A DNA stretch of 51,652 bases, from positions 1 through 51,652 of the forward strand of contig JAJYFB010000006.1 of the NCBI GenBank assembly GCA_021785495.1, given 5' to 3'. The notes beneath the pieces were generated by a model that was given only the letters and a program-made list of their open reading frames with translations, searched no databases and had not been told where the DNA came from. A program made the position numbers and the translations under genes. Positions 1 through 51,652 of the stretch are shown piece after piece. Numbering within the stretch: the first letter of the stretch is position 1; each line of letters opens with the position of its first letter. The DNA is from Acidobacteriota bacterium. GTDB lineage: Bacteria; Acidobacteriota; Terriglobia; Terriglobales; Acidobacteriaceae.

Positions 1-1395
1 GTAGCCGGCGTAAGCGGCAGCGCAACGCCCTCCGGAAGCGTGGTTTTGACCGGCGGAGGCTACAACTCCACCCAAACGCTTTCCAGCGCCGGCGGCGCCA
101 GCTTCACCATCCCCGCCAACAGCCTCTCGCCGGGCGCGGTGACGCTGACCGCTTATTACAGCGGCGACGCGACCTACGCCGCGCAAAGCACGACCGCGAC
201 CGTCACCGTCTCCGCCGTAACGCCCACGGTCACCATCGTCGCCCCCGCCAGCGACAACAGCGGCAATTCGATTCCCGTCTCCGTGACGGTCGCCGGTCCC
301 GCGGGTTCATCCACCCCCACCGGCACCGTAACCCTGACCGGCGGCTCGTACAATTCCACTGCGGCCGCTCTATCGAGCACCGGCATCGCCAGCTTCACCA
401 TTCCGGCAGGCGATCTTCCCCTGGGCGTCGATACGCTGAAGGCCAGCTACAGCGGCTCCACCAGCTACTACACCAGCGCAGCGGGAACCTTCTCCATCGA
501 CATCGTCAGCGCTTCGACCGTTGCGCCCACCGTCACCGTCACTCCGGGCGCAACGAGCATCCAATCAGGCCAGAGTCTGGCGGTCACGATCGCAGTGACT
601 GGATCGAGCACCGTCCCCACCGGCTATGTCACGCTGACGGGCACGGGCGGCTACAGCTACGGGCCGGCATTGCTCAGTGGCGGCGTCTATACCCTCCCCA
701 CGCCCGGCATCCCCGGCAATACCTTCAGCGCCGGATCCGTCAAGCTCACGGCCAGCTACAGCGGCGACGCCGTCTACGCCTCCGGGACCGGAACCAGCAC
801 GGTCACCGTCACGCAATCCAGCTACGCGCTCTCGGCGACGGTGCCCTCGTCCGTGTCCGCGACCGGGATCACTCCCGGCGCGACTGCAGCGTTACCCATC
901 ACCGGCTCCAGCACAACGGACTACACGGGAACCGTGACGCTGAGCTCCTGCACGCTGACCAGTTCGCCCTCCGGCGCGGTCTCCACGCCCACCTGCAGCA
1001 TCTCCGGCAGCATCGTCTTCCTGGCCGGCGTGGCCAGCGGCTCAGGCACGGCCACGGTGACGACCTACGCGGCAACCACGAGCGCGCTGGCGCGTCCCAA
1101 GCTGCCGGGCGGCCGGAACTGGCTGGGGGCCGGCTCCGGCGCGGTTCTCGCCCTGCTGGTCTTCTTCGGCATTCCGGCGCGCCGGCGCGGCTGGCGGAAG
1201 ATGCTCTCCCTCTGTGTCGTCCTGCTCACTCTGGGCGGCATGGTCAGTTGCAGCAGCGGCGTCAACAGCGGCAGCGGCGGAGGCTCCAGCACACCGGCCA
1301 CCACGGCCGGAGCCTACACCTTCACCGTGCAGGGAACGGGCAGCGACACGGCCAGCACACAAGCGACCGCGACCTTCACCGTGACCGTGAAATAA
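1..1395 (+). CDS. Ig-like domain repeat protein, 5'-truncated by the window edge
   Basis: Frame is open from base 1. Repeated 'PTGTVTLTGG.YNS...ASFTIPA..L..G...L.A.YSGD..Y' units typical of Big_3_5-type Ig repeats. C-terminal hydrophobic segments. Confidence 0.85.
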   Translation, partial: VAGVSGSATPSGSVVLTGGGYNSTQTLSSAGGASFTIPANSLSPGAVTLTAYYSGDATYAAQSTTATVTVSAVTPTVTIVAPASDNSGNSIPVSVTVAGPAGSSTPTGTVTLTGGSYNSTAAALSSTGIASFTIPAGDLPLGVDTLKASYSGSTSYYTSAAGTFSIDIVSASTVAPTVTVTPGATSIQSGQSLAVTIAVTGSSTVPTGYVTLTGTGGYSYGPALLSGGVYTLPTPGIPGNTFSAGSVKLTASYSGDAVYASGTGTSTVTVTQSSYALSATVPSSVSATGITPGATAALPITGSSTTDYTGTVTLSSCTLTSSPSGAVSTPTCSISGSIVFLAGVASGSGTATVTTYAATTSALARPKLPGGRNWLGAGSGAVLALLVFFGIPARRRGWRKMLSLCVVLLTLGGMVSCSSGVNSGSGGGSSTPATTAGAYTFTVQGTGSDTASTQATATFTVTVK

Positions 1396-1415
1396 CCCGC
1401 TCGAACCATCTCCCC

Positions 1416-1450
1416 AAGCGCGCCCTTCCTGCGGGAAGGGCGCGCTTTTT
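1416..1450 (+). terminator. Rho-independent terminator
   Basis: AAGCGCGCCCTTCC-TGCG-GGAAGGGCGCGCTT followed by a T run, about 20 nt after the stop codon at 1395. Confidence 0.9.
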
Positions 1451-1545
1451 GCGCCAGCCGGGTCATCACCAACCTGCGGAAGAAGAAAAAACCTCCACCT
1501 TTTGGTCGATCCTGCTGTTGCTTCCGTCCCCGTATACTGGCTGCC

Positions 1546-3450
1546 ATGTCACTGACTCCGCGTGCTTCCCTCGTGTTCTCGCTCCTCGTGACGTGTGCTC
1601 CGGCGCTGCTTTGGTCACAAACGGCAGATTCCGGCGTTGCATCTGCGAGCCAACTTGCTCCATCCCTCGATTCCACCGCGCAAGCTCAGGCGATCGGCGG
1701 CGAAGCGACCGGCCCGCCGCAGCCGGCGCAATTTGATAACCAGCACCGGCCGATCACCGCCGGCGGCTTTGTCCCAAGCGGCCCGGTGATCTTCCAGGAC
1801 ATCTCGGCGCAGTCGGGCCTCACCCGCTGGACCCACAAAATGGGGACCAAAGCAAAGAAGTACATCATCGAGACCAACGGCTCCGGCGTTTGCCTCATCG
1901 ACTACGACAACGACGGCTGGCTCGACATCTATCTGGTCAACGGCTCGACCTTCAACGCGCTGGACGGCAAGGAGACGCCGCCCCACGCCGCGCTTTTTCA
2001 CAACAATCACGACGGCACCTTCACCGACGTCAGCGCCAGGGCCGGGGTCGCCAACGATCGCTGGGGCTTCGGCTGCGCCGTGGCCGACTACGACAACGAC
2101 GGCTGGCCGGACCTTTACGTCACCAACTGGGGCAAGAACCGTCTCTATCACAACAATCACGACGGCACTTTTACCGACGTAGCCGAAAAGGCCGGCGTAA
2201 CGCTCGGCAACTGGTCCACCGGGCCCACCTGGGGCGACTACGACGGCGACGGGCGTCTCGATCTCTTCGTCCCCGGCTACGTCCACTTCGATCGCAGCCA
2301 TCTGCCGTCGGGCGGCGCCGGTGGCGTGCTCGACGCCTTCTGCACCTTTCGCGGCGTCGCCGTCAACTGCGGGCCGCGCGGCCTGAAGGGCGAACCCGAC
2401 CACCTCTTCCACAACAACGGCGACGGCGCCTTCACCGACGTGAGCGAAAAGGCCGGCGTGGCCGACCATCCCGGCTACTACGGCCTCAGCTCGCTCTTTG
2501 TGGACATCAACAACGACGGCAAGCCCGACCTGCTGGTGGCCAACGACTCGACGCCGAACTATCTCTATCTCAACAAGGGCGACGGCTCCTTCGACGACGT
2601 GAGCTACTCGTCCGGTTACGCGGTGGACGAGTCCGGGCACGAGACCGCGTCCATGGGCATCGCGGCCGGCGATTTTCAGAACAACGGCCGGATCGACATC
2701 TTCAACACTACGTTCTCCGACGATTACAAGCCGCTCTATCGCAACGAGGGCGACGCCAACCTGACCGACATCAGCTACCAGTTGGGCATTGCCGAGATCT
2801 CCGTGCCGTTTCTCGGCTGGGGCGACGCCTTTTTCGACTACGACAACGACGGCTGGAAAGACCTGATGATGGCCGATGGGCACGTCTACCCGCAGGTCGA
2901 CGAGCACTCCTGGGGCACAAGCTGGGCGCAGCGGCCGATGCTCTTTCACAACCTGGACGGCAAAAAATTTGCGCCGGTTTCGGCGGTCGAAGGCACGGGG
3001 CTGGCCGACGTGATCGCCGGCCGCGGCATGGCCGTCGGCGACCTGTTCAACGACGGCAAGCTCGACGTGGTCATCAATGTCATGGACGGCCATCCGGTGC
3101 TTTTGCGCAACGTGAGCCCGGACCACAATCACTGGCTGGAACTGAAGCTGGTGGGCGGCGCAAAGAGCCCGCGCGACGCGGTGGGCGCGACGGTCTACCT
3201 CACCGCCAACGGCATGCGTCAGCGCGACGACGTACTCAGCGGCGGCAGCTACGGCTCAACCGGCGATCCGCGTCCGCACTTCGGCCTGGGCCCGGCGACC
3301 CAGGTCGACGACATCGAGGTGCATTGGCCCAGCGGCCGGGTGGAGCATTTCACCGTTCCCGGCGTGGATCGCATCGTGACCCTCGCGGAGGGCGCCGGCA
3401 GAGAGCCATCGGCCGGCGCTTCCGCCGCGGCTGCGCACGGGCCGCGCTAG
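1546..3450 (+). CDS. CRTAC1 family protein (FG-GAP/VCBS repeats, C-terminal ASPIC/UnbV domain)
   Basis: Signal peptide, repeated 'DYDNDGWLDIYLVN' and 'FHNNHDGTFTDVS' motifs, and C-terminal 'GATVYLTANGMRQRDDVLSGGSYGSTGDPRPHFGLG' typical of ASPIC/UnbV. Confidence 0.92.
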   Translation: MSLTPRASLVFSLLVTCAPALLWSQTADSGVASASQLAPSLDSTAQAQAIGGEATGPPQPAQFDNQHRPITAGGFVPSGPVIFQDISAQSGLTRWTHKMGTKAKKYIIETNGSGVCLIDYDNDGWLDIYLVNGSTFNALDGKETPPHAALFHNNHDGTFTDVSARAGVANDRWGFGCAVADYDNDGWPDLYVTNWGKNRLYHNNHDGTFTDVAEKAGVTLGNWSTGPTWGDYDGDGRLDLFVPGYVHFDRSHLPSGGAGGVLDAFCTFRGVAVNCGPRGLKGEPDHLFHNNGDGAFTDVSEKAGVADHPGYYGLSSLFVDINNDGKPDLLVANDSTPNYLYLNKGDGSFDDVSYSSGYAVDESGHETASMGIAAGDFQNNGRIDIFNTTFSDDYKPLYRNEGDANLTDISYQLGIAEISVPFLGWGDAFFDYDNDGWKDLMMADGHVYPQVDEHSWGTSWAQRPMLFHNLDGKKFAPVSAVEGTGLADVIAGRGMAVGDLFNDGKLDVVINVMDGHPVLLRNVSPDHNHWLELKLVGGAKSPRDAVGATVYLTANGMRQRDDVLSGGSYGSTGDPRPHFGLGPATQVDDIEVHWPSGRVEHFTVPGVDRIVTLAEGAGREPSAGASAAAAHGPR

Positions 3451-4280
3451 AACAACAGCCGCGTCGTGATGGCGATTCCGTGGTTGTACGTGTGGAAGCC
3501 GCTGGTTGCAATCTGCTCGCCTGCGCCGACGCAGATCGCCAGTCTGCTCGCAGTCGCGCTCGTGCGGAGACCGTGCGCCACAAGCAATCCCGGCGTGGCG
3601 AAGGTCTGATTTTTGCCGTCGTTCGGCCCTCCCTTGAACCACGTGGAGTTGAACTCGATCTCCGGCCAGAAATGCCGGGCCAGATGAAGCTGGCCTGCCG
3701 TGTTCCAGGCGATCGTCCGTCCCAGCGTGGCCGTATCGGCCACCGGAAGGCTTGCGCCCAGCGTGCTCTGCACGTCGAAGGGGCCAAAACCTTTGCCCAG
3801 CCCCAGATTGGGCGAGACGGTGGCGTCGAGGCCGCCATTTTTGTAACTGCCCGTGGGGAGGGTGGCCAAAAGAAACGCGCTCACATCATAACTTCCATGC
3901 TGCGCATTGCCCGAAAAGGGGCGATACTTCCAGACAAACGACATATCTCCGGCGCCATTGGGCGTCGATGGCGCGCTGTGCTCCACATACGGCGGAAGAT
4001 TGATATCGACTTCGGTCTTCGCAAAAGGAACCAGATTCAGTCCCTTGCTTCCGTCCAGGTACCAGGCCTGGACCTGATTGGAGGCGGTTTGGCGCAGGAA
4101 ATCGACGCGCGCGACCTGGATGAGGCCGACATAGGTTGTGACCAGCGGCGGCGGCCAGGCGGGCTGCTGGGCTTGTGTGTGCGTGGCGCGCTGCTCCCAT
4201 TGCGTCAGGAAACCTTGCTGCGCCGCCAGCGGCGCGGCGGCGGCAAGCAGCGCCAGGAGGACGAATCGTTGGTGTTGCAT
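3447..4280 (-). CDS. Putative outer-membrane beta-barrel / transporter-like protein
   Basis: Signal peptide MQHQRFVLLALLAAAAPLAAQ, alternating-hydrophobicity strands, C-terminal 'GIAITTRLLF' ending in Phe. Confidence 0.65.
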   Translation of the reverse strand: MQHQRFVLLALLAAAAPLAAQQGFLTQWEQRATHTQAQQPAWPPPLVTTYVGLIQVARVDFLRQTASNQVQAWYLDGSKGLNLVPFAKTEVDINLPPYVEHSAPSTPNGAGDMSFVWKYRPFSGNAQHGSYDVSAFLLATLPTGSYKNGGLDATVSPNLGLGKGFGPFDVQSTLGASLPVADTATLGRTIAWNTAGQLHLARHFWPEIEFNSTWFKGGPNDGKNQTFATPGLLVAHGLRTSATASRLAICVGAGEQIATSGFHTYNHGIAITTRLLF

Positions 4281-4485
4281 GGAACCTCGCTTGGGAAAAC
4301 TGGATTGGATTGGATTCGGAATTTAGAGTCAACACTGGATCGGAGTGACCATAGCAAAGCGAACCGCGCCCGGCAACCTACGCAGGGTGGAGAAAATCAT
4401 CCACCCGGAGCGCAGAGATTCCGCGCAGAATCGCGCACGGCGCAAACAAGCGCAAAAACTCCAGTCGGCGAGTCAAGCCCAGAGG

Positions 4486-4511
4486 AACTCCATCGAAAGA
4501 TGGAGTTTTTT
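4486..4511 (+). terminator. Intrinsic terminator-like hairpin in plus orientation
   Basis: AACTCCATC-GAAA-GATGGAGTT followed by TTTT; perfect 9-bp stem with a GNRA loop. Confidence 0.75.
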
Positions 4512-4565
4512 CCTCGCCGAATGCCCGTTGCCTGCGCCGCATGCAAACGGTAGGATGGCTGCGCG

Positions 4566-6818
4566 ATGCTTCCCCGCTTCCTCGCTTCACGAATCCTGCG
4601 CGCTGTGGGCACTCTGTTGTGTTTTGCAGCGTGCGCGCTTGGCTGGCTGACAACCGGACGGCTTCGCCCGGCCTGCGCGCAGCAGCAGGCGGACCCGGCC
4701 GCGGATCGCGCGGCTTACTCCCAAAGCGTGGCCGGGCAGTATCACTTTTCCTTCGGCGCCGGTCAGCCGTTTCTGCCCTCCAACGCCGCCACCGACACCG
4801 GTCAGTTTATTGACCCCAAGAGCTTCCTTCCGGCGCAGTACTGCGGCCATTGCCATCAGCAGGCCTATGCCGAGTGGCGGCAAAGCGTCCACGCCAACGC
4901 CTTCCGCAATCCGTGGTACACCAAAAACGTCAATCTGCTGATCGCCGAGCGCGGCATCGAGTACACGCGCCATTGCGAGGGCTGTCACAATCCCATCGCG
5001 CTCACCTCGGGCGCGCTCACTCCCGGCTCGCCGGTCCATCGCAGCTTCGACGCCGACGGCATCACCTGCACGACCTGCCACTCCATCCAGAAGGTGACGA
5101 CGCGCGGCACCGGCAGTTACGTGCTCGCCCCGCCTGCCGCACTGGTCGACGCCCAGGGCAGGCCCATCTACGGCGAGGTCCCCGACCAGGAGATCCTCGC
5201 GCATCTCGATCGCCACTCCCAGGCGGTGATGAAAGACTTCTACCGATCGAGCGAGTTCTGCGCCAGTTGCCACAAAGCGGCCCTCCCGCGCATGATCAAT
5301 CACTACAAATGGCAGCGCGCCTTTACCGTCTATGACGAGTGGCAGCAGGCCGCGTTTTCCAAGCAGAATCCCTTGCCTTTTTACGTCAAAGACACGGTCT
5401 CCACCTGCCAGAGCTGCCACATGCCGCAAGTGCCGCTCACCCAGCAGGACTACGGCGCGGAAAACGGCACGATCGCCTCGCATCGCTGGCTGGGCGGCAA
5501 TACGCTTCTCTACAAGTACTTCGGCTACGACGAGCAACTGGCCAAGACCATCGACTTTCTGAAAAACGGCCCGCAAAAAACGGGCGTGCTGAACGTCGAT
5601 CTCTTCGGCCTCCAGCGCAATGGCGGCCCGCTCATCGCGCCTCTCGGCGGCAAGGCGTTTGACCTGGCCGCCGGCGATGTGCTGACCGTCTCCGTCGTCA
5701 TTCAAAACAAGGGGATCGGGCACACGCTCGTCCCCGAGCAGCGCGATTTCTACGAGTGCTGGGTGGAATTCGAGGCCAAGGACGCGAAGGGGCGTACGCT
5801 GATGCACTCCGGCGGTCTACTGCCCGATGGCGCGCTCGACCCCAGCGCGCACAGCTTCACCAACCGGCTGATCAACAAGAACGGCACGCTCAACGATCTG
5901 CACCAGGTCTGGAACACGCGCGCCGTCGCCTATAACAACACTATCGCCAGCGGCCGCTCGCAGATTGTGCGCTACCGCTTTCAGGTTCCGCGCGATGCGC
6001 AAGGACCGATTACGCTCACGGCCCGCGTCAACTACCGGCGCTTCAACCAGCACTTCATCGATTTTGTGATGGGCCAGCAGCATTCCCCGATGCCGATCGT
6101 GGAGATGGCCGCGCGCACGCGCACGCTGGCGCTGGGCGCAAACGCCGCCACCGCGCCCGATCCCAAGGACAATCCCGAGTGGATGCGCTGGAACAACTAC
6201 GGCGTCGGTCTGCTCGATGCCCAGCAGTACGCCGCGAGCGCGCACGCCTTTGAACAGGTGGCGCGGCTGCGGCCCGATTACGCCGACGCCTACACGAATA
6301 TCGCCATCGCCGATTATTCGTGGCAGCGCTATGAGGATGCGCGCAGAAATCTGATGAAGGCCCTTCAATTGGCGCCGCGGAATGCCCGTGCGCTCTACTA
6401 CCAGGCGCTGGTCGAGCGCACCGAGGGCCATCCCGACGCCGCCATCGCCGACCTGCTGGCCGTCCTTGCGCAGTTTCCCCGCTCCCGCGACGCGCACCGC
6501 GAACTGGGCTTCTCTTTTTATCAGCAGCACAAGTACCAGGAGGCGCGCGCCGAGTACGAAGCCGTGCAATCGATCGATCCCGACGATCTCTCCGCCCATT
6601 ACATTCTCTCGATCGTCGATCGCCGTCTGGGCATGAAGGCGGAGGCGGCGCGCGAGGCCGCGGCCTTCGCCGACCAGAAAGATGATCCCACCGCCAACGT
6701 CTACGCCCTGGAGTATCTGCGCCAGCATCCCGAAATCGCCGCCGAGAGCGTACCCTGGCACGTCCACAGTAATCTGGAGACAGATCGCGCAGGGGAAGGG
6801 AACAAGAACGGTCAATGA
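4566..6818 (+). CDS. Pentaheme cytochrome c with C-terminal tetratricopeptide repeats
   Basis: Five CxxCH motifs (CGHCH, CEGCH, CTTCH, CASCH, CQSCH) followed by TPR-like repeats. N-terminal signal region. Confidence 0.85.
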   Translation: MLPRFLASRILRAVGTLLCFAACALGWLTTGRLRPACAQQQADPAADRAAYSQSVAGQYHFSFGAGQPFLPSNAATDTGQFIDPKSFLPAQYCGHCHQQAYAEWRQSVHANAFRNPWYTKNVNLLIAERGIEYTRHCEGCHNPIALTSGALTPGSPVHRSFDADGITCTTCHSIQKVTTRGTGSYVLAPPAALVDAQGRPIYGEVPDQEILAHLDRHSQAVMKDFYRSSEFCASCHKAALPRMINHYKWQRAFTVYDEWQQAAFSKQNPLPFYVKDTVSTCQSCHMPQVPLTQQDYGAENGTIASHRWLGGNTLLYKYFGYDEQLAKTIDFLKNGPQKTGVLNVDLFGLQRNGGPLIAPLGGKAFDLAAGDVLTVSVVIQNKGIGHTLVPEQRDFYECWVEFEAKDAKGRTLMHSGGLLPDGALDPSAHSFTNRLINKNGTLNDLHQVWNTRAVAYNNTIASGRSQIVRYRFQVPRDAQGPITLTARVNYRRFNQHFIDFVMGQQHSPMPIVEMAARTRTLALGANAATAPDPKDNPEWMRWNNYGVGLLDAQQYAASAHAFEQVARLRPDYADAYTNIAIADYSWQRYEDARRNLMKALQLAPRNARALYYQALVERTEGHPDAAIADLLAVLAQFPRSRDAHRELGFSFYQQHKYQEARAEYEAVQSIDPDDLSAHYILSIVDRRLGMKAEAAREAAAFADQKDDPTANVYALEYLRQHPEIAAESVPWHVHSNLETDRAGEGNKNGQ

Positions 6819-7156
6819 AGCCGCGGCTCTCCGTTGCACTCTGGGTGTTGGCTTTTTCGTCGCTCGCGCATGCCGTCATGCGCGGCAATGAGCGCGCGCG
6901 GGGCGCCGCGGTTTTCTCCGCGAACGGCTGCCTGCATTGTCACAGCATCAACCATGCGGGCGGCCATCGCGGGCCGGACCTTTCTGACGTGGGAAGACGA
7001 AAATCGAAGATCGCGATGCGCTGGCAGATCGTGCATGGAAGCCGGGCTATGCCGGCCTACGGCGATGTTCTCTCACGCGGCCAGATAGACGATCTCATCG
7101 CCTACCTGCGCTCCTGCCGCCGCGCTCCCGTCCCCGGCGGGCCCGCGCGGAACTGA
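6815..7156 (+). CDS. Small monoheme c-type cytochrome (class I-like)
   Basis: 'GAAVFSANGCLHCHSINHAGGHRGPDLSDVG...MPAYGDVLSRGQIDDLIAYLRS'. Overlaps the upstream gene by ATGA. Confidence 0.88.
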   Translation: MKPRLSVALWVLAFSSLAHAVMRGNERARGAAVFSANGCLHCHSINHAGGHRGPDLSDVGRRKSKIAMRWQIVHGSRAMPAYGDVLSRGQIDDLIAYLRSCRRAPVPGGPARN

Positions 7157-7167
7157 GCCGGTAGCGA

Positions 7168-7725
7168 TCACTTGCCGCCGCAACTCCGGCCAGGCGCAGA
7201 AGCGTTGGCTCGGCTTTCAACCGTGGGCTGGAAACCGAGCTTCATCCAGAAATCGCAGACCAGAGCGACGGCGTCTTCGCTGGCCTCGGGCGCGGCGCGC
7301 AGAACGATCTCCGGTCCCGCGTTTGCGGTTAAATCCATGGGCGCAAGGGCGATGGCGACGCACTTCTCCGGCCGGTAGGTGCAACTGGCGAGATCGTCAA
7401 TGGCCAGATGCGTCGTCGGCGTGGCGAAGACCGTACGCGGCGGCGCCATGCGATCGAGCAGCCAGAGAATTTCGAGCTTCGATTCCAGTTCGTCGGGCAC
7501 GCAGTCGATGACGAGATCGGCCTCGCGCACCGCATCCTCCAGCGTGCTGACGAAATCCACGGCGGGCAGCGCCTCGGGACCAAGCTCGCCGCGGATCGAT
7601 TCGCGCGCGTGGTGGAGGTTGGCCGGCATCACGTCCTCCAGCAGCACGCGATAGCCGGCGCGCACCGCGCCCAGCGCCAGCCAGCGGCCCAGAGGCCCGG
7701 CTCCTACGATGGCGACCGTGTTCAC
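7168..7725 (-). CDS. 3-hydroxyacyl-CoA dehydrogenase NAD-binding domain protein (short form)
   Basis: 'MNTVAIVGAGPLGRWLALGAVRAGYRVLLEDV' Rossmann fold and 'DAVREADLVIDCVPDELESKLEILWLLDRMAPPRTVFATPTT'. Lacks the C-terminal dehydrogenase domain. Confidence 0.8.
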   Translation of the reverse strand: MNTVAIVGAGPLGRWLALGAVRAGYRVLLEDVMPANLHHARESIRGELGPEALPAVDFVSTLEDAVREADLVIDCVPDELESKLEILWLLDRMAPPRTVFATPTTHLAIDDLASCTYRPEKCVAIALAPMDLTANAGPEIVLRAAPEASEDAVALVCDFWMKLGFQPTVESRANASAPGRSCGGK

Positions 7726-7731
7726 GTGGAC

Positions 7732-7914
7732 TTATTGAGCGGCCAGAGCCGTGGCAACTTCCTCGACGCTGGGCCGGGCGTTCGTCAGATGCTCGGCGAC
7801 CTTGGCGCGTTCCTCGGCAGGCAGCGTGGGCACAGTGGCCAGAATGCGGCGCAGGGTCACGGCAACATCGTCAATGTAGTTCATCAGCCGGATGGCTTCA
7901 CCGGAAAGCGGCAT
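7732..7914 (-). CDS. Small hypothetical protein (60 aa)
   Basis: MPLSGEAIRLMNYIDDVAVTLRRILATVPTLPAEERAKVAEHLTNARPSVEEVATALAAQ, preceded by GAGGAG. It is the 3' part of a longer open frame. Confidence 0.5.
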   Translation of the reverse strand: MPLSGEAIRLMNYIDDVAVTLRRILATVPTLPAEERAKVAEHLTNARPSVEEVATALAAQ

Positions 7915-8062
7915 GATTCTCCTCGCGGGTTCGGATTCCCGTTTCCATTGTAGGGCGTGAGGCCGAGGTGCGCGAAACCGGCTGCCATGCACGCCAGGGC
8001 CGCGAGACGGTCCGCAGATCGAACGGTGCGGGCGATCGGCCCTGCTGCGCCGTGCTCCATGC

Positions 8063-9232
8063 TCAATGCTCCACGCTGTATGGGCCGGGCAGCAGGCGCG
8101 GCGCGGGCGCATTTTCGGCCGCAGGCGCGGTTGCGAAGTCTGTGCGCTTCGAGTAAATACGAAACACGACGGCCAAATCGAGGACAGAGGCAACGGCTTT
8201 GCCGTCTTTGACGGCCGGCGCGAAGACAGCCTTGCCGATGACCGCGACGGCGTTCTCATCGAGGCCGAAGCCGATCGGCCGCTCGACGGCGATCCGCAGC
8301 GGTTTGCCGTCGACGCCGACCACAACGCGGTACTCGGCCATACCGGCCACGCCGTAGTCTTGCGCGAACTGGTTCGAGGCCGGTTGGGCAATGGCGAGGA
8401 TGCGCGCTTTTTGGTCCACCGCGCGCTGGCGCATCACGCCGGGATCGTCGGGCCAGGAAGCAGCCTTCGCCGCGTCCGTTTCGTAATACGGCTTCCAGAA
8501 CTCCGGCAGCGAGGCGGTCATCCGCGCATCGAGCCCCTGCGCAAAAACATGGTTGATGGCGGCTAGCAAAAGCCGGTCGGCCTGAGCCTGCGTGCGGGCC
8601 ATGTTTGTGCCTTTTTGCGGCGGAACAGCGGCAGACTCGGCTTGAACGGCCGGAAGGGATGGATGGTCCTCTGGCCGGAACTTCTTCGCGTGCTTCTGCC
8701 GTTTGGGCTTTTTCACCGGCTCGCGGGTGATTGCGATACGCACCGGTTTCTTCTTCGGCGTGATGTCGACGCGATCGACGGCCTGGGCAAGATCTTCGCC
8801 GGGCGCGGCGCCAAGAAAATGCAGGCCGTAGCGCCGGCCTTCGAGTTCAAGCTTGCGCTTGGTCAGGCGCACCTTGTCGATGCGAATCAGGCAAAGTGTG
8901 TACGATCCCTGCGGCGAATGACCCACCAGCGCGCCGCGTTCGTCAAAGGCAAGCGCATTGTCGAGCCAGCCGCTGCGCAGATAGAGATCCTTGCCGACGA
9001 GGAGCCTGCGAATCGGGCCTTCGTCGAGCGCCGGACCGATTCTTGCGCCGGAGACCGCAGATGCGGACGAATCCGTGGAAGGCGGCGCTGTCTGCTGGGC
9101 CTGCAGCCTGAGCGCGCGGATCGCGGCGATTCCGCAGAGCGGCAGCGCGATGCACAGAAAGAAGCGGAAGCAAAAGCGGCAAACCCGCACCGCGAGCGCG
9201 GCCGGAGATGATTGAGAGCGTGCGATTGGCAT
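8063..9232 (-). CDS. TonB C-terminal-like (energy transducer type) protein
   Basis: 'EYRVVVGVDGKPLRIAVERPIGFGLDENAVAVIGKAVFAPAVKDGKAV' resembles TonB_C. N-terminal membrane segment. Confidence 0.65.
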   Translation of the reverse strand: MPIARSQSSPAALAVRVCRFCFRFFLCIALPLCGIAAIRALRLQAQQTAPPSTDSSASAVSGARIGPALDEGPIRRLLVGKDLYLRSGWLDNALAFDERGALVGHSPQGSYTLCLIRIDKVRLTKRKLELEGRRYGLHFLGAAPGEDLAQAVDRVDITPKKKPVRIAITREPVKKPKRQKHAKKFRPEDHPSLPAVQAESAAVPPQKGTNMARTQAQADRLLLAAINHVFAQGLDARMTASLPEFWKPYYETDAAKAASWPDDPGVMRQRAVDQKARILAIAQPASNQFAQDYGVAGMAEYRVVVGVDGKPLRIAVERPIGFGLDENAVAVIGKAVFAPAVKDGKAVASVLDLAVVFRIYSKRTDFATAPAAENAPAPRLLPGPYSVEH

Positions 9233-9392
9233 GGAACCCTGTCCACGTCACTGTAGCAGGAATTACGGCCGAGTCGACGGAAAATTCCTGCAAGGAAAAA
9301 CGGCTCGCGGACGTGGACGGTCCCGGCGAAGCTATTCTGTTGGCGTCCCCCCGCTTTTGGCGCGCAATTTGCAAAAATGGCAAGCGGCTGCG

Positions 9393-10190
9393 TCACTTTG
9401 GATTGGCGTGTGCTTCGTCGCCGAGTTTGCGCAGAATGCGTCGGAAGAGACCCAGAATGCGGCGCGTGTCGCGACGCGAAAGGGCAAGCCGGCGCAGCAA
9501 AAGGTCGAGATCGTGGCGATTGGCCGCGCGCATCGAAGCCGGCGCGTCGTTTGCGGCCTCCATCGTTTCGGCGACGATTTCGGCCAGCAGATCGAGATCG
9601 CGCATCGCCGCCGGAGGCGCTTCGGCTGCGGAGGGATTGGCGGCGATCTTCGCGCGGGCGCTGTTTTCGGAAGGCTGCGGAGTGGAATCGCCGGCTTTGC
9701 CCGTGCTGCGCGCCGTCAATTCGTAGAGACAGACGGCGACGGCCTGGCCCAGATTCATCGAGGGCTGGCGGGGATGGGTGGGAATCTCCACGAGCAGGTG
9801 GCAGAGGGCGAGATCGCCGCGGGTGAGACCGTGCTTTTCCGGGCCGAAAACGAGGGCGACGCGGCCGCCGCGCGCCCTTTCCCGCGCAACACGCGGAGCC
9901 AAAGCGGGCAGCGAGACAACTGGCTGCTCGGGCCGGCGATCGGCGCAGGTTGCCGTGCCGAGGACGAGCGTGCAATCGGCCAACGCAGCATGGAGCGACT
10001 CCGTCTTCCGGGCGGTTGCAAGCAATTCGCTGGCCCCGACGGCCGACTTTGCCTCGCGCCAGTGCGGCTCGTAGGGCGCAACGACGGTGAGCGAAGCAAG
10101 ACCGAAGTTGGCCATGGCCCGCGCCGCCGCGCCGATATTGAGCGGATTGCGTGGCGAGACGAGAACAACGTGCAGACGATCATCAAGCAT
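9393..10190 (-). CDS. trmJ: SpoU/TrmH-family RNA methyltransferase (TrmJ-like)
   Basis: 'VVLVSPRNPLNIGAAARAMANFG', 'VALVFGPEKHGLTRGDLALC', 'SMNLGQAVAVCLYEL' are SPOUT motifs. Confidence 0.88.
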   Translation of the reverse strand: MLDDRLHVVLVSPRNPLNIGAAARAMANFGLASLTVVAPYEPHWREAKSAVGASELLATARKTESLHAALADCTLVLGTATCADRRPEQPVVSLPALAPRVARERARGGRVALVFGPEKHGLTRGDLALCHLLVEIPTHPRQPSMNLGQAVAVCLYELTARSTGKAGDSTPQPSENSARAKIAANPSAAEAPPAAMRDLDLLAEIVAETMEAANDAPASMRAANRHDLDLLLRRLALSRRDTRRILGLFRRILRKLGDEAHANPK

Positions 10191-10293
10191 CGTGAAGTCA
10201 ACCCTGGTTCCGTGCCGTTGCGTACCCCAGTGTATCGCCTTTGCGGTGCGACCGCGGTTTGCCAGCCGCGGGCCGATCGTCTAGCCTCAGAGG

Positions 10294-10983
10294 GTGATCC
10301 TTACGAATCCAGCCGCGGCGGCGCTGAACGATCTCGGCCAGTCGCCGATCGTGCGCTTTTCCCTGCTGGCGCTCAGCTCGATCTTTTTTCTGGTCGATCC
10401 CTTTGCGGCCATCCCGTCGTTTCTGGCGATCACGCCGGATGCTGACGACGCGCGGCGCAAGCGCATGGCGCGCAAAGGCGCCGTCACCTGCTTCATCGTG
10501 CTCACCGGCTTCGCCATCGCCGGGCAGTTCATCTTCCGCATGTTCGGCATCACGCTGCCGGCCTTCGAGATCGCCGGCGGACTGATTCTTCTGCTGATCG
10601 GTCTGGACATGCTCGAGGCGCGGCGTTCGCCTACGCAGGAGACCTTTGGCGATACCGAGGAAGCTGCGACAAAGGAAGACGCGGGCATTGTGCCGCTGGG
10701 CATCCCCATGCTGGCCGGGCCGGGCGCCATCTCGTCGGTGATGGTGCTGGTGGGCCAGGTGCCCTCCATTTGGCACTGGGAGATGGCCGCCATTTTGCTG
10801 TCGATCCTCTTTACCTGCGCGGTCACCTACTTTGTGCTGGCTGCGGCCAGCCGGGTGCGGCAGGTGATGGGCGAGACGGGAATCCGCATTCTGGTGCGCA
10901 TCATGGGCCTGCTGCTGGTGGCTCTGGCGATGCAGTACTTCGTGAATGGAATCACCGACCTGGGGTTGATTCCGCGGCACTGA
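10294..10983 (+). CDS. MarC family membrane protein
   Basis: 'FFLVDPFAAIPSFLAITPDADDARRKRMARKGA' and 'GIPMLAGPGAISSVMVL' with multiple TM segments. Confidence 0.88.
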   Translation: MILTNPAAAALNDLGQSPIVRFSLLALSSIFFLVDPFAAIPSFLAITPDADDARRKRMARKGAVTCFIVLTGFAIAGQFIFRMFGITLPAFEIAGGLILLLIGLDMLEARRSPTQETFGDTEEAATKEDAGIVPLGIPMLAGPGAISSVMVLVGQVPSIWHWEMAAILLSILFTCAVTYFVLAAASRVRQVMGETGIRILVRIMGLLLVALAMQYFVNGITDLGLIPRH

Positions 10984-10999
10984 CCGGCGGCCGGGCGCT

Positions 11000-12094
11000 T
11001 TATTGCAAGCTGGGACGGGAGGGCGCGGAGGGTTGCATCGCTGCCGCATCGCGAGAAGCTGCGCCAGAGGCCTGCATCTCGGCAACCGCTCCCGTGGCCG
11101 GAGGCTCATCGGGCGCGGTTCCTTGGCTGGCCAGGTTCTGCTCCGAAGCGTTCCCGGCCTGCAACGAAGCCAGATTTTCCGGTCCGAGAAGCGCGGGCTG
11201 CCTCGGGATCAGGCGGTAGCGCCCGCGCACCAGATAATCCACAAAGAGGCCGCCGGCGAGGTAGGGATTCACGGCGACGAGCGGAACGGCATACGCCGTG
11301 GTCACGAAAGACTCGTCGATGCCCTTGACCGAGCGGCTGGGGCTCCGGTAGCCGGGAACCTGCGGAATCTCAAAAACCGTCAGGCCCGTGGCCGGGTGCT
11401 TGCGCGCATAGCGCTCGAGCTTCCAGGTGATCTGCTTGGGCGTGGTCATGCCGGCGTCGGGAAAGATGCTGCGCCGGAATTTTCCGGGAAAGTAGTGATT
11501 GAGAATGGTGCGCGAAAAATCGGCGCAATTATTGAAGAGCAGGTCGAACTGGCTGCGGTTGGGGCCGGCGTTCAACTGCCGGATCAGCGCCTCGTCCTGT
11601 TCCGCGGTGGTGGCAAAGCGGAAGGCGTAGATGCGGCGCTCATAGGCCGCGCCCACCAGTTGCGTCCATCCGCCGTGAAGCAGGTTCCCCCGCGCAAGAT
11701 GCTCGCCCAGATCGTCCAGATGCGCCTCGCGATAGCGGCTGCGCAACCGGCGCACGGTGTCGTGATCGACGCGCGCCGGGACACGGCCCGGACTCTCGAC
11801 CGCGTAGAGATAGGGAACCAGCGGGATCGCCACCCAGTCGTAGCCGTTGACGCCCTGGTAGCGGGCGAGGACAACGCCCAACTCGCCTGGCAGGCAGCGG
11901 CGAAGCTGCACCGGCGTCTCGGCGCAGATCCGTGCAAAATAGATGGCGTTGTGGCCGGTGGGATTCAGCGCGCCGAAAAAGCCGTAGGGCTCTTCCATTA
12001 GCAAGGCGGCCTGCGCCGCGCATCGCGCGCAAGGAAAAAAGCCCAAAAGCAGGAAAAACAGGGCAAGAATCCGCAAGGGGAACTTTGCGCGCAT
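11000..12094 (-). CDS. Secreted protein of unknown function with permuted papain-like/LRAT-like His...Cys motifs
   Basis: Signal peptide; 'LNPTGHNAIYFARIC' (His) and 'FDLLFNNCADFSRTILNHYF' (Asn-Cys). Confidence 0.6.
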   Translation of the reverse strand: MRAKFPLRILALFFLLLGFFPCARCAAQAALLMEEPYGFFGALNPTGHNAIYFARICAETPVQLRRCLPGELGVVLARYQGVNGYDWVAIPLVPYLYAVESPGRVPARVDHDTVRRLRSRYREAHLDDLGEHLARGNLLHGGWTQLVGAAYERRIYAFRFATTAEQDEALIRQLNAGPNRSQFDLLFNNCADFSRTILNHYFPGKFRRSIFPDAGMTTPKQITWKLERYARKHPATGLTVFEIPQVPGYRSPSRSVKGIDESFVTTAYAVPLVAVNPYLAGGLFVDYLVRGRYRLIPRQPALLGPENLASLQAGNASEQNLASQGTAPDEPPATGAVAEMQASGAASRDAAAMQPSAPSRPSLQ

Positions 12095-12345
12095 CCGTCT
12101 CCTTTCGGGGTAAGGTGATATGCCGACTCCTCCTCAGTATGCACGACGCAAGGCAAATTCGCGACGAAAATCCGGTTCGTCCGCCACGTCCGACGTTGCG
12201 CCGCTCCTTTTCGCGGACCGCGCAGGCGGGATGCGCCGCCACTGGGCGCGAACCGATCCTCTTCGCGAGACTTCCGGGGTGTTCGCGCGCTTTTCGGGGC
12301 GCAGGCGGTGCTTCCAGGCATTGTCCCAAGGGGCGGCTGCGCTCC

Positions 12346-12443
12346 ATTCGGGACGCAGGGCAAACGCATTTGGATTTCGCATTGCCGCCCTTTCAAAACA
12401 AAATCATCCCCAAGCTGAAATGCGTTTGCCCTGATTCGGGACG
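12346..12443. mobile_element. 78-bp MITE-like element (12356-12433) with 10-bp target-site duplication
   Basis: ATTCGGGACG [CAGGGCAAACGCATTT ...46 bp... AAATGCGTTTGCCCTG] ATTCGGGACG: perfect 16-bp terminal inverted repeats and perfect 10-bp direct repeats. No ORF of transposase size. Confidence 0.85.
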
Positions 12444-12596
12444 GCTTTCGTCTGCCCTTGCGGAACACAACCGGTAGACTGGTCAAAGCGGAGTCGATTG
12501 CGTTTTCCGGCGTTGTTCAAGCGATGGCCCTGCGGCTCTGCGCAGGCTACAGACGCCGTCCGCATCGTACACTGAAAGTGCCGCGAGGTTTCCCCA

Positions 12597-13298
12597 ATGA
12601 AAAAGCTTGCAATTGGAATTTACGTCCTCCTCACTCTGGGCCTGCTGGCCTGGGGGTATTACCAGGCGATCTACGTCGCGCCAAACGACGCCCTGCAGGG
12701 CGAGATCTTCCGCATCATTTACTATCACGTGCCGTCGGCGTCGGTGGCTTTTCTGTTCTTCGCGGTCAGCCTGGCGGGCTCGATCGGCTACCTGGCCGCG
12801 CGGCGCACGAACGGCGATCGCGCCCAGAGCTTTGACGCCTGGGCGGTGGCCGGGGCCGAAGTGGGCGTGGTCTTCTGCACCGTGGTGCTGACAACCGGGC
12901 CGATCTGGGCGCGCCGCGCCTGGGGCATCTGGTGGACCTGGGACGCACGGCTGACCACCACGCTGGTGCTGTGGCTGATCTACATGAGCTACCTGCTGCT
13001 GCGCCGCTTTGCCGAGGGGCCGCAGATGCAGACGCTGGCTGCCGTGCTCGGCATCTTCGGCGCGCTCGATGTGCCTATCGTCTACATGTCGAACCGCTGG
13101 TGGCGCACGCAGCACCCGGCGCCAGTCTTCGGTGGCGCGCAGGGATCGGGAATGGCCCCTTCGATGGTGCATCCACTGTTGTGGAACATGCTGGCGTGGT
13201 TTGCCTGGGGCGTGATGATTCTCGTCTTTCGTTATCGCGTCGAGCGGCTTCAGCAGCAGATCGCCGCCGCCGAAGCCGAGGCCGCGCTGAACGCCTGA
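12597..13298 (+). CDS. ccmC: Cytochrome c biogenesis heme exporter CcmC/CcsA family
   Basis: 'IIYYHVPSASVAFLFF', 'GPIWARRAWGIWWTWDARLTTTLVLWLIYMSYLLLR' (tryptophan-rich WWD region), 'NRWWRTQHPAPVF'. Confidence 0.93.
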   Translation: MKKLAIGIYVLLTLGLLAWGYYQAIYVAPNDALQGEIFRIIYYHVPSASVAFLFFAVSLAGSIGYLAARRTNGDRAQSFDAWAVAGAEVGVVFCTVVLTTGPIWARRAWGIWWTWDARLTTTLVLWLIYMSYLLLRRFAEGPQMQTLAAVLGIFGALDVPIVYMSNRWWRTQHPAPVFGGAQGSGMAPSMVHPLLWNMLAWFAWGVMILVFRYRVERLQQQIAAAEAEAALNA

Positions 13299-13347
13299 AG
13301 CCAAACGAGAGATTTTTCCTGAAAAACTGAAAGGACTACAGGGCGCA

Positions 13348-13518
13348 ATGGACCCAGTCGCACTTCTCGATCACCGTTTTCGCGTGGCGGCCTACGCGGT
13401 TGTCTGGACCATTCAACTGAGCTACCTGGCCTGGCTGGGGCTGCGCTGGCGCGCGCTCCGGCGCAAGGACGCGCGGCGCAGCAACCTTCTCCGCTCGGAG
13501 AGATTTTCCGCACGCTGA
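13348..13518 (+). CDS. ccmD: CcmD-like small membrane protein (56 aa)
   Basis: MDPVALLDHRFRVAAYAVVWTIQLSYLAWLGLRWRALRRKDARRSNLLRSERFSAR, immediately after ccmC; single TM plus basic tail. Below the ORF-track length cutoff. Confidence 0.7.
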   Translation: MDPVALLDHRFRVAAYAVVWTIQLSYLAWLGLRWRALRRKDARRSNLLRSERFSAR

Positions 13519-13653
13519 GGCTTTTCGACCGAAGCGAAGAGCCCGTGCGCTGTCCATCCTGTTGCCGAGACAATGAAGCGGAAACATGCTTTGGCCGTTG
13601 GGTGGGCCGAACCGCCTTGGCCAAAGCAACGCAGCCTGCCAGCCCGCGACGGC

Positions 13654-14700
13654 CTACCGGAGCGAAGTCATGTCGATCACGAAGCGGTATTTCACATCCT
13701 GCCGGATCATGCGCTCGAAGGCTTCGTTGATCTTCTGGATGGGAATCACCTCGACATCGGCAGTAATGTTGTGCTGTCCGCAGTAGTCGAGCATCTGCTG
13801 CGTCTCGGGCATACCGCCAATCATGGAGCCGGAGAGCGCGGCGCGGCGGAAGATGAGATTGCCGATCTCGATCGACGCGGGTTTTCCCGGCAGTCCGACC
13901 ATGGCCAGGGTTGCATCCTGCTTCAAGAGTTCGAGGTATGGATTGTAGGAGTGCGGGCCGGAAGCCGCATCGACGATGAAGTCGAAGGACCGGGCCTGGG
14001 CCTTCATGGCGGCGGCGTCGGTGGAGAGCACGACTTCGTTGGCGCCCAGACGCAGCGCGTCTTCCTTCTTTTGGATCGAAGTGGTGAACTGGACCACGTG
14101 CGCTCCGAAGGAGTGGGCAAACTTGAGCGCCATGTGGCCCAGTCCGCCCAGACCGACGACGCCGACCTTCATGCCCGGGCCGACTTTCCAGTGGCGCAGC
14201 GGCGAATAGGTGGTGATTCCCGCGCAGAGCAGCGGCGCAACGGCGGCCATGTCGAGGTTCGCCGGCACGGTGTGGGCGAACCGCTCGTCGACGACGTAAT
14301 TGTCCGCGTAGCCGCCCATGGTGATCGCGCCATCCACGCGGTCCTTGTCGGCGTAGGTGAGCGTGGCGCCCTCGTGGCAGTAATGTTCCTCGCCGCGATG
14401 GCACGACGGGCAGCGGCGGCAGGAATCGACAATCACGCCGACGGCCGCGATTTGGCCGGTCTGGAACTTGCGCACGGCGCTGCCGGTGGAGGTGACGCGG
14501 CCGACAATTTCGTGGCCTGGAACCAGGGGATAAACGGCATTGCCCCACTCGTTGCGCGCCATGTGCAGATCGGAGTGGCAAACGCCGCAATAGAGAATTT
14601 CGATGGCGATTTCGGTCGGGCCGGGATCGCGGCGGCTGAAAGCGTATGGCGCAAGCGGAGCTTGAGCGCTGGTGGTTGCGTAACCTTTGGATGCAGGCAT
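13654..14700 (-). CDS. Zinc-dependent NAD(P)-dependent alcohol dehydrogenase (cinnamyl alcohol dehydrogenase-like MDR)
   Basis: 'CGVCHSDLHMARNEWG', 'PLVPGHEIVGRV', 'CRRCPSCHRGEEHYC', 'VGVVGLGGLGHMALKFA'. Confidence 0.92.
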   Translation of the reverse strand: MPASKGYATTSAQAPLAPYAFSRRDPGPTEIAIEILYCGVCHSDLHMARNEWGNAVYPLVPGHEIVGRVTSTGSAVRKFQTGQIAAVGVIVDSCRRCPSCHRGEEHYCHEGATLTYADKDRVDGAITMGGYADNYVVDERFAHTVPANLDMAAVAPLLCAGITTYSPLRHWKVGPGMKVGVVGLGGLGHMALKFAHSFGAHVVQFTTSIQKKEDALRLGANEVVLSTDAAAMKAQARSFDFIVDAASGPHSYNPYLELLKQDATLAMVGLPGKPASIEIGNLIFRRAALSGSMIGGMPETQQMLDYCGQHNITADVEVIPIQKINEAFERMIRQDVKYRFVIDMTSLR

Positions 14701-14776
14701 AAAGAGATCCTCTCAGGAAAATCATAAAAGAGCCGCCGTGAGGCGCAAACTCCGCGCGGGATCGCGCGCTTTTTCT

Positions 14777-15712
14777 TCAGGCGCGAGGGAGTTTTCCGGG
14801 CTGCGATTCAGGGCGGCGCGCCAGGGCTACGCGGGCAATGCCCTGGAGGTCGGGAAGGAATTCGATGGCGGCGAAGCCCTGGAGCGCGAGCAACTCCGCC
14901 AGCGCCTGCTGCTGGCCGTGGCCGATTTCGAGCAGCAACGCGCCTCCGGCGGCCAGCGCGTGAAAGACGGCTGGAAGCAGGCGGCGATAGACGCCGAGAC
15001 CGTCTTCGCCGGCAAACAGCGCCTGCCCGGGCTCGAAGTTGCGCACCTCCGCGTCGAGCGTTGCGCGGTCGCGCTCGGCCACGTACGGCGGATTCGAGAC
15101 GACGAGATCGAAGCGCTCGCCGGCGACGGGCGCCAGCAGATCGCCGGCGAAAAAGCGGATGCGCCCGGCGACGCCGTTGCGCCGCGCATTGGCCTCGGCG
15201 ACGGCCAGCGCCGCCGTCGAGAGATCGATGGCCGCAATCTCCGCAAACGGCAGCGCATGGGCCAGCGCCACGGCGATCGCGCCCGAGCCTGTGCCCACAT
15301 CGACGATGCGCGGCGGCTGCGCGGCGCGGGATGAGCGAAGTTTCCGCGTCCGGTCGATCGCCGCTTCCACCAGCAGTTCCGTCTCCGGCCGGGGAATCAG
15401 CACATCGCGGTTGACATGAAAGGACAGGCCGTAAAATTCGGTCTCGCCGGCGATGTACTGCACCGGCTCGCCCGCCTTGCGGCGCGCCATGAAAGCGGAG
15501 AAAATGGCCTCCATGCCGGGCGCGAGCCGTTCGTCCGCGTGCGCAATCAGCCAGGCGCGGTTCGTCTCCGGCGCGGCGCGGCGCAGTGCAAGCAAAAGCA
15601 AGGTTTCGGCATCGCGCCGGGCGCGCGCCGGGTGCGGCCCGGCGACGAGAGATTCTTCCGCCTCGACGAGCGCCTGGCGCAAGGTTGGACACGGTTTGTA
15701 CGGTACGGTCAT
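14777..15712 (-). CDS. prmC: Peptide chain release factor N5-glutamine methyltransferase
   Basis: 'VLIPRPETELLVE', 'IVDVGTGSGAIAVALA', 'DLVVSNPPYV' (NPPY motif). Start chosen at MTVPYKPCP; the frame is open to 15844. Confidence 0.92.
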   Translation of the reverse strand: MTVPYKPCPTLRQALVEAEESLVAGPHPARARRDAETLLLLALRRAAPETNRAWLIAHADERLAPGMEAIFSAFMARRKAGEPVQYIAGETEFYGLSFHVNRDVLIPRPETELLVEAAIDRTRKLRSSRAAQPPRIVDVGTGSGAIAVALAHALPFAEIAAIDLSTAALAVAEANARRNGVAGRIRFFAGDLLAPVAGERFDLVVSNPPYVAERDRATLDAEVRNFEPGQALFAGEDGLGVYRRLLPAVFHALAAGGALLLEIGHGQQQALAELLALQGFAAIEFLPDLQGIARVALARRPESQPGKLPRA

Positions 15713-15907
15713 GAGGATGGAGGCTTTGGCGATGAGATTGCTGAACTCCTGCGCGCCACGGATCGAGGCGCTGGCCGAACGATTCGGAATGCCGATGCTC
15801 ACCTTACGACAGTCGCGGCCCGGCCGGCAAGCGCGGCGTCTCATCCTAGCCGGAGTTCCGCCGATAAACCGGGCAGGCGTTGCGCGCCGTTCCGCATCGG
15901 AGCGCCC

Positions 15908-15937
15908 GCAGGTACACCCCGGGCAGGTACACCCCGG
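15908..15937. repeat. Two-copy 15-bp tandem duplication
   Basis: GCAGGTACACCCCGG x2, exact, about 40 bp upstream of the hemerythrin start. Confidence 0.9.
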
Positions 15938-15975
15938 AAAGAGCAGAAGGCCAGGAAGAAAAGGAGAGCGTGCTC

Positions 15976-16410
15976 ATGTCATTCGTGGTCTGGAATGATC
16001 GTATCAGCGTTGAGGTAGAGGAACTGGACGCCGATCACAAAAAGATGGTGGAGATGATCAACGACCTCTACGACGCGATCCTGGCAGGCAATGGCCGCAA
16101 GAATCTCGATCGTCTTCTCGACCGGCTGGTCGATTACACGCGCTACCACTTTGCCCGCGAGGAGGCCTGGATGGAGCGCATTGGCTTTCCGGATTTGGCA
16201 GCGCACAAGCAGGAACACGAGAAGATGGCGGCGTGGATCAACACGGCCTGGCGCGATTACCACAGCAACACGGCCATGGCTCCCTCGCTCGAAACCATGA
16301 ACTTGCTGAAGGATTGGCTCTTCGGGCACATTCTCGGCTCGGACCAGAAATATGCGGCGTTCCAGAGGGAGCGCGTGATCCAGGGAAGCCGTGCTGCAGC
16401 AACGCCGTAA
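15976..16410 (+). CDS. Bacteriohemerythrin
   Basis: 'FVVWNDRISVEVEELDADHKKMVEMINDLYDA', 'YTRYHFAREEAWM', 'AAHKQEHEKM', 'LLKDWLFGHILGSDQKYAAF': full hemerythrin His/Glu/Asp pattern. Confidence 0.93.
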   Translation: MSFVVWNDRISVEVEELDADHKKMVEMINDLYDAILAGNGRKNLDRLLDRLVDYTRYHFAREEAWMERIGFPDLAAHKQEHEKMAAWINTAWRDYHSNTAMAPSLETMNLLKDWLFGHILGSDQKYAAFQRERVIQGSRAAATP

Positions 16411-16412
16411 GC

Positions 16413-16449
16413 GCGGCGGAGCGGAAATGCAATCTTCCCGCCCCGCCGC
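16413..16449. terminator. Possible bidirectional hairpin between convergent genes
   Basis: GCGGCGGAGCGG ... CCGCCCCGCCGC (one mismatch) between convergent genes. No clear U tract. Confidence 0.4.
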
Positions 16450-16470
16450 ACGTTTGCAAAGGCGCGGCGG

Positions 16471-17457
16471 CTAGACCTTGGCTGGGGACTCCTTGGCATG
16501 GTGCAGCAGAGAGGCGACCGCGCAACTGACCAGCCGGGTTTCGGCCGAGTCGGCACGGCTGGTCAGAATGGTTGGCACGCGCGCGCCGAGCACGATGCCG
16601 GCCAGTTGCGCACCGCCCAGGTACTCAAGCTGTTTGGCCAGCATGTTGCCGCTCTCCAGGTCGGGAACCACCAGGATGTCGGCCTGGCCGGTGACGGGCG
16701 AGGTCAGTTTCTTGATCGCGGCCGCCTTGAGGCTGACGGCCGTATCGAAGGCCAGCGGCCCGTCGAGAATGCCGCCCGTAATCTGGCCGCGATCGGCCAT
16801 CTTGCAGAGGGCGGCGGCGTCCAGCGTCGAGGCGATCTTCGGATTCACCGTCTCGACGGCCGACAGCAGCGCCACCTTCGGCTCGGGAATCCCCAGCGCA
16901 TGCGCCAGATCGATGGCGTTTTGCACGATGTCGACCTTCGATTCGAGGTCGGGTTCGATGTTGATGGCCGCGTCGGTGATCAGAAGGGTGCGCGCATAGG
17001 CCGGCGTATCCATGATGAAGACATGCGAAACCCGACGCGGGGTGCGCAGGCCGGTATCGCGCGCCATGGCTGGCTTGAGCAGCTCGTCGGTGTGCAGGCT
17101 GCCCTTCATCAGCGCCTGCATCTGGCCGGTGCGGCAGAGAACGACCGCTTTTTCGGCGGCCTGTGGCTCGGTTTCCGCCTCGACGACGGGGTACTTGGCG
17201 AGATCAACGCCGATTTTGGCGGCTAGGGCTTTCATCTCCGCGCCGGGGCCGATGAGCGTCGGTTCGATGATGCCGGCGGCAGCCGCCTCGACGGCGCCCC
17301 GCAAAGCCACATCGCTCAACGGCCACACCACGGCCGTGGTAATGGCCGGCAAGGTTTTGCAGCGCTCGATAAATTGATGAAACACATGAAAATCGGCAGG
17401 GTGCCCTACCAGTGGATCGACAACAACGTCTTCGGCCAGGGTGGCTAGATCGCGCAT
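16471..17457 (-). CDS. Phosphate acetyl/butyryltransferase family protein
   Basis: 'KGSLHTDELLKPAM', 'FIMDTPAYARTLLITDAAINIEPDLESKVDIVQNAI', 'GILDGPLAFDTAVS', 'LVVPDLESGNMLAKQLEYLGGAQLAGIVLGARVPTILTSRADS' are PTA/PTB family motifs. ATG start at 17457 preceded by GGAGAGGAG. Confidence 0.9.
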   Translation of the reverse strand: MRDLATLAEDVVVDPLVGHPADFHVFHQFIERCKTLPAITTAVVWPLSDVALRGAVEAAAAGIIEPTLIGPGAEMKALAAKIGVDLAKYPVVEAETEPQAAEKAVVLCRTGQMQALMKGSLHTDELLKPAMARDTGLRTPRRVSHVFIMDTPAYARTLLITDAAINIEPDLESKVDIVQNAIDLAHALGIPEPKVALLSAVETVNPKIASTLDAAALCKMADRGQITGGILDGPLAFDTAVSLKAAAIKKLTSPVTGQADILVVPDLESGNMLAKQLEYLGGAQLAGIVLGARVPTILTSRADSAETRLVSCAVASLLHHAKESPAKV

Positions 17458-17827
17458 GAACGGATTCTCCTCTCCCGGCAAAGCGCAGGCCGCCGGGCTT
17501 CACCTCATTATCTTCGCTGCAATGGAGGCAAAAAACCTGTGCTGCGGGTCACACTGCGAACTTTCATCCCTCGATGTGGTATCAAGGCGGCGAAGCTTCC
17601 CATTCCGGTTCCGGACCGGCCGCTCTGGCTCAAGCGCTCCGGCTGTCCCGCCAACGCCTGGGCCATCGCGATGGGACCGAGCCGCCATCGATAATAGGGA
17701 AGCGGGCAATGGAGCTTCCGGCGCGGTGGATGGGCCGGGGGGCCGGGCCCTGAAGAGGCGGCCGCCGTGGTTTGCCGCCGGCGATCGGTGGCAAACCGCG
17801 CGGAGCCGTCGCGAAAGGAAAGATGCA

Positions 17828-18337
17828 ATGGATACGTGGAAATTTCTTCGCGCCGCACTCCTGTTTGCGATGGCCTTCTGCGCGCTGGCCGCGCAGGCGC
17901 AGAGCTTGCGGCCCTTCGCGCAACAGCACCGAGCGGCCAAGGCCGAGGCGGTCACCTATCTCTTCCCCGAACAATGGACCGTCGCCGCCGGGAAGCCTGT
18001 TTGGGTCGCGCTGCACTTCCGCGTCGCGCCGGGGCTGCACATCAACTCGCACACGCCCGCGGACGATTTCCTGATCCCTACCACGTTTTCGATCCCTGCG
18101 GGCGCCGGCGTGCGGCTTCTCGATGCAAGCTATCCGGCAGGAACCATCACGGTGCTTGCCGCCGATCCCGGCACAAAGCTGAGCGTCTACGCCGGCGAGT
18201 TCATCCTCCGCGTGCGCATCGAGGCCGCGGCGGGCAACCACCTGGTCGAGGGTAAATTGCGCTATCAGGCCTGCGACAACAACCAGTGCATGCCAGCCGA
18301 AACCGCTGTCGCCGTTCTCGACGTGATCGGCCGCTGA
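17828..18337 (+). CDS. Stand-alone DsbD N-terminal (alpha)-like domain protein
   Basis: Signal peptide; 'VWVALHFRVAPGLHINSHTP...DDFLIPTTF'; 'GKLRYQACDNNQCMPAETAVAVLDV' with the paired Cys of DsbD-alpha. Confidence 0.75.
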   Translation: MDTWKFLRAALLFAMAFCALAAQAQSLRPFAQQHRAAKAEAVTYLFPEQWTVAAGKPVWVALHFRVAPGLHINSHTPADDFLIPTTFSIPAGAGVRLLDASYPAGTITVLAADPGTKLSVYAGEFILRVRIEAAAGNHLVEGKLRYQACDNNQCMPAETAVAVLDVIGR

Positions 18338-18489
18338 CGGTTTGGCCTGCGCTGCCAGCCGCAGATCGGCGGCGGGAAGTTCCTTGCGGAGTTTCGCGCC
18401 GGTTTCCATGCGATCTTCATGTTTTTGGAGTCATTTTGGCGCGGGAAAAACAAAAAAAGAATGCAAAATGGACAGGGATTCCCTTAAAC

Positions 18490-18505
18490 TGTGATGGCTG
18501 TCACA
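18490..18505. promoter_or_regulatory. CRP/FNR-family-like operator
   Basis: TGTGATGGCTGTCACA: perfect TGTGA-N6-TCACA in an AT-richer intergenic region 188 bp upstream of the cupredoxin ATG. Confidence 0.6.
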
Positions 18506-18692
18506 TACGGTTTTTGATGCAAATTGTTTTCATCATCAAGTACGACACCGAGACGAATCCGTGCTCGCGATCACAGGAGAGCATAGGAGAGGATGTTTCC
18601 GTAGGGAAGAATCTATGGGACGTTTGAGTTGGCGGGCGCCGTGCAAGACCCGGTCCCCAAGAAATCACAACCAAGGCAAGTCAGGAGGAACC

Positions 18693-19277
18693 ATGAAGCA
18701 CATCGTTCCATCCGCCCTCGTGTTTCTGATGGCGGCAGTTGCGGCGCAGGCAGGAACCATTCACGGTAAAGTTACGGGCGCCAAGGGCGCGTCCGTGGTT
18801 TACGTCGACGCCATCCCCGGCAAAACCTTCCCCGCGCCCGCGCAACATGCGGCGATGGACCAGAAAGGCCTGATGTTCGAGCCGCATCTTCTGGCCGTTC
18901 AGAAGGGAACCACGGTGGACTTCAAGAACGAGGACAGCGTGGAGCACAACGTGTTCTGGCCCTCGATCAGCGGCAACAAGAGCCTGGGCCACAACATGGG
19001 CACATGGCCGCGCGGCCAGCAGCGCAGCTTCAAGTTCGACGCGGTCGGCATCGTGCCGCTGCTGTGTAACGTGCACCCGGACATGTCCGGCTTCATCGTC
19101 GTTTCGCCGACGCCCTACTTCGCCATCACCAATGCCGCGGGCGTTTTCACCATCGCCAACGTTCCCAACGGGACGTACAAGCTGACGGGCTGGAACGAGC
19201 GCAACAAGATGCGCACCACCACGGTGGATGTGACGGTCTCAGGCGACGCCACGGCGACCATCGCGCTGGCCAAGTAA
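18693..19277 (+). CDS. Cupredoxin (plastocyanin-like) with carboxypeptidase-regulatory-like C-terminal domain
   Basis: Signal peptide; 'SVEHNVFWP' His and 'LLCNVHPDMSGFIVV' C-x2-H-x2-M type-1 copper ligands. AGGAGG RBS. Confidence 0.85.
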   Translation: MKHIVPSALVFLMAAVAAQAGTIHGKVTGAKGASVVYVDAIPGKTFPAPAQHAAMDQKGLMFEPHLLAVQKGTTVDFKNEDSVEHNVFWPSISGNKSLGHNMGTWPRGQQRSFKFDAVGIVPLLCNVHPDMSGFIVVSPTPYFAITNAAGVFTIANVPNGTYKLTGWNERNKMRTTTVDVTVSGDATATIALAK

Positions 19278-19290
19278 GCCACGGACAACC

Positions 19291-19316
19291 CGCCGCGGGC
19301 CGAAGCGCCCGCGGCG
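19291..19316. other. Intercistronic stem-loop
   Basis: CGCCGCGGGC-CGAAGC-GCCCGCGGCG, perfect 10-bp stem, 14 nt after the cupredoxin stop. No U tract. Confidence 0.75.
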
Positions 19317-19356
19317 CAACCAAAAGCCCGGCGACGGGCGGAGAAGCAGCCGGCAG

Positions 19357-21330
19357 ATGCTGAAGCGATACGAAAACAAAACGGTCGATGCGGGCTGGCT
19401 GCACAGCAATTTTCCGTGCATGATGGCCTGCCCGGCGCACACCAACGCGGGCCGGTACGTGGCGCTGATCGCCGAAGGCAAGTACGAGGAGGCCTATCGC
19501 TACGCACGCGATCCGAATCCGCTGGCCAGCATCTGCGGGCGGGTCTGCGCGCATCCCTGCGAGACGGCCTGCCGCCGCGGCGCCATCGACCGCCCGGTTT
19601 CGATCCGGGCGCTGAAGCGATTTCTGACCGAGCGCTATGGTCCCGAATCGCGCCACCCGGCCGACGTGTACGCGGGCCGCGCCCAAAAGCGGCTGCCGTA
19701 CAAGGTCGCCATCGTGGGCGCCGGCCCGGTCGGACTGGCGGCGGCTCACGATCTGGCCCTGATGGGCTACGCGGTGACGCTCTTCGAGGCCGCGCCGGTG
19801 GCCGGTGGAATGCTTTGCCTGGGCCTGCCCGAGTACCGGCTGCCGCGCAGCGTGGTGCAGGCGCAGGTGCGCGAGATTCTGGCCGCCGGCGAGATTACGC
19901 TCAAGCTCAACCAGGCGGCGGGACGCGACTTCACCGTCGCCGGGCTGCGCAGCCAGGGCTTCGACGCCGTGCTGCTGGCCGTCGGCGCGCATCAGAGCCG
20001 CGATCTCTCGATTCCCGGCGTCGATCTGGACGGCGTGCACAAGGGCATCGAATTTCTGCTCAACGTGAATCTGGGCTACCGGTTCACGATCGGCAAAAAA
20101 GTTCTGGTGATCGGCGGCGGCAACGTCGCCATGGACGTGGCCCGTTCGGCGGCGCGCGAGGTGGTGCGCCAGCACGCTGCGGGCGTCGAAGAGCAGGAGC
20201 CGGTGCAGGCGAACGTGAACGCCGTCGCCGCCAGGGAAATGATGGACGTTTCGCTCTCCGCGCTGCGTCTGGGCGCGCAGGAGGTGCATCTGGTCTGTCT
20301 GGAAGACCGCGACCGGATGCCGGCCTCGCTCGACGAAATCGCCGAGGCCGAAGAAGAGGGTGTGATTCTGCATCCCGGCTTTGGTCCCAAGCGCGTTGTG
20401 GGCAGCGGGGGCGCGGTCGCCGGGCTCGAAGTCTTGAAAACGAAATCGCTCTTTGACGCCGACAAGCGCTTCCATCCCACCTTCTACGAGGGAAGCGAGA
20501 CCCTGTTCGAGTGCGACACGCTCATCATGGCCATCGGTCAGGCGCCGCGGCTGGATTTTCTCCAGCCCGAGGACGGCGTGGAGATCTCGCGCCGGGGACT
20601 GATCGCGGTCGATCCGCGCACGCTGATGACCTCGGCCGCCGGCGTCTTTGCCGGTGGAGACTGCGCCTTCGGGCCGCGGCTGATCATCGATAGCGTGGCC
20701 GACGGCAAGCGCGCGGCCATGGGCATCGACGCCTATCTGCGCGGGACAAGCCATCCTGAGCCGGTCATCGAGGTGGAGATTCTGCATCGCCACTCCATGC
20801 CGCTCGATCTGCTGGACCTGGTCCGCAACGAGCCGCCGCTGCTACCGGTCGACCGGCGCACCGGCGTCACCGAGGTCGAGACGGTCTACGACGAGCAGAC
20901 GGCGCGCGCGGAGGCTCAGCGCTGCCTGCACTGCTGGGTGAACACGATCTTCGAGGGCAATGAGGAGGACGGCAGCCGCTGCCTGCTCTGCGGCGGTTGC
21001 GTCGATGTTTGCCCGGAAAACTGTCTGGAACTGGTCAGCCTCGACCGCTTCCAGTTTGCGCCCGAAGTCGTCGAGCAGCTCGTCGCCAACGAACAACTGC
21101 TCAATGTGGAACTGGACGAAGTGCGGGCCGAAGAGCTGGGAACCATCGCCGGCTCGGTCATGCTCAAGGACGAAACGCGGTGCATCCGCTGCGGCCTCTG
21201 CGCCATGCGATGCCCGGCAGGCACGATCACCATGGAAGCCTACAACCTGATCCCGGCCGAACCGACCGGGCTGGTTTCCATTGCATCCATCGAAGCGCCC
21301 TTGCGCGCGCCGGTGGCGGACAGGAAGTGA
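19357..21330 (+). CDS. GltD-like FAD/NAD(P) oxidoreductase with N-terminal Fe-S region and C-terminal 2x[4Fe-4S] ferredoxin domain
   Basis: 'CMMACPAHTNAGRYVALIAEGKYEEAYRYARDPNPLASICGRVCAHPCETACRRG', 'VAIVGAGPVGLAAAHDLALMGYAVTLFE', 'VLVIGGGNVAMDVARSA', 'CLLCGGCVDVCPENC', 'CIRCGLCAMRCP'. Confidence 0.92.
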   Translation: MLKRYENKTVDAGWLHSNFPCMMACPAHTNAGRYVALIAEGKYEEAYRYARDPNPLASICGRVCAHPCETACRRGAIDRPVSIRALKRFLTERYGPESRHPADVYAGRAQKRLPYKVAIVGAGPVGLAAAHDLALMGYAVTLFEAAPVAGGMLCLGLPEYRLPRSVVQAQVREILAAGEITLKLNQAAGRDFTVAGLRSQGFDAVLLAVGAHQSRDLSIPGVDLDGVHKGIEFLLNVNLGYRFTIGKKVLVIGGGNVAMDVARSAAREVVRQHAAGVEEQEPVQANVNAVAAREMMDVSLSALRLGAQEVHLVCLEDRDRMPASLDEIAEAEEEGVILHPGFGPKRVVGSGGAVAGLEVLKTKSLFDADKRFHPTFYEGSETLFECDTLIMAIGQAPRLDFLQPEDGVEISRRGLIAVDPRTLMTSAAGVFAGGDCAFGPRLIIDSVADGKRAAMGIDAYLRGTSHPEPVIEVEILHRHSMPLDLLDLVRNEPPLLPVDRRTGVTEVETVYDEQTARAEAQRCLHCWVNTIFEGNEEDGSRCLLCGGCVDVCPENCLELVSLDRFQFAPEVVEQLVANEQLLNVELDEVRAEELGTIAGSVMLKDETRCIRCGLCAMRCPAGTITMEAYNLIPAEPTGLVSIASIEAPLRAPVADRK

Positions 21331-21830
21331 TGCCAACGATGACCACACCGACTCAAACCGACCGCCTGGAAACAGGCTACGAACTGGATCGCCGGGAGTT
21401 TTTCACCAAGCTCGGCCTGGGCTCGCTGGGCCTGGCCTCCGCCGGAGCTCTTGCGTTTTACTATCGCTATCTTTCTCCCAGCGTGCTCTTCGAGCCTTCG
21501 CCGATCGTCAACGCGGGCCCGCTCGATCGTTATCCGGCCGGCTCGGTCACGCTCGATGTCGATTCGGCGATCTATCTGGTTCATATCGCCGAGGGCTACT
21601 TTTCCCTCAGTGCCATTTGCACCCATCTGGGCTGCATGACGGCCTGGAAGCCCGAGCTGAACATGATCGCCTGCCCCTGCCACGGCAGCCGCTTCAACCG
21701 CGAGGGGCAGAAACTGGCGGGACCGGCGCCCAAGCCCCTGCCCTGGCTGAAAACCTGGCTCAGCGACGATGGAGAACTCATGGTCGATCGCTCCGTAACG
21801 ATTCCACAGCTCCAGTTTCTGAGGGTATAG
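21330..21830 (+). CDS. Rieske 2Fe-2S protein
   Basis: 'LDRREFFTKLGLGSLGLASAGALAFYYRYL' N-terminal anchor; 'CTHLGCMTAW' and 'CPCHGSRFNREGQ' cluster-binding boxes. Start overlaps the upstream stop (TGATG). Confidence 0.95.
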   Translation: MPTMTTPTQTDRLETGYELDRREFFTKLGLGSLGLASAGALAFYYRYLSPSVLFEPSPIVNAGPLDRYPAGSVTLDVDSAIYLVHIAEGYFSLSAICTHLGCMTAWKPELNMIACPCHGSRFNREGQKLAGPAPKPLPWLKTWLSDDGELMVDRSVTIPQLQFLRV

Positions 21831-21833
21831 AAG

Positions 21834-22625
21834 ATGCCGAGTCCCATCGCAACCGCGCTCGACAGACTCGAACGTACACGGGTCTGGCGATCCATCTTTC
21901 GCAGCGGCAAGGGCCGCAGCACGCTCCACAATGCGCTGGTCATCCAGCAGAGCGTCTTTCTGCACCTGTTTTCCGTGAAAGTCCGCAAACGGATGCTCAG
22001 CCTCGGCGCCACGTGGTACCTGGGCACGCTGACGCTGGCCACGTTTCTCCTGCTGGTCGTCACCGGCGTCCTGCTGATGCTTTACTACCATCCCTCGGTG
22101 CCGCAGGCCTACACGGACGTCAAGGATCTTCAGTTTGTCGTTTCGTCGGGCCTGTTTTTGCGCAATCTGCACCGCTGGTCGGCGCACGCCATGGTCTTTC
22201 TGGCTTTTGCGCACATGTTTCGCGTCTTCTACCGGGGCGCCTACCGGCCGCCGCGTGAATTCAACTGGGTGGTTGGCGTGGTGCTGCTTTTGATCACGCT
22301 GCTGCTCAGCTACACCGGCTATCTGCTGCCCTGGGACCAGCTCGCCTACTGGGCGATCACGGTCGGAACGAATATCTCCTCGGCCGTGCCGCTGGTTGGC
22401 GACAAGATTCGCTTTCTGCTGCTGGGCGGCCATTTCGTCAACGCCAATGCGCTGCTGCGCTTCTACGTGCTGCACTGCGTGATTCTGCCGCTCAGCGCGG
22501 TCCTCTTTCTGGCCGTGCATTTCTGGCGGATTCGCAAGGACGGCGGCCTGTACGTGCGGGAAAGCGAGCCCGGCGCGGCCGAAGCTGCGCAAACATCGAC
22601 AACCGAGGAGCGGGAAAAACCATGA
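21834..22625 (+). CDS. Cytochrome b N-terminal domain protein (b6-type)
   Basis: '[63 protein letters not shown]' and '[28 protein letters not shown]' heme-ligand helices. Confidence 0.95.
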
Positions 22626-23326
22626 CACCCCCCAAAGATTTCACGGCCGCGGTCGGATCGGACATGCGCGTCGCGCCACGCCGCGTGCTCTTTGTCACGC
22701 GGCGCACCTCGCCGCAGGTCAAACTCCACGACGAGGAAAGAGTCCAGACTTTTCCCGAGGTTCTGGTGCGGGCGCTGCTGGCCGTCGAGTGCCTGGCCAT
22801 TGCGCTTGTGCTCATGTCGCTGTTTTTCAACGCGCCGCTCGAAGGCATCGCCAACCCCACGAACACGCCCAATCCGGCCAAGGCGCCGTGGTACTTCCTC
22901 GGCCTGCAGGAGCTGCTGCACTACTTTCCGCCCATCGTCGCCGGCGTGCTGATTCCCGGCGTGCTGATTACCGCGCTGCTGGTGATTCCCTACTTCGACA
23001 TCAACATTGAAGCCGAGGGATTTTTTCTCAGAAACCGCCAGCGCCGTCTTCTTGTCTCGATGGGCCTGTCGGCGGCCTTCGCGGTCTTTCTCCTGTTCTT
23101 CGATGTCTACGTGGCGCTGCCGGCCGTCGCCGTCATGGCCGGACTGATGCTGCTGGCCGCCGCCAGTTCTCCTCAATCGCCCAACCGCTTCCGGCGTTAT
23201 CTCGCGTTACGGCCGGTTTCCTGGTGGATCATGACCTGGTTTCTTTTTGAAATGGTGGTTCTCACGGCAGTGGGCACATTTTTCCGCGGTCCCGGCTGGT
23301 CGTGGGTGTGGCCCTGGAGGAGCTGA
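22622..23326 (+). CDS. Cytochrome b C-terminal domain protein (subunit IV-like)
   Basis: '[36 protein letters not shown]' Qo-region signature and TM helices. 4-nt overlap with cytochrome b. Confidence 0.92.
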
Positions 23327-25387
23327 ATGCAGACGAACAAGACAGGATTTCTCTCTTCGATCCGGGCCTTTGTCCGCGACCCGTTCCGCATGTTCGGCAT
23401 GGTCAGCGTGATTCTGCTGCTGTTGCTGACCATCGCGCCGGCCAAGGATTACTTCAGCCAGTGGCGCGGCTATCAGCGGCAGTATCTGCGCTTCATCGGC
23501 TCGCGCGGCGACGCGGTTACGCTGCGCCGCCACTTCACCGGCGGCATTCAGCAGATCTGGATTCCGAAGCTGGATGTTGTCGACCGCTGCCAGAGCTGTC
23601 ACGTCGGTCTTGCGGAAGCCAGCCTTGCCGACGTCAAGGAGCAGCCGTTCCGCGCCCATCCGCCGATTCCCCACAAACTCACCGAATTTGGCTGCACCAT
23701 GTGCCATCGCGGCCAGGGCGCGGCGACCACCGTCGAAGAGGCGCACCATAGCGAGATGGCCGGCGAGGAACCGATCCTTCCGGCGCGCTACATCGAGTCC
23801 TCCTGCGGCCAGTGCCATCATGAACCGCTTGAAGGCGCGCCCAAGCTCAATCGCGGCCGCGTCGCGCTCGCGCGTTACGGCTGCGTGCATTGCCACACCA
23901 TCGCCCTGCCCGAGGGCTCGACCATGCAGGCTACCGACAATCCGCCGCCGCTCTCGCACATCGCCGACAAGACCACACGCGAGTGGATCTATGCGTGGCT
24001 CAAGGATCCGGCCAGCTACTCGGCCACGGCCACCATGCCCAACTTCCAGTTGAGCGACGCCGACGCCGGCGACATCTCGGCCTTCCTCATCGCCAACAGC
24101 ACGCCCCAGCCCGGCGACACCATCGCGCCTCCGGCCGCGTCGGGCGACGCGGCATCCGGCTCCGACGCCGGAGCCAGCCTCTACGGAGAATCCTTCTGCG
24201 CCTCCTGCCACGCCACCCAGAACGAGGCGGGCAACCTGGTGGGCGGCGACCTGGGCCCTGAGCTGACGAATGTCGGCGGCAAGGTGAAGCCGGGATGGCT
24301 CATGGCCTGGATGCGCGATCCGCAAAAATATGACCCGCAGACGCCCATGCCGCAGTACCGCTGGACCGATCCGCAGCTCAAGCTGATCGTTTCCTACGTC
24401 GAGGGCAAGACCGATCCCGATTTCCTGGCCAACGTGCATCTGCAGCCGGCGACCAAGGCGCAGATCGCCCACGGCAAAAAGCTGGTCATCGAGTACGGTT
24501 GCGCCTCCTGCCACGTGATCGCCGGCGTTCCCAAGCCCGACAACTTCGCGCCCGAACTGAGCCGCATCGGCAGCAAGCCCGTCGTGCAGCTTGTCTTTCT
24601 GCCGGGCATGAAGCACACACTGCCCGCCTATCTTGAGCAGAAGATCCGGCAGCCGCGCTCCTTTGGGCCGTCGCTGCACATGCCGCGCTACAACTTCAAC
24701 GCGGGCCAGATCGAAGACCTGACCACCGCGCTGCTCTCGCTCACGGACCGCAGCTTCAGCCTGCCGGCCAGCCTGCAGGTTCCCGCCGTGCGCGAAACCA
24801 GCTACCAGCCGGCGGGCCAGGCAGGCCAGTTGATGGCCAGCCTCAACTGCCAGAGCTGCCATCGCATCAACGGCCATGGCGGCACGATGGCCCCGGATCT
24901 GAGCTGGGAGGGATCGTCCGTGCAACGCGCATGGCTCGACAACTTCCTGAAAAATCCGAACACGCTGCGCCCAACGCTGATCCGGCGCATGCCCCGGTTC
25001 AACCTCACCGATGCGGAACGCACCACGCTGACCGATTACATCCTGACCGTTTACCAGACGCCGGCCTTCGATCGCGACGCGATGCCGCTCGCCGGCTACC
25101 CGCCCCAACTGATCGAGCAGGGACGCCAGCTCTTCTATTCGAAGTACGACTGCCAGTCCTGTCACATGGTGAACCCGAATGTCGACAAGGGATACATCGG
25201 GCCGATGCTGACGCATGTGGGCGCGCGTTTGAATGCCGCCTGGATCTTCCACTATTTGAAGGATCCGCAGGCGCTGCGGCCCGGAACCATCGAGCCCAAC
25301 CAGCACATGAGCGATGACGACGCCCGTGCGCTGACGGCATTCCTCATGGCGCAGAAGTCCGGAGCCGGACAGGGGGCGAACCAATGA
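23327..25387 (+). CDS. Octaheme membrane-anchored c-type cytochrome
   Basis: Eight CxxCH motifs (CQSCH, CTMCH, CGQCH, CVHCH, CASCH, CASCH, CQSCH, CQSCH). N-terminal TM 'FGMVSVILLLLLTIAPA'. Start abuts the upstream stop. Confidence 0.92.
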   Translation: MQTNKTGFLSSIRAFVRDPFRMFGMVSVILLLLLTIAPAKDYFSQWRGYQRQYLRFIGSRGDAVTLRRHFTGGIQQIWIPKLDVVDRCQSCHVGLAEASLADVKEQPFRAHPPIPHKLTEFGCTMCHRGQGAATTVEEAHHSEMAGEEPILPARYIESSCGQCHHEPLEGAPKLNRGRVALARYGCVHCHTIALPEGSTMQATDNPPPLSHIADKTTREWIYAWLKDPASYSATATMPNFQLSDADAGDISAFLIANSTPQPGDTIAPPAASGDAASGSDAGASLYGESFCASCHATQNEAGNLVGGDLGPELTNVGGKVKPGWLMAWMRDPQKYDPQTPMPQYRWTDPQLKLIVSYVEGKTDPDFLANVHLQPATKAQIAHGKKLVIEYGCASCHVIAGVPKPDNFAPELSRIGSKPVVQLVFLPGMKHTLPAYLEQKIRQPRSFGPSLHMPRYNFNAGQIEDLTTALLSLTDRSFSLPASLQVPAVRETSYQPAGQAGQLMASLNCQSCHRINGHGGTMAPDLSWEGSSVQRAWLDNFLKNPNTLRPTLIRRMPRFNLTDAERTTLTDYILTVYQTPAFDRDAMPLAGYPPQLIEQGRQLFYSKYDCQSCHMVNPNVDKGYIGPMLTHVGARLNAAWIFHYLKDPQALRPGTIEPNQHMSDDDARALTAFLMAQKSGAGQGANQ

Positions 25388-26148
25388 AGGCGCATCTGAT
25401 GAAGAAAACTCCATGGCTTTCCGGGCTGTTTGCTTCAGCCGTCTGCGCGGCCGCCGTCCTTTGCGCGGGATGCGGCCCGCGGCAAGCATCGGCTCCCGCG
25501 CTCAAGGCCAAGGCCACCGGCTCGGCCATCGTCGTCGTCAGCGGCGACAAGCAGTTGGGATCGCCCGGCTCCGCGCTGCCGCAGCCGCTGATCGTGCAAG
25601 TCAACGACGACCAGGGCAACGCCGTGACCGGCGCCAGGGTCGAACTCTCCGGCCCCAAGGGCGTCCTCTTCGATCCGGCAGAGGTGCTCACCGACGACAA
25701 CGGGCAGGCCACTGTCAAAGTAAGGCTGGCCGGCGTCTCGGGCCGCTACGAGTTGACGGCCGCTTCGCAGGACGCGCACGGAAAGAGCTTCGACATTCCG
25801 GTCGCGGAGTATGCGGCCGGTTATCAACAGCAGGTCGGCTACAAGATCGACGCAAAATACTGCTCGCGCTGCCACGATGAGGAATCGACCACCGAGCAGG
25901 TTTCCAACTACGACAATCTCGCCGTGCCGCCCCACGCTTTTTCGAACGGCGGCGTCTACAACAAGCTCTCCGGCTCCGATCTGGCCGCCATCATCGCACA
26001 TGGCGGCCCGGCGATGAACCGCTCCGCCTTGATGCCGCCCTACGGTTGGACACTCACCAAACCGGAGATTCAGGCCGTGATCGCCTACATCCGGCTGGTC
26101 TCCGATCCGCCGTACGCGGCGCCGGGAGTCGGGTATGCGAATCGCTAG
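25384..26148 (+). CDS. Ig-like domain monoheme cytochrome lipoprotein
   Basis: Lipobox-like 'AVLCAGCGPRQ'; Big_1-like 'QPLIVQVNDDQGNAVTGARVELSGPKG...TDDNGQATVKVRLAGVSGRYELTA'; heme motif CSRCH. ATGA overlap with the upstream gene. Confidence 0.85.
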   Translation: MKAHLMKKTPWLSGLFASAVCAAAVLCAGCGPRQASAPALKAKATGSAIVVVSGDKQLGSPGSALPQPLIVQVNDDQGNAVTGARVELSGPKGVLFDPAEVLTDDNGQATVKVRLAGVSGRYELTAASQDAHGKSFDIPVAEYAAGYQQQVGYKIDAKYCSRCHDEESTTEQVSNYDNLAVPPHAFSNGGVYNKLSGSDLAAIIAHGGPAMNRSALMPPYGWTLTKPEIQAVIAYIRLVSDPPYAAPGVGYANR

Positions 26149-26246
26149 GTGGCGAGCCTGCGCCGCCGGATGCGGCCAGGAACAAGCGCCGCGCCTTGCG
26201 ATTGAGGCTGGCGATCACTCTTGATCCAGTTTCGTTTGAAAATTTT

Positions 26247-26280
26247 CGGCTTCGATCCGCGGTGACGCGGATCGAAGCCG
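26247..26280. other. Perfect 15-bp intercistronic stem-loop with GTGA loop
   Basis: CGGCTTCGATCCGCG-GTGA-CGCGGATCGAAGCCG, 99 nt downstream of the lipoprotein stop and 40 nt upstream of the porin ATG. No U tract. Confidence 0.85.
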
Positions 26281-26320
26281 GAATGGCGAATACAAAAATT
26301 GTCAAATTCAAGGAGGACCA

Positions 26321-27691
26321 ATGAAGCATTGTTCTTTGGGGACCAGCGTAGCGTTATCGATTGCCGCGCTTGCGGTCATAAGCGGCCTTGCGCCGCGCCG
26401 CGCCATGGCTCTGCCGAGCTATGCGCGCCAAACCGGGCTGCCGTGCAGCGGCTGCCATTACAACCCGCCGGAGTTGAATCCCGCCGGCCGTCTGTTCAAA
26501 CTGCTGGCCTTCACCGACAGGACGGAAAACAGCACCGTTCCCGCACCGCCCGCCGACAAGCAGCGCCCCGCGCTTCAGATGCTGCAAACGCTGCCTCTGG
26601 GCGCATGGTTCGAGGTCTCTTCGACCAGCACCAAGAAGGCCCAGCCCGGCACGCAGAACGGCAACTTTGAATTTCCGCAGGACATCTCCCTGTTCCTGGC
26701 CGGCGCATGGGCCGATCACCTGGGCAGTTTCCTGCAGGTCACCTACAACGCGCAAGACGACCATTTCGGCATGGATAATACGGACATTCGGTACGCAAGA
26801 CAGACCAAAGTGCAGGGCAAAAATCTGATTTATGGCGTCATGTTCAATAATAATCCGACCCTCGAAGACGTCTGGATGACCCTGCCGAACTGGGGCTATC
26901 CCTTCGTCGCCAGCGATTCGGCGCCTACGCCGGCGGCCTCGGCCATCGTGCAGGGCAAGCTCGCGCAGGATGTCGCCGGCTTTGGCGGCTACACCATGTG
27001 GAACAACCATCTTTACGGTGCCGCGACCTTCTACCGTTCGGACCACATCGGCTCGTCGCAGCCGAACACCGGCGCCGGCGCCGCGTATAACATCAGCGGA
27101 CTGGCTCCGTACTGGCGGCTTGCCTACCAGAACTCGGGACGCACCAACGTTGTCGAAGCGGGCTTCTACGGAATGCACATGGCGTCGTTTCCCGGCAGCG
27201 CGTCGGGCGCGAATTTTAACGGCCCCACGGACAACTACACGGACTTCGGCCCGGACTTTGAGTGGGATCGCACGCTTGGCCGCGACGTGCTCTCCGTCCG
27301 CGGCACGTATCTGCGCGAAAATTCAACGCTCGACGCCAGCGCCGCCGCCGGCAATGCCTCGCCGGGCAATCATCACCTGAACACCGGCAACGCCAACGTC
27401 GAGTATCACTACGGTAACCGGCTCTCCGGCGCTTTCGGCTGGTTCCTCACCTCGGGCACAGCCGATGCAACGCTGTATGCTCCCGCCGCCATCTCCGGCA
27501 GCGCAAACGGCGGCCCGCGAAGCGAAGGTTACAGCGCCAACTTCTCCTACTGGCCGGTGCAGAACGTCGATCTGGCCTTTCAATACACCGGCTATACCCG
27601 CTTCAACGGCGGCAACACAAACTACGATGGCAGCGGCCGGAACGCTTCGGACAACAACACGGCCTATCTCCTGATGCGTTTTGTCTTCTGA
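26321..27691 (+). CDS. Fused monoheme cytochrome c - outer-membrane porin
   Basis: Signal peptide, then 'ALPSYARQTGLPCSGCHYNPPELNPAGRLFKL' (single CxxCH), then about 400 residues of beta-barrel-like sequence ending 'AYLLMRFVF'. RBS AAGGAGG. Confidence 0.8.
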   Translation: MKHCSLGTSVALSIAALAVISGLAPRRAMALPSYARQTGLPCSGCHYNPPELNPAGRLFKLLAFTDRTENSTVPAPPADKQRPALQMLQTLPLGAWFEVSSTSTKKAQPGTQNGNFEFPQDISLFLAGAWADHLGSFLQVTYNAQDDHFGMDNTDIRYARQTKVQGKNLIYGVMFNNNPTLEDVWMTLPNWGYPFVASDSAPTPAASAIVQGKLAQDVAGFGGYTMWNNHLYGAATFYRSDHIGSSQPNTGAGAAYNISGLAPYWRLAYQNSGRTNVVEAGFYGMHMASFPGSASGANFNGPTDNYTDFGPDFEWDRTLGRDVLSVRGTYLRENSTLDASAAAGNASPGNHHLNTGNANVEYHYGNRLSGAFGWFLTSGTADATLYAPAAISGSANGGPRSEGYSANFSYWPVQNVDLAFQYTGYTRFNGGNTNYDGSGRNASDNNTAYLLMRFVF

Positions 27692-27744
27692 GCCGCCGTC
27701 CGCCGCCATGGCTCCAAAGGCCATGCGCTGCAAGTCGCATGACT

Positions 27745-27815
27745 GAAGCCGGACGTTCTGTCGAGCGCCGGCTTCCTCACCCTCTGGCGCGTGGGGCTTC
27801 TGCCCCGCGCGCCAG
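27745..27815. terminator. Two hairpins between convergent genes (possible bidirectional terminator)
   Basis: GAAGCCGG...CCGGCTTC (27745-27775) and CTGGCGCGTGGGGC-TTCT-GCCCCGCGCGCCAG (27784-27815, one G-U pair). No long U tract. Confidence 0.5.
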
Positions 27816-27839
27816 TCTGCATAACGCCGATTCTCCGCG

Positions 27840-28259
27840 CTAGACGACGCCGTGTTCGCGCAGCCACGGGCCGTATTGCTGGTCGATGGTCTCCACATGG
27901 TGGAGAAGGTTGCGATGGAGGTTACACAGAAAGGCGCGCAGTTCGATGCCTTCGCCGTATTGCAACCGATGCGCCGTCTGAAGAAGATCCGCGAGAAGGC
28001 GGTGGTGCTCGACGCGATGCGCTTCAAGACCGGCAAAGCCGGTTTGCTCCATGAGCTGCTCCTCGCTCCAGAAGTGCATCCGGGTAAATTCGATGTACTC
28101 GTCCAGCAGCTTGCTGATTTGTTCCTGCCCGGATCCATGCACCAGGGCCAAACGCAGTTCGTTGATCGCATCCATCAAAATGCCGTGCTGATCGTCCATC
28201 GCCCGCACCCCGATAGTGCAGGAGTGGCGCCAAGTCAGTAGAGTCACGTTTTCCTCCAC
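27840..28259 (-). CDS. Bacteriohemerythrin-like protein
   Basis: 'LTWRHSCTIGVRAMDDQHGILMDAINELRLAL', 'FTRMHFWSEEQLM', 'LEAHRVEHHRLLADL', 'LHRNLLHHVETIDQQYGPWL'. Confidence 0.9.
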   Translation of the reverse strand: MEENVTLLTWRHSCTIGVRAMDDQHGILMDAINELRLALVHGSGQEQISKLLDEYIEFTRMHFWSEEQLMEQTGFAGLEAHRVEHHRLLADLLQTAHRLQYGEGIELRAFLCNLHRNLLHHVETIDQQYGPWLREHGVV

Positions 28260-28522
28260 ACGGAACTGCCGGTGGTATCGGCCCGCCGCGGCCGGCCATG
28301 AGAGCGGCGCCGCGCCGTCCGGTTACGAAGGTTTGCGCCCGCGATCGCCTGCGTTTTGACGAAGGCGCGCGGGAAACGATAGCTTCGGCCGATCCGTTCC
28401 GCCTGACCGTCAGGCTATGCGCCAGCGCTTCTGCCGGCCGCGGCGTTTTTTTGCGCGCGGCCTTCGGGCGCGGACTGGCTTTACCTGCTTGGATGCGGTT
28501 TTTCGTGACAGCGCCGCCTTTT

Positions 28523-28552
28523 CCGCCCACGGCAAGGCAAAGCCGTGGGCGG
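28523..28552 (-). other. Strong stem-loop downstream of the GH5 gene
   Basis: CCGCCCACGGC-AAGGCAAA-GCCGTGGGCGG, perfect 11-bp stem, about 28 nt 3' of the minus-strand stop at 28580. No U tract. Confidence 0.6.
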
Positions 28553-28579
28553 TCTTCGATCCAGCCTCTCTTTTGCTGT

Positions 28580-29713
28580 TTACCGCTGCTTCATTCCGAG
28601 CGCCTTGACCACCGATTCGTCCACCTGCGCGGGCTGGCCGTTCTGCTTGGTCACCACGCCAAAGCCGCCCTGATAATCCCACATGGTCCAGCCGATGCCG
28701 TCCTTTTCCAGCGCCGTGCGTGTGTCGTGAATCCAGCGGGTGCGCGCCTGCGCGTCGGTGTGCTCGCGGAAGGCGCCGAACTCGTTGCAGATCAGCGGCA
28801 CATGACGCGCGTGCGCCCAGGCGGCAGCCTCGTCGATCAGCGCCTGAATGTGCTGCGCATTCCAGTTGTCGAGGAAATAGTTCTCCAGGTCGGCGCGGTC
28901 AGCAGCGTCTGGAACCTCAGCGAGCAGCTTCTGCATTCCATCCGTCGTTGCGGGGTAAGGAATTGCATGAGTGGCGCTCCACCACGGGACGCCCCAGGTT
29001 GCGCCCTGGTGGGTAAACTCGTGTGGATTGTAAAAGTGGAAGTTGTAGATCACATTGCCATCGGCCAGCGGCTCCAGACGCAGCAGGTCGGGCAGACTCG
29101 AAAAGTTGGCGCCTGCGGCGATGATCGTATTCTGCGGCGCCGCCTGGCGGATGACTGCGGCTACGTGCGCCTGAATGCCCGCCCAGCGGTAGGCGTCATT
29201 CAACTCCGGCTCGTTGAGAATCTCGAAGAAGACGAGATCCGGATTCCGGCTGGCGTAGCGCGCGGCGAGTCTCCGCCAAAGCTCGGTAAACCGCTCCACG
29301 CTGAAATCACCATCGCGCAGTTGCTGCTTGAATTCGTCGCTGGGATGCACATCAACGATGACGGCGAGGTTGTCGGCGAGAATCGTATCCACGGCGCGAT
29401 CGAGGCGGACAAGAAAATCCGCGTACGGTCCCTTGCCGCCGTTGAAAGCCCGCTCCAGCGCATCGCCGTCGATGCTCAGCCGCACGTGGTCGAAGCCGAG
29501 CTTCGCCATCAGGGCGATGTCCTGCGCGTCGGTGTAGCGGTTGGTGCGCACGGCCGAGTAATCCCCGGACTGCGCAAACCACCCCGAGGCATTGATGCCG
29601 TGGCGCAGATGCTGCGCACGGGTGAAGGCCGTCTCGACGCCGGCGTTCGACTGCGCTGCGGCGGATACGGCCAGCGCGGCGCAAACTGCAAAACCTGCAA
29701 AAGCAAGACGCAT
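28580..29713 (-). CDS. Glycoside hydrolase family 5-like (cellulase/endoglucanase) secreted protein
   Basis: Signal peptide; 'LGFDHVRLSIDGD', 'FFEILNEPE' (acid/base), 'YNFHFYNPHEFTHQG', 'LICNEFGAF' (nucleophile), 'WTMWDYQGGFGVV'. Confidence 0.9.
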   Translation of the reverse strand: MRLAFAGFAVCAALAVSAAAQSNAGVETAFTRAQHLRHGINASGWFAQSGDYSAVRTNRYTDAQDIALMAKLGFDHVRLSIDGDALERAFNGGKGPYADFLVRLDRAVDTILADNLAVIVDVHPSDEFKQQLRDGDFSVERFTELWRRLAARYASRNPDLVFFEILNEPELNDAYRWAGIQAHVAAVIRQAAPQNTIIAAGANFSSLPDLLRLEPLADGNVIYNFHFYNPHEFTHQGATWGVPWWSATHAIPYPATTDGMQKLLAEVPDAADRADLENYFLDNWNAQHIQALIDEAAAWAHARHVPLICNEFGAFREHTDAQARTRWIHDTRTALEKDGIGWTMWDYQGGFGVVTKQNGQPAQVDESVVKALGMKQR

Positions 29714-30007
29714 GGAATTTCTCCTTGAAACGGGAATGCGAACGTCCGATGGAGCCGGATCTTCCGGCCACGAGAGCGAAGCGCGCCTGCACGGAGAGCT
29801 CGCCGCGCAGGCGTAATTCGTTTGCGGCGTCTCGGGCGCGTGCCAAATCTCCCGTCTTCCGCGCCCATCATCTTACGCCAGCGATGGCGCTTCTTTCTAC
29901 CGGCCACGCGCAACCGGCGCCGGCTGGATGCTCTGCGCCACCCGAACGGGTGTCTGCGCCTCAACGCCTGCTGGCTGTGCCGATCCATCGCGCGCGCCGC
30001 GGCTGCG

Positions 30008-30655
30008 TCAGGATGGATTGAAGGTGATGATACCTTGCTGCGATGCGATGGCGACCGCTTCCGTGCGGTCGCTGGCTGCGAGCTTGGCGAAGATATGCAC
30101 GACATGCGAGCGGACGGTAAACTGGCTGATCATCAGCACGTGAGCGATTTCTTTATTGGTCAGTCCTTTCGCAATCATGTCGAGTACTTCCAGTTCTCTG
30201 GGGCTCAGACCGGAACGCTCCTGGCGTTCGGCGATGCGGGCCGCAATGCCCTGGGGAAAATAGGCGCCGCCGGCGGCCACTGTGCGAATCGCCTCCAGGA
30301 TTTGCGCGCCGCTCGCGTCCTTTGTGATGTATCCATGCGCGCCCAGCCGGGCCGTCTGGAAGATTTCCTCGTCGAAGTTGAAACTGGAAAGAACCAGAAC
30401 CCTGGGAGCTTTCTGGATCGCCAGGATGGAAGGCAGGATTTCCAGGCCGGAAACCTTGGGCATGCGCAGGTCGAGAAGCACAATGTCCACGAGCGTGCGG
30501 CGAAGAAAGGCCAGCGCTTTTTCGCCGCTGTCGACGCTGCCGGAGAGCTGAAAGCCGGAATCGGTTTGCAGTAAGAGGCTCAATCCATCGCGCACAATCG
30601 GATGATCGTCCACAATGAGAATGCGGATCGGCTTTTGCTCAGAGTTGTGGTCCAC
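30008..30655 (-). CDS. NarL/LuxR-family response regulator
   Basis: 'IRILIVDDHPIVRDGLSLLL', 'DIVLLDLRMPKVSGLEIL', HTH 'LSPRELEVLDMIAKGLTNKEIAHVLMISQFTVRSHVVHIFAKL'. Confidence 0.95.
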   Translation of the reverse strand: MDHNSEQKPIRILIVDDHPIVRDGLSLLLQTDSGFQLSGSVDSGEKALAFLRRTLVDIVLLDLRMPKVSGLEILPSILAIQKAPRVLVLSSFNFDEEIFQTARLGAHGYITKDASGAQILEAIRTVAAGGAYFPQGIAARIAERQERSGLSPRELEVLDMIAKGLTNKEIAHVLMISQFTVRSHVVHIFAKLAASDRTEAVAIASQQGIITFNPS

Positions 30656-32825
30656 TCCAACCTCGTTTCCAGTTCACCATGCGGGTGATCTTGCGCCAAC
30701 AGGAGGCCAGGACGGTTTGCGGCGGGGTGGCGCGGATGTGCACGGCGGTTCCGCGCCCCGGCGCGCTGTGAATACGAAAGCTCGCGTGGATGCTCTCGGC
30801 GCGGCGCAACATGCCGCGAATGCCGAACCCCGCCGCTGCTTCGTCGACCGAAAATCCCTGTCCGTCGTCGCGAACGGCGAGCCGTACGGACGGCCTGGCG
30901 TAGATCAGTTTCAAGGAAATATGTTTCGGATGCCCGTGCCGAACCGCGTTGGCGATGGCCTCCTGCCCGATGCGATAAAGCGTATCGGCAATGCGCAGCG
31001 GCAAGGGCCGTGGTTCGCCGCTCACCGACATGGAGACGTGAATCGAGCCGCCTTGCACGATGGTGCGAGCGGCGTGTTCCAGGGCTTTGGCCAGGCCCAG
31101 TTGCTCCAGATTGCCGGGACGCATGGCGGCGATATTACGGCGTGCCTCCTGGTGTCCGGCGCGGACCATATGGACGGTCGACTCCAGCCGCGAGCGCATC
31201 TGGCTTTCCGGCGCGGCCTGGCTGCAGAGCGCCTCCAACTGGAAGCCGAGGCCCGCATAGCTCTGCGCCAGCGTGTCGTGCATCTCGAGCGCCAGCCGCT
31301 CCCGCTCTTCGACGATGGCCCGCAGTTGCGAGCGCCGGAACGAGGTGTAAGCCATCTGGACGGCGAAGGGAAGCACGACCAGGCCGATGAGCAGTTCCAA
31401 AGCATGGAGCGGATTCCACCAGGGCGGCGGCTCGATCATCTGCACATCGTCGACCGAGCGCAGAAGCAGGGCGAAGGCGGTTTCGCCGCGGGCAAAGGAG
31501 CGATCGGTGACGCAGATGCCGCGCACGCGCAACCGGCTGCCGGCCTTGAACGAGCTCAAGGTTTCAGCAAGACTGGGACTTTCGGCAATGGCCAGAAATG
31601 GCTGACTGCGGTCGACCAGCTTTAACTCGATCGAGTGCTCGCCGCGATGCTGCTCTTCGGTGAGGCGGCCTTCGGTCTCGATATACTGCGCGTCGAAGGC
31701 GCCGGTGGCCGCTTGCGCGGCGGTTACGGAGACTGGCGGCGCCGGGGCGTGCGACCAGAGTCGCCGGATCTCGGCATGATGCAGAACCGAACTGAAATCA
31801 TGCTGCTCGGAGTCGCCGCGCACCTCGACCGCATCGCCGATTTGAACGGGAGTATTTGCCGGAGGGTTGGGAATGGCGACTCCGCCTGTCGCGTCCTGCA
31901 CAAACAGGATGGGCGAGACAAGCGTGACCACGCCATCGACGGTGACCTGCGACGGCTGGTTCGGGGGCAGAAGGCGCAGATCGGCGATGGACAGAGCGTT
32001 GGGATCCGTCTTGTGGTTCGACAGATCCCGCTGCATCGGTTCCAGGAGCCGCTGCTCCGACCACAGCTCGACCGGGGCGTTGCCATATTCGCTGTACTCG
32101 GGCGCGGTTGCTCCCTTGGCGCTCAGCATGGCCTGCAGATTCTGCTCGCTGGCGGGCCGGACGCTGAGGTTTTTCCAGATGGCGCCGCTGGCGTAGGATT
32201 GCAGGCCGAACCGTCCTTCGGTCAGGCAGTTTGGCTCGCGCAGGATGGCCTTGGTGATGTCGCCGTTGGGGCTGGTGGCGATGGCGACCACGTTGCATTC
32301 GTAGGCGAGCACTTTCAGGTGGTACCAGGTGCGTGTGTGGACTCCGGAGTGAACGGGCACGGTCTGGAATTCGTGCCAGCCAAAGTCGGCCCGGCCCAGA
32401 ATCAGGGTCTCGTCGATGTCGCGCAACCCGGCGAAGTAGCCGTGATAGGAGTCTACGCCGGCCTCGTCGCCCGACGAGCGCACCAGGATGCCGGCATCGC
32501 CGGCTTCGCCCAGCAATTGAATGTCGGCTTCGACAATGTAGTTGTGCCAGCGCGGCGAACCGTTCATGATTTTGGCGCCGCGGTCGTCGGAGATATTCTG
32601 CATCGCGCCATCGATGGCTTGCCATGTGCCACCGTAGGCCTGCCATCCGCCTTGATGCAGTTGACCTCCTCCACTGCGCGGGAAGGCGTCGTGGAATTCC
32701 GGCTCCGAGCCGTTCCCGTGGCGATCAAGCCAAAGTGCAGCCGCGGCGATGCACACGACGGCGATGGCGATGGCCACGCCGACGTTCCACCCGCGCGCGC
32801 GCTTGTGCAGTCGGCGCGGTCTCAC
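30639..32825 (-). CDS. Sensor histidine kinase (HisKA_3/HATPase) with LamG/DUF1080-like and OB-like extracytoplasmic region
   Basis: 'ERERLALEMHDTLAQSYAGLGFQLEAL' H-box, 'AVRDDGQGFSVDEAAAGFGIRGMLRRAE' HATPase. 'PRWHNYIVEADIQLLGEAGDAGILVRSSGD...DSYHGYFAGL' concanavalin-like. Overlaps the response regulator. Confidence 0.9.
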   Translation of the reverse strand: MRPRRLHKRARGWNVGVAIAIAVVCIAAAALWLDRHGNGSEPEFHDAFPRSGGGQLHQGGWQAYGGTWQAIDGAMQNISDDRGAKIMNGSPRWHNYIVEADIQLLGEAGDAGILVRSSGDEAGVDSYHGYFAGLRDIDETLILGRADFGWHEFQTVPVHSGVHTRTWYHLKVLAYECNVVAIATSPNGDITKAILREPNCLTEGRFGLQSYASGAIWKNLSVRPASEQNLQAMLSAKGATAPEYSEYGNAPVELWSEQRLLEPMQRDLSNHKTDPNALSIADLRLLPPNQPSQVTVDGVVTLVSPILFVQDATGGVAIPNPPANTPVQIGDAVEVRGDSEQHDFSSVLHHAEIRRLWSHAPAPPVSVTAAQAATGAFDAQYIETEGRLTEEQHRGEHSIELKLVDRSQPFLAIAESPSLAETLSSFKAGSRLRVRGICVTDRSFARGETAFALLLRSVDDVQMIEPPPWWNPLHALELLIGLVVLPFAVQMAYTSFRRSQLRAIVEERERLALEMHDTLAQSYAGLGFQLEALCSQAAPESQMRSRLESTVHMVRAGHQEARRNIAAMRPGNLEQLGLAKALEHAARTIVQGGSIHVSMSVSGEPRPLPLRIADTLYRIGQEAIANAVRHGHPKHISLKLIYARPSVRLAVRDDGQGFSVDEAAAGFGIRGMLRRAESIHASFRIHSAPGRGTAVHIRATPPQTVLASCWRKITRMVNWKRGWSGPQL

Positions 32826-33820
32826 TGATTGAACCAGCTCAGATCGAGCATTTTGCGCACCGCGTCCGAATCGATATTTTCGCGCGTCACCAGTTTCGGC
32901 TCGACGACAACATAGGTCTTGGCCGCGCCGCCGTGCCGTTCCTGCTCCATGAGATTCATCGCTTCGCGTCCCATGCGATAAGTGTTTTGCATGATGACCG
33001 AGTCGATGCCGCCGGTATGAATGGGAACCAGCAGATCCTGGTCGAATCCAATCAGGTGCGTGGCCGGAATCCGGTCGAACTCGATCAGCGCGTAGTAGGC
33101 TCCGCGGGTCGAGCTTTGCGTGAGCGCCAGGATCGCATCGACCTTCGGGCCTTTGGCCAACAGCTTTTCAGTGACCTGCTGTTCCTGGGAGACCGTGGGA
33201 AGCGCCAGGCTGCGAAAGACCACGTGAATCTGCGGAAACTCCTGCGCGAGAGTCTGCTCCAGGCTGCGCGCGCGTTCGGCCGTGCTTGTGAGTTGGTTGC
33301 TGATGCCCAGAATCGCGACGTTGCCGCGCCCCTTGAGAACGGCCCCGACCCGGCGCGCGCACAATCGTCCTCCCGCAGTTTCGTCGTTCAGCACGTAGGC
33401 CAGCTTTTTTCCTGCGGGAAGATCGAGGTCCGTGCCGAGGACGACGACCGGAATGCCGCCTTCGAGAACGGAGTAAATCGGCGCGCGCAAAGGCAGCGTT
33501 GCGTCCGGCGAGATGATGACGCCTTGAACGCCGCGGCCAACCTCGCGGGAGAGAATGTCGATCTGGCCTTGAATATCGTCCTCGCGCATGGGCGCATTCC
33601 AGTAGATGGAGATGTTACGGCCCCAGGCCTCGCGTTCGACGCCGGTATGTTCCGGTTCCCAGAGCATCGTTCCACAGGTTCGGGGAATGACGGCAATGGT
33701 GGGCGTGGCCTTGTGGCATCCGGAAAGCATCAGCAGACAAAGAATTGGGGCCAGAAACAGGCCGGGTGGCAGGCCGCACCCATGCTCGCGCGGAAGTACG
33801 TCGGCTCTGCCTCGGTCCAT
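32822..33820 (-). CDS. Periplasmic sugar-binding protein (LacI/RbsB-type fold), lipoprotein
   Basis: Lipobox-like 'LCLLMLSGCHK'; 'GVQGVIISPDATLPLRAPIYSVLEGGIPVVVLGTDLD', 'HLIGFDQDLLVPIHTGGIDSVIMQNTYRMGREAMNLM'. ATGA-type overlap with the kinase gene. Start chosen at MDRGRAD; frame open to 33928. Confidence 0.88.
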   Translation of the reverse strand: MDRGRADVLPREHGCGLPPGLFLAPILCLLMLSGCHKATPTIAVIPRTCGTMLWEPEHTGVEREAWGRNISIYWNAPMREDDIQGQIDILSREVGRGVQGVIISPDATLPLRAPIYSVLEGGIPVVVLGTDLDLPAGKKLAYVLNDETAGGRLCARRVGAVLKGRGNVAILGISNQLTSTAERARSLEQTLAQEFPQIHVVFRSLALPTVSQEQQVTEKLLAKGPKVDAILALTQSSTRGAYYALIEFDRIPATHLIGFDQDLLVPIHTGGIDSVIMQNTYRMGREAMNLMEQERHGGAAKTYVVVEPKLVTRENIDSDAVRKMLDLSWFNQ

Positions 33821-33887
33821 ACAAAGACTCCGTTCACGGGCATTAAAGCAGTTCGATCGAGGCTTCGGCAAGCCGCATGGGCGGGCA

Positions 33888-33903
33888 TCGTACATCTGTA
33901 CGA
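33888..33903. promoter_or_regulatory. 16-bp palindrome, candidate operator
   Basis: TCGTACA-TC-TGTACGA, perfect, between the divergent binding-protein and TonB-receptor genes. Confidence 0.45.
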
Positions 33904-34184
33904 TATACAGCGCTGGAGCGTATTCCATAGGATGAATTCGCCTTGGAAATCATCATCGACCGCGCATTGCCGTGCATTGGGCGGTGCGCTGCCGGCAGTT
34001 CGAGGGTGGGTGATGTCGAGGCGTCTCCTGTCGAGTAAACGATTACTGGAAATCCGGACTGCTTCCTGTCCCCGTTTGCGAAAACTCGACTAGAGACTTC
34101 TTTGCAGGAACGGAGCGAACGCGTGTTTTTGGCGCGGTATCGTTCCGCGCAATTCAGACGATGCCGAATTTTTGGAGAGTCCAG

Positions 34185-37100
34185 ATGAGTCGATTCAAGC
34201 AAAATCTTCTTCTGTCTCTTCTGCTGGCAATCATGCTGCCGTTTGCAGCCAGCGGACAAACAACCACTTCAATTACGGGACGTGTCTTTGATCCGACCCA
34301 CGCCGTGATTCCCCGCGCGCAGGTGAAAGCGCATAACGAGACGACGGGACAGGACATCACCACCGTGACCTCGTCGACGGGGGACTTTACCTTTACCGAA
34401 CTGCGCCCCGGTCTCTACGATGTCTCGGCCGTCGCACCGGGATTCGATTCCACGGTCGAAACCGGAGTGACGCTGCACCTGGACGCCGTGGCTACGGTGA
34501 ATCTGACGCTGCGGCCCGGATCGGCCAACGTGAGCGTTACGGTTCACGCCGACGCGATCCTGCTGGATGAGACCCATGCGAGCGGCGGCGAGACCTTTAC
34601 GCAGGACGAGTTGGAGCAATCGCCCGCCAACTCCGGCAATCCTCTTCTGTTAGCCAACTCCGAGCCGGGGGTCATGTTCGTCGGAACCGATCAGGGCGCC
34701 AACGAGTGGGTTCGCCCGTTCGACTACGGCTCGATCAACCAGTTCTCGGTCAATGGCGGAATCTCCGACTCGAACGACTTTCAGATCGACGGTTCGCCGG
34801 ACAATGCCATCACCTTTGGCGCGCGCAATATCGGCTATGTCCCGCCCACGGCCAGCCTTCAGGAAATGAAGGTCATCCTCAATCCTTACGACGCGCAATA
34901 CGGCCACACCGGCGGCGGCGTCTTCGACATGGTGACCAAGTACGGCACCAACCAGTTGCACGGGCAGGTCTACGAGAACGCCCGTCGCACATGGCTGGAC
35001 GCCAACGAGCACTACAACGACAACCCGGTCATCGATTTGCCCAAGCTGAGCGACTCGCGCAATCAGTACGGCTTCGAGCTCGATGGGCCCGTGGTGCTGC
35101 CGCACCTCTACAACGGGACGGACAAGACCTTCTTCGCCGCCCAGATGGAGATCTACCGGGAGACGATTCCGTACTCGGGCATCGCCAGCGTTCCGGCGTT
35201 CAGTCCGGGCTCGACGACGCAGACCGCATGGCAGACGGGCGACTTCAGCGGCGCCTATTATCCGGACGGAGCCGCTGGTCCGCAGCCCCTGTACCTGTAC
35301 AACCCATTTACGGTGACCACGCCGGGGCCCGCGGCGCGCGCTCCCTTTGCGAACAACTACATCAACCCGACATTGATGGACCCGACGGCCAAGGCGATTC
35401 TGGGCTTTCTGCCGCTGCCCAACCGCGCCACGCCCAACGATCTGCAATGGGGCGAGAACGACTACGCCTGGGCCGTCACCGGAACCTTTCCCTTCGACAA
35501 CGTGGTGGCTCGCCTCGACCGCAACTTCGGCGAAAAGGACAGAACCTACATTCGTTTCGCCTGGTCGAAGAACTTCCAGAACAACGGCGACCTTCAGAAC
35601 GGTTTTCCGGGGGCCGCAGGAACCGGCGTCTTTCCGCTGGTCTTCCAGAGCCACACCTTCGCCACAGACTGGCAGCACACCTTCACTCCCAAATCGCTCT
35701 TCGATCTGCACCTGACCTTTCAGCGCTTTGTCTACAACCAGAACCAGGGACCGTCGCCCTTCGACCTGTCGAAGATCGGCCTCGGCAGCCTGACTTCGCA
35801 GGTCACCGAGTCGGTCTTTCCGCAGATATCGATCGGCGGCGTCTCCCTGTTCGGCAACTGGGCCAACAACGGCGGCAACAAGCTGACCATCAGCAACACC
35901 ATCGCCGCCATGCCGATGTGGACCTGGGTTCATGCGGCGCACACCATCAAGATCGGCGTCGATTACCGCCTGCAGCGCTCCAGCACCTTCTACGGCGGCC
36001 AGTCGTCCGGCGAGTTTGCCGATGGAACCTTCTGGACGCAGCAAAACAACTACTGCTGCGCTCCGGTCAATCAGGGCAATGGGCTGGCGTCGTTCGTCCT
36101 CGGCGTTATGGACAGCGGCTCCATCGCGATCAACACCAAGCAGTACTTCACCTATCCGTACTACGCGCCGTTCTTCCAGGACGACTGGAAGGCGCGGCGC
36201 AATCTGACCCTCAACCTCGGCGTGCGCTGGGACTTCCAGGGCCCGCCGTCGGAATCGGCCAACAAGATGGTCGGGGCCTTCGACACAACTTCGTATAACC
36301 CCGTCAACGCCCAGCTCAATTCGGGGCTTCTTCCCGGCGGCGAAGCGCTGGTCGGCGGCATGACCTTTGCCGGCGTCAACGGGCAGCCGCGTACCCTCTT
36401 CAATCGCGACAAGCTGCTGATTCAGCCGCGCTTCGGCTTCAACTACGCTTACAACGACGCCACGGTCATTCGCGGCGGCATCGGCCTGACGTATGTGCAG
36501 TTCCCCGGGCAGGGCTATAGCCAGGGTTTCTCGCAGACGACCAACTATATTTCCAGCACCGATTACGGCCAGACCGTCAACGGCAACCTGATCAGCAATC
36601 CCTTCCCGACCATCTCGCAACCGTTCGGCAGCAGCCTCGGTCTCGAGAGCGAGCTGGGCGACGGTTTCAGCGTGGTCAACCGCAACTTCCGGATTCCCGG
36701 CGTTCTGAACTACTCGCTGGGCGTCGAGCGGCAGATCGGTCAGCACTCCACGATCGATCTGAGCTATGTCGGCACCCGCAACTTCCACGGCGACAGCTCG
36801 GACGACATCAACCACATCGGCACGTCCTTTGCCGCCGGCTGCAATATGGAGATGGGCTCGTCGGTGACCAACTGGCTCAATTGCCAGAACTACGGATCGT
36901 CTGCCAGTCTCTGGCCGGCCAACCCGTTCCAGTACGTGCCGGCGTTTTCTCCGGCGCTGACCGGCAACGGCCTCAACTACTACTACGCCGGGCAGATTTC
37001 GGCCAGCGCCTTCACGCGGCCCTTCCCGCAGTTCGGCGAAATCACCCAGACCGAGGAGAACAACGGCTACTCGGAATACGATGCGCTGCAGGCCGTCGTG

Positions 37101-37922
37101 ACGCATCAGTGGGCCAATGCGCTCACCTTCCACGCCAACTTTGTCTTCTCCAAGCAGATGGACGGCGGCGGATGGGAGGACGTGACCTACCGCATCCGGC
37201 AGCACTTCATCGACACGGCCAATCCCCAATGGCGCTTTGCCGCCAACGAGGACTGGCACATGCCCGTGGGCAGGGGACGCCGATACCTCGGCAATGCCAA
37301 TCGCATTCTGGACGCGGCGATCGGCAACTGGGTGATCGGCGGCGTCTACTTCTACCAGGCGGGTACGCCTTCGCCCTTCTCGCAGGCAAGAGCTGGCGGA
37401 CAAAACCTGGAAATCCTCAACACCAAGCGGTATCACGTGCATCGCGTGCAGGACGATTACGGCAATTCGGTCATTCGCGGAGCCAGCACCTGCGTGGGCT
37501 GGTACGATCCGGATCCGCAGAACAACGGGCCGGGTTCGCCCTCCTACGGCAACGCGCCTTACACGCTGGGCGATGTCGAAGGCCAGGACTACTCCGACTG
37601 CCAGGCGACAACTACCGGCCATGTCTACGACTATGTGTTGCGCCCGGCCTACGCGGCCATCCAGAATGTCAGCGATACCGGCATTCGCCTGCCGCGCAAC
37701 CAGAGCCTCGATGTCAGCATGAGCAAGTCGTTCGATGTCTGGAGGCAGGCGAAGCTCCAGGTGCGCTTCGAGGGATACAACGTGTTGAACCATCCCTCGT
37801 GGTCCGGTCTGGACTACTGGTGGGATATCTTCGATCCGCACTTCGGCACCGACAATATGACCTACGACCAGCAATCCAACCAGGCCCGGCGCGTTCAGCT
37901 TTCCGCCAAGATCATCTGGTGA
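34185..37922 (+). CDS. TonB-dependent receptor, Oar-like, with N-terminal carboxypeptidase-regulatory domain
   Basis: 'TTSITGRVFDPTHAVIPRAQVKAHNETTGQDITTVTSSTGDFTFTELRPGLYDVSAVAPGF' plus a large barrel domain ('LNLGVRWDFQGPPSE', 'FGFNYAYNDATVIRGGIGLTY'). Confidence 0.93.
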   Translation: MSRFKQNLLLSLLLAIMLPFAASGQTTTSITGRVFDPTHAVIPRAQVKAHNETTGQDITTVTSSTGDFTFTELRPGLYDVSAVAPGFDSTVETGVTLHLDAVATVNLTLRPGSANVSVTVHADAILLDETHASGGETFTQDELEQSPANSGNPLLLANSEPGVMFVGTDQGANEWVRPFDYGSINQFSVNGGISDSNDFQIDGSPDNAITFGARNIGYVPPTASLQEMKVILNPYDAQYGHTGGGVFDMVTKYGTNQLHGQVYENARRTWLDANEHYNDNPVIDLPKLSDSRNQYGFELDGPVVLPHLYNGTDKTFFAAQMEIYRETIPYSGIASVPAFSPGSTTQTAWQTGDFSGAYYPDGAAGPQPLYLYNPFTVTTPGPAARAPFANNYINPTLMDPTAKAILGFLPLPNRATPNDLQWGENDYAWAVTGTFPFDNVVARLDRNFGEKDRTYIRFAWSKNFQNNGDLQNGFPGAAGTGVFPLVFQSHTFATDWQHTFTPKSLFDLHLTFQRFVYNQNQGPSPFDLSKIGLGSLTSQVTESVFPQISIGGVSLFGNWANNGGNKLTISNTIAAMPMWTWVHAAHTIKIGVDYRLQRSSTFYGGQSSGEFADGTFWTQQNNYCCAPVNQGNGLASFVLGVMDSGSIAINTKQYFTYPYYAPFFQDDWKARRNLTLNLGVRWDFQGPPSESANKMVGAFDTTSYNPVNAQLNSGLLPGGEALVGGMTFAGVNGQPRTLFNRDKLLIQPRFGFNYAYNDATVIRGGIGLTYVQFPGQGYSQGFSQTTNYISSTDYGQTVNGNLISNPFPTISQPFGSSLGLESELGDGFSVVNRNFRIPGVLNYSLGVERQIGQHSTIDLSYVGTRNFHGDSSDDINHIGTSFAAGCNMEMGSSVTNWLNCQNYGSSASLWPANPFQYVPAFSPALTGNGLNYYYAGQISASAFTRPFPQFGEITQTEENNGYSEYDALQAVVTHQWANALTFHANFVFSKQMDGGGWEDVTYRIRQHFIDTANPQWRFAANEDWHMPVGRGRRYLGNANRILDAAIGNWVIGGVYFYQAGTPSPFSQARAGGQNLEILNTKRYHVHRVQDDYGNSVIRGASTCVGWYDPDPQNNGPGSPSYGNAPYTLGDVEGQDYSDCQATTTGHVYDYVLRPAYAAIQNVSDTGIRLPRNQSLDVSMSKSFDVWRQAKLQVRFEGYNVLNHPSWSGLDYWWDIFDPHFGTDNMTYDQQSNQARRVQLSAKIIW

Positions 37923-37952
37923 CCGCTGCCGCGGGTTGGTTTGACTTCGATG

Positions 37953-37976
37953 GAGGCGCCGTCCATGGCGCCTCCG
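37953..37976. other. Intercistronic stem-loop after the TonB-receptor gene
   Basis: GGAGGCGCC-GTCCAT-GGCGCCTCC, perfect 9-bp stem. Confidence 0.65.
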
Positions 37977-38112
37977 TTCTCAAACACAGGAACCTTCCGT
38001 CAGCGAGTCGCAGTGGCAAGCAAGACAACGCACAGGCGAGCCATGGCTCGACGACGGAGTTGCGGAATTTCGTTACGCAGCGTTTCACGGCAAGATTCGA
38101 GGAGGACATTCG

Positions 38113-39876
38113 ATGCAACATCGTCCGCCAAGGCGGCTTCTATCCTGCAGGCGCATCCCGATGGGAGTCGCGCTTGTTCTGACCGGCATTCTTGCCGCCT
38201 GCAGCGGGGGGGCGGCCAGTAACACGAGCGGAGGTGGAGGCGGAGGAGGCAACGGCACGCAGACCTCCACGGACATGGGCTCGATCGTCAACGTGAACAG
38301 CACAACGCTGTTCAGTTATCAGGATCAACTGAAGAATGCGGCCAGCGGCATGGTGCTCGGCGTGAGTGGCCAAAGTCAAACAGCCGGTACGCCCATCGTG
38401 CAGGAGGCAAACGCTGGCTCAACGGATTCAATGTGGCACCTGGTGCCGAACGTCTATGCGGACGAGCGCATCAACATCGAAAACATGCTCACCCACCAGG
38501 TGATCGGGCTCTCCACGACGGAATCCAGCGTCGGACTGCCTTCCTCGGCGTCGATGAACGCTGGGGCGCAGGCGTTGCAGTTCAGCGACACCGGAACCGA
38601 CGACGAAGACTGGGTGCTCTACAAGCTGACGGACGGAAATTATCTCATCAAGAATCACTATAGCGGCTTGTATCTCCAGGATGAGGGGTCGAATGCAACC
38701 TCGTCGGCGATCATCGACCAGGGAACACGTTCGGCGACGGTAACCGGTTGCCAGTGCCAGGAGTGGACGTTGACTGCGACGACCGCCAAAGCCTACCCGA
38801 TGCCGCTGACCGTGCAGGGAACCGGCGTTTTCGTCCACGATCCGAACATGATTCAAGACCAGAACCATGTGTACTGGCTCTACGGCACGCACCAGACGAT
38901 CGCCTATTCCACCGATCTTTCGACGTTTACTTACACAACGGGAACCTCGGCCGATGGGGCCTGCGGCGCGACGCAGGCCAGCGACGCCTGGCTGACCCAG
39001 GATGGACGTTGCGCCGACATCGGTCCCGATTTTGCTTCGTGGAAAGGCTTGCAGACGCCGCCATCGGATAACGGCGGATTGAACACGGACGTCTGGGCGC
39101 CCGATGTCTTGTACGCCAATAACGCCTACTATCAGTACTACGCGATTCCCGTGGAGCCGGACCCGGGCGCTTCGTGCCCGAGCACCGATTCGGCCTGCCA
39201 GGGCGGGGAAGCGATCATTGGCCTGGCGACGAGCCCGAGTCCGTCGGGACCGTGGACCGATCAGGGCTGGGTGGAGCGCTCGTGGAGCAATACGTCGACG
39301 CCTATCAGCGGTTTCGGCTTTGTGAATACCACCAAGGACAACGCCATCGATCCGGCTCCGTACATCGATGCTGCCGGCAACTGGTGGCTGGTCTACGGTT
39401 CCTGGTTTGACGGCACGCACATCGTCCAGCTTGACAGCAGCAGCGGCCTTCCCTCGGCCACGAACACGCAGCGCTATGCCGCCGGCTTCCGTTACTGGGG
39501 AGAAGAGGGTTCGTTTATCTATCCCTACGTCGTCAACGGTACGCAGTACTACTATTACTTTGCATCGATCAATCCTTGTTGCAGCGCCACCAGCACGTAT
39601 CGCATCGTGGTGGGGCGCTCCACCAGTCCTACGGGACCGTTCCTCGACCGCGGCGGACAGGATATGGAAAGCAATGGGGGAACTATCCTTCTCAGCACGC
39701 ACGATAACATCGTGGGTCCGGGCGGCCAAAGCGTATTCACCGACACGGGAACCAATGGAAGCGCGTCGCAGCCGACGCTGGTGTATCACTACTACGACGG
39801 CAATAACAACGGCACGCCGACGCTGGGCATCAACCGGCTTGGCTTTACGTCGGACGGCTGGCCGTACGTGCAGTGA
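38113..39876 (+). CDS. Glycoside hydrolase family 43-like lipoprotein with ricin-B-like lectin domain
   Basis: Lipobox-like 'TGILAACSGG'; ricin-B-like 'SGMVLGVSGQSQTAGTPIVQEANAGSTDSMWHLVP'; GH43-like 'GVFVHDPNMIQDQNHVYWLYGTHQTIAYSTDLSTF', 'DVWAPDVLYANNAYYQYYAIP', 'AIDPAPYIDAAGNWWLVYGSWFDG'. Confidence 0.88.
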   Translation: MQHRPPRRLLSCRRIPMGVALVLTGILAACSGGAASNTSGGGGGGGNGTQTSTDMGSIVNVNSTTLFSYQDQLKNAASGMVLGVSGQSQTAGTPIVQEANAGSTDSMWHLVPNVYADERINIENMLTHQVIGLSTTESSVGLPSSASMNAGAQALQFSDTGTDDEDWVLYKLTDGNYLIKNHYSGLYLQDEGSNATSSAIIDQGTRSATVTGCQCQEWTLTATTAKAYPMPLTVQGTGVFVHDPNMIQDQNHVYWLYGTHQTIAYSTDLSTFTYTTGTSADGACGATQASDAWLTQDGRCADIGPDFASWKGLQTPPSDNGGLNTDVWAPDVLYANNAYYQYYAIPVEPDPGASCPSTDSACQGGEAIIGLATSPSPSGPWTDQGWVERSWSNTSTPISGFGFVNTTKDNAIDPAPYIDAAGNWWLVYGSWFDGTHIVQLDSSSGLPSATNTQRYAAGFRYWGEEGSFIYPYVVNGTQYYYYFASINPCCSATSTYRIVVGRSTSPTGPFLDRGGQDMESNGGTILLSTHDNIVGPGGQSVFTDTGTNGSASQPTLVYHYYDGNNNGTPTLGINRLGFTSDGWPYVQ

Positions 39877-39881
39877 GAGTT

Positions 39882-39926
39882 GGCTGGCGGCGCAAGGCGC
39901 TCAGTGGAGCGCTTACGCCGCCAGCC
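39882..39926. other. Long compound stem-loop after the GH43 gene
   Basis: GGCTGGCGGCG-CAAG-GCGCTC-AGTG-GAGCGC-TTA-CGCCGCCAGCC: perfect 11-bp outer and 6-bp inner stems. No U tract. Confidence 0.8.
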
Positions 39927-40030
39927 GAGGCCTGGGCTGCGCCGGGGAAATGCCGCCGCGGCGCTTTGTCGTCGAACCATCGCAATCAAGCGAACAACGT
40001 AAAAGAGCGGCAGGAGAAAAATCGAGCACA

Positions 40031-42190
40031 GTGGTCGCTACGCAATGGAAAAGGTTGATCGGGCTTGCCGCGCACAAGGGTTTCACCAGCGTTTTTCTAC
40101 TATGGATCGGGCTGCGATGCTTCGTCCTCCATGCGCAGGATGCCGGCAGGCCCGCGCCAGCCACGCTTGCAGAAGCGCAGATCGCCGCGAAGAATTTCGG
40201 AGCCGATGCGCCGTGGTTTCTGCGGAACATTCCGTTTCTTGAGATCGACGATGCGGAGATTCAGCGAATTTATTACTATCGCTGGAAGCTTTTCCGCGCC
40301 CACATTCGTCAGATCGGCGAGCCGGGAGTTACGGTCACCGAGTTTCTTCCGAACGTACCCTGGGCGCGCCAGCCGTACACCGATCTGAACGATTCCGCCT
40401 CGTTTCATTTAATGGAGGGCCGCTGGCTGCGCGATCCGGCGGTGGTCGATTCGCTGATCGACCATTTGTACGCGGGCGGAGGAAACGACCGTCATTTTTC
40501 GGAGTGGATCGCCTACGCCGCGTGGAGCACGACGCTGGTGACCGGCGACCCCGCGCCGGCGGTTCGTCACCTCGACTCCATGCAGTACATTTTCAACGCC
40601 TGGGACGATCATTTCGACTGGAAGCGAAAGCTCTACTGGATCGAGCCGATCGGCGACGCCACCGAATACAGCATCGCGTCGATCGACGCATCGGGAGCCG
40701 GTTTTACCAGCCAGCCAAGCCGCGACGACAAGGAAAACGGATTCACGAAAGGGTTTGCCTTTCGTCCCTCCATCAACAGTTACCAGTTTGCCAACGCCGA
40801 GGCGATTGCGGAGCTCGCGAAGACGGCCGGCGAACCGAAGGTGGCTGAGGAATATGCCGAACGCGCCGCATCGATTCGCGCGGCTGTATTGAACCAGCTC
40901 TGGAATCCAGCTCTTCAGCACTTTACCGATCGCTATCAGCGATCCACAAAATACGTGCAAGCCGGCGAGTTCATTCGCGGCCGGGAACTGGTGGGTTATG
41001 TGCCGTGGACTTTCGATCTCCCGCCAAAGTCTTCATCCGTCGATTACGCGCAGGCATGGAGCCACGTGCTGTCTTCCGCGGAGTTGGCGGGCGCTTACGG
41101 CCTGCGCACGGTCGAGCCGACTTATCCACGCTATCTGACGCAGTATCGCTACGACAAGGCGACGGGGCTGCCGGAATGCCAATGGAATGGGCCCTCCTGG
41201 CCCTTTCAAACTTCGCAGGCGCTCATGGCGCTTGCCAATCTTCTGAACGATTATCAGCAGACCACGATAACGCGCGGCGATTATCTTCGCTTGTTGCGCC
41301 AATATACGCATCAGCACGAACTGGCCAATGGCGAGCCGGACCTTCAGGAGGACTACAACCCGGACACGGGCGCGCCCATCGTGGGCCTGCCGCGGTCGCA
41401 TCATTACAACCATTCCACGTATGTCGATCTGATCCTCAGCGGTCTGATCGGCATCCGTCCCCGGTCCGATGACATTCTCGAAGTGAATCCGCTGCTTGCG
41501 AAAGAAAACGCCGCGCAAAAAAACGCCATTCGCTACTTCGATCTGCAGGATCTTGTCTACCATGGCCATACGATCGGCGTGATTTACGATCGCGATGGAT
41601 CGCGCTATGGCCTGGGCAAAGGCCTTTCTCTGTTTGTGGACGGACGACGCGCGGCCGGACCGTCGCCGCTGGGCCGCATCGAGGTGAAGTTGGGACCGTC
41701 CGCGAAGGCGGTCCACGCGACCGGTCCGCATTCTGTCGACCTCGCCGTCAATGTTGGCGCGCCCGGTTTTCCCAGGGGCTCTGCTTCGACAAGCGCCTCG
41801 CCCGAGTCGGTTGCCGAGGCGATTGACGGCCGCATGTGGTTCTTTCCAGAAATTGTCAACGGGTGGTCTCCGGCGGCGAACGATCCGGCGAGCTGGTACG
41901 CGGTGGACTTTGGCGGAACGCGGAAGATCGCGAGCCTCCGCTTGTACTTTGCGGACCAGCGTCCGCAACTTGCAGCGCCTGCCGGCTATGCCGTCGAGAT
42001 CAAAGTGGACGGCCAATGGAAAAAGGTCGGCGGACAGCGGCGCAAGCCGGAAACGCCCCTCGCGCCGGGCGTCAATCTGGTTACGTTCCCCGCTGTTGAT
42101 TGCAAGGAATTGCGCGTGGTTTTCACAAGCCCCGCGCGGCCGGCGACCTTTCGCCTGATTGAACTCGAAGCCTTCGGTCCGCAAGGTTAG
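40031..42190 (+). CDS. MGH1/GH63-like glycosidase with C-terminal F5/8 type C (discoidin)-like domain
   Basis: 'EGRWLRDPAVVDSLIDHLYAGGGNDRHFSEWIAYAAWS', 'YDKATGLPECQWNGPSWPFQTSQALMALANLL', 'HHYNHSTYVDLILSGLIGIRPR'; C-terminal 'WYAVDFGGTRKIASLRLYFAD...VDGQWKKV'. Start (GTG 40031 or TTG 40055) uncertain. Confidence 0.8.
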   Translation: MVATQWKRLIGLAAHKGFTSVFLLWIGLRCFVLHAQDAGRPAPATLAEAQIAAKNFGADAPWFLRNIPFLEIDDAEIQRIYYYRWKLFRAHIRQIGEPGVTVTEFLPNVPWARQPYTDLNDSASFHLMEGRWLRDPAVVDSLIDHLYAGGGNDRHFSEWIAYAAWSTTLVTGDPAPAVRHLDSMQYIFNAWDDHFDWKRKLYWIEPIGDATEYSIASIDASGAGFTSQPSRDDKENGFTKGFAFRPSINSYQFANAEAIAELAKTAGEPKVAEEYAERAASIRAAVLNQLWNPALQHFTDRYQRSTKYVQAGEFIRGRELVGYVPWTFDLPPKSSSVDYAQAWSHVLSSAELAGAYGLRTVEPTYPRYLTQYRYDKATGLPECQWNGPSWPFQTSQALMALANLLNDYQQTTITRGDYLRLLRQYTHQHELANGEPDLQEDYNPDTGAPIVGLPRSHHYNHSTYVDLILSGLIGIRPRSDDILEVNPLLAKENAAQKNAIRYFDLQDLVYHGHTIGVIYDRDGSRYGLGKGLSLFVDGRRAAGPSPLGRIEVKLGPSAKAVHATGPHSVDLAVNVGAPGFPRGSASTSASPESVAEAIDGRMWFFPEIVNGWSPAANDPASWYAVDFGGTRKIASLRLYFADQRPQLAAPAGYAVEIKVDGQWKKVGGQRRKPETPLAPGVNLVTFPAVDCKELRVVFTSPARPATFRLIELEAFGPQG

Positions 42191-42249
42191 AAGCTTGCCG
42201 AGGTTCGCTTCCTCGTTCTTTCCTCCGGCTGCGGCCGAAGGAGAACGAC

Positions 42250-42636
42250 TCAGTTCGCTCCCTCGCCGACGACGGTGTAGCGCCTTGCCGCGCCGGGCGT
42301 GGTCTGCAACTCGATCACACGGTGATACTCCCCTGCAACGTTCGTCTCATCCTCGACGATTCGCGCAGGATAATCCCCGTTTTTCAGGACGTAGGCCAGG
42401 TACTGGCCAATTCCTGTCACAACCGCGGCGTCCTCGCTCGCCAGAATGTATTTCTTTCCGTCGATCGTCACGCTGATTTTCTGCAGACCGTAGCACATGG
42501 AATTCGGATTGCAGCTCACGCTGTAATCGCTCGATTCGACATGGACCGTCAGCGGATACGCCGGCTTCTCGGCGCTCCCGGGAATACAGAACGCCATCGA
42601 CAACGCCGCTACCGCGCATACCAAGCCTGATTTCAT
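42250..42636 (-). CDS. Small secreted protein of unknown function
   Basis: Signal peptide MKSGLVCAVAALSMAFCIPGSAE, then 'VHVESSDYSVSCNPNSMCYGLQKISVTIDGKKYIL'. Confidence 0.65.
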   Translation of the reverse strand: MKSGLVCAVAALSMAFCIPGSAEKPAYPLTVHVESSDYSVSCNPNSMCYGLQKISVTIDGKKYILASEDAAVVTGIGQYLAYVLKNGDYPARIVEDETNVAGEYHRVIELQTTPGAARRYTVVGEGAN

Positions 42637-42726
42637 GGTGAATCCTTTCCTCGGTGGTGCAAGCCTACTGCAATTGGATTCCATCCTTCGCGGAAGAGTT
42701 GCGCGCCAACTTGCTATGATCTACTC

Positions 42727-43864
42727 ATGTCGCTGAACGATCTCGAATTTGCCTACTCCCCGGTGCGCGCCGCCGTGCGCGACCTGCGGGAGTATCTTTG
42801 ACCCGGCCCGCATCCGCAGGGAACTCTCTGAAATAGAAACCAGGCTGGCCGATCCGGCGTTGTGGTCCGATCCGGCCGCATCGCAGCCCTTGATGCGCGA
42901 CCGCAAGCGTCTGGAAGCCCTCGTCCACGACGACGACGAGCTGGTGCGCCGTACCGGCGACATCGAGACCTACTTCGAACTCGCCAAAGAGGGCGAGGAG
43001 GTTCTTGCCGAACTGGAGCAGGGCATCCAAGAGCTGGCCGTCTTTGCCGAGGCCCTCGAAGCGCGCACCATGCTCTCGGGCGAAGCCGATGCGCTGAACG
43101 CCATCGTTACCGTGCATCCGGGCGCCGGCGGCACCGAGAGCCAGGACTGGGCCGAGATGCTCTTGCGCATGTACCTGCGCTGGGCCGAACAGCAGGGCTT
43201 CAAAACCGAGATGAACGACTACCAGGACGGCGAAGAGGCCGGCATCAAGTCAGCCACCTTCACCATTGCAGGCGAGTATGCCTTCGGCATGCTGGCGGGC
43301 GAGAGCGGCGTGCACCGTCTGGTGCGCATCTCGCCCTTCGACTCGGCCAAGCGCCGTCACACCTCGTTTGCCTCGGTCTTCGTCTCGCCGGAGATCGACG
43401 ACTCGATTCAGGTGGACCTGAAGGCCGAGGACATGCGTGTCGATACCTACCGATCGGGCGGCAAGGGCGGCCAGCACGTGAATACCACCGATTCGGCCGT
43501 GCGCATCACGCACCTGCCCACGGGGATCGTCGTGCAGTGCCAAAACGAGCGCTCGCAGCACAAGAACCGCGACCGGGCGCTGAAGATGCTGCGCTCGCGG
43601 CTCTACGAATTCGAGCTGGAGAAAAAACGCGCGGACGCGAAAAAGCTCGAAGACTCGAAGCTCGACATCAACTTCGGCTCGCAGATTCGCAGCTATGTCT
43701 TGCAGCCCTATCGCATGGTCAAGGATCACCGCACGAAGATCGAGGTGGGCGACGCTGACAAGGTGCTCGACGGCTATCTCGAACCGTTTTTGAAGGGCTA
43801 CCTGCTTGCCAAGCGCCGCGGCACGGCGATTTCCGCCGGAGCTGGCGACGATCTGGATGTGTAG
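42727..43864 (+). CDS. prfB: Peptide chain release factor 2, programmed +1 frameshift (42727-42798 joined to 42800-43864)
   Basis: Short 5' ORF ends CGG GAG TAT CTT TGA C; the +1 frame continues '[23 protein letters not shown]'. RF2 'SPF' tripeptide and '[16 protein letters not shown]' GGQ motif. Confidence 0.96.
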
Positions 43865-43916
43865 AACGCGGTTTTTCCCGGAAGCCGAGAAGCCGATTGC
43901 CCGGAGTTGCAAACCG

Positions 43917-44366
43917 ATGACGAACGATCCCGTCCTGATCGACAAAATCCTGCGTACCGCGCGCAACATCGCCATTGTCGGAATGAGCGAGAAGCCTTGG
44001 CGCGCCAGCTATCAGGTTGGCCGCTATCTGGACCGGAATGGCTATCGTGTTTTTCCGGTCAACCCCGCGCTAGCGGAAGCGGCCGGAATGCCGTGTTTTG
44101 CGGACCTTGACGCGGCCCAGCGCGCGGCCCGCGAGCAAACAGGGCAGGGAATCGACGTTGCCGATGTCTTCCGCGCCCCGGAGCATGTGCCGGTGATCGT
44201 CGACGACGTTATTCGCCTTGGGATTCCGTACCTCTGGCTGCAGGACGAGATCGTTCACGACGAAGCCATCGCCCGCGCCCAGGCGGCTGGCGTTCAGTGC
44301 ATTCAGAACGACTGCATCTTCCGTGAGCACGCCGCCCGGCCGGAGTTGAGTACGAAGCGGAGTTAG
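43917..44366 (+). CDS. CoA-binding protein (YccU-like)
   Basis: 'ARNIAIVGMSEKPWRASYQVGRYLDRNGYRVFPVNP', 'DVFRAPEHVPVIVDDVIRLGIPYLWLQDEIVHDEAIARAQAAGVQCIQNDCIFREH'. Confidence 0.92.
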   Translation: MTNDPVLIDKILRTARNIAIVGMSEKPWRASYQVGRYLDRNGYRVFPVNPALAEAAGMPCFADLDAAQRAAREQTGQGIDVADVFRAPEHVPVIVDDVIRLGIPYLWLQDEIVHDEAIARAQAAGVQCIQNDCIFREHAARPELSTKRS

Positions 44367-44591
44367 CGCGCTGGCGGAGTCAGGCTGGTGGCGAGTTGGG
44401 AACTTCGCCGCATACCCAGGAAATGACGCGGGCGCGGACAAACGGAGCCGCAAACCGAGTCGCAAACTGAGTCGATGGAGCCGCGGATGCTTTTTGCAGG
44501 CCATCGCTTACCGCCTCTGCGCGGGATGATCGCTGCATCCTTCGTCCTTTACACTGAGTCCAACTGCGAGGAGTCTGCTTTTTTGCCTGCC

Positions 44592-46745
44592 ATGCGCCGT
44601 TTTCGGTCGATCCTTTCACTCGTCGCTTTGCTCGTTTTCGCGCTGTCGGCCCGCGCCGCCTCGAATGCGGCTGATGCAGCGCATCTGCATGTGCAACTGG
44701 TCTTTCCCCACCGGAGTCTGCAAGCCGGCGGGACGATGCAGGCGGGCCTCTACTTTCAGCTCGAACCGGGCTGGCATGTCTACTGGAAGAATGCGGGCGA
44801 CTCGGGCGAGCCTCCGCGCATGCAATGGACCTTGCCGCCCGGAATCTCGGCCGGCGCCCTCGAATTTCCCGCGCCCGAGCGGCTGCCGCTTGGGCCGTTG
44901 ATGGATTTCGGCTACGAAAATGAGGTTTTGTTCCCGTTCACCGTTCAGTCCGCGGCAAAAACCAAGGCCGGCCCGGCGGTTTTGCGCGCGCAGGTGAACT
45001 GGCTGGTCTGCCGCGATGTGTGCATTCCCGGCAAAGCCGCGCTCGAAGAGCCGATCGATGTGACGGCTGGGCCGTCGGCCGCAAGCGCGATCTCGTCCGG
45101 CGATCGGCAGCTTTGGCGGCGGCTGGCCAACCGGCTTCCGCAGCCACTGCCCGCAGGCGACGAGGCTGTCTTCGCGCCCACGCCTGCCGGTTTTCTGCTC
45201 GCCGTCTCGACCGGACGCCGCGAAACCCAGGCCGCGTTTTTCCCCGCCGAGGAAGACCTCCTCGACAATCCCGCGCCGCAAACCGTGACGCCCACGGCCC
45301 ATGGCCTGATCCTCACGCTGAAGAAGGATGCGAATTTGACCTCCGCGCCCGTCCATTTGCAGGGCGTACTCGAGCTGGCGGGTGGCCGCAACTACCAGTT
45401 GGACGCCCTGCGCGGGGCGATCGCTGCGCCAGCCTCTGCCGGAGGCGGCGCATTGGCCGGAATGGCCGGAATGGAAACGACGGGCAGAGCCGCTTCGGCT
45501 TTTTTCTTTGCGGCTCTGGCCGGCTCGGCCCTCTTCGCTTTTCTGGGCGGCCTGCTCCTCAACTTGATGCCGTGCGTGTTTCCCGTGCTGTTTTTGAAAG
45601 GTCTCGCGCTCGTCAATTCAGGTGGCGAGCAGCGGCACAAGCTGCGCCGGCACGGCCTCGTTTACACGGCCGGCATCCTCGTTTCCTTCTGGGCTCTGGT
45701 GGCCGTGCTGCTTGGCTTGCGCGCCGCTGGAGCCACGCTCGGCTGGGGCTTCCAGTTCCAGTCGCCGGTCTTTCTGATGGTTTTGGCCGGAGTTTTGTTC
45801 TTCCTCGGCCTCTCGCTCGCCGGGCAGTTCGAGATCGGTCTCTCGCTTACCGGCGCGGGCGGGACGCTGGCGGCAAAACAAGGCTACGCGGGCAGCTTTT
45901 TCACGGGCGTTCTGGCCGTCGTCGTGGCCACGCCCTGCACGGCGCCCTTCATGGGTGCGGCCCTCGGCTACGCGCTGGCTGAACCGGCCGCCGTCACCTT
46001 CGCCATCTTCACCGCGCTCGCGCTGGGACTGGCCGCGCCCTACGTCGCGCTGACCCTCCAGCCCGCCTGGACGCGGCTTTTGCCCCGGCCCGGAGCATGG
46101 ATGGAGATTCTCAAGCAGGCGGTCTCCGTTCCGGTTTTCGCCACGGTCATCTGGCTGGCTTGGGTCGTCGCCGAAGCCTACGGCGCGGCGCTTGTCGCGG
46201 CGCTGCTCGCCGTTTTCCTGCTGCTCTCAATTGCCGGATGGTTCCTCGGCCGTGCGCCGGGCCGCCGTTGGGCGGGGATCGTCGCCGCGCTTCTGCTTGT
46301 CGCCGCGCTCGCCGCCTGCATGGTTGCGCCGCGCGTGCTCGCCGGCTCGCCGGCCGGAACGCAAAACTCCTCCGTAAGCTCCGCCGCGTGGCGACCGTGG
46401 TCGGCCGAAGCCGTTGAGCGTGCCCGCGCCGCTGGGCAGCCGGTCTTTGTCGATTTCACCGCCGGATGGTGCCTGAGCTGCCAGGCCAATGAGCGCGTCG
46501 CACTCGGCCGGCCCGAGGTGATGCGCGCCTTCGCCGCGAAAAACGTAGCTCTTTTCAAGGCCGACTGGACCCGCGAAGACCCCGCCGTTACGCAGGCGCT
46601 GACCGCGCTCGGCCGCAGCGGCGTTCCCGTCTACGCGCTTTATGCGCCCGGCGCGTCCGCGCCCACGCTTCTGTCGCAGGTGCTCACGCCCGGCCTCGTT
46701 CTGGACGCGATCGACAAGCTGCCTCCGGCCAAAGCCGCGCCATAG
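44592..46745 (+). CDS. dsbD: DsbD-family protein-disulfide reductase
   Basis: N-terminal DsbD-alpha region ('NWLVCRDVCIPGKAAL'), membrane domain 'NLMPCVFPVLFLKGLALV' and 'VVATPCTAPFMGAALGYAL', C-terminal thioredoxin 'FVDFTAGWCLSCQANERVAL'. Confidence 0.93.
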   Translation: MRRFRSILSLVALLVFALSARAASNAADAAHLHVQLVFPHRSLQAGGTMQAGLYFQLEPGWHVYWKNAGDSGEPPRMQWTLPPGISAGALEFPAPERLPLGPLMDFGYENEVLFPFTVQSAAKTKAGPAVLRAQVNWLVCRDVCIPGKAALEEPIDVTAGPSAASAISSGDRQLWRRLANRLPQPLPAGDEAVFAPTPAGFLLAVSTGRRETQAAFFPAEEDLLDNPAPQTVTPTAHGLILTLKKDANLTSAPVHLQGVLELAGGRNYQLDALRGAIAAPASAGGGALAGMAGMETTGRAASAFFFAALAGSALFAFLGGLLLNLMPCVFPVLFLKGLALVNSGGEQRHKLRRHGLVYTAGILVSFWALVAVLLGLRAAGATLGWGFQFQSPVFLMVLAGVLFFLGLSLAGQFEIGLSLTGAGGTLAAKQGYAGSFFTGVLAVVVATPCTAPFMGAALGYALAEPAAVTFAIFTALALGLAAPYVALTLQPAWTRLLPRPGAWMEILKQAVSVPVFATVIWLAWVVAEAYGAALVAALLAVFLLLSIAGWFLGRAPGRRWAGIVAALLLVAALAACMVAPRVLAGSPAGTQNSSVSSAAWRPWSAEAVERARAAGQPVFVDFTAGWCLSCQANERVALGRPEVMRAFAAKNVALFKADWTREDPAVTQALTALGRSGVPVYALYAPGASAPTLLSQVLTPGLVLDAIDKLPPAKAAP

Positions 46746-46813
46746 CGTCGCAAAGCGCAAGGGGCTGAGAGCTTTTTGCCTTGTGCTGTCGTGCGATCGA
46801 GTAGGAGCCGGCG

Positions 46814-47017
46814 ATGGCGCAGATTCTGCTGCGTAACTTGAGCGAGAGAACGAAAAGCCATGTTCAGCGGCGCGCGAAACGGAATGGCCGCAGCAGGGAG
46901 CGCGACACCGACGAGCGCGACACGAGGATCGCCGACATCGTTCTGGCCACGCGCGCCACGCGCGACGAAAAACACTTCGAGGAGATCGCCCGGCCGGTCG
47001 TCAATTCCTGGAGATAG
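46814..47017 (+). pseudogene. Putative toxin-antitoxin scar: FitA-like RHH antitoxin N-terminus fused to FitB/VapC-like toxin C-terminus
   Basis: 'MAQILLRNLSERTKSHVQRRAKRNGRS' resembles an RHH antitoxin start; 'DTRIADIVLATRATRDEKHFEEIARPVVNSW' resembles the last part of a PIN toxin. Confidence 0.55.
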
Positions 47018-47112
47018 GGCCCTGGCGATAGGGTGCGGAGCCGGACATTGCCTTGCGTGCGATCGTCCGCTCAAGCGTCGTGGCGGCGGCTTCTTGCGGC
47101 CGCTCTGCATCG

Positions 47113-47146
47113 CGCAAAAAAAACGGCCCCCGTTTCAACGGGGGCC
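47113..47146 (-). terminator. Rho-independent terminator of the OmpA-like gene
   Basis: Minus strand: GGCCCCCGTT-GA-AACGGGGGCC followed by GTTTTTTTT. Confidence 0.9.
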
Positions 47147-47250
47147 AAGTTGCCTTGGTTCTCTCGCGGAGCGAGAGCTTGGTAGGCGGCCAGCCGGTGC
47201 AGAGACCGTTGGCGCCGGAGCGGGACCATCCATCTGCGTGAATCCAGCGT

Positions 47251-48111
47251 TTACGGCTGCCCCGCGCCCGTGGCGGCAGTTGCGCTCTGGGGGGACGCAT
47301 CTGCCCTGGCCGCCAAACTGTTTTCCATCAGCCGCAGGTGCACGAGGCTCTTGTGCTCCGGCTTCTGGTCTTCACCGCCAGCCGCCTGCTGGGCATTGCC
47401 TAGCGCCACGGCGTGCATGCGGTAGATGGGAATCTGGTGCTTCGTTACGAGATAGCGCTCCACCGCTTCGGCCAGCCGCTGCGAACGCTCCATGCCGGCG
47501 CTGCCTGCAATCGGCGCATAGGCCGTGATCTCGATCACGTAGCCTTCGCGGCCGGTCAGGCCGGTGGCCAGCGTATCCAGTTGGGTGCGCGATTCGTCGG
47601 TCAGCTCCGCGGTCGCGCCATGGAAGCCGAGGTCGAGCGCGGAAACCTGCTGATACTGATCGAGGCCGTTGACGGTCGCGCTCAGTTGATCGACGTGGCT
47701 GGCGGCTTGCTGCGCGGTGTTGCCGGCGTTGGTTGCGGTCTGATTGGCCGAGTTTGCCGTCGCTGCCGCGGCATCGGCCGCCGACTGCGCCTTCGCGATG
47801 CCTGCCTGCGCCCTGGAGTTCACATCCTCAATCTGGTGCGCATTCCGGGCATTGATCTCGTCGAGTTCCGAGAGACGGTCGTCGATGGGGGTGGTCTGCT
47901 TCTTCACCCACTTCTTGCTGGCGAAGGGATTGATGCGGCCCCAGAAGCCCTCTTTTTGCGGGGTCTTCAGCGGCTGCATGGTACCAGCCGAAGGCTGCTG
48001 TGGCGCTGTGGAAGGTTGCGCCTGCTGCGCCCACACCGGAAATGCCGTGGCGGAGGCCAGCACAAGAACTGCAAGGCGGCGGGATTGGAGAACAACGCAT
48101 TGCGATCTCAT
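47251..48111 (-). CDS. OmpA-like domain outer-membrane/periplasmic protein
   Basis: Signal peptide; Ala-rich coiled region 'AQSAADAAAATANSANQTATNAGNTAQQAASHVD'; C-terminal 'TDESRTQLDTLATGLTGREGYVIEITAYAPIAGSAGMERSQRLAEAVERYLVTKHQIPIYRMHAVALG'. Confidence 0.8.
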   Translation of the reverse strand: MRSQCVVLQSRRLAVLVLASATAFPVWAQQAQPSTAPQQPSAGTMQPLKTPQKEGFWGRINPFASKKWVKKQTTPIDDRLSELDEINARNAHQIEDVNSRAQAGIAKAQSAADAAAATANSANQTATNAGNTAQQAASHVDQLSATVNGLDQYQQVSALDLGFHGATAELTDESRTQLDTLATGLTGREGYVIEITAYAPIAGSAGMERSQRLAEAVERYLVTKHQIPIYRMHAVALGNAQQAAGGEDQKPEHKSLVHLRLMENSLAARADASPQSATAATGAGQP

Positions 48112-48426
48112 CGATTTGCCCCTTTCTTTCGTAGCCGGAAGCCTGAACTTGGGCGTCCGGGTGGGCCGTTTGACCGGCTCGCCTTGATGAATTGCACGAC
48201 GCGAGCCAAACCCCCCATCGGCGCGAACGGAATCTGTATTGCATTGAATCGAAAATAGATATTAAGTCCGCGCGCGCTGGAAAGCTCGCCAGTTTCCTGC
48301 GGCGGCTCGCAGTGGAACCGTGTAAATTATGCACGACTCGGTAGTTTCTACATGGAAAAGACGGGTCCAGCCCATCGGAAGGGTTCGGATCGGCACGGCA
48401 GGCATGGAAGGGAGGATGCGGACGCA

Positions 48427-48470
48427 GGGATGGCTGGATGCAGGCGCGGGGATGGCTGGATGCAGGCGCG
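48427..48470. repeat. Two-copy 22-bp tandem duplication
   Basis: GGGATGGCTGGATGCAGGCGCG x2, exact. Confidence 0.92.
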
Positions 48471-48498
48471 GGGGGCGGATCGAATCGATGCGGGCGGG

Positions 48499-49020
48499 CT
48501 ACCGGGTTTCGACGTGGACGATCCGCAGGGTTGGGTATGCGCCGTTCCACTGGTTGGGAACGGCGTCGAAGACCAGGCGGAAATCCTGCCGGCCGCCGGG
48601 TTGGAGCGGAGCCGCCGAGACCGGTTCGAGATCGACATACGGTTGGCGGGTGCGGACCAGCCGCAGCGGCTGGGTCTCATTCCAGGCGACCTCGCCGGCC
48701 GCATCGCGAAAGAGCACCTGAACGTCAATTGCCGTCACGGTGCGGCTGCCCTGGTTCGCAAGCTGGCCGTCAAGGTAGGTGACCTTGCCGCCTGAGAGGC
48801 TTGCCGACTCGCTCATGGCCAGGCTGCCGATGGCAAGTTGATCGGCATACGGATCGAGAGGCGCCGAGATGGATGTGACCTTCTGCGCCTCCTTGCCGTG
48901 CCTGGAAAACGCGAAAAAGCTGCCCACAACGGCGAAGACGATGGCCGCGGCCACGGTCCAGGGAATCCAGTTTCGCTCGGTGGGTTCTGGTGGACGAACG
49001 AGCTGCGGACCTGTGCTCAC
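48499..49020 (-). CDS. Membrane-anchored protein of unknown function (DUF2393/FxLYD-like)
   Basis: TM 'WIPWTVAAAIVFAVVGSFFAFS'; 'YLDGQLANQGSRTVTAIDVQVLFRDAAGEVAWNETQPL' beta-sandwich-like domain. Confidence 0.65.
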   Translation of the reverse strand: MSTGPQLVRPPEPTERNWIPWTVAAAIVFAVVGSFFAFSRHGKEAQKVTSISAPLDPYADQLAIGSLAMSESASLSGGKVTYLDGQLANQGSRTVTAIDVQVLFRDAAGEVAWNETQPLRLVRTRQPYVDLEPVSAAPLQPGGRQDFRLVFDAVPNQWNGAYPTLRIVHVETR

Positions 49021-49251
49021 GACCGAAATTGTACACCGATGGGTCTGGCGGCAAAAGAAATTCGCGAATTTTCATCGCGTCTTCAACGTTTTCTGGCATC
49101 ATGTTCCCAGTCCATGCGTCTAAATGGACAAGAGAGAAGCGAACCGGCGCGAGAGAAAGCCGGAGTCTGGCAAGCCGGAAGCGGTGCGCTCCAACAGGCG
49201 AGGCCGAAGTTCCGAACCTTATCCCCCCGGATTGTGAAAGGCAGGCCAGTC

Positions 49252-49401
49252 ATGCACACGAACACGAACACCGTTGCGGGCACGCCGCCCGCAGTCGCGT
49301 CCACCCCCTCCCGGCTGGCCCCCGGTTCCGAACGGGCCTATCGCGGCCTGACCGTCGCCTTCATGGTCCTTTTGCTGGCCAGCCTCTGGCTGTTCCGGTA
49401 A
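49252..49401 (+). CDS. Small single-TM protein (49 aa)
   Basis: MHTNTNTVAGTPPAVASTPSRLAPGSERAYRGLTVAFMVLLLASLWLFR. Confidence 0.45.
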   Translation: MHTNTNTVAGTPPAVASTPSRLAPGSERAYRGLTVAFMVLLLASLWLFR

Positions 49402-49509
49402 GAGCGGCGTTCGCGCTTTTCGGCTGGAATATGGCTTGCCGAAGGGCGCGTGTGAACGCCTGTGCCTCGTGCAGTTTTCCTCTTGGGCTGCGTTGGCCGC
49501 AGCCTTCGA

Positions 49510-50268
49510 TCAGCCGAAACGAGCACGTTTGATGCCCGTCTGTCGAATGTCCTTGCCGTTCATGCGCACGCGGATGCACATCTCGGCCAACCGCGAGAGC
49601 ATCCGGTCGCCGATGCGGTCGCCGAGCGAAGGCTCGCGCGCCGCACGCTGTTCGTCGCTCAGGTTGCCGGCGGCAGCCGGAAGATCGGCATAATTTGTGG
49701 TGATGATCGTCGAACGATTGTCGTTATAGCGCGAGTTCAGGATCAGCGCCACCGTGTCCCAAACCCATTCATTGGGCTTTTGCGCGCCCAGGTCGTCGAG
49801 CACAAGCACCTCGGCGTTGAAGATCGGCTGCAACAGCTCCAGTTCGGTGGTGCGGACCTCCGGGTTGTAGCTGTTTTGAATGCTCTTGAGCAGCTCCCGG
49901 TAGTCGCAAAACAGGCCCTTGACGCCGCGTTCATGCACCAGCCGCTTCAGCACGCCGACGGCCAGGTGCGTTTTGCCCACGCCCATCGACCCCACGAAGA
50001 GCAGCCCTTTGCCGGCAGTGCCCACCGGGTACTCGTCGACGAAACGCCGCGCGGTCAGCAGTGCTTCGTTGAGCGAGCGGTCGGCCTCGTGATAGATCTC
50101 GAAGGTATCGAGGGCGCACTCGCGGTAGCGCGTCGGGATGCGCGCTGCTTGGATGCGCCTCCGCTCGCGCTCGGATTCCTGACAGGCGCAGGCCCGGCTC
50201 ACCCAGTTGCCCTGGGCGTCGAGCGAGCGCACCAAGCCCGTGCCATTGCAGATCGAACAATCGCTCAT
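49510..50268 (-). CDS. DnaC/IstB-like AAA+ ATPase (helicase-loader type) with N-terminal Cys-rich motif
   Basis: 'CSICNGTGLV...ACACQ', Walker A 'LLFVGSMGVGKTHLAVGVLK', Walker B 'AEVLVLDDLGAQK', sensor 'RSTIITTNY'. Confidence 0.9.
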   Translation of the reverse strand: MSDCSICNGTGLVRSLDAQGNWVSRACACQESERERRRIQAARIPTRYRECALDTFEIYHEADRSLNEALLTARRFVDEYPVGTAGKGLLFVGSMGVGKTHLAVGVLKRLVHERGVKGLFCDYRELLKSIQNSYNPEVRTTELELLQPIFNAEVLVLDDLGAQKPNEWVWDTVALILNSRYNDNRSTIITTNYADLPAAAGNLSDEQRAAREPSLGDRIGDRMLSRLAEMCIRVRMNGKDIRQTGIKRARFG

Positions 50269-50307
50269 TCCGTATTCCAGCCTATCGCACGCGGCCTGCC
50301 TCTGGTT

Positions 50308-51652
50308 TCAGCGGCCAAAGAGTCCCTTGAGCGAACCGAGGGATTTTTTCGAGCCGGAGTTGCCGAACAGGCCACCGACGGCCTGCTTGAGCATCGCGCC
50401 CACTTGAACATGGATCGACGGATGGGACGCGGTTCCCGTGATGGTGAGGGGAATGCCGCCGCCGCTTGCGCCGGACGCCGATCCGGAGGACGAGGAACCG
50501 GACGAGCGGCCGAAGAGACTGCCGAGGGAGCCGGTTCCCTTCGAAAGGTCGCCGCCCAGCGCCGAAAGCGCGGCGATCTTCGCCTTTAGTTGAAAGTTGA
50601 GGTCGCTGGACGGAGAGACCGTGCCGTCTCCGGTGGCGCTGCCGATGCGCGGCACCTCGGCGTCGATATTCGCGAAGCTGGTTCCTTGCGGCGAGTTGTT
50701 CACCTCCGCGTAGAGCTTTTGAATCTCCGTGCCGCCCGAAGTGCCATCGATGGGATGAATGCCCTGAATCTGCCCGCCCAGGTCGAAACCGGCGAGCTGG
50801 CTGTTGTCGAGTTCGATGGGGCCGGCGATGGTGAGGGCGTTGACCGGGCCGGTGACGGCCAGATGGGCGTCGATCGTGCCGCCCCTCAACTGCGAGCCGC
50901 TTGGCAGCACGACGCCGGCGGCCGGCAGCAGTTGCTCCACCTGATCGACCGGCAGATGGGGAGCGTCGAGACGCAGATTGAGAACCGGTTCCGCGCCATC
51001 GTGGCGGAAGCTGCCGGCCATGTGCGCAGCCACGCCGCCGGTGGCGATGGCGATGTCGTTGACCTGGCCGGTGCGCGTGGCGAGATCGTCGGCGAGGTTG
51101 AAGCCGATCTCGACCGGGTTGGGCGCAGGCGTGCCGTTGCGCGCCAGCTTGAGCTGCGAAGCGGTGGCCTTGCCGGCGGTGGCCAGTTTTCCGCTCTGCG
51201 ATTGCAGATGGGCGTCGAAGTCAGCCAGCATCGAGATGCCGTCGTCCGGCTGAATTGCGCCGGCCGCCACCGGGTCGAAGTGCTGGATGGAGAGCGTCGC
51301 CGTAAAGGGCGTCAGCGAGGTGTCGTCGAGCGCCAGCGGCCCGGCCGAGCCTTTCAGGTGCAGCGAGCCGCCGCCGGCGACCTTCAACGAGAGCGCGAAG
51401 GGGAAAGACCGGGAGATCGAGAGATCGCGGACGGTCAGATTCACATCGCTGCACCGGAAGGGGTTGCCGGCCGCGGGCAGCGAGGAGAGTTCGGCGCTGC
51501 CGTTTTCGATCTTCAACTCGCTGACGGTGAGCGCGGGCAGCACGCCGCCGGATGGTTCGGTTGGCGGGGCTGTTGGTTGCGACGGCGTTCCGCCCAGCGA
51601 GGAAAAGTTCCAGCGGCCGTTGGCGGCGTGGATGAGCCGGATCGACGGCGAC
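50308..51652 (-). CDS. AsmA family protein, 5'-truncated by the window edge
   Basis: 'LTVSELKIENGSAEL', 'PVNALTIAGPIELDNSQLAGFDLGGQIQGI', Gly/Ser-rich C-terminus. Frame is open to the window end. Confidence 0.75.
   Translation of the reverse strand, partial: SPSIRLIHAANGRWNFSSLGGTPSQPTAPPTEPSGGVLPALTVSELKIENGSAELSSLPAAGNPFRCSDVNLTVRDLSISRSFPFALSLKVAGGGSLHLKGSAGPLALDDTSLTPFTATLSIQHFDPVAAGAIQPDDGISMLADFDAHLQSQSGKLATAGKATASQLKLARNGTPAPNPVEIGFNLADDLATRTGQVNDIAIATGGVAAHMAGSFRHDGAEPVLNLRLDAPHLPVDQVEQLLPAAGVVLPSGSQLRGGTIDAHLAVTGPVNALTIAGPIELDNSQLAGFDLGGQIQGIHPIDGTSGGTEIQKLYAEVNNSPQGTSFANIDAEVPRIGSATGDGTVSPSSDLNFQLKAKIAALSALGGDLSKGTGSLGSLFGRSSGSSSSGSASGASGGGIPLTITGTASHPSIHVQVGAMLKQAVGGLFGNSGSKKSLGSLKGLFGR

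Follow-up and report, generated by a model that had tools for sequence, protein, structure and literature searches.

Do eight adjacent genes on an acidobacterial contig form one respiratory unit and, if they do, between which partners would it carry electrons? The genes occupy positions 18693-27691 of the window, by which we mean the whole analysed stretch of 51,652 nucleotides (contig JAJYFB010000006.1, assembly GCA_021785495.1). A first-pass annotation, made from the letters alone, had read them as an operon of eight same-strand genes with five of the seven junctions tight, and both points were borne out: all eight open reading frames lie on the plus strand, and five junctions overlap or leave at most 3 nt. 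In order, 79 nt separate the cupredoxin gene from the Nfn/GltD-like oxidoreductase gene (hereafter gltD), which overlaps the Rieske gene by 1 nt; 3 nt lie between the Rieske and cytochrome b6-like genes, the latter overlaps the subunit IV-like gene by 4 nt, subunit IV and the octaheme cytochrome c gene abut (0 nt), the octaheme gene overlaps the gene of a monoheme Ig-like lipoprotein by 4 nt, and a gap of 172 nt precedes the terminal cytochrome-porin gene, which makes co-transcription of the window's porin with the other seven genes uncertain. A scan for promoters and terminators gave nothing above shuffled sequences. Pfam and NCBIfam scans upheld the earlier part assignments for all but the porin, the window's protein being recognised by no model of either collection.

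To examine whether these genes belong together in other genomes, an alignment of the octaheme protein was scanned against genome contigs; of 537 relatives, the best 80 (L059-L138), all from Acidobacteriota metagenome-assembled genomes (MAGs), were kept, and gene positions around them were mapped by tblastn. In this set, which was picked by octaheme similarity and is not a random sample, all eight genes were found on one strand in 49 of the 55 loci with enough flanking sequence. Among the same 55, gltD is present in 52, L093 and L125 being without it, the porin is missing beside an otherwise full set in L090 and L095, and more than one gene is lacking in L080 and L117. The order is constant, running porin, cupredoxin, gltD, Rieske, b6, subunit IV, octaheme and lipoprotein, except that the porin, which otherwise comes first, stands at the 3' end in the clade of the window. 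The synteny comparison called for by the first-pass annotation was thus passed, and the porin and cupredoxin did not prove to be non-syntenic with the Rieske/b genes. A coordinate search of 34 whole genomes recovered the same grouping over many families. Seven window genes that flank the operon were not found beside it in 14 relatives, except for a weak prmC match in L134, and the eight-gene unit is therefore delimited; synteny and the unshared flanks together rule out a chance neighbourhood. These observations support the view that the eight genes constitute one evolutionary unit across Acidobacteriota. The presence of any cytochrome b says little in this respect, because a phylum search found some related cytochrome b in 188 of 297 genomes and only about 30 of them in a tight group. 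A plasmid search with the octaheme protein yielded no match. Several close relatives are MAGs for which isolate names alone suggest mine sites.

The central genes encode what appears to be a Rieske/cytochrome b complex with an NAD(P) module. The gltD product (19357..21330, 657 aa) matches Pyr_redox_2 (7.6e-31), Fer4_20 (3.2e-21) and Fer4 in Pfam, its best PDB matches are NfnABC (9bov/9bp5) and NfnA (9n5u), 19 of its 21 cysteines are kept in at least 56 of 60 homologues and its FAD and NAD(P) motifs are conserved; by these features it is a predicted cytoplasmic Nfn/GltD-like NAD(P) oxidoreductase with FAD and Fe-S clusters. The [2Fe-2S] Rieske protein (21330..21830, 166 aa; Pfam match 1.3e-8) carries a Tat-type anchor, and its twin-arginine motif, CTHLGC and CPCHGSxF are invariant in 71 of 71 proteins. 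Its best PDB match is 9rk4 from Kuenenia (1.7e-24), with 9rk3 in fifth place (6.7e-17), behind b6f Rieske proteins; judging from description and chain number, we take these two entries to be Kuste4569 and Kustd1480, respectively. The Ser/Phe pair of Kustd1480, whose Rieske potential was measured at +335 mV (PMC12954380), recurs here as an invariant pair. The cytochrome b (21834..22625, 263 aa; Cytochrome_B 2.1e-45) has b6 proteins as its best PDB matches and keeps the heme b histidines 113, 127, 214 and 229 in 72-74 of 74 sequences; the position of b6 Cys35, the heme cN ligand, is occupied by Tyr in 68 of the 74 and by Phe in 6. In subunit IV (22622..23326, 234 aa; Cytochrom_B_C 1.1e-6), five hydropathy peaks correspond to five predicted transmembrane helices, and (K)APWY stands at the PEWY position. 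As a separate observation, His44 in the N-terminal region of the cytochrome b is conserved in 72 of 74 sequences and is a lead only for an extra b heme at the dimer centre, as in Kuenenia.

Three further proteins would carry electrons on the periplasmic side. The octaheme cytochrome c (23327..25387, 686 aa) has exactly eight CXXCH motifs in the window and eight in 76 of 76 homologues, laid out as an ExtS-like N-terminal region with four CXXCH followed by four cytochrome c domains (four Cytochrom_C stretches in Pfam). Its AlphaFold2 model (mean pLDDT 71.5) has a long N-terminal helix, by which the protein is predicted to be anchored in the inner membrane; a PDB sequence search gave one weak match, and Foldseek matched the model to nothing beyond common cytochrome c domains and, at low TM-score, a diheme c of Kuenenia. 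The cupredoxin (18693..19277, 194 aa) matches Copper-bind (5.4e-6), fn3_3 and CarboxypepD_reg, and its copper ligands H85, C125, H128 and M131 are invariant in 62 of 62 sequences, as predicted for a periplasmic type-1 cupredoxin with a C-terminal CarboxypepD-regulatory-like domain. The last of the three (25384..26148, 254 aa) combines an N-terminal Big_1-like Ig domain (Big_1, 2.1e-7) with Cytochrome_CBB3 (1.3e-6); a single CXXCH is found in 74 of 74 homologues and a lipobox-like motif in 44 of 77, while the Ig part is unaligned in 12 mostly distant ones. This monoheme Ig-like cytochrome c is probably a lipoprotein.

The product of the final gene (26321..27691, 456 aa) had been described from the first as a monoheme-porin. 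The fusion of heme and porin stood, although the protein proved to be of a known kind, a Cyc2-like cytochrome-porin. Cyc2 is defined by AXPXFAR[Q/K][T/Y] about five residues before CXXCH, PXL four residues after it and a 16-strand barrel (PMC8406198). The window's protein reads ALPSYARQT-GLP-CSGCH-YNP-PEL and ends in Phe; it is longer than the 365 aa set as the minimum for Cyc2, and a single CXXCH is found in it and in 59 of 59 operon homologues, with PXL following. The strict motif, which occurs in 9 of 59 operon porins (the relaxed form in 59 of 59), is broken in the window by Tyr in place of Phe (ALPSYARQT), and we therefore call the porin Cyc2-like and not Cyc2. The AlphaFold2 model shows 16 strands at moderate confidence (mean pLDDT 64). 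Foldseek matched it to general porins including OprO, a type of structural match likewise reported for Cyc2 (PMC8406198), and a PDB sequence search with the porin gave no match. Operon porins are of two kinds, one close (about 55-85% identical) and one distant (about 20%), and the heme segment is common to both. Search matches to Cyc2 in Acidobacteriota are already on record (PMC9769843).

Given these parts, we compared the operon with known systems. The Kuenenia Rieske/b complexes comprise a b6-like cytochrome b, a five-helix subunit IV and a hexa- or octaheme c that replaces cytochrome f, along with an NAD(P) oxidoreductase that has a structural homologue in NfnABC 9bp5 and for which NAD(P)+ reduction by bifurcation has been proposed (PMC12954380). 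The Rieske protein, four-helix b6, five-helix subunit IV, multiheme c and Nfn-like oxidoreductase with Fe-S relay of Kustd1480-1485 and Kuste4569-4574 are all shared with the operon; in contrast, the operon is without an HAO-like octaheme enzyme, and the heme cN cysteine is missing (Tyr/Phe in 74 of 74). Heme cN was modelled as covalent in Kuenenia, and the authors do not state it as defining (PMC12954380). By sequence comparison, then, the core of Rieske, b6, subunit IV, octaheme and NAD(P) oxidoreductase appears to be built, and probably to work, like the Kuenenia complexes, to which the operon adds a cupredoxin, a monoheme lipoprotein and a Cyc2-like porin. The Cyc2 proteins of Mariprofundus and Acidithiobacillus in turn share with this porin the signal peptide, the single N-terminal CXXCH, AXPX[F/Y]ARQT, PXL and 16 predicted strands, and differ from the window's in the exchange of F for Y and in that the window porin adjoins a Rieske/b-NAD(P) core.

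Other precedents are more remote. The Geobacter cluster extHIJKLMNOPQS (selenite/tellurite) also joins Rieske, b-type cytochrome, small membrane subunit, c-type cytochromes and porin (PMC5877670), and it is alike in being a conserved Rieske/b/c-cytochrome/porin cluster; its multiheme set is different, however, its ExtI porin lacks a heme motif and the published ext gene list has no NAD(P) oxidoreductase. NCBIfam scores for ExtP (cytochrome b, 261.4 of 290 bits), ExtQ (subunit IV, 54 of 150 bits) and ExtS (octaheme N-terminus, 81 of 100 bits) fall below the cut-offs, which rules out membership of the Geobacter Ext cluster. An Mtr/Pcc conduit, in which a separate multiheme cytochrome sits in a heme-less porin of about 26 strands, is excluded by the fused heme motif and 16 predicted strands. 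From b6f and bc1, with which the Rieske and b6/subunit IV proteins are homologous, the operon differs in having an octaheme c where a cytochrome f or c1 gene would be expected, no PEWY and no heme cN cysteine. In A. ferrooxidans, rus and petI likewise supply Cyc2, a blue copper protein and a bc-type complex for a route between outer membrane and quinone/NAD, but Cyc2 and bc1 are divided between two operons and NAD is reduced by reverse complex I (PMC2754497, PMC10654088), whereas here a single operon holds a Cyc2-like porin and a copper protein together with Rieske/b and a dedicated NAD(P) module. The first-pass annotation had spoken of a candidate undescribed electron route: this does not apply to the core, which matches the Kuenenia kind (PMC12954380); of the full set ending in a fused porin we found no description in the open-access literature searched.

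Loci without gltD offered a view of how the NAD(P) module relates to the membrane core. The cytochrome b bears an N-terminal cytoplasmic extension, at about residues 1-56, with the motif VWRSIFR...QQN.FLHL..VKVR, and subunit IV an N-terminal extension with SD...RV.F.TRRTS.QVK. Both are present with gltD and are absent or replaced in four of four gltD-less loci (L093, L117, L119 and L125), an association that amounts to one evolutionary contrast between two core types, as the gltD-less cores are one clade. New here is this tie between the cytochrome b and subunit IV extensions and the presence of the NAD(P) gene. In a tree of cytochrome b, subunit IV and Rieske the four loci group together with a support of 1.0, whereas their octahemes are scattered (L093/L119, L117 and L125), as are their cupredoxins and lipoproteins where present. 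Because the gltD-less cores are monophyletic and their partners scattered, core and NAD(P) module appear to travel together; on the simplest reading of the trees, the inner-membrane core, either carrying its NAD(P) module or lacking it, would have been swapped as a cassette about three times within a constant periplasmic and outer-membrane framework. In b6f, the N termini of cytochrome b and subunit IV face the n-side. Since this is also the side on which the flavoprotein must dock, the extensions are candidate docking sites.

The host genome (2.94 Mb, 98% complete) narrows the possible roles. A second Rieske protein and a cytochrome b fused to cytochrome c are encoded beside its only COX1, which excludes the operon as the cell's ordinary complex III, and three NuoH-family matches represent complex I genes. 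No RuBisCO was detected in the host or in 11 of 14 tested genomes (host included). The other Rieske/b with COX1, the NuoH-family matches and the lack of RuBisCO all indicate that the operon is not the host's basic complex III. A second Cyc2-like porin was not found in the host genome, and relatives carry additional arrangements of such porins: a second locus of G210 (L143) has Cyc2-like, diheme c, cupredoxin-family protein, CoxB, CoxA and CoxC genes and resembles the Acidithiobacillus cyc2-cyc1-cup-coxBAC array (PMC10654088; PMC2754497); G278 (L141) has a cupredoxin-family gene, Cyc2-like, diheme c and COX1; and G007 and G273 (L139, L140) have Cyc2-like, Rieske and a cytochrome b fused to a part with four CXXCH. 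Judging from these loci, the pairing of Cyc2-like porins with respiratory complexes of the inner membrane recurs in the phylum.

The explanation that we consider best, and to which we would give a little under an even chance, is that the operon encodes a second, specialised Rieske/b complex wired to the outer membrane, which lets electrons out while bifurcating them. In Rieske/b complexes, oxidation of a quinol sends one electron to the Rieske centre and one to the b hemes (PMC12954380). Here, menaquinol would be oxidised at the p-side site, and the first electron would pass through the high-potential Rieske centre and the octaheme c to the cupredoxin and/or the monoheme lipoprotein, and from there, by way of the porin's Cyc2-like heme site, to an oxidant outside the cell, for which dissolved Fe(III) in an acid environment is the likeliest candidate. 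The second electron would run over the b hemes to the Nfn-like flavoprotein, docked on the cytoplasmic extensions of cytochrome b and subunit IV, and on to NAD(P)+. In this scheme we infer complex formation, bifurcation, the order of the periplasmic carriers, direction, the extracellular substrate and a physical chain across the envelope.

Direction is the part on which the alternatives turn. An NAD(P) module on the n-side means that forward flow would yield NAD(P)H and reduced periplasmic carriers, and that reverse flow would combine electrons from outside with electrons from NAD(P)H to form quinol. Since reversal consumes NAD(P)H in making quinol, simple flow from Fe(II) to NAD(P)+ is not expected, and the earlier proposal of a module able to pass electrons in either direction was too free: the bifurcation mechanism does not lead one to expect Fe(II)-to-NAD(P)+ transfer through a single complex. 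Exit to Fe(III) is preferred because of this logic, because the host lacks RuBisCO and has a separate Rieske/b with COX1, and because Fe(III) reduction is known from acidophilic Acidobacteria and a role as ferric reductase has been suggested for Cyc2 in A. ferrooxidans under anaerobic conditions (PMC8790237). Several features count against it. The activity found in tested Cyc2 proteins is Fe(II) oxidation (PMC8406198), the window's motif has Tyr and not Phe, 172 nt set the window's porin apart from the other genes, the tie between extensions and gltD is a single contrast, the cysteine for heme cN, a heme that the Kuenenia models contain, is missing, and the porin model is of moderate confidence only.

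The first of these features also speaks for electron entry, which we regard as unlikely, though as less so than the two alternatives that follow. The porin would then oxidise extracellular Fe(II) and feed cupredoxin, octaheme c and a Rieske/b complex running backwards at the expense of the proton gradient, with quinol made from Fe(II) and low-potential-side electrons, much like the uphill branch of A. ferrooxidans in compact form. Acidithiobacillus indeed pairs Cyc2 and a copper protein with an oxidase and bc1 (PMC2754497), the second locus of G210 resembles the rus operon and the isolate names of several close-relative MAGs suggest mine sites. However, electrons arriving from the Rieske side need partners on the b side, and an NAD(P) module on heme bN would have NAD(P)H consumed; the host has no second Cyc2-like porin detected, and the missing RuBisCO in the host and most tested genomes points the same way.

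Another alternative is that the porin is not the complex's conduit, its heme being structural or sensory or the porin serving the terminal oxidase, with the porin simply co-regulated and the high-potential electron passing through the cupredoxin to an oxidase. The porin's shifting position between clades, the gap before it in the window, its absence from L090 and L095 and the occurrence of cupredoxin-family proteins beside COX1 in relatives are in line with this; but the porin stays in the set in nearly all loci and its heme motif is kept even at about 20% overall identity, and we consider the idea quite improbable. Least probable of all is a chain without bifurcation, in which the docked flavoprotein would oxidise NAD(P)H and supply heme bN and the quinone pool, and through them the outer membrane, with its electrons, for although the parts list is identical and heterotrophic hosts may have NADH to spare, it would be energetically wasteful next to the host's complex I genes, the same reason for which the Kuenenia authors argue against this direction (PMC12954380).

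Regardless of direction, the gene set is real, delimited and conserved, and consists of known kinds of parts in an assembly that we did not find described. In full, we tentatively propose, as a statement with somewhat less than an even chance of being right throughout, that a phylum-wide operon encodes a bifurcating Rieske/b complex that ties extracellular electron transfer, via a Cyc2-family cytochrome-porin, to the reduction of NAD(P)+, a respiratory unit that would span the envelope between cytoplasmic NAD(P) and the cell surface, with an exchangeable inner-membrane core on whose N-terminal extensions the NAD(P) module docks. What is known of NAD(P)-linked Rieske/b complexes comes chiefly from anammox bacteria, organisms that are difficult to manipulate. 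In Acidobacteriota a core of this kind is spread over many families and comes together with a Cyc2-like outer-membrane cytochrome, a link that suggests a use for the high-potential electron. If this holds, gltD-carrying and gltD-less cores in one framework would provide a natural comparison for the role of the NAD(P) module, Cyc2-like proteins would gain a partner other than an oxidase, and it would be seen how abundant heterotrophs of soil and mine water could trade electrons with extracellular iron. Bacteria with this gene set may thus pass respiratory electrons to, or take them from, an extracellular partner that is probably iron.

Among the Acidobacteriota loci that carry related operons, found with the best 80 of 537 octaheme relatives, four (L093, L117, L119 and L125) have operons from which the NAD(P) oxidoreductase is absent. 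Their Rieske/cytochrome b cores form one clade but their octahemes do not, which points to core swapping. In the monoheme lipoprotein (25384-26148), the Ig-like part is unaligned in distant homologues (L127-L137) and was therefore probably acquired later.

The window's operon lies between two genes for hemerythrin-domain proteins (15994-16407, + strand; 27843-28259, - strand), and neither was found adjoining the operon in the 14 relatives in which they were looked for. Also upstream is a free-standing DsbD N-terminal domain protein (17828-18334, + strand), and a full DsbD-like protein is encoded farther along (44475-46742, + strand); both could possibly help in cytochrome c maturation. Elsewhere in the window, a single protein (4566-6815, + strand) combines TPR repeats with a multiheme part resembling cytochrome c554. 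A histidine kinase (30642-32825, - strand), whose gene has that of a LuxR-type response regulator on one side and that of a sugar-binding-type periplasmic protein on the other, carries a 3-keto-disaccharide hydrolase-like domain at its N-terminal end.

The host genome has another Rieske gene together with a cytochrome b fused to cytochrome c. Adjoining these, at the same locus (L144, G000:C106, about 1390-8658, - strand), are the only COX1 in the host and a heme-bearing ORF, which may be a caa3-type subunit II.

Cyc2-like porins were detected beside other respiratory complexes in Acidobacteriota. At L143 (G210:C143, 4963-11386), genes for a Cyc2-like porin, a diheme cytochrome c, a cupredoxin-family protein, CoxB, CoxA and CoxC follow one another in an order closely resembling that of the Acidithiobacillus rus operon. 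At two further loci, L139 (G007:C87, 8107-12708) and L140 (G273:C55, 3570-8609), the porin gene adjoins those for a Rieske protein and a cytochrome b whose fused portion bears four CXXCH motifs, and these constitute a second Cyc2-like/Rieske-b pairing, one without the NAD(P) module.
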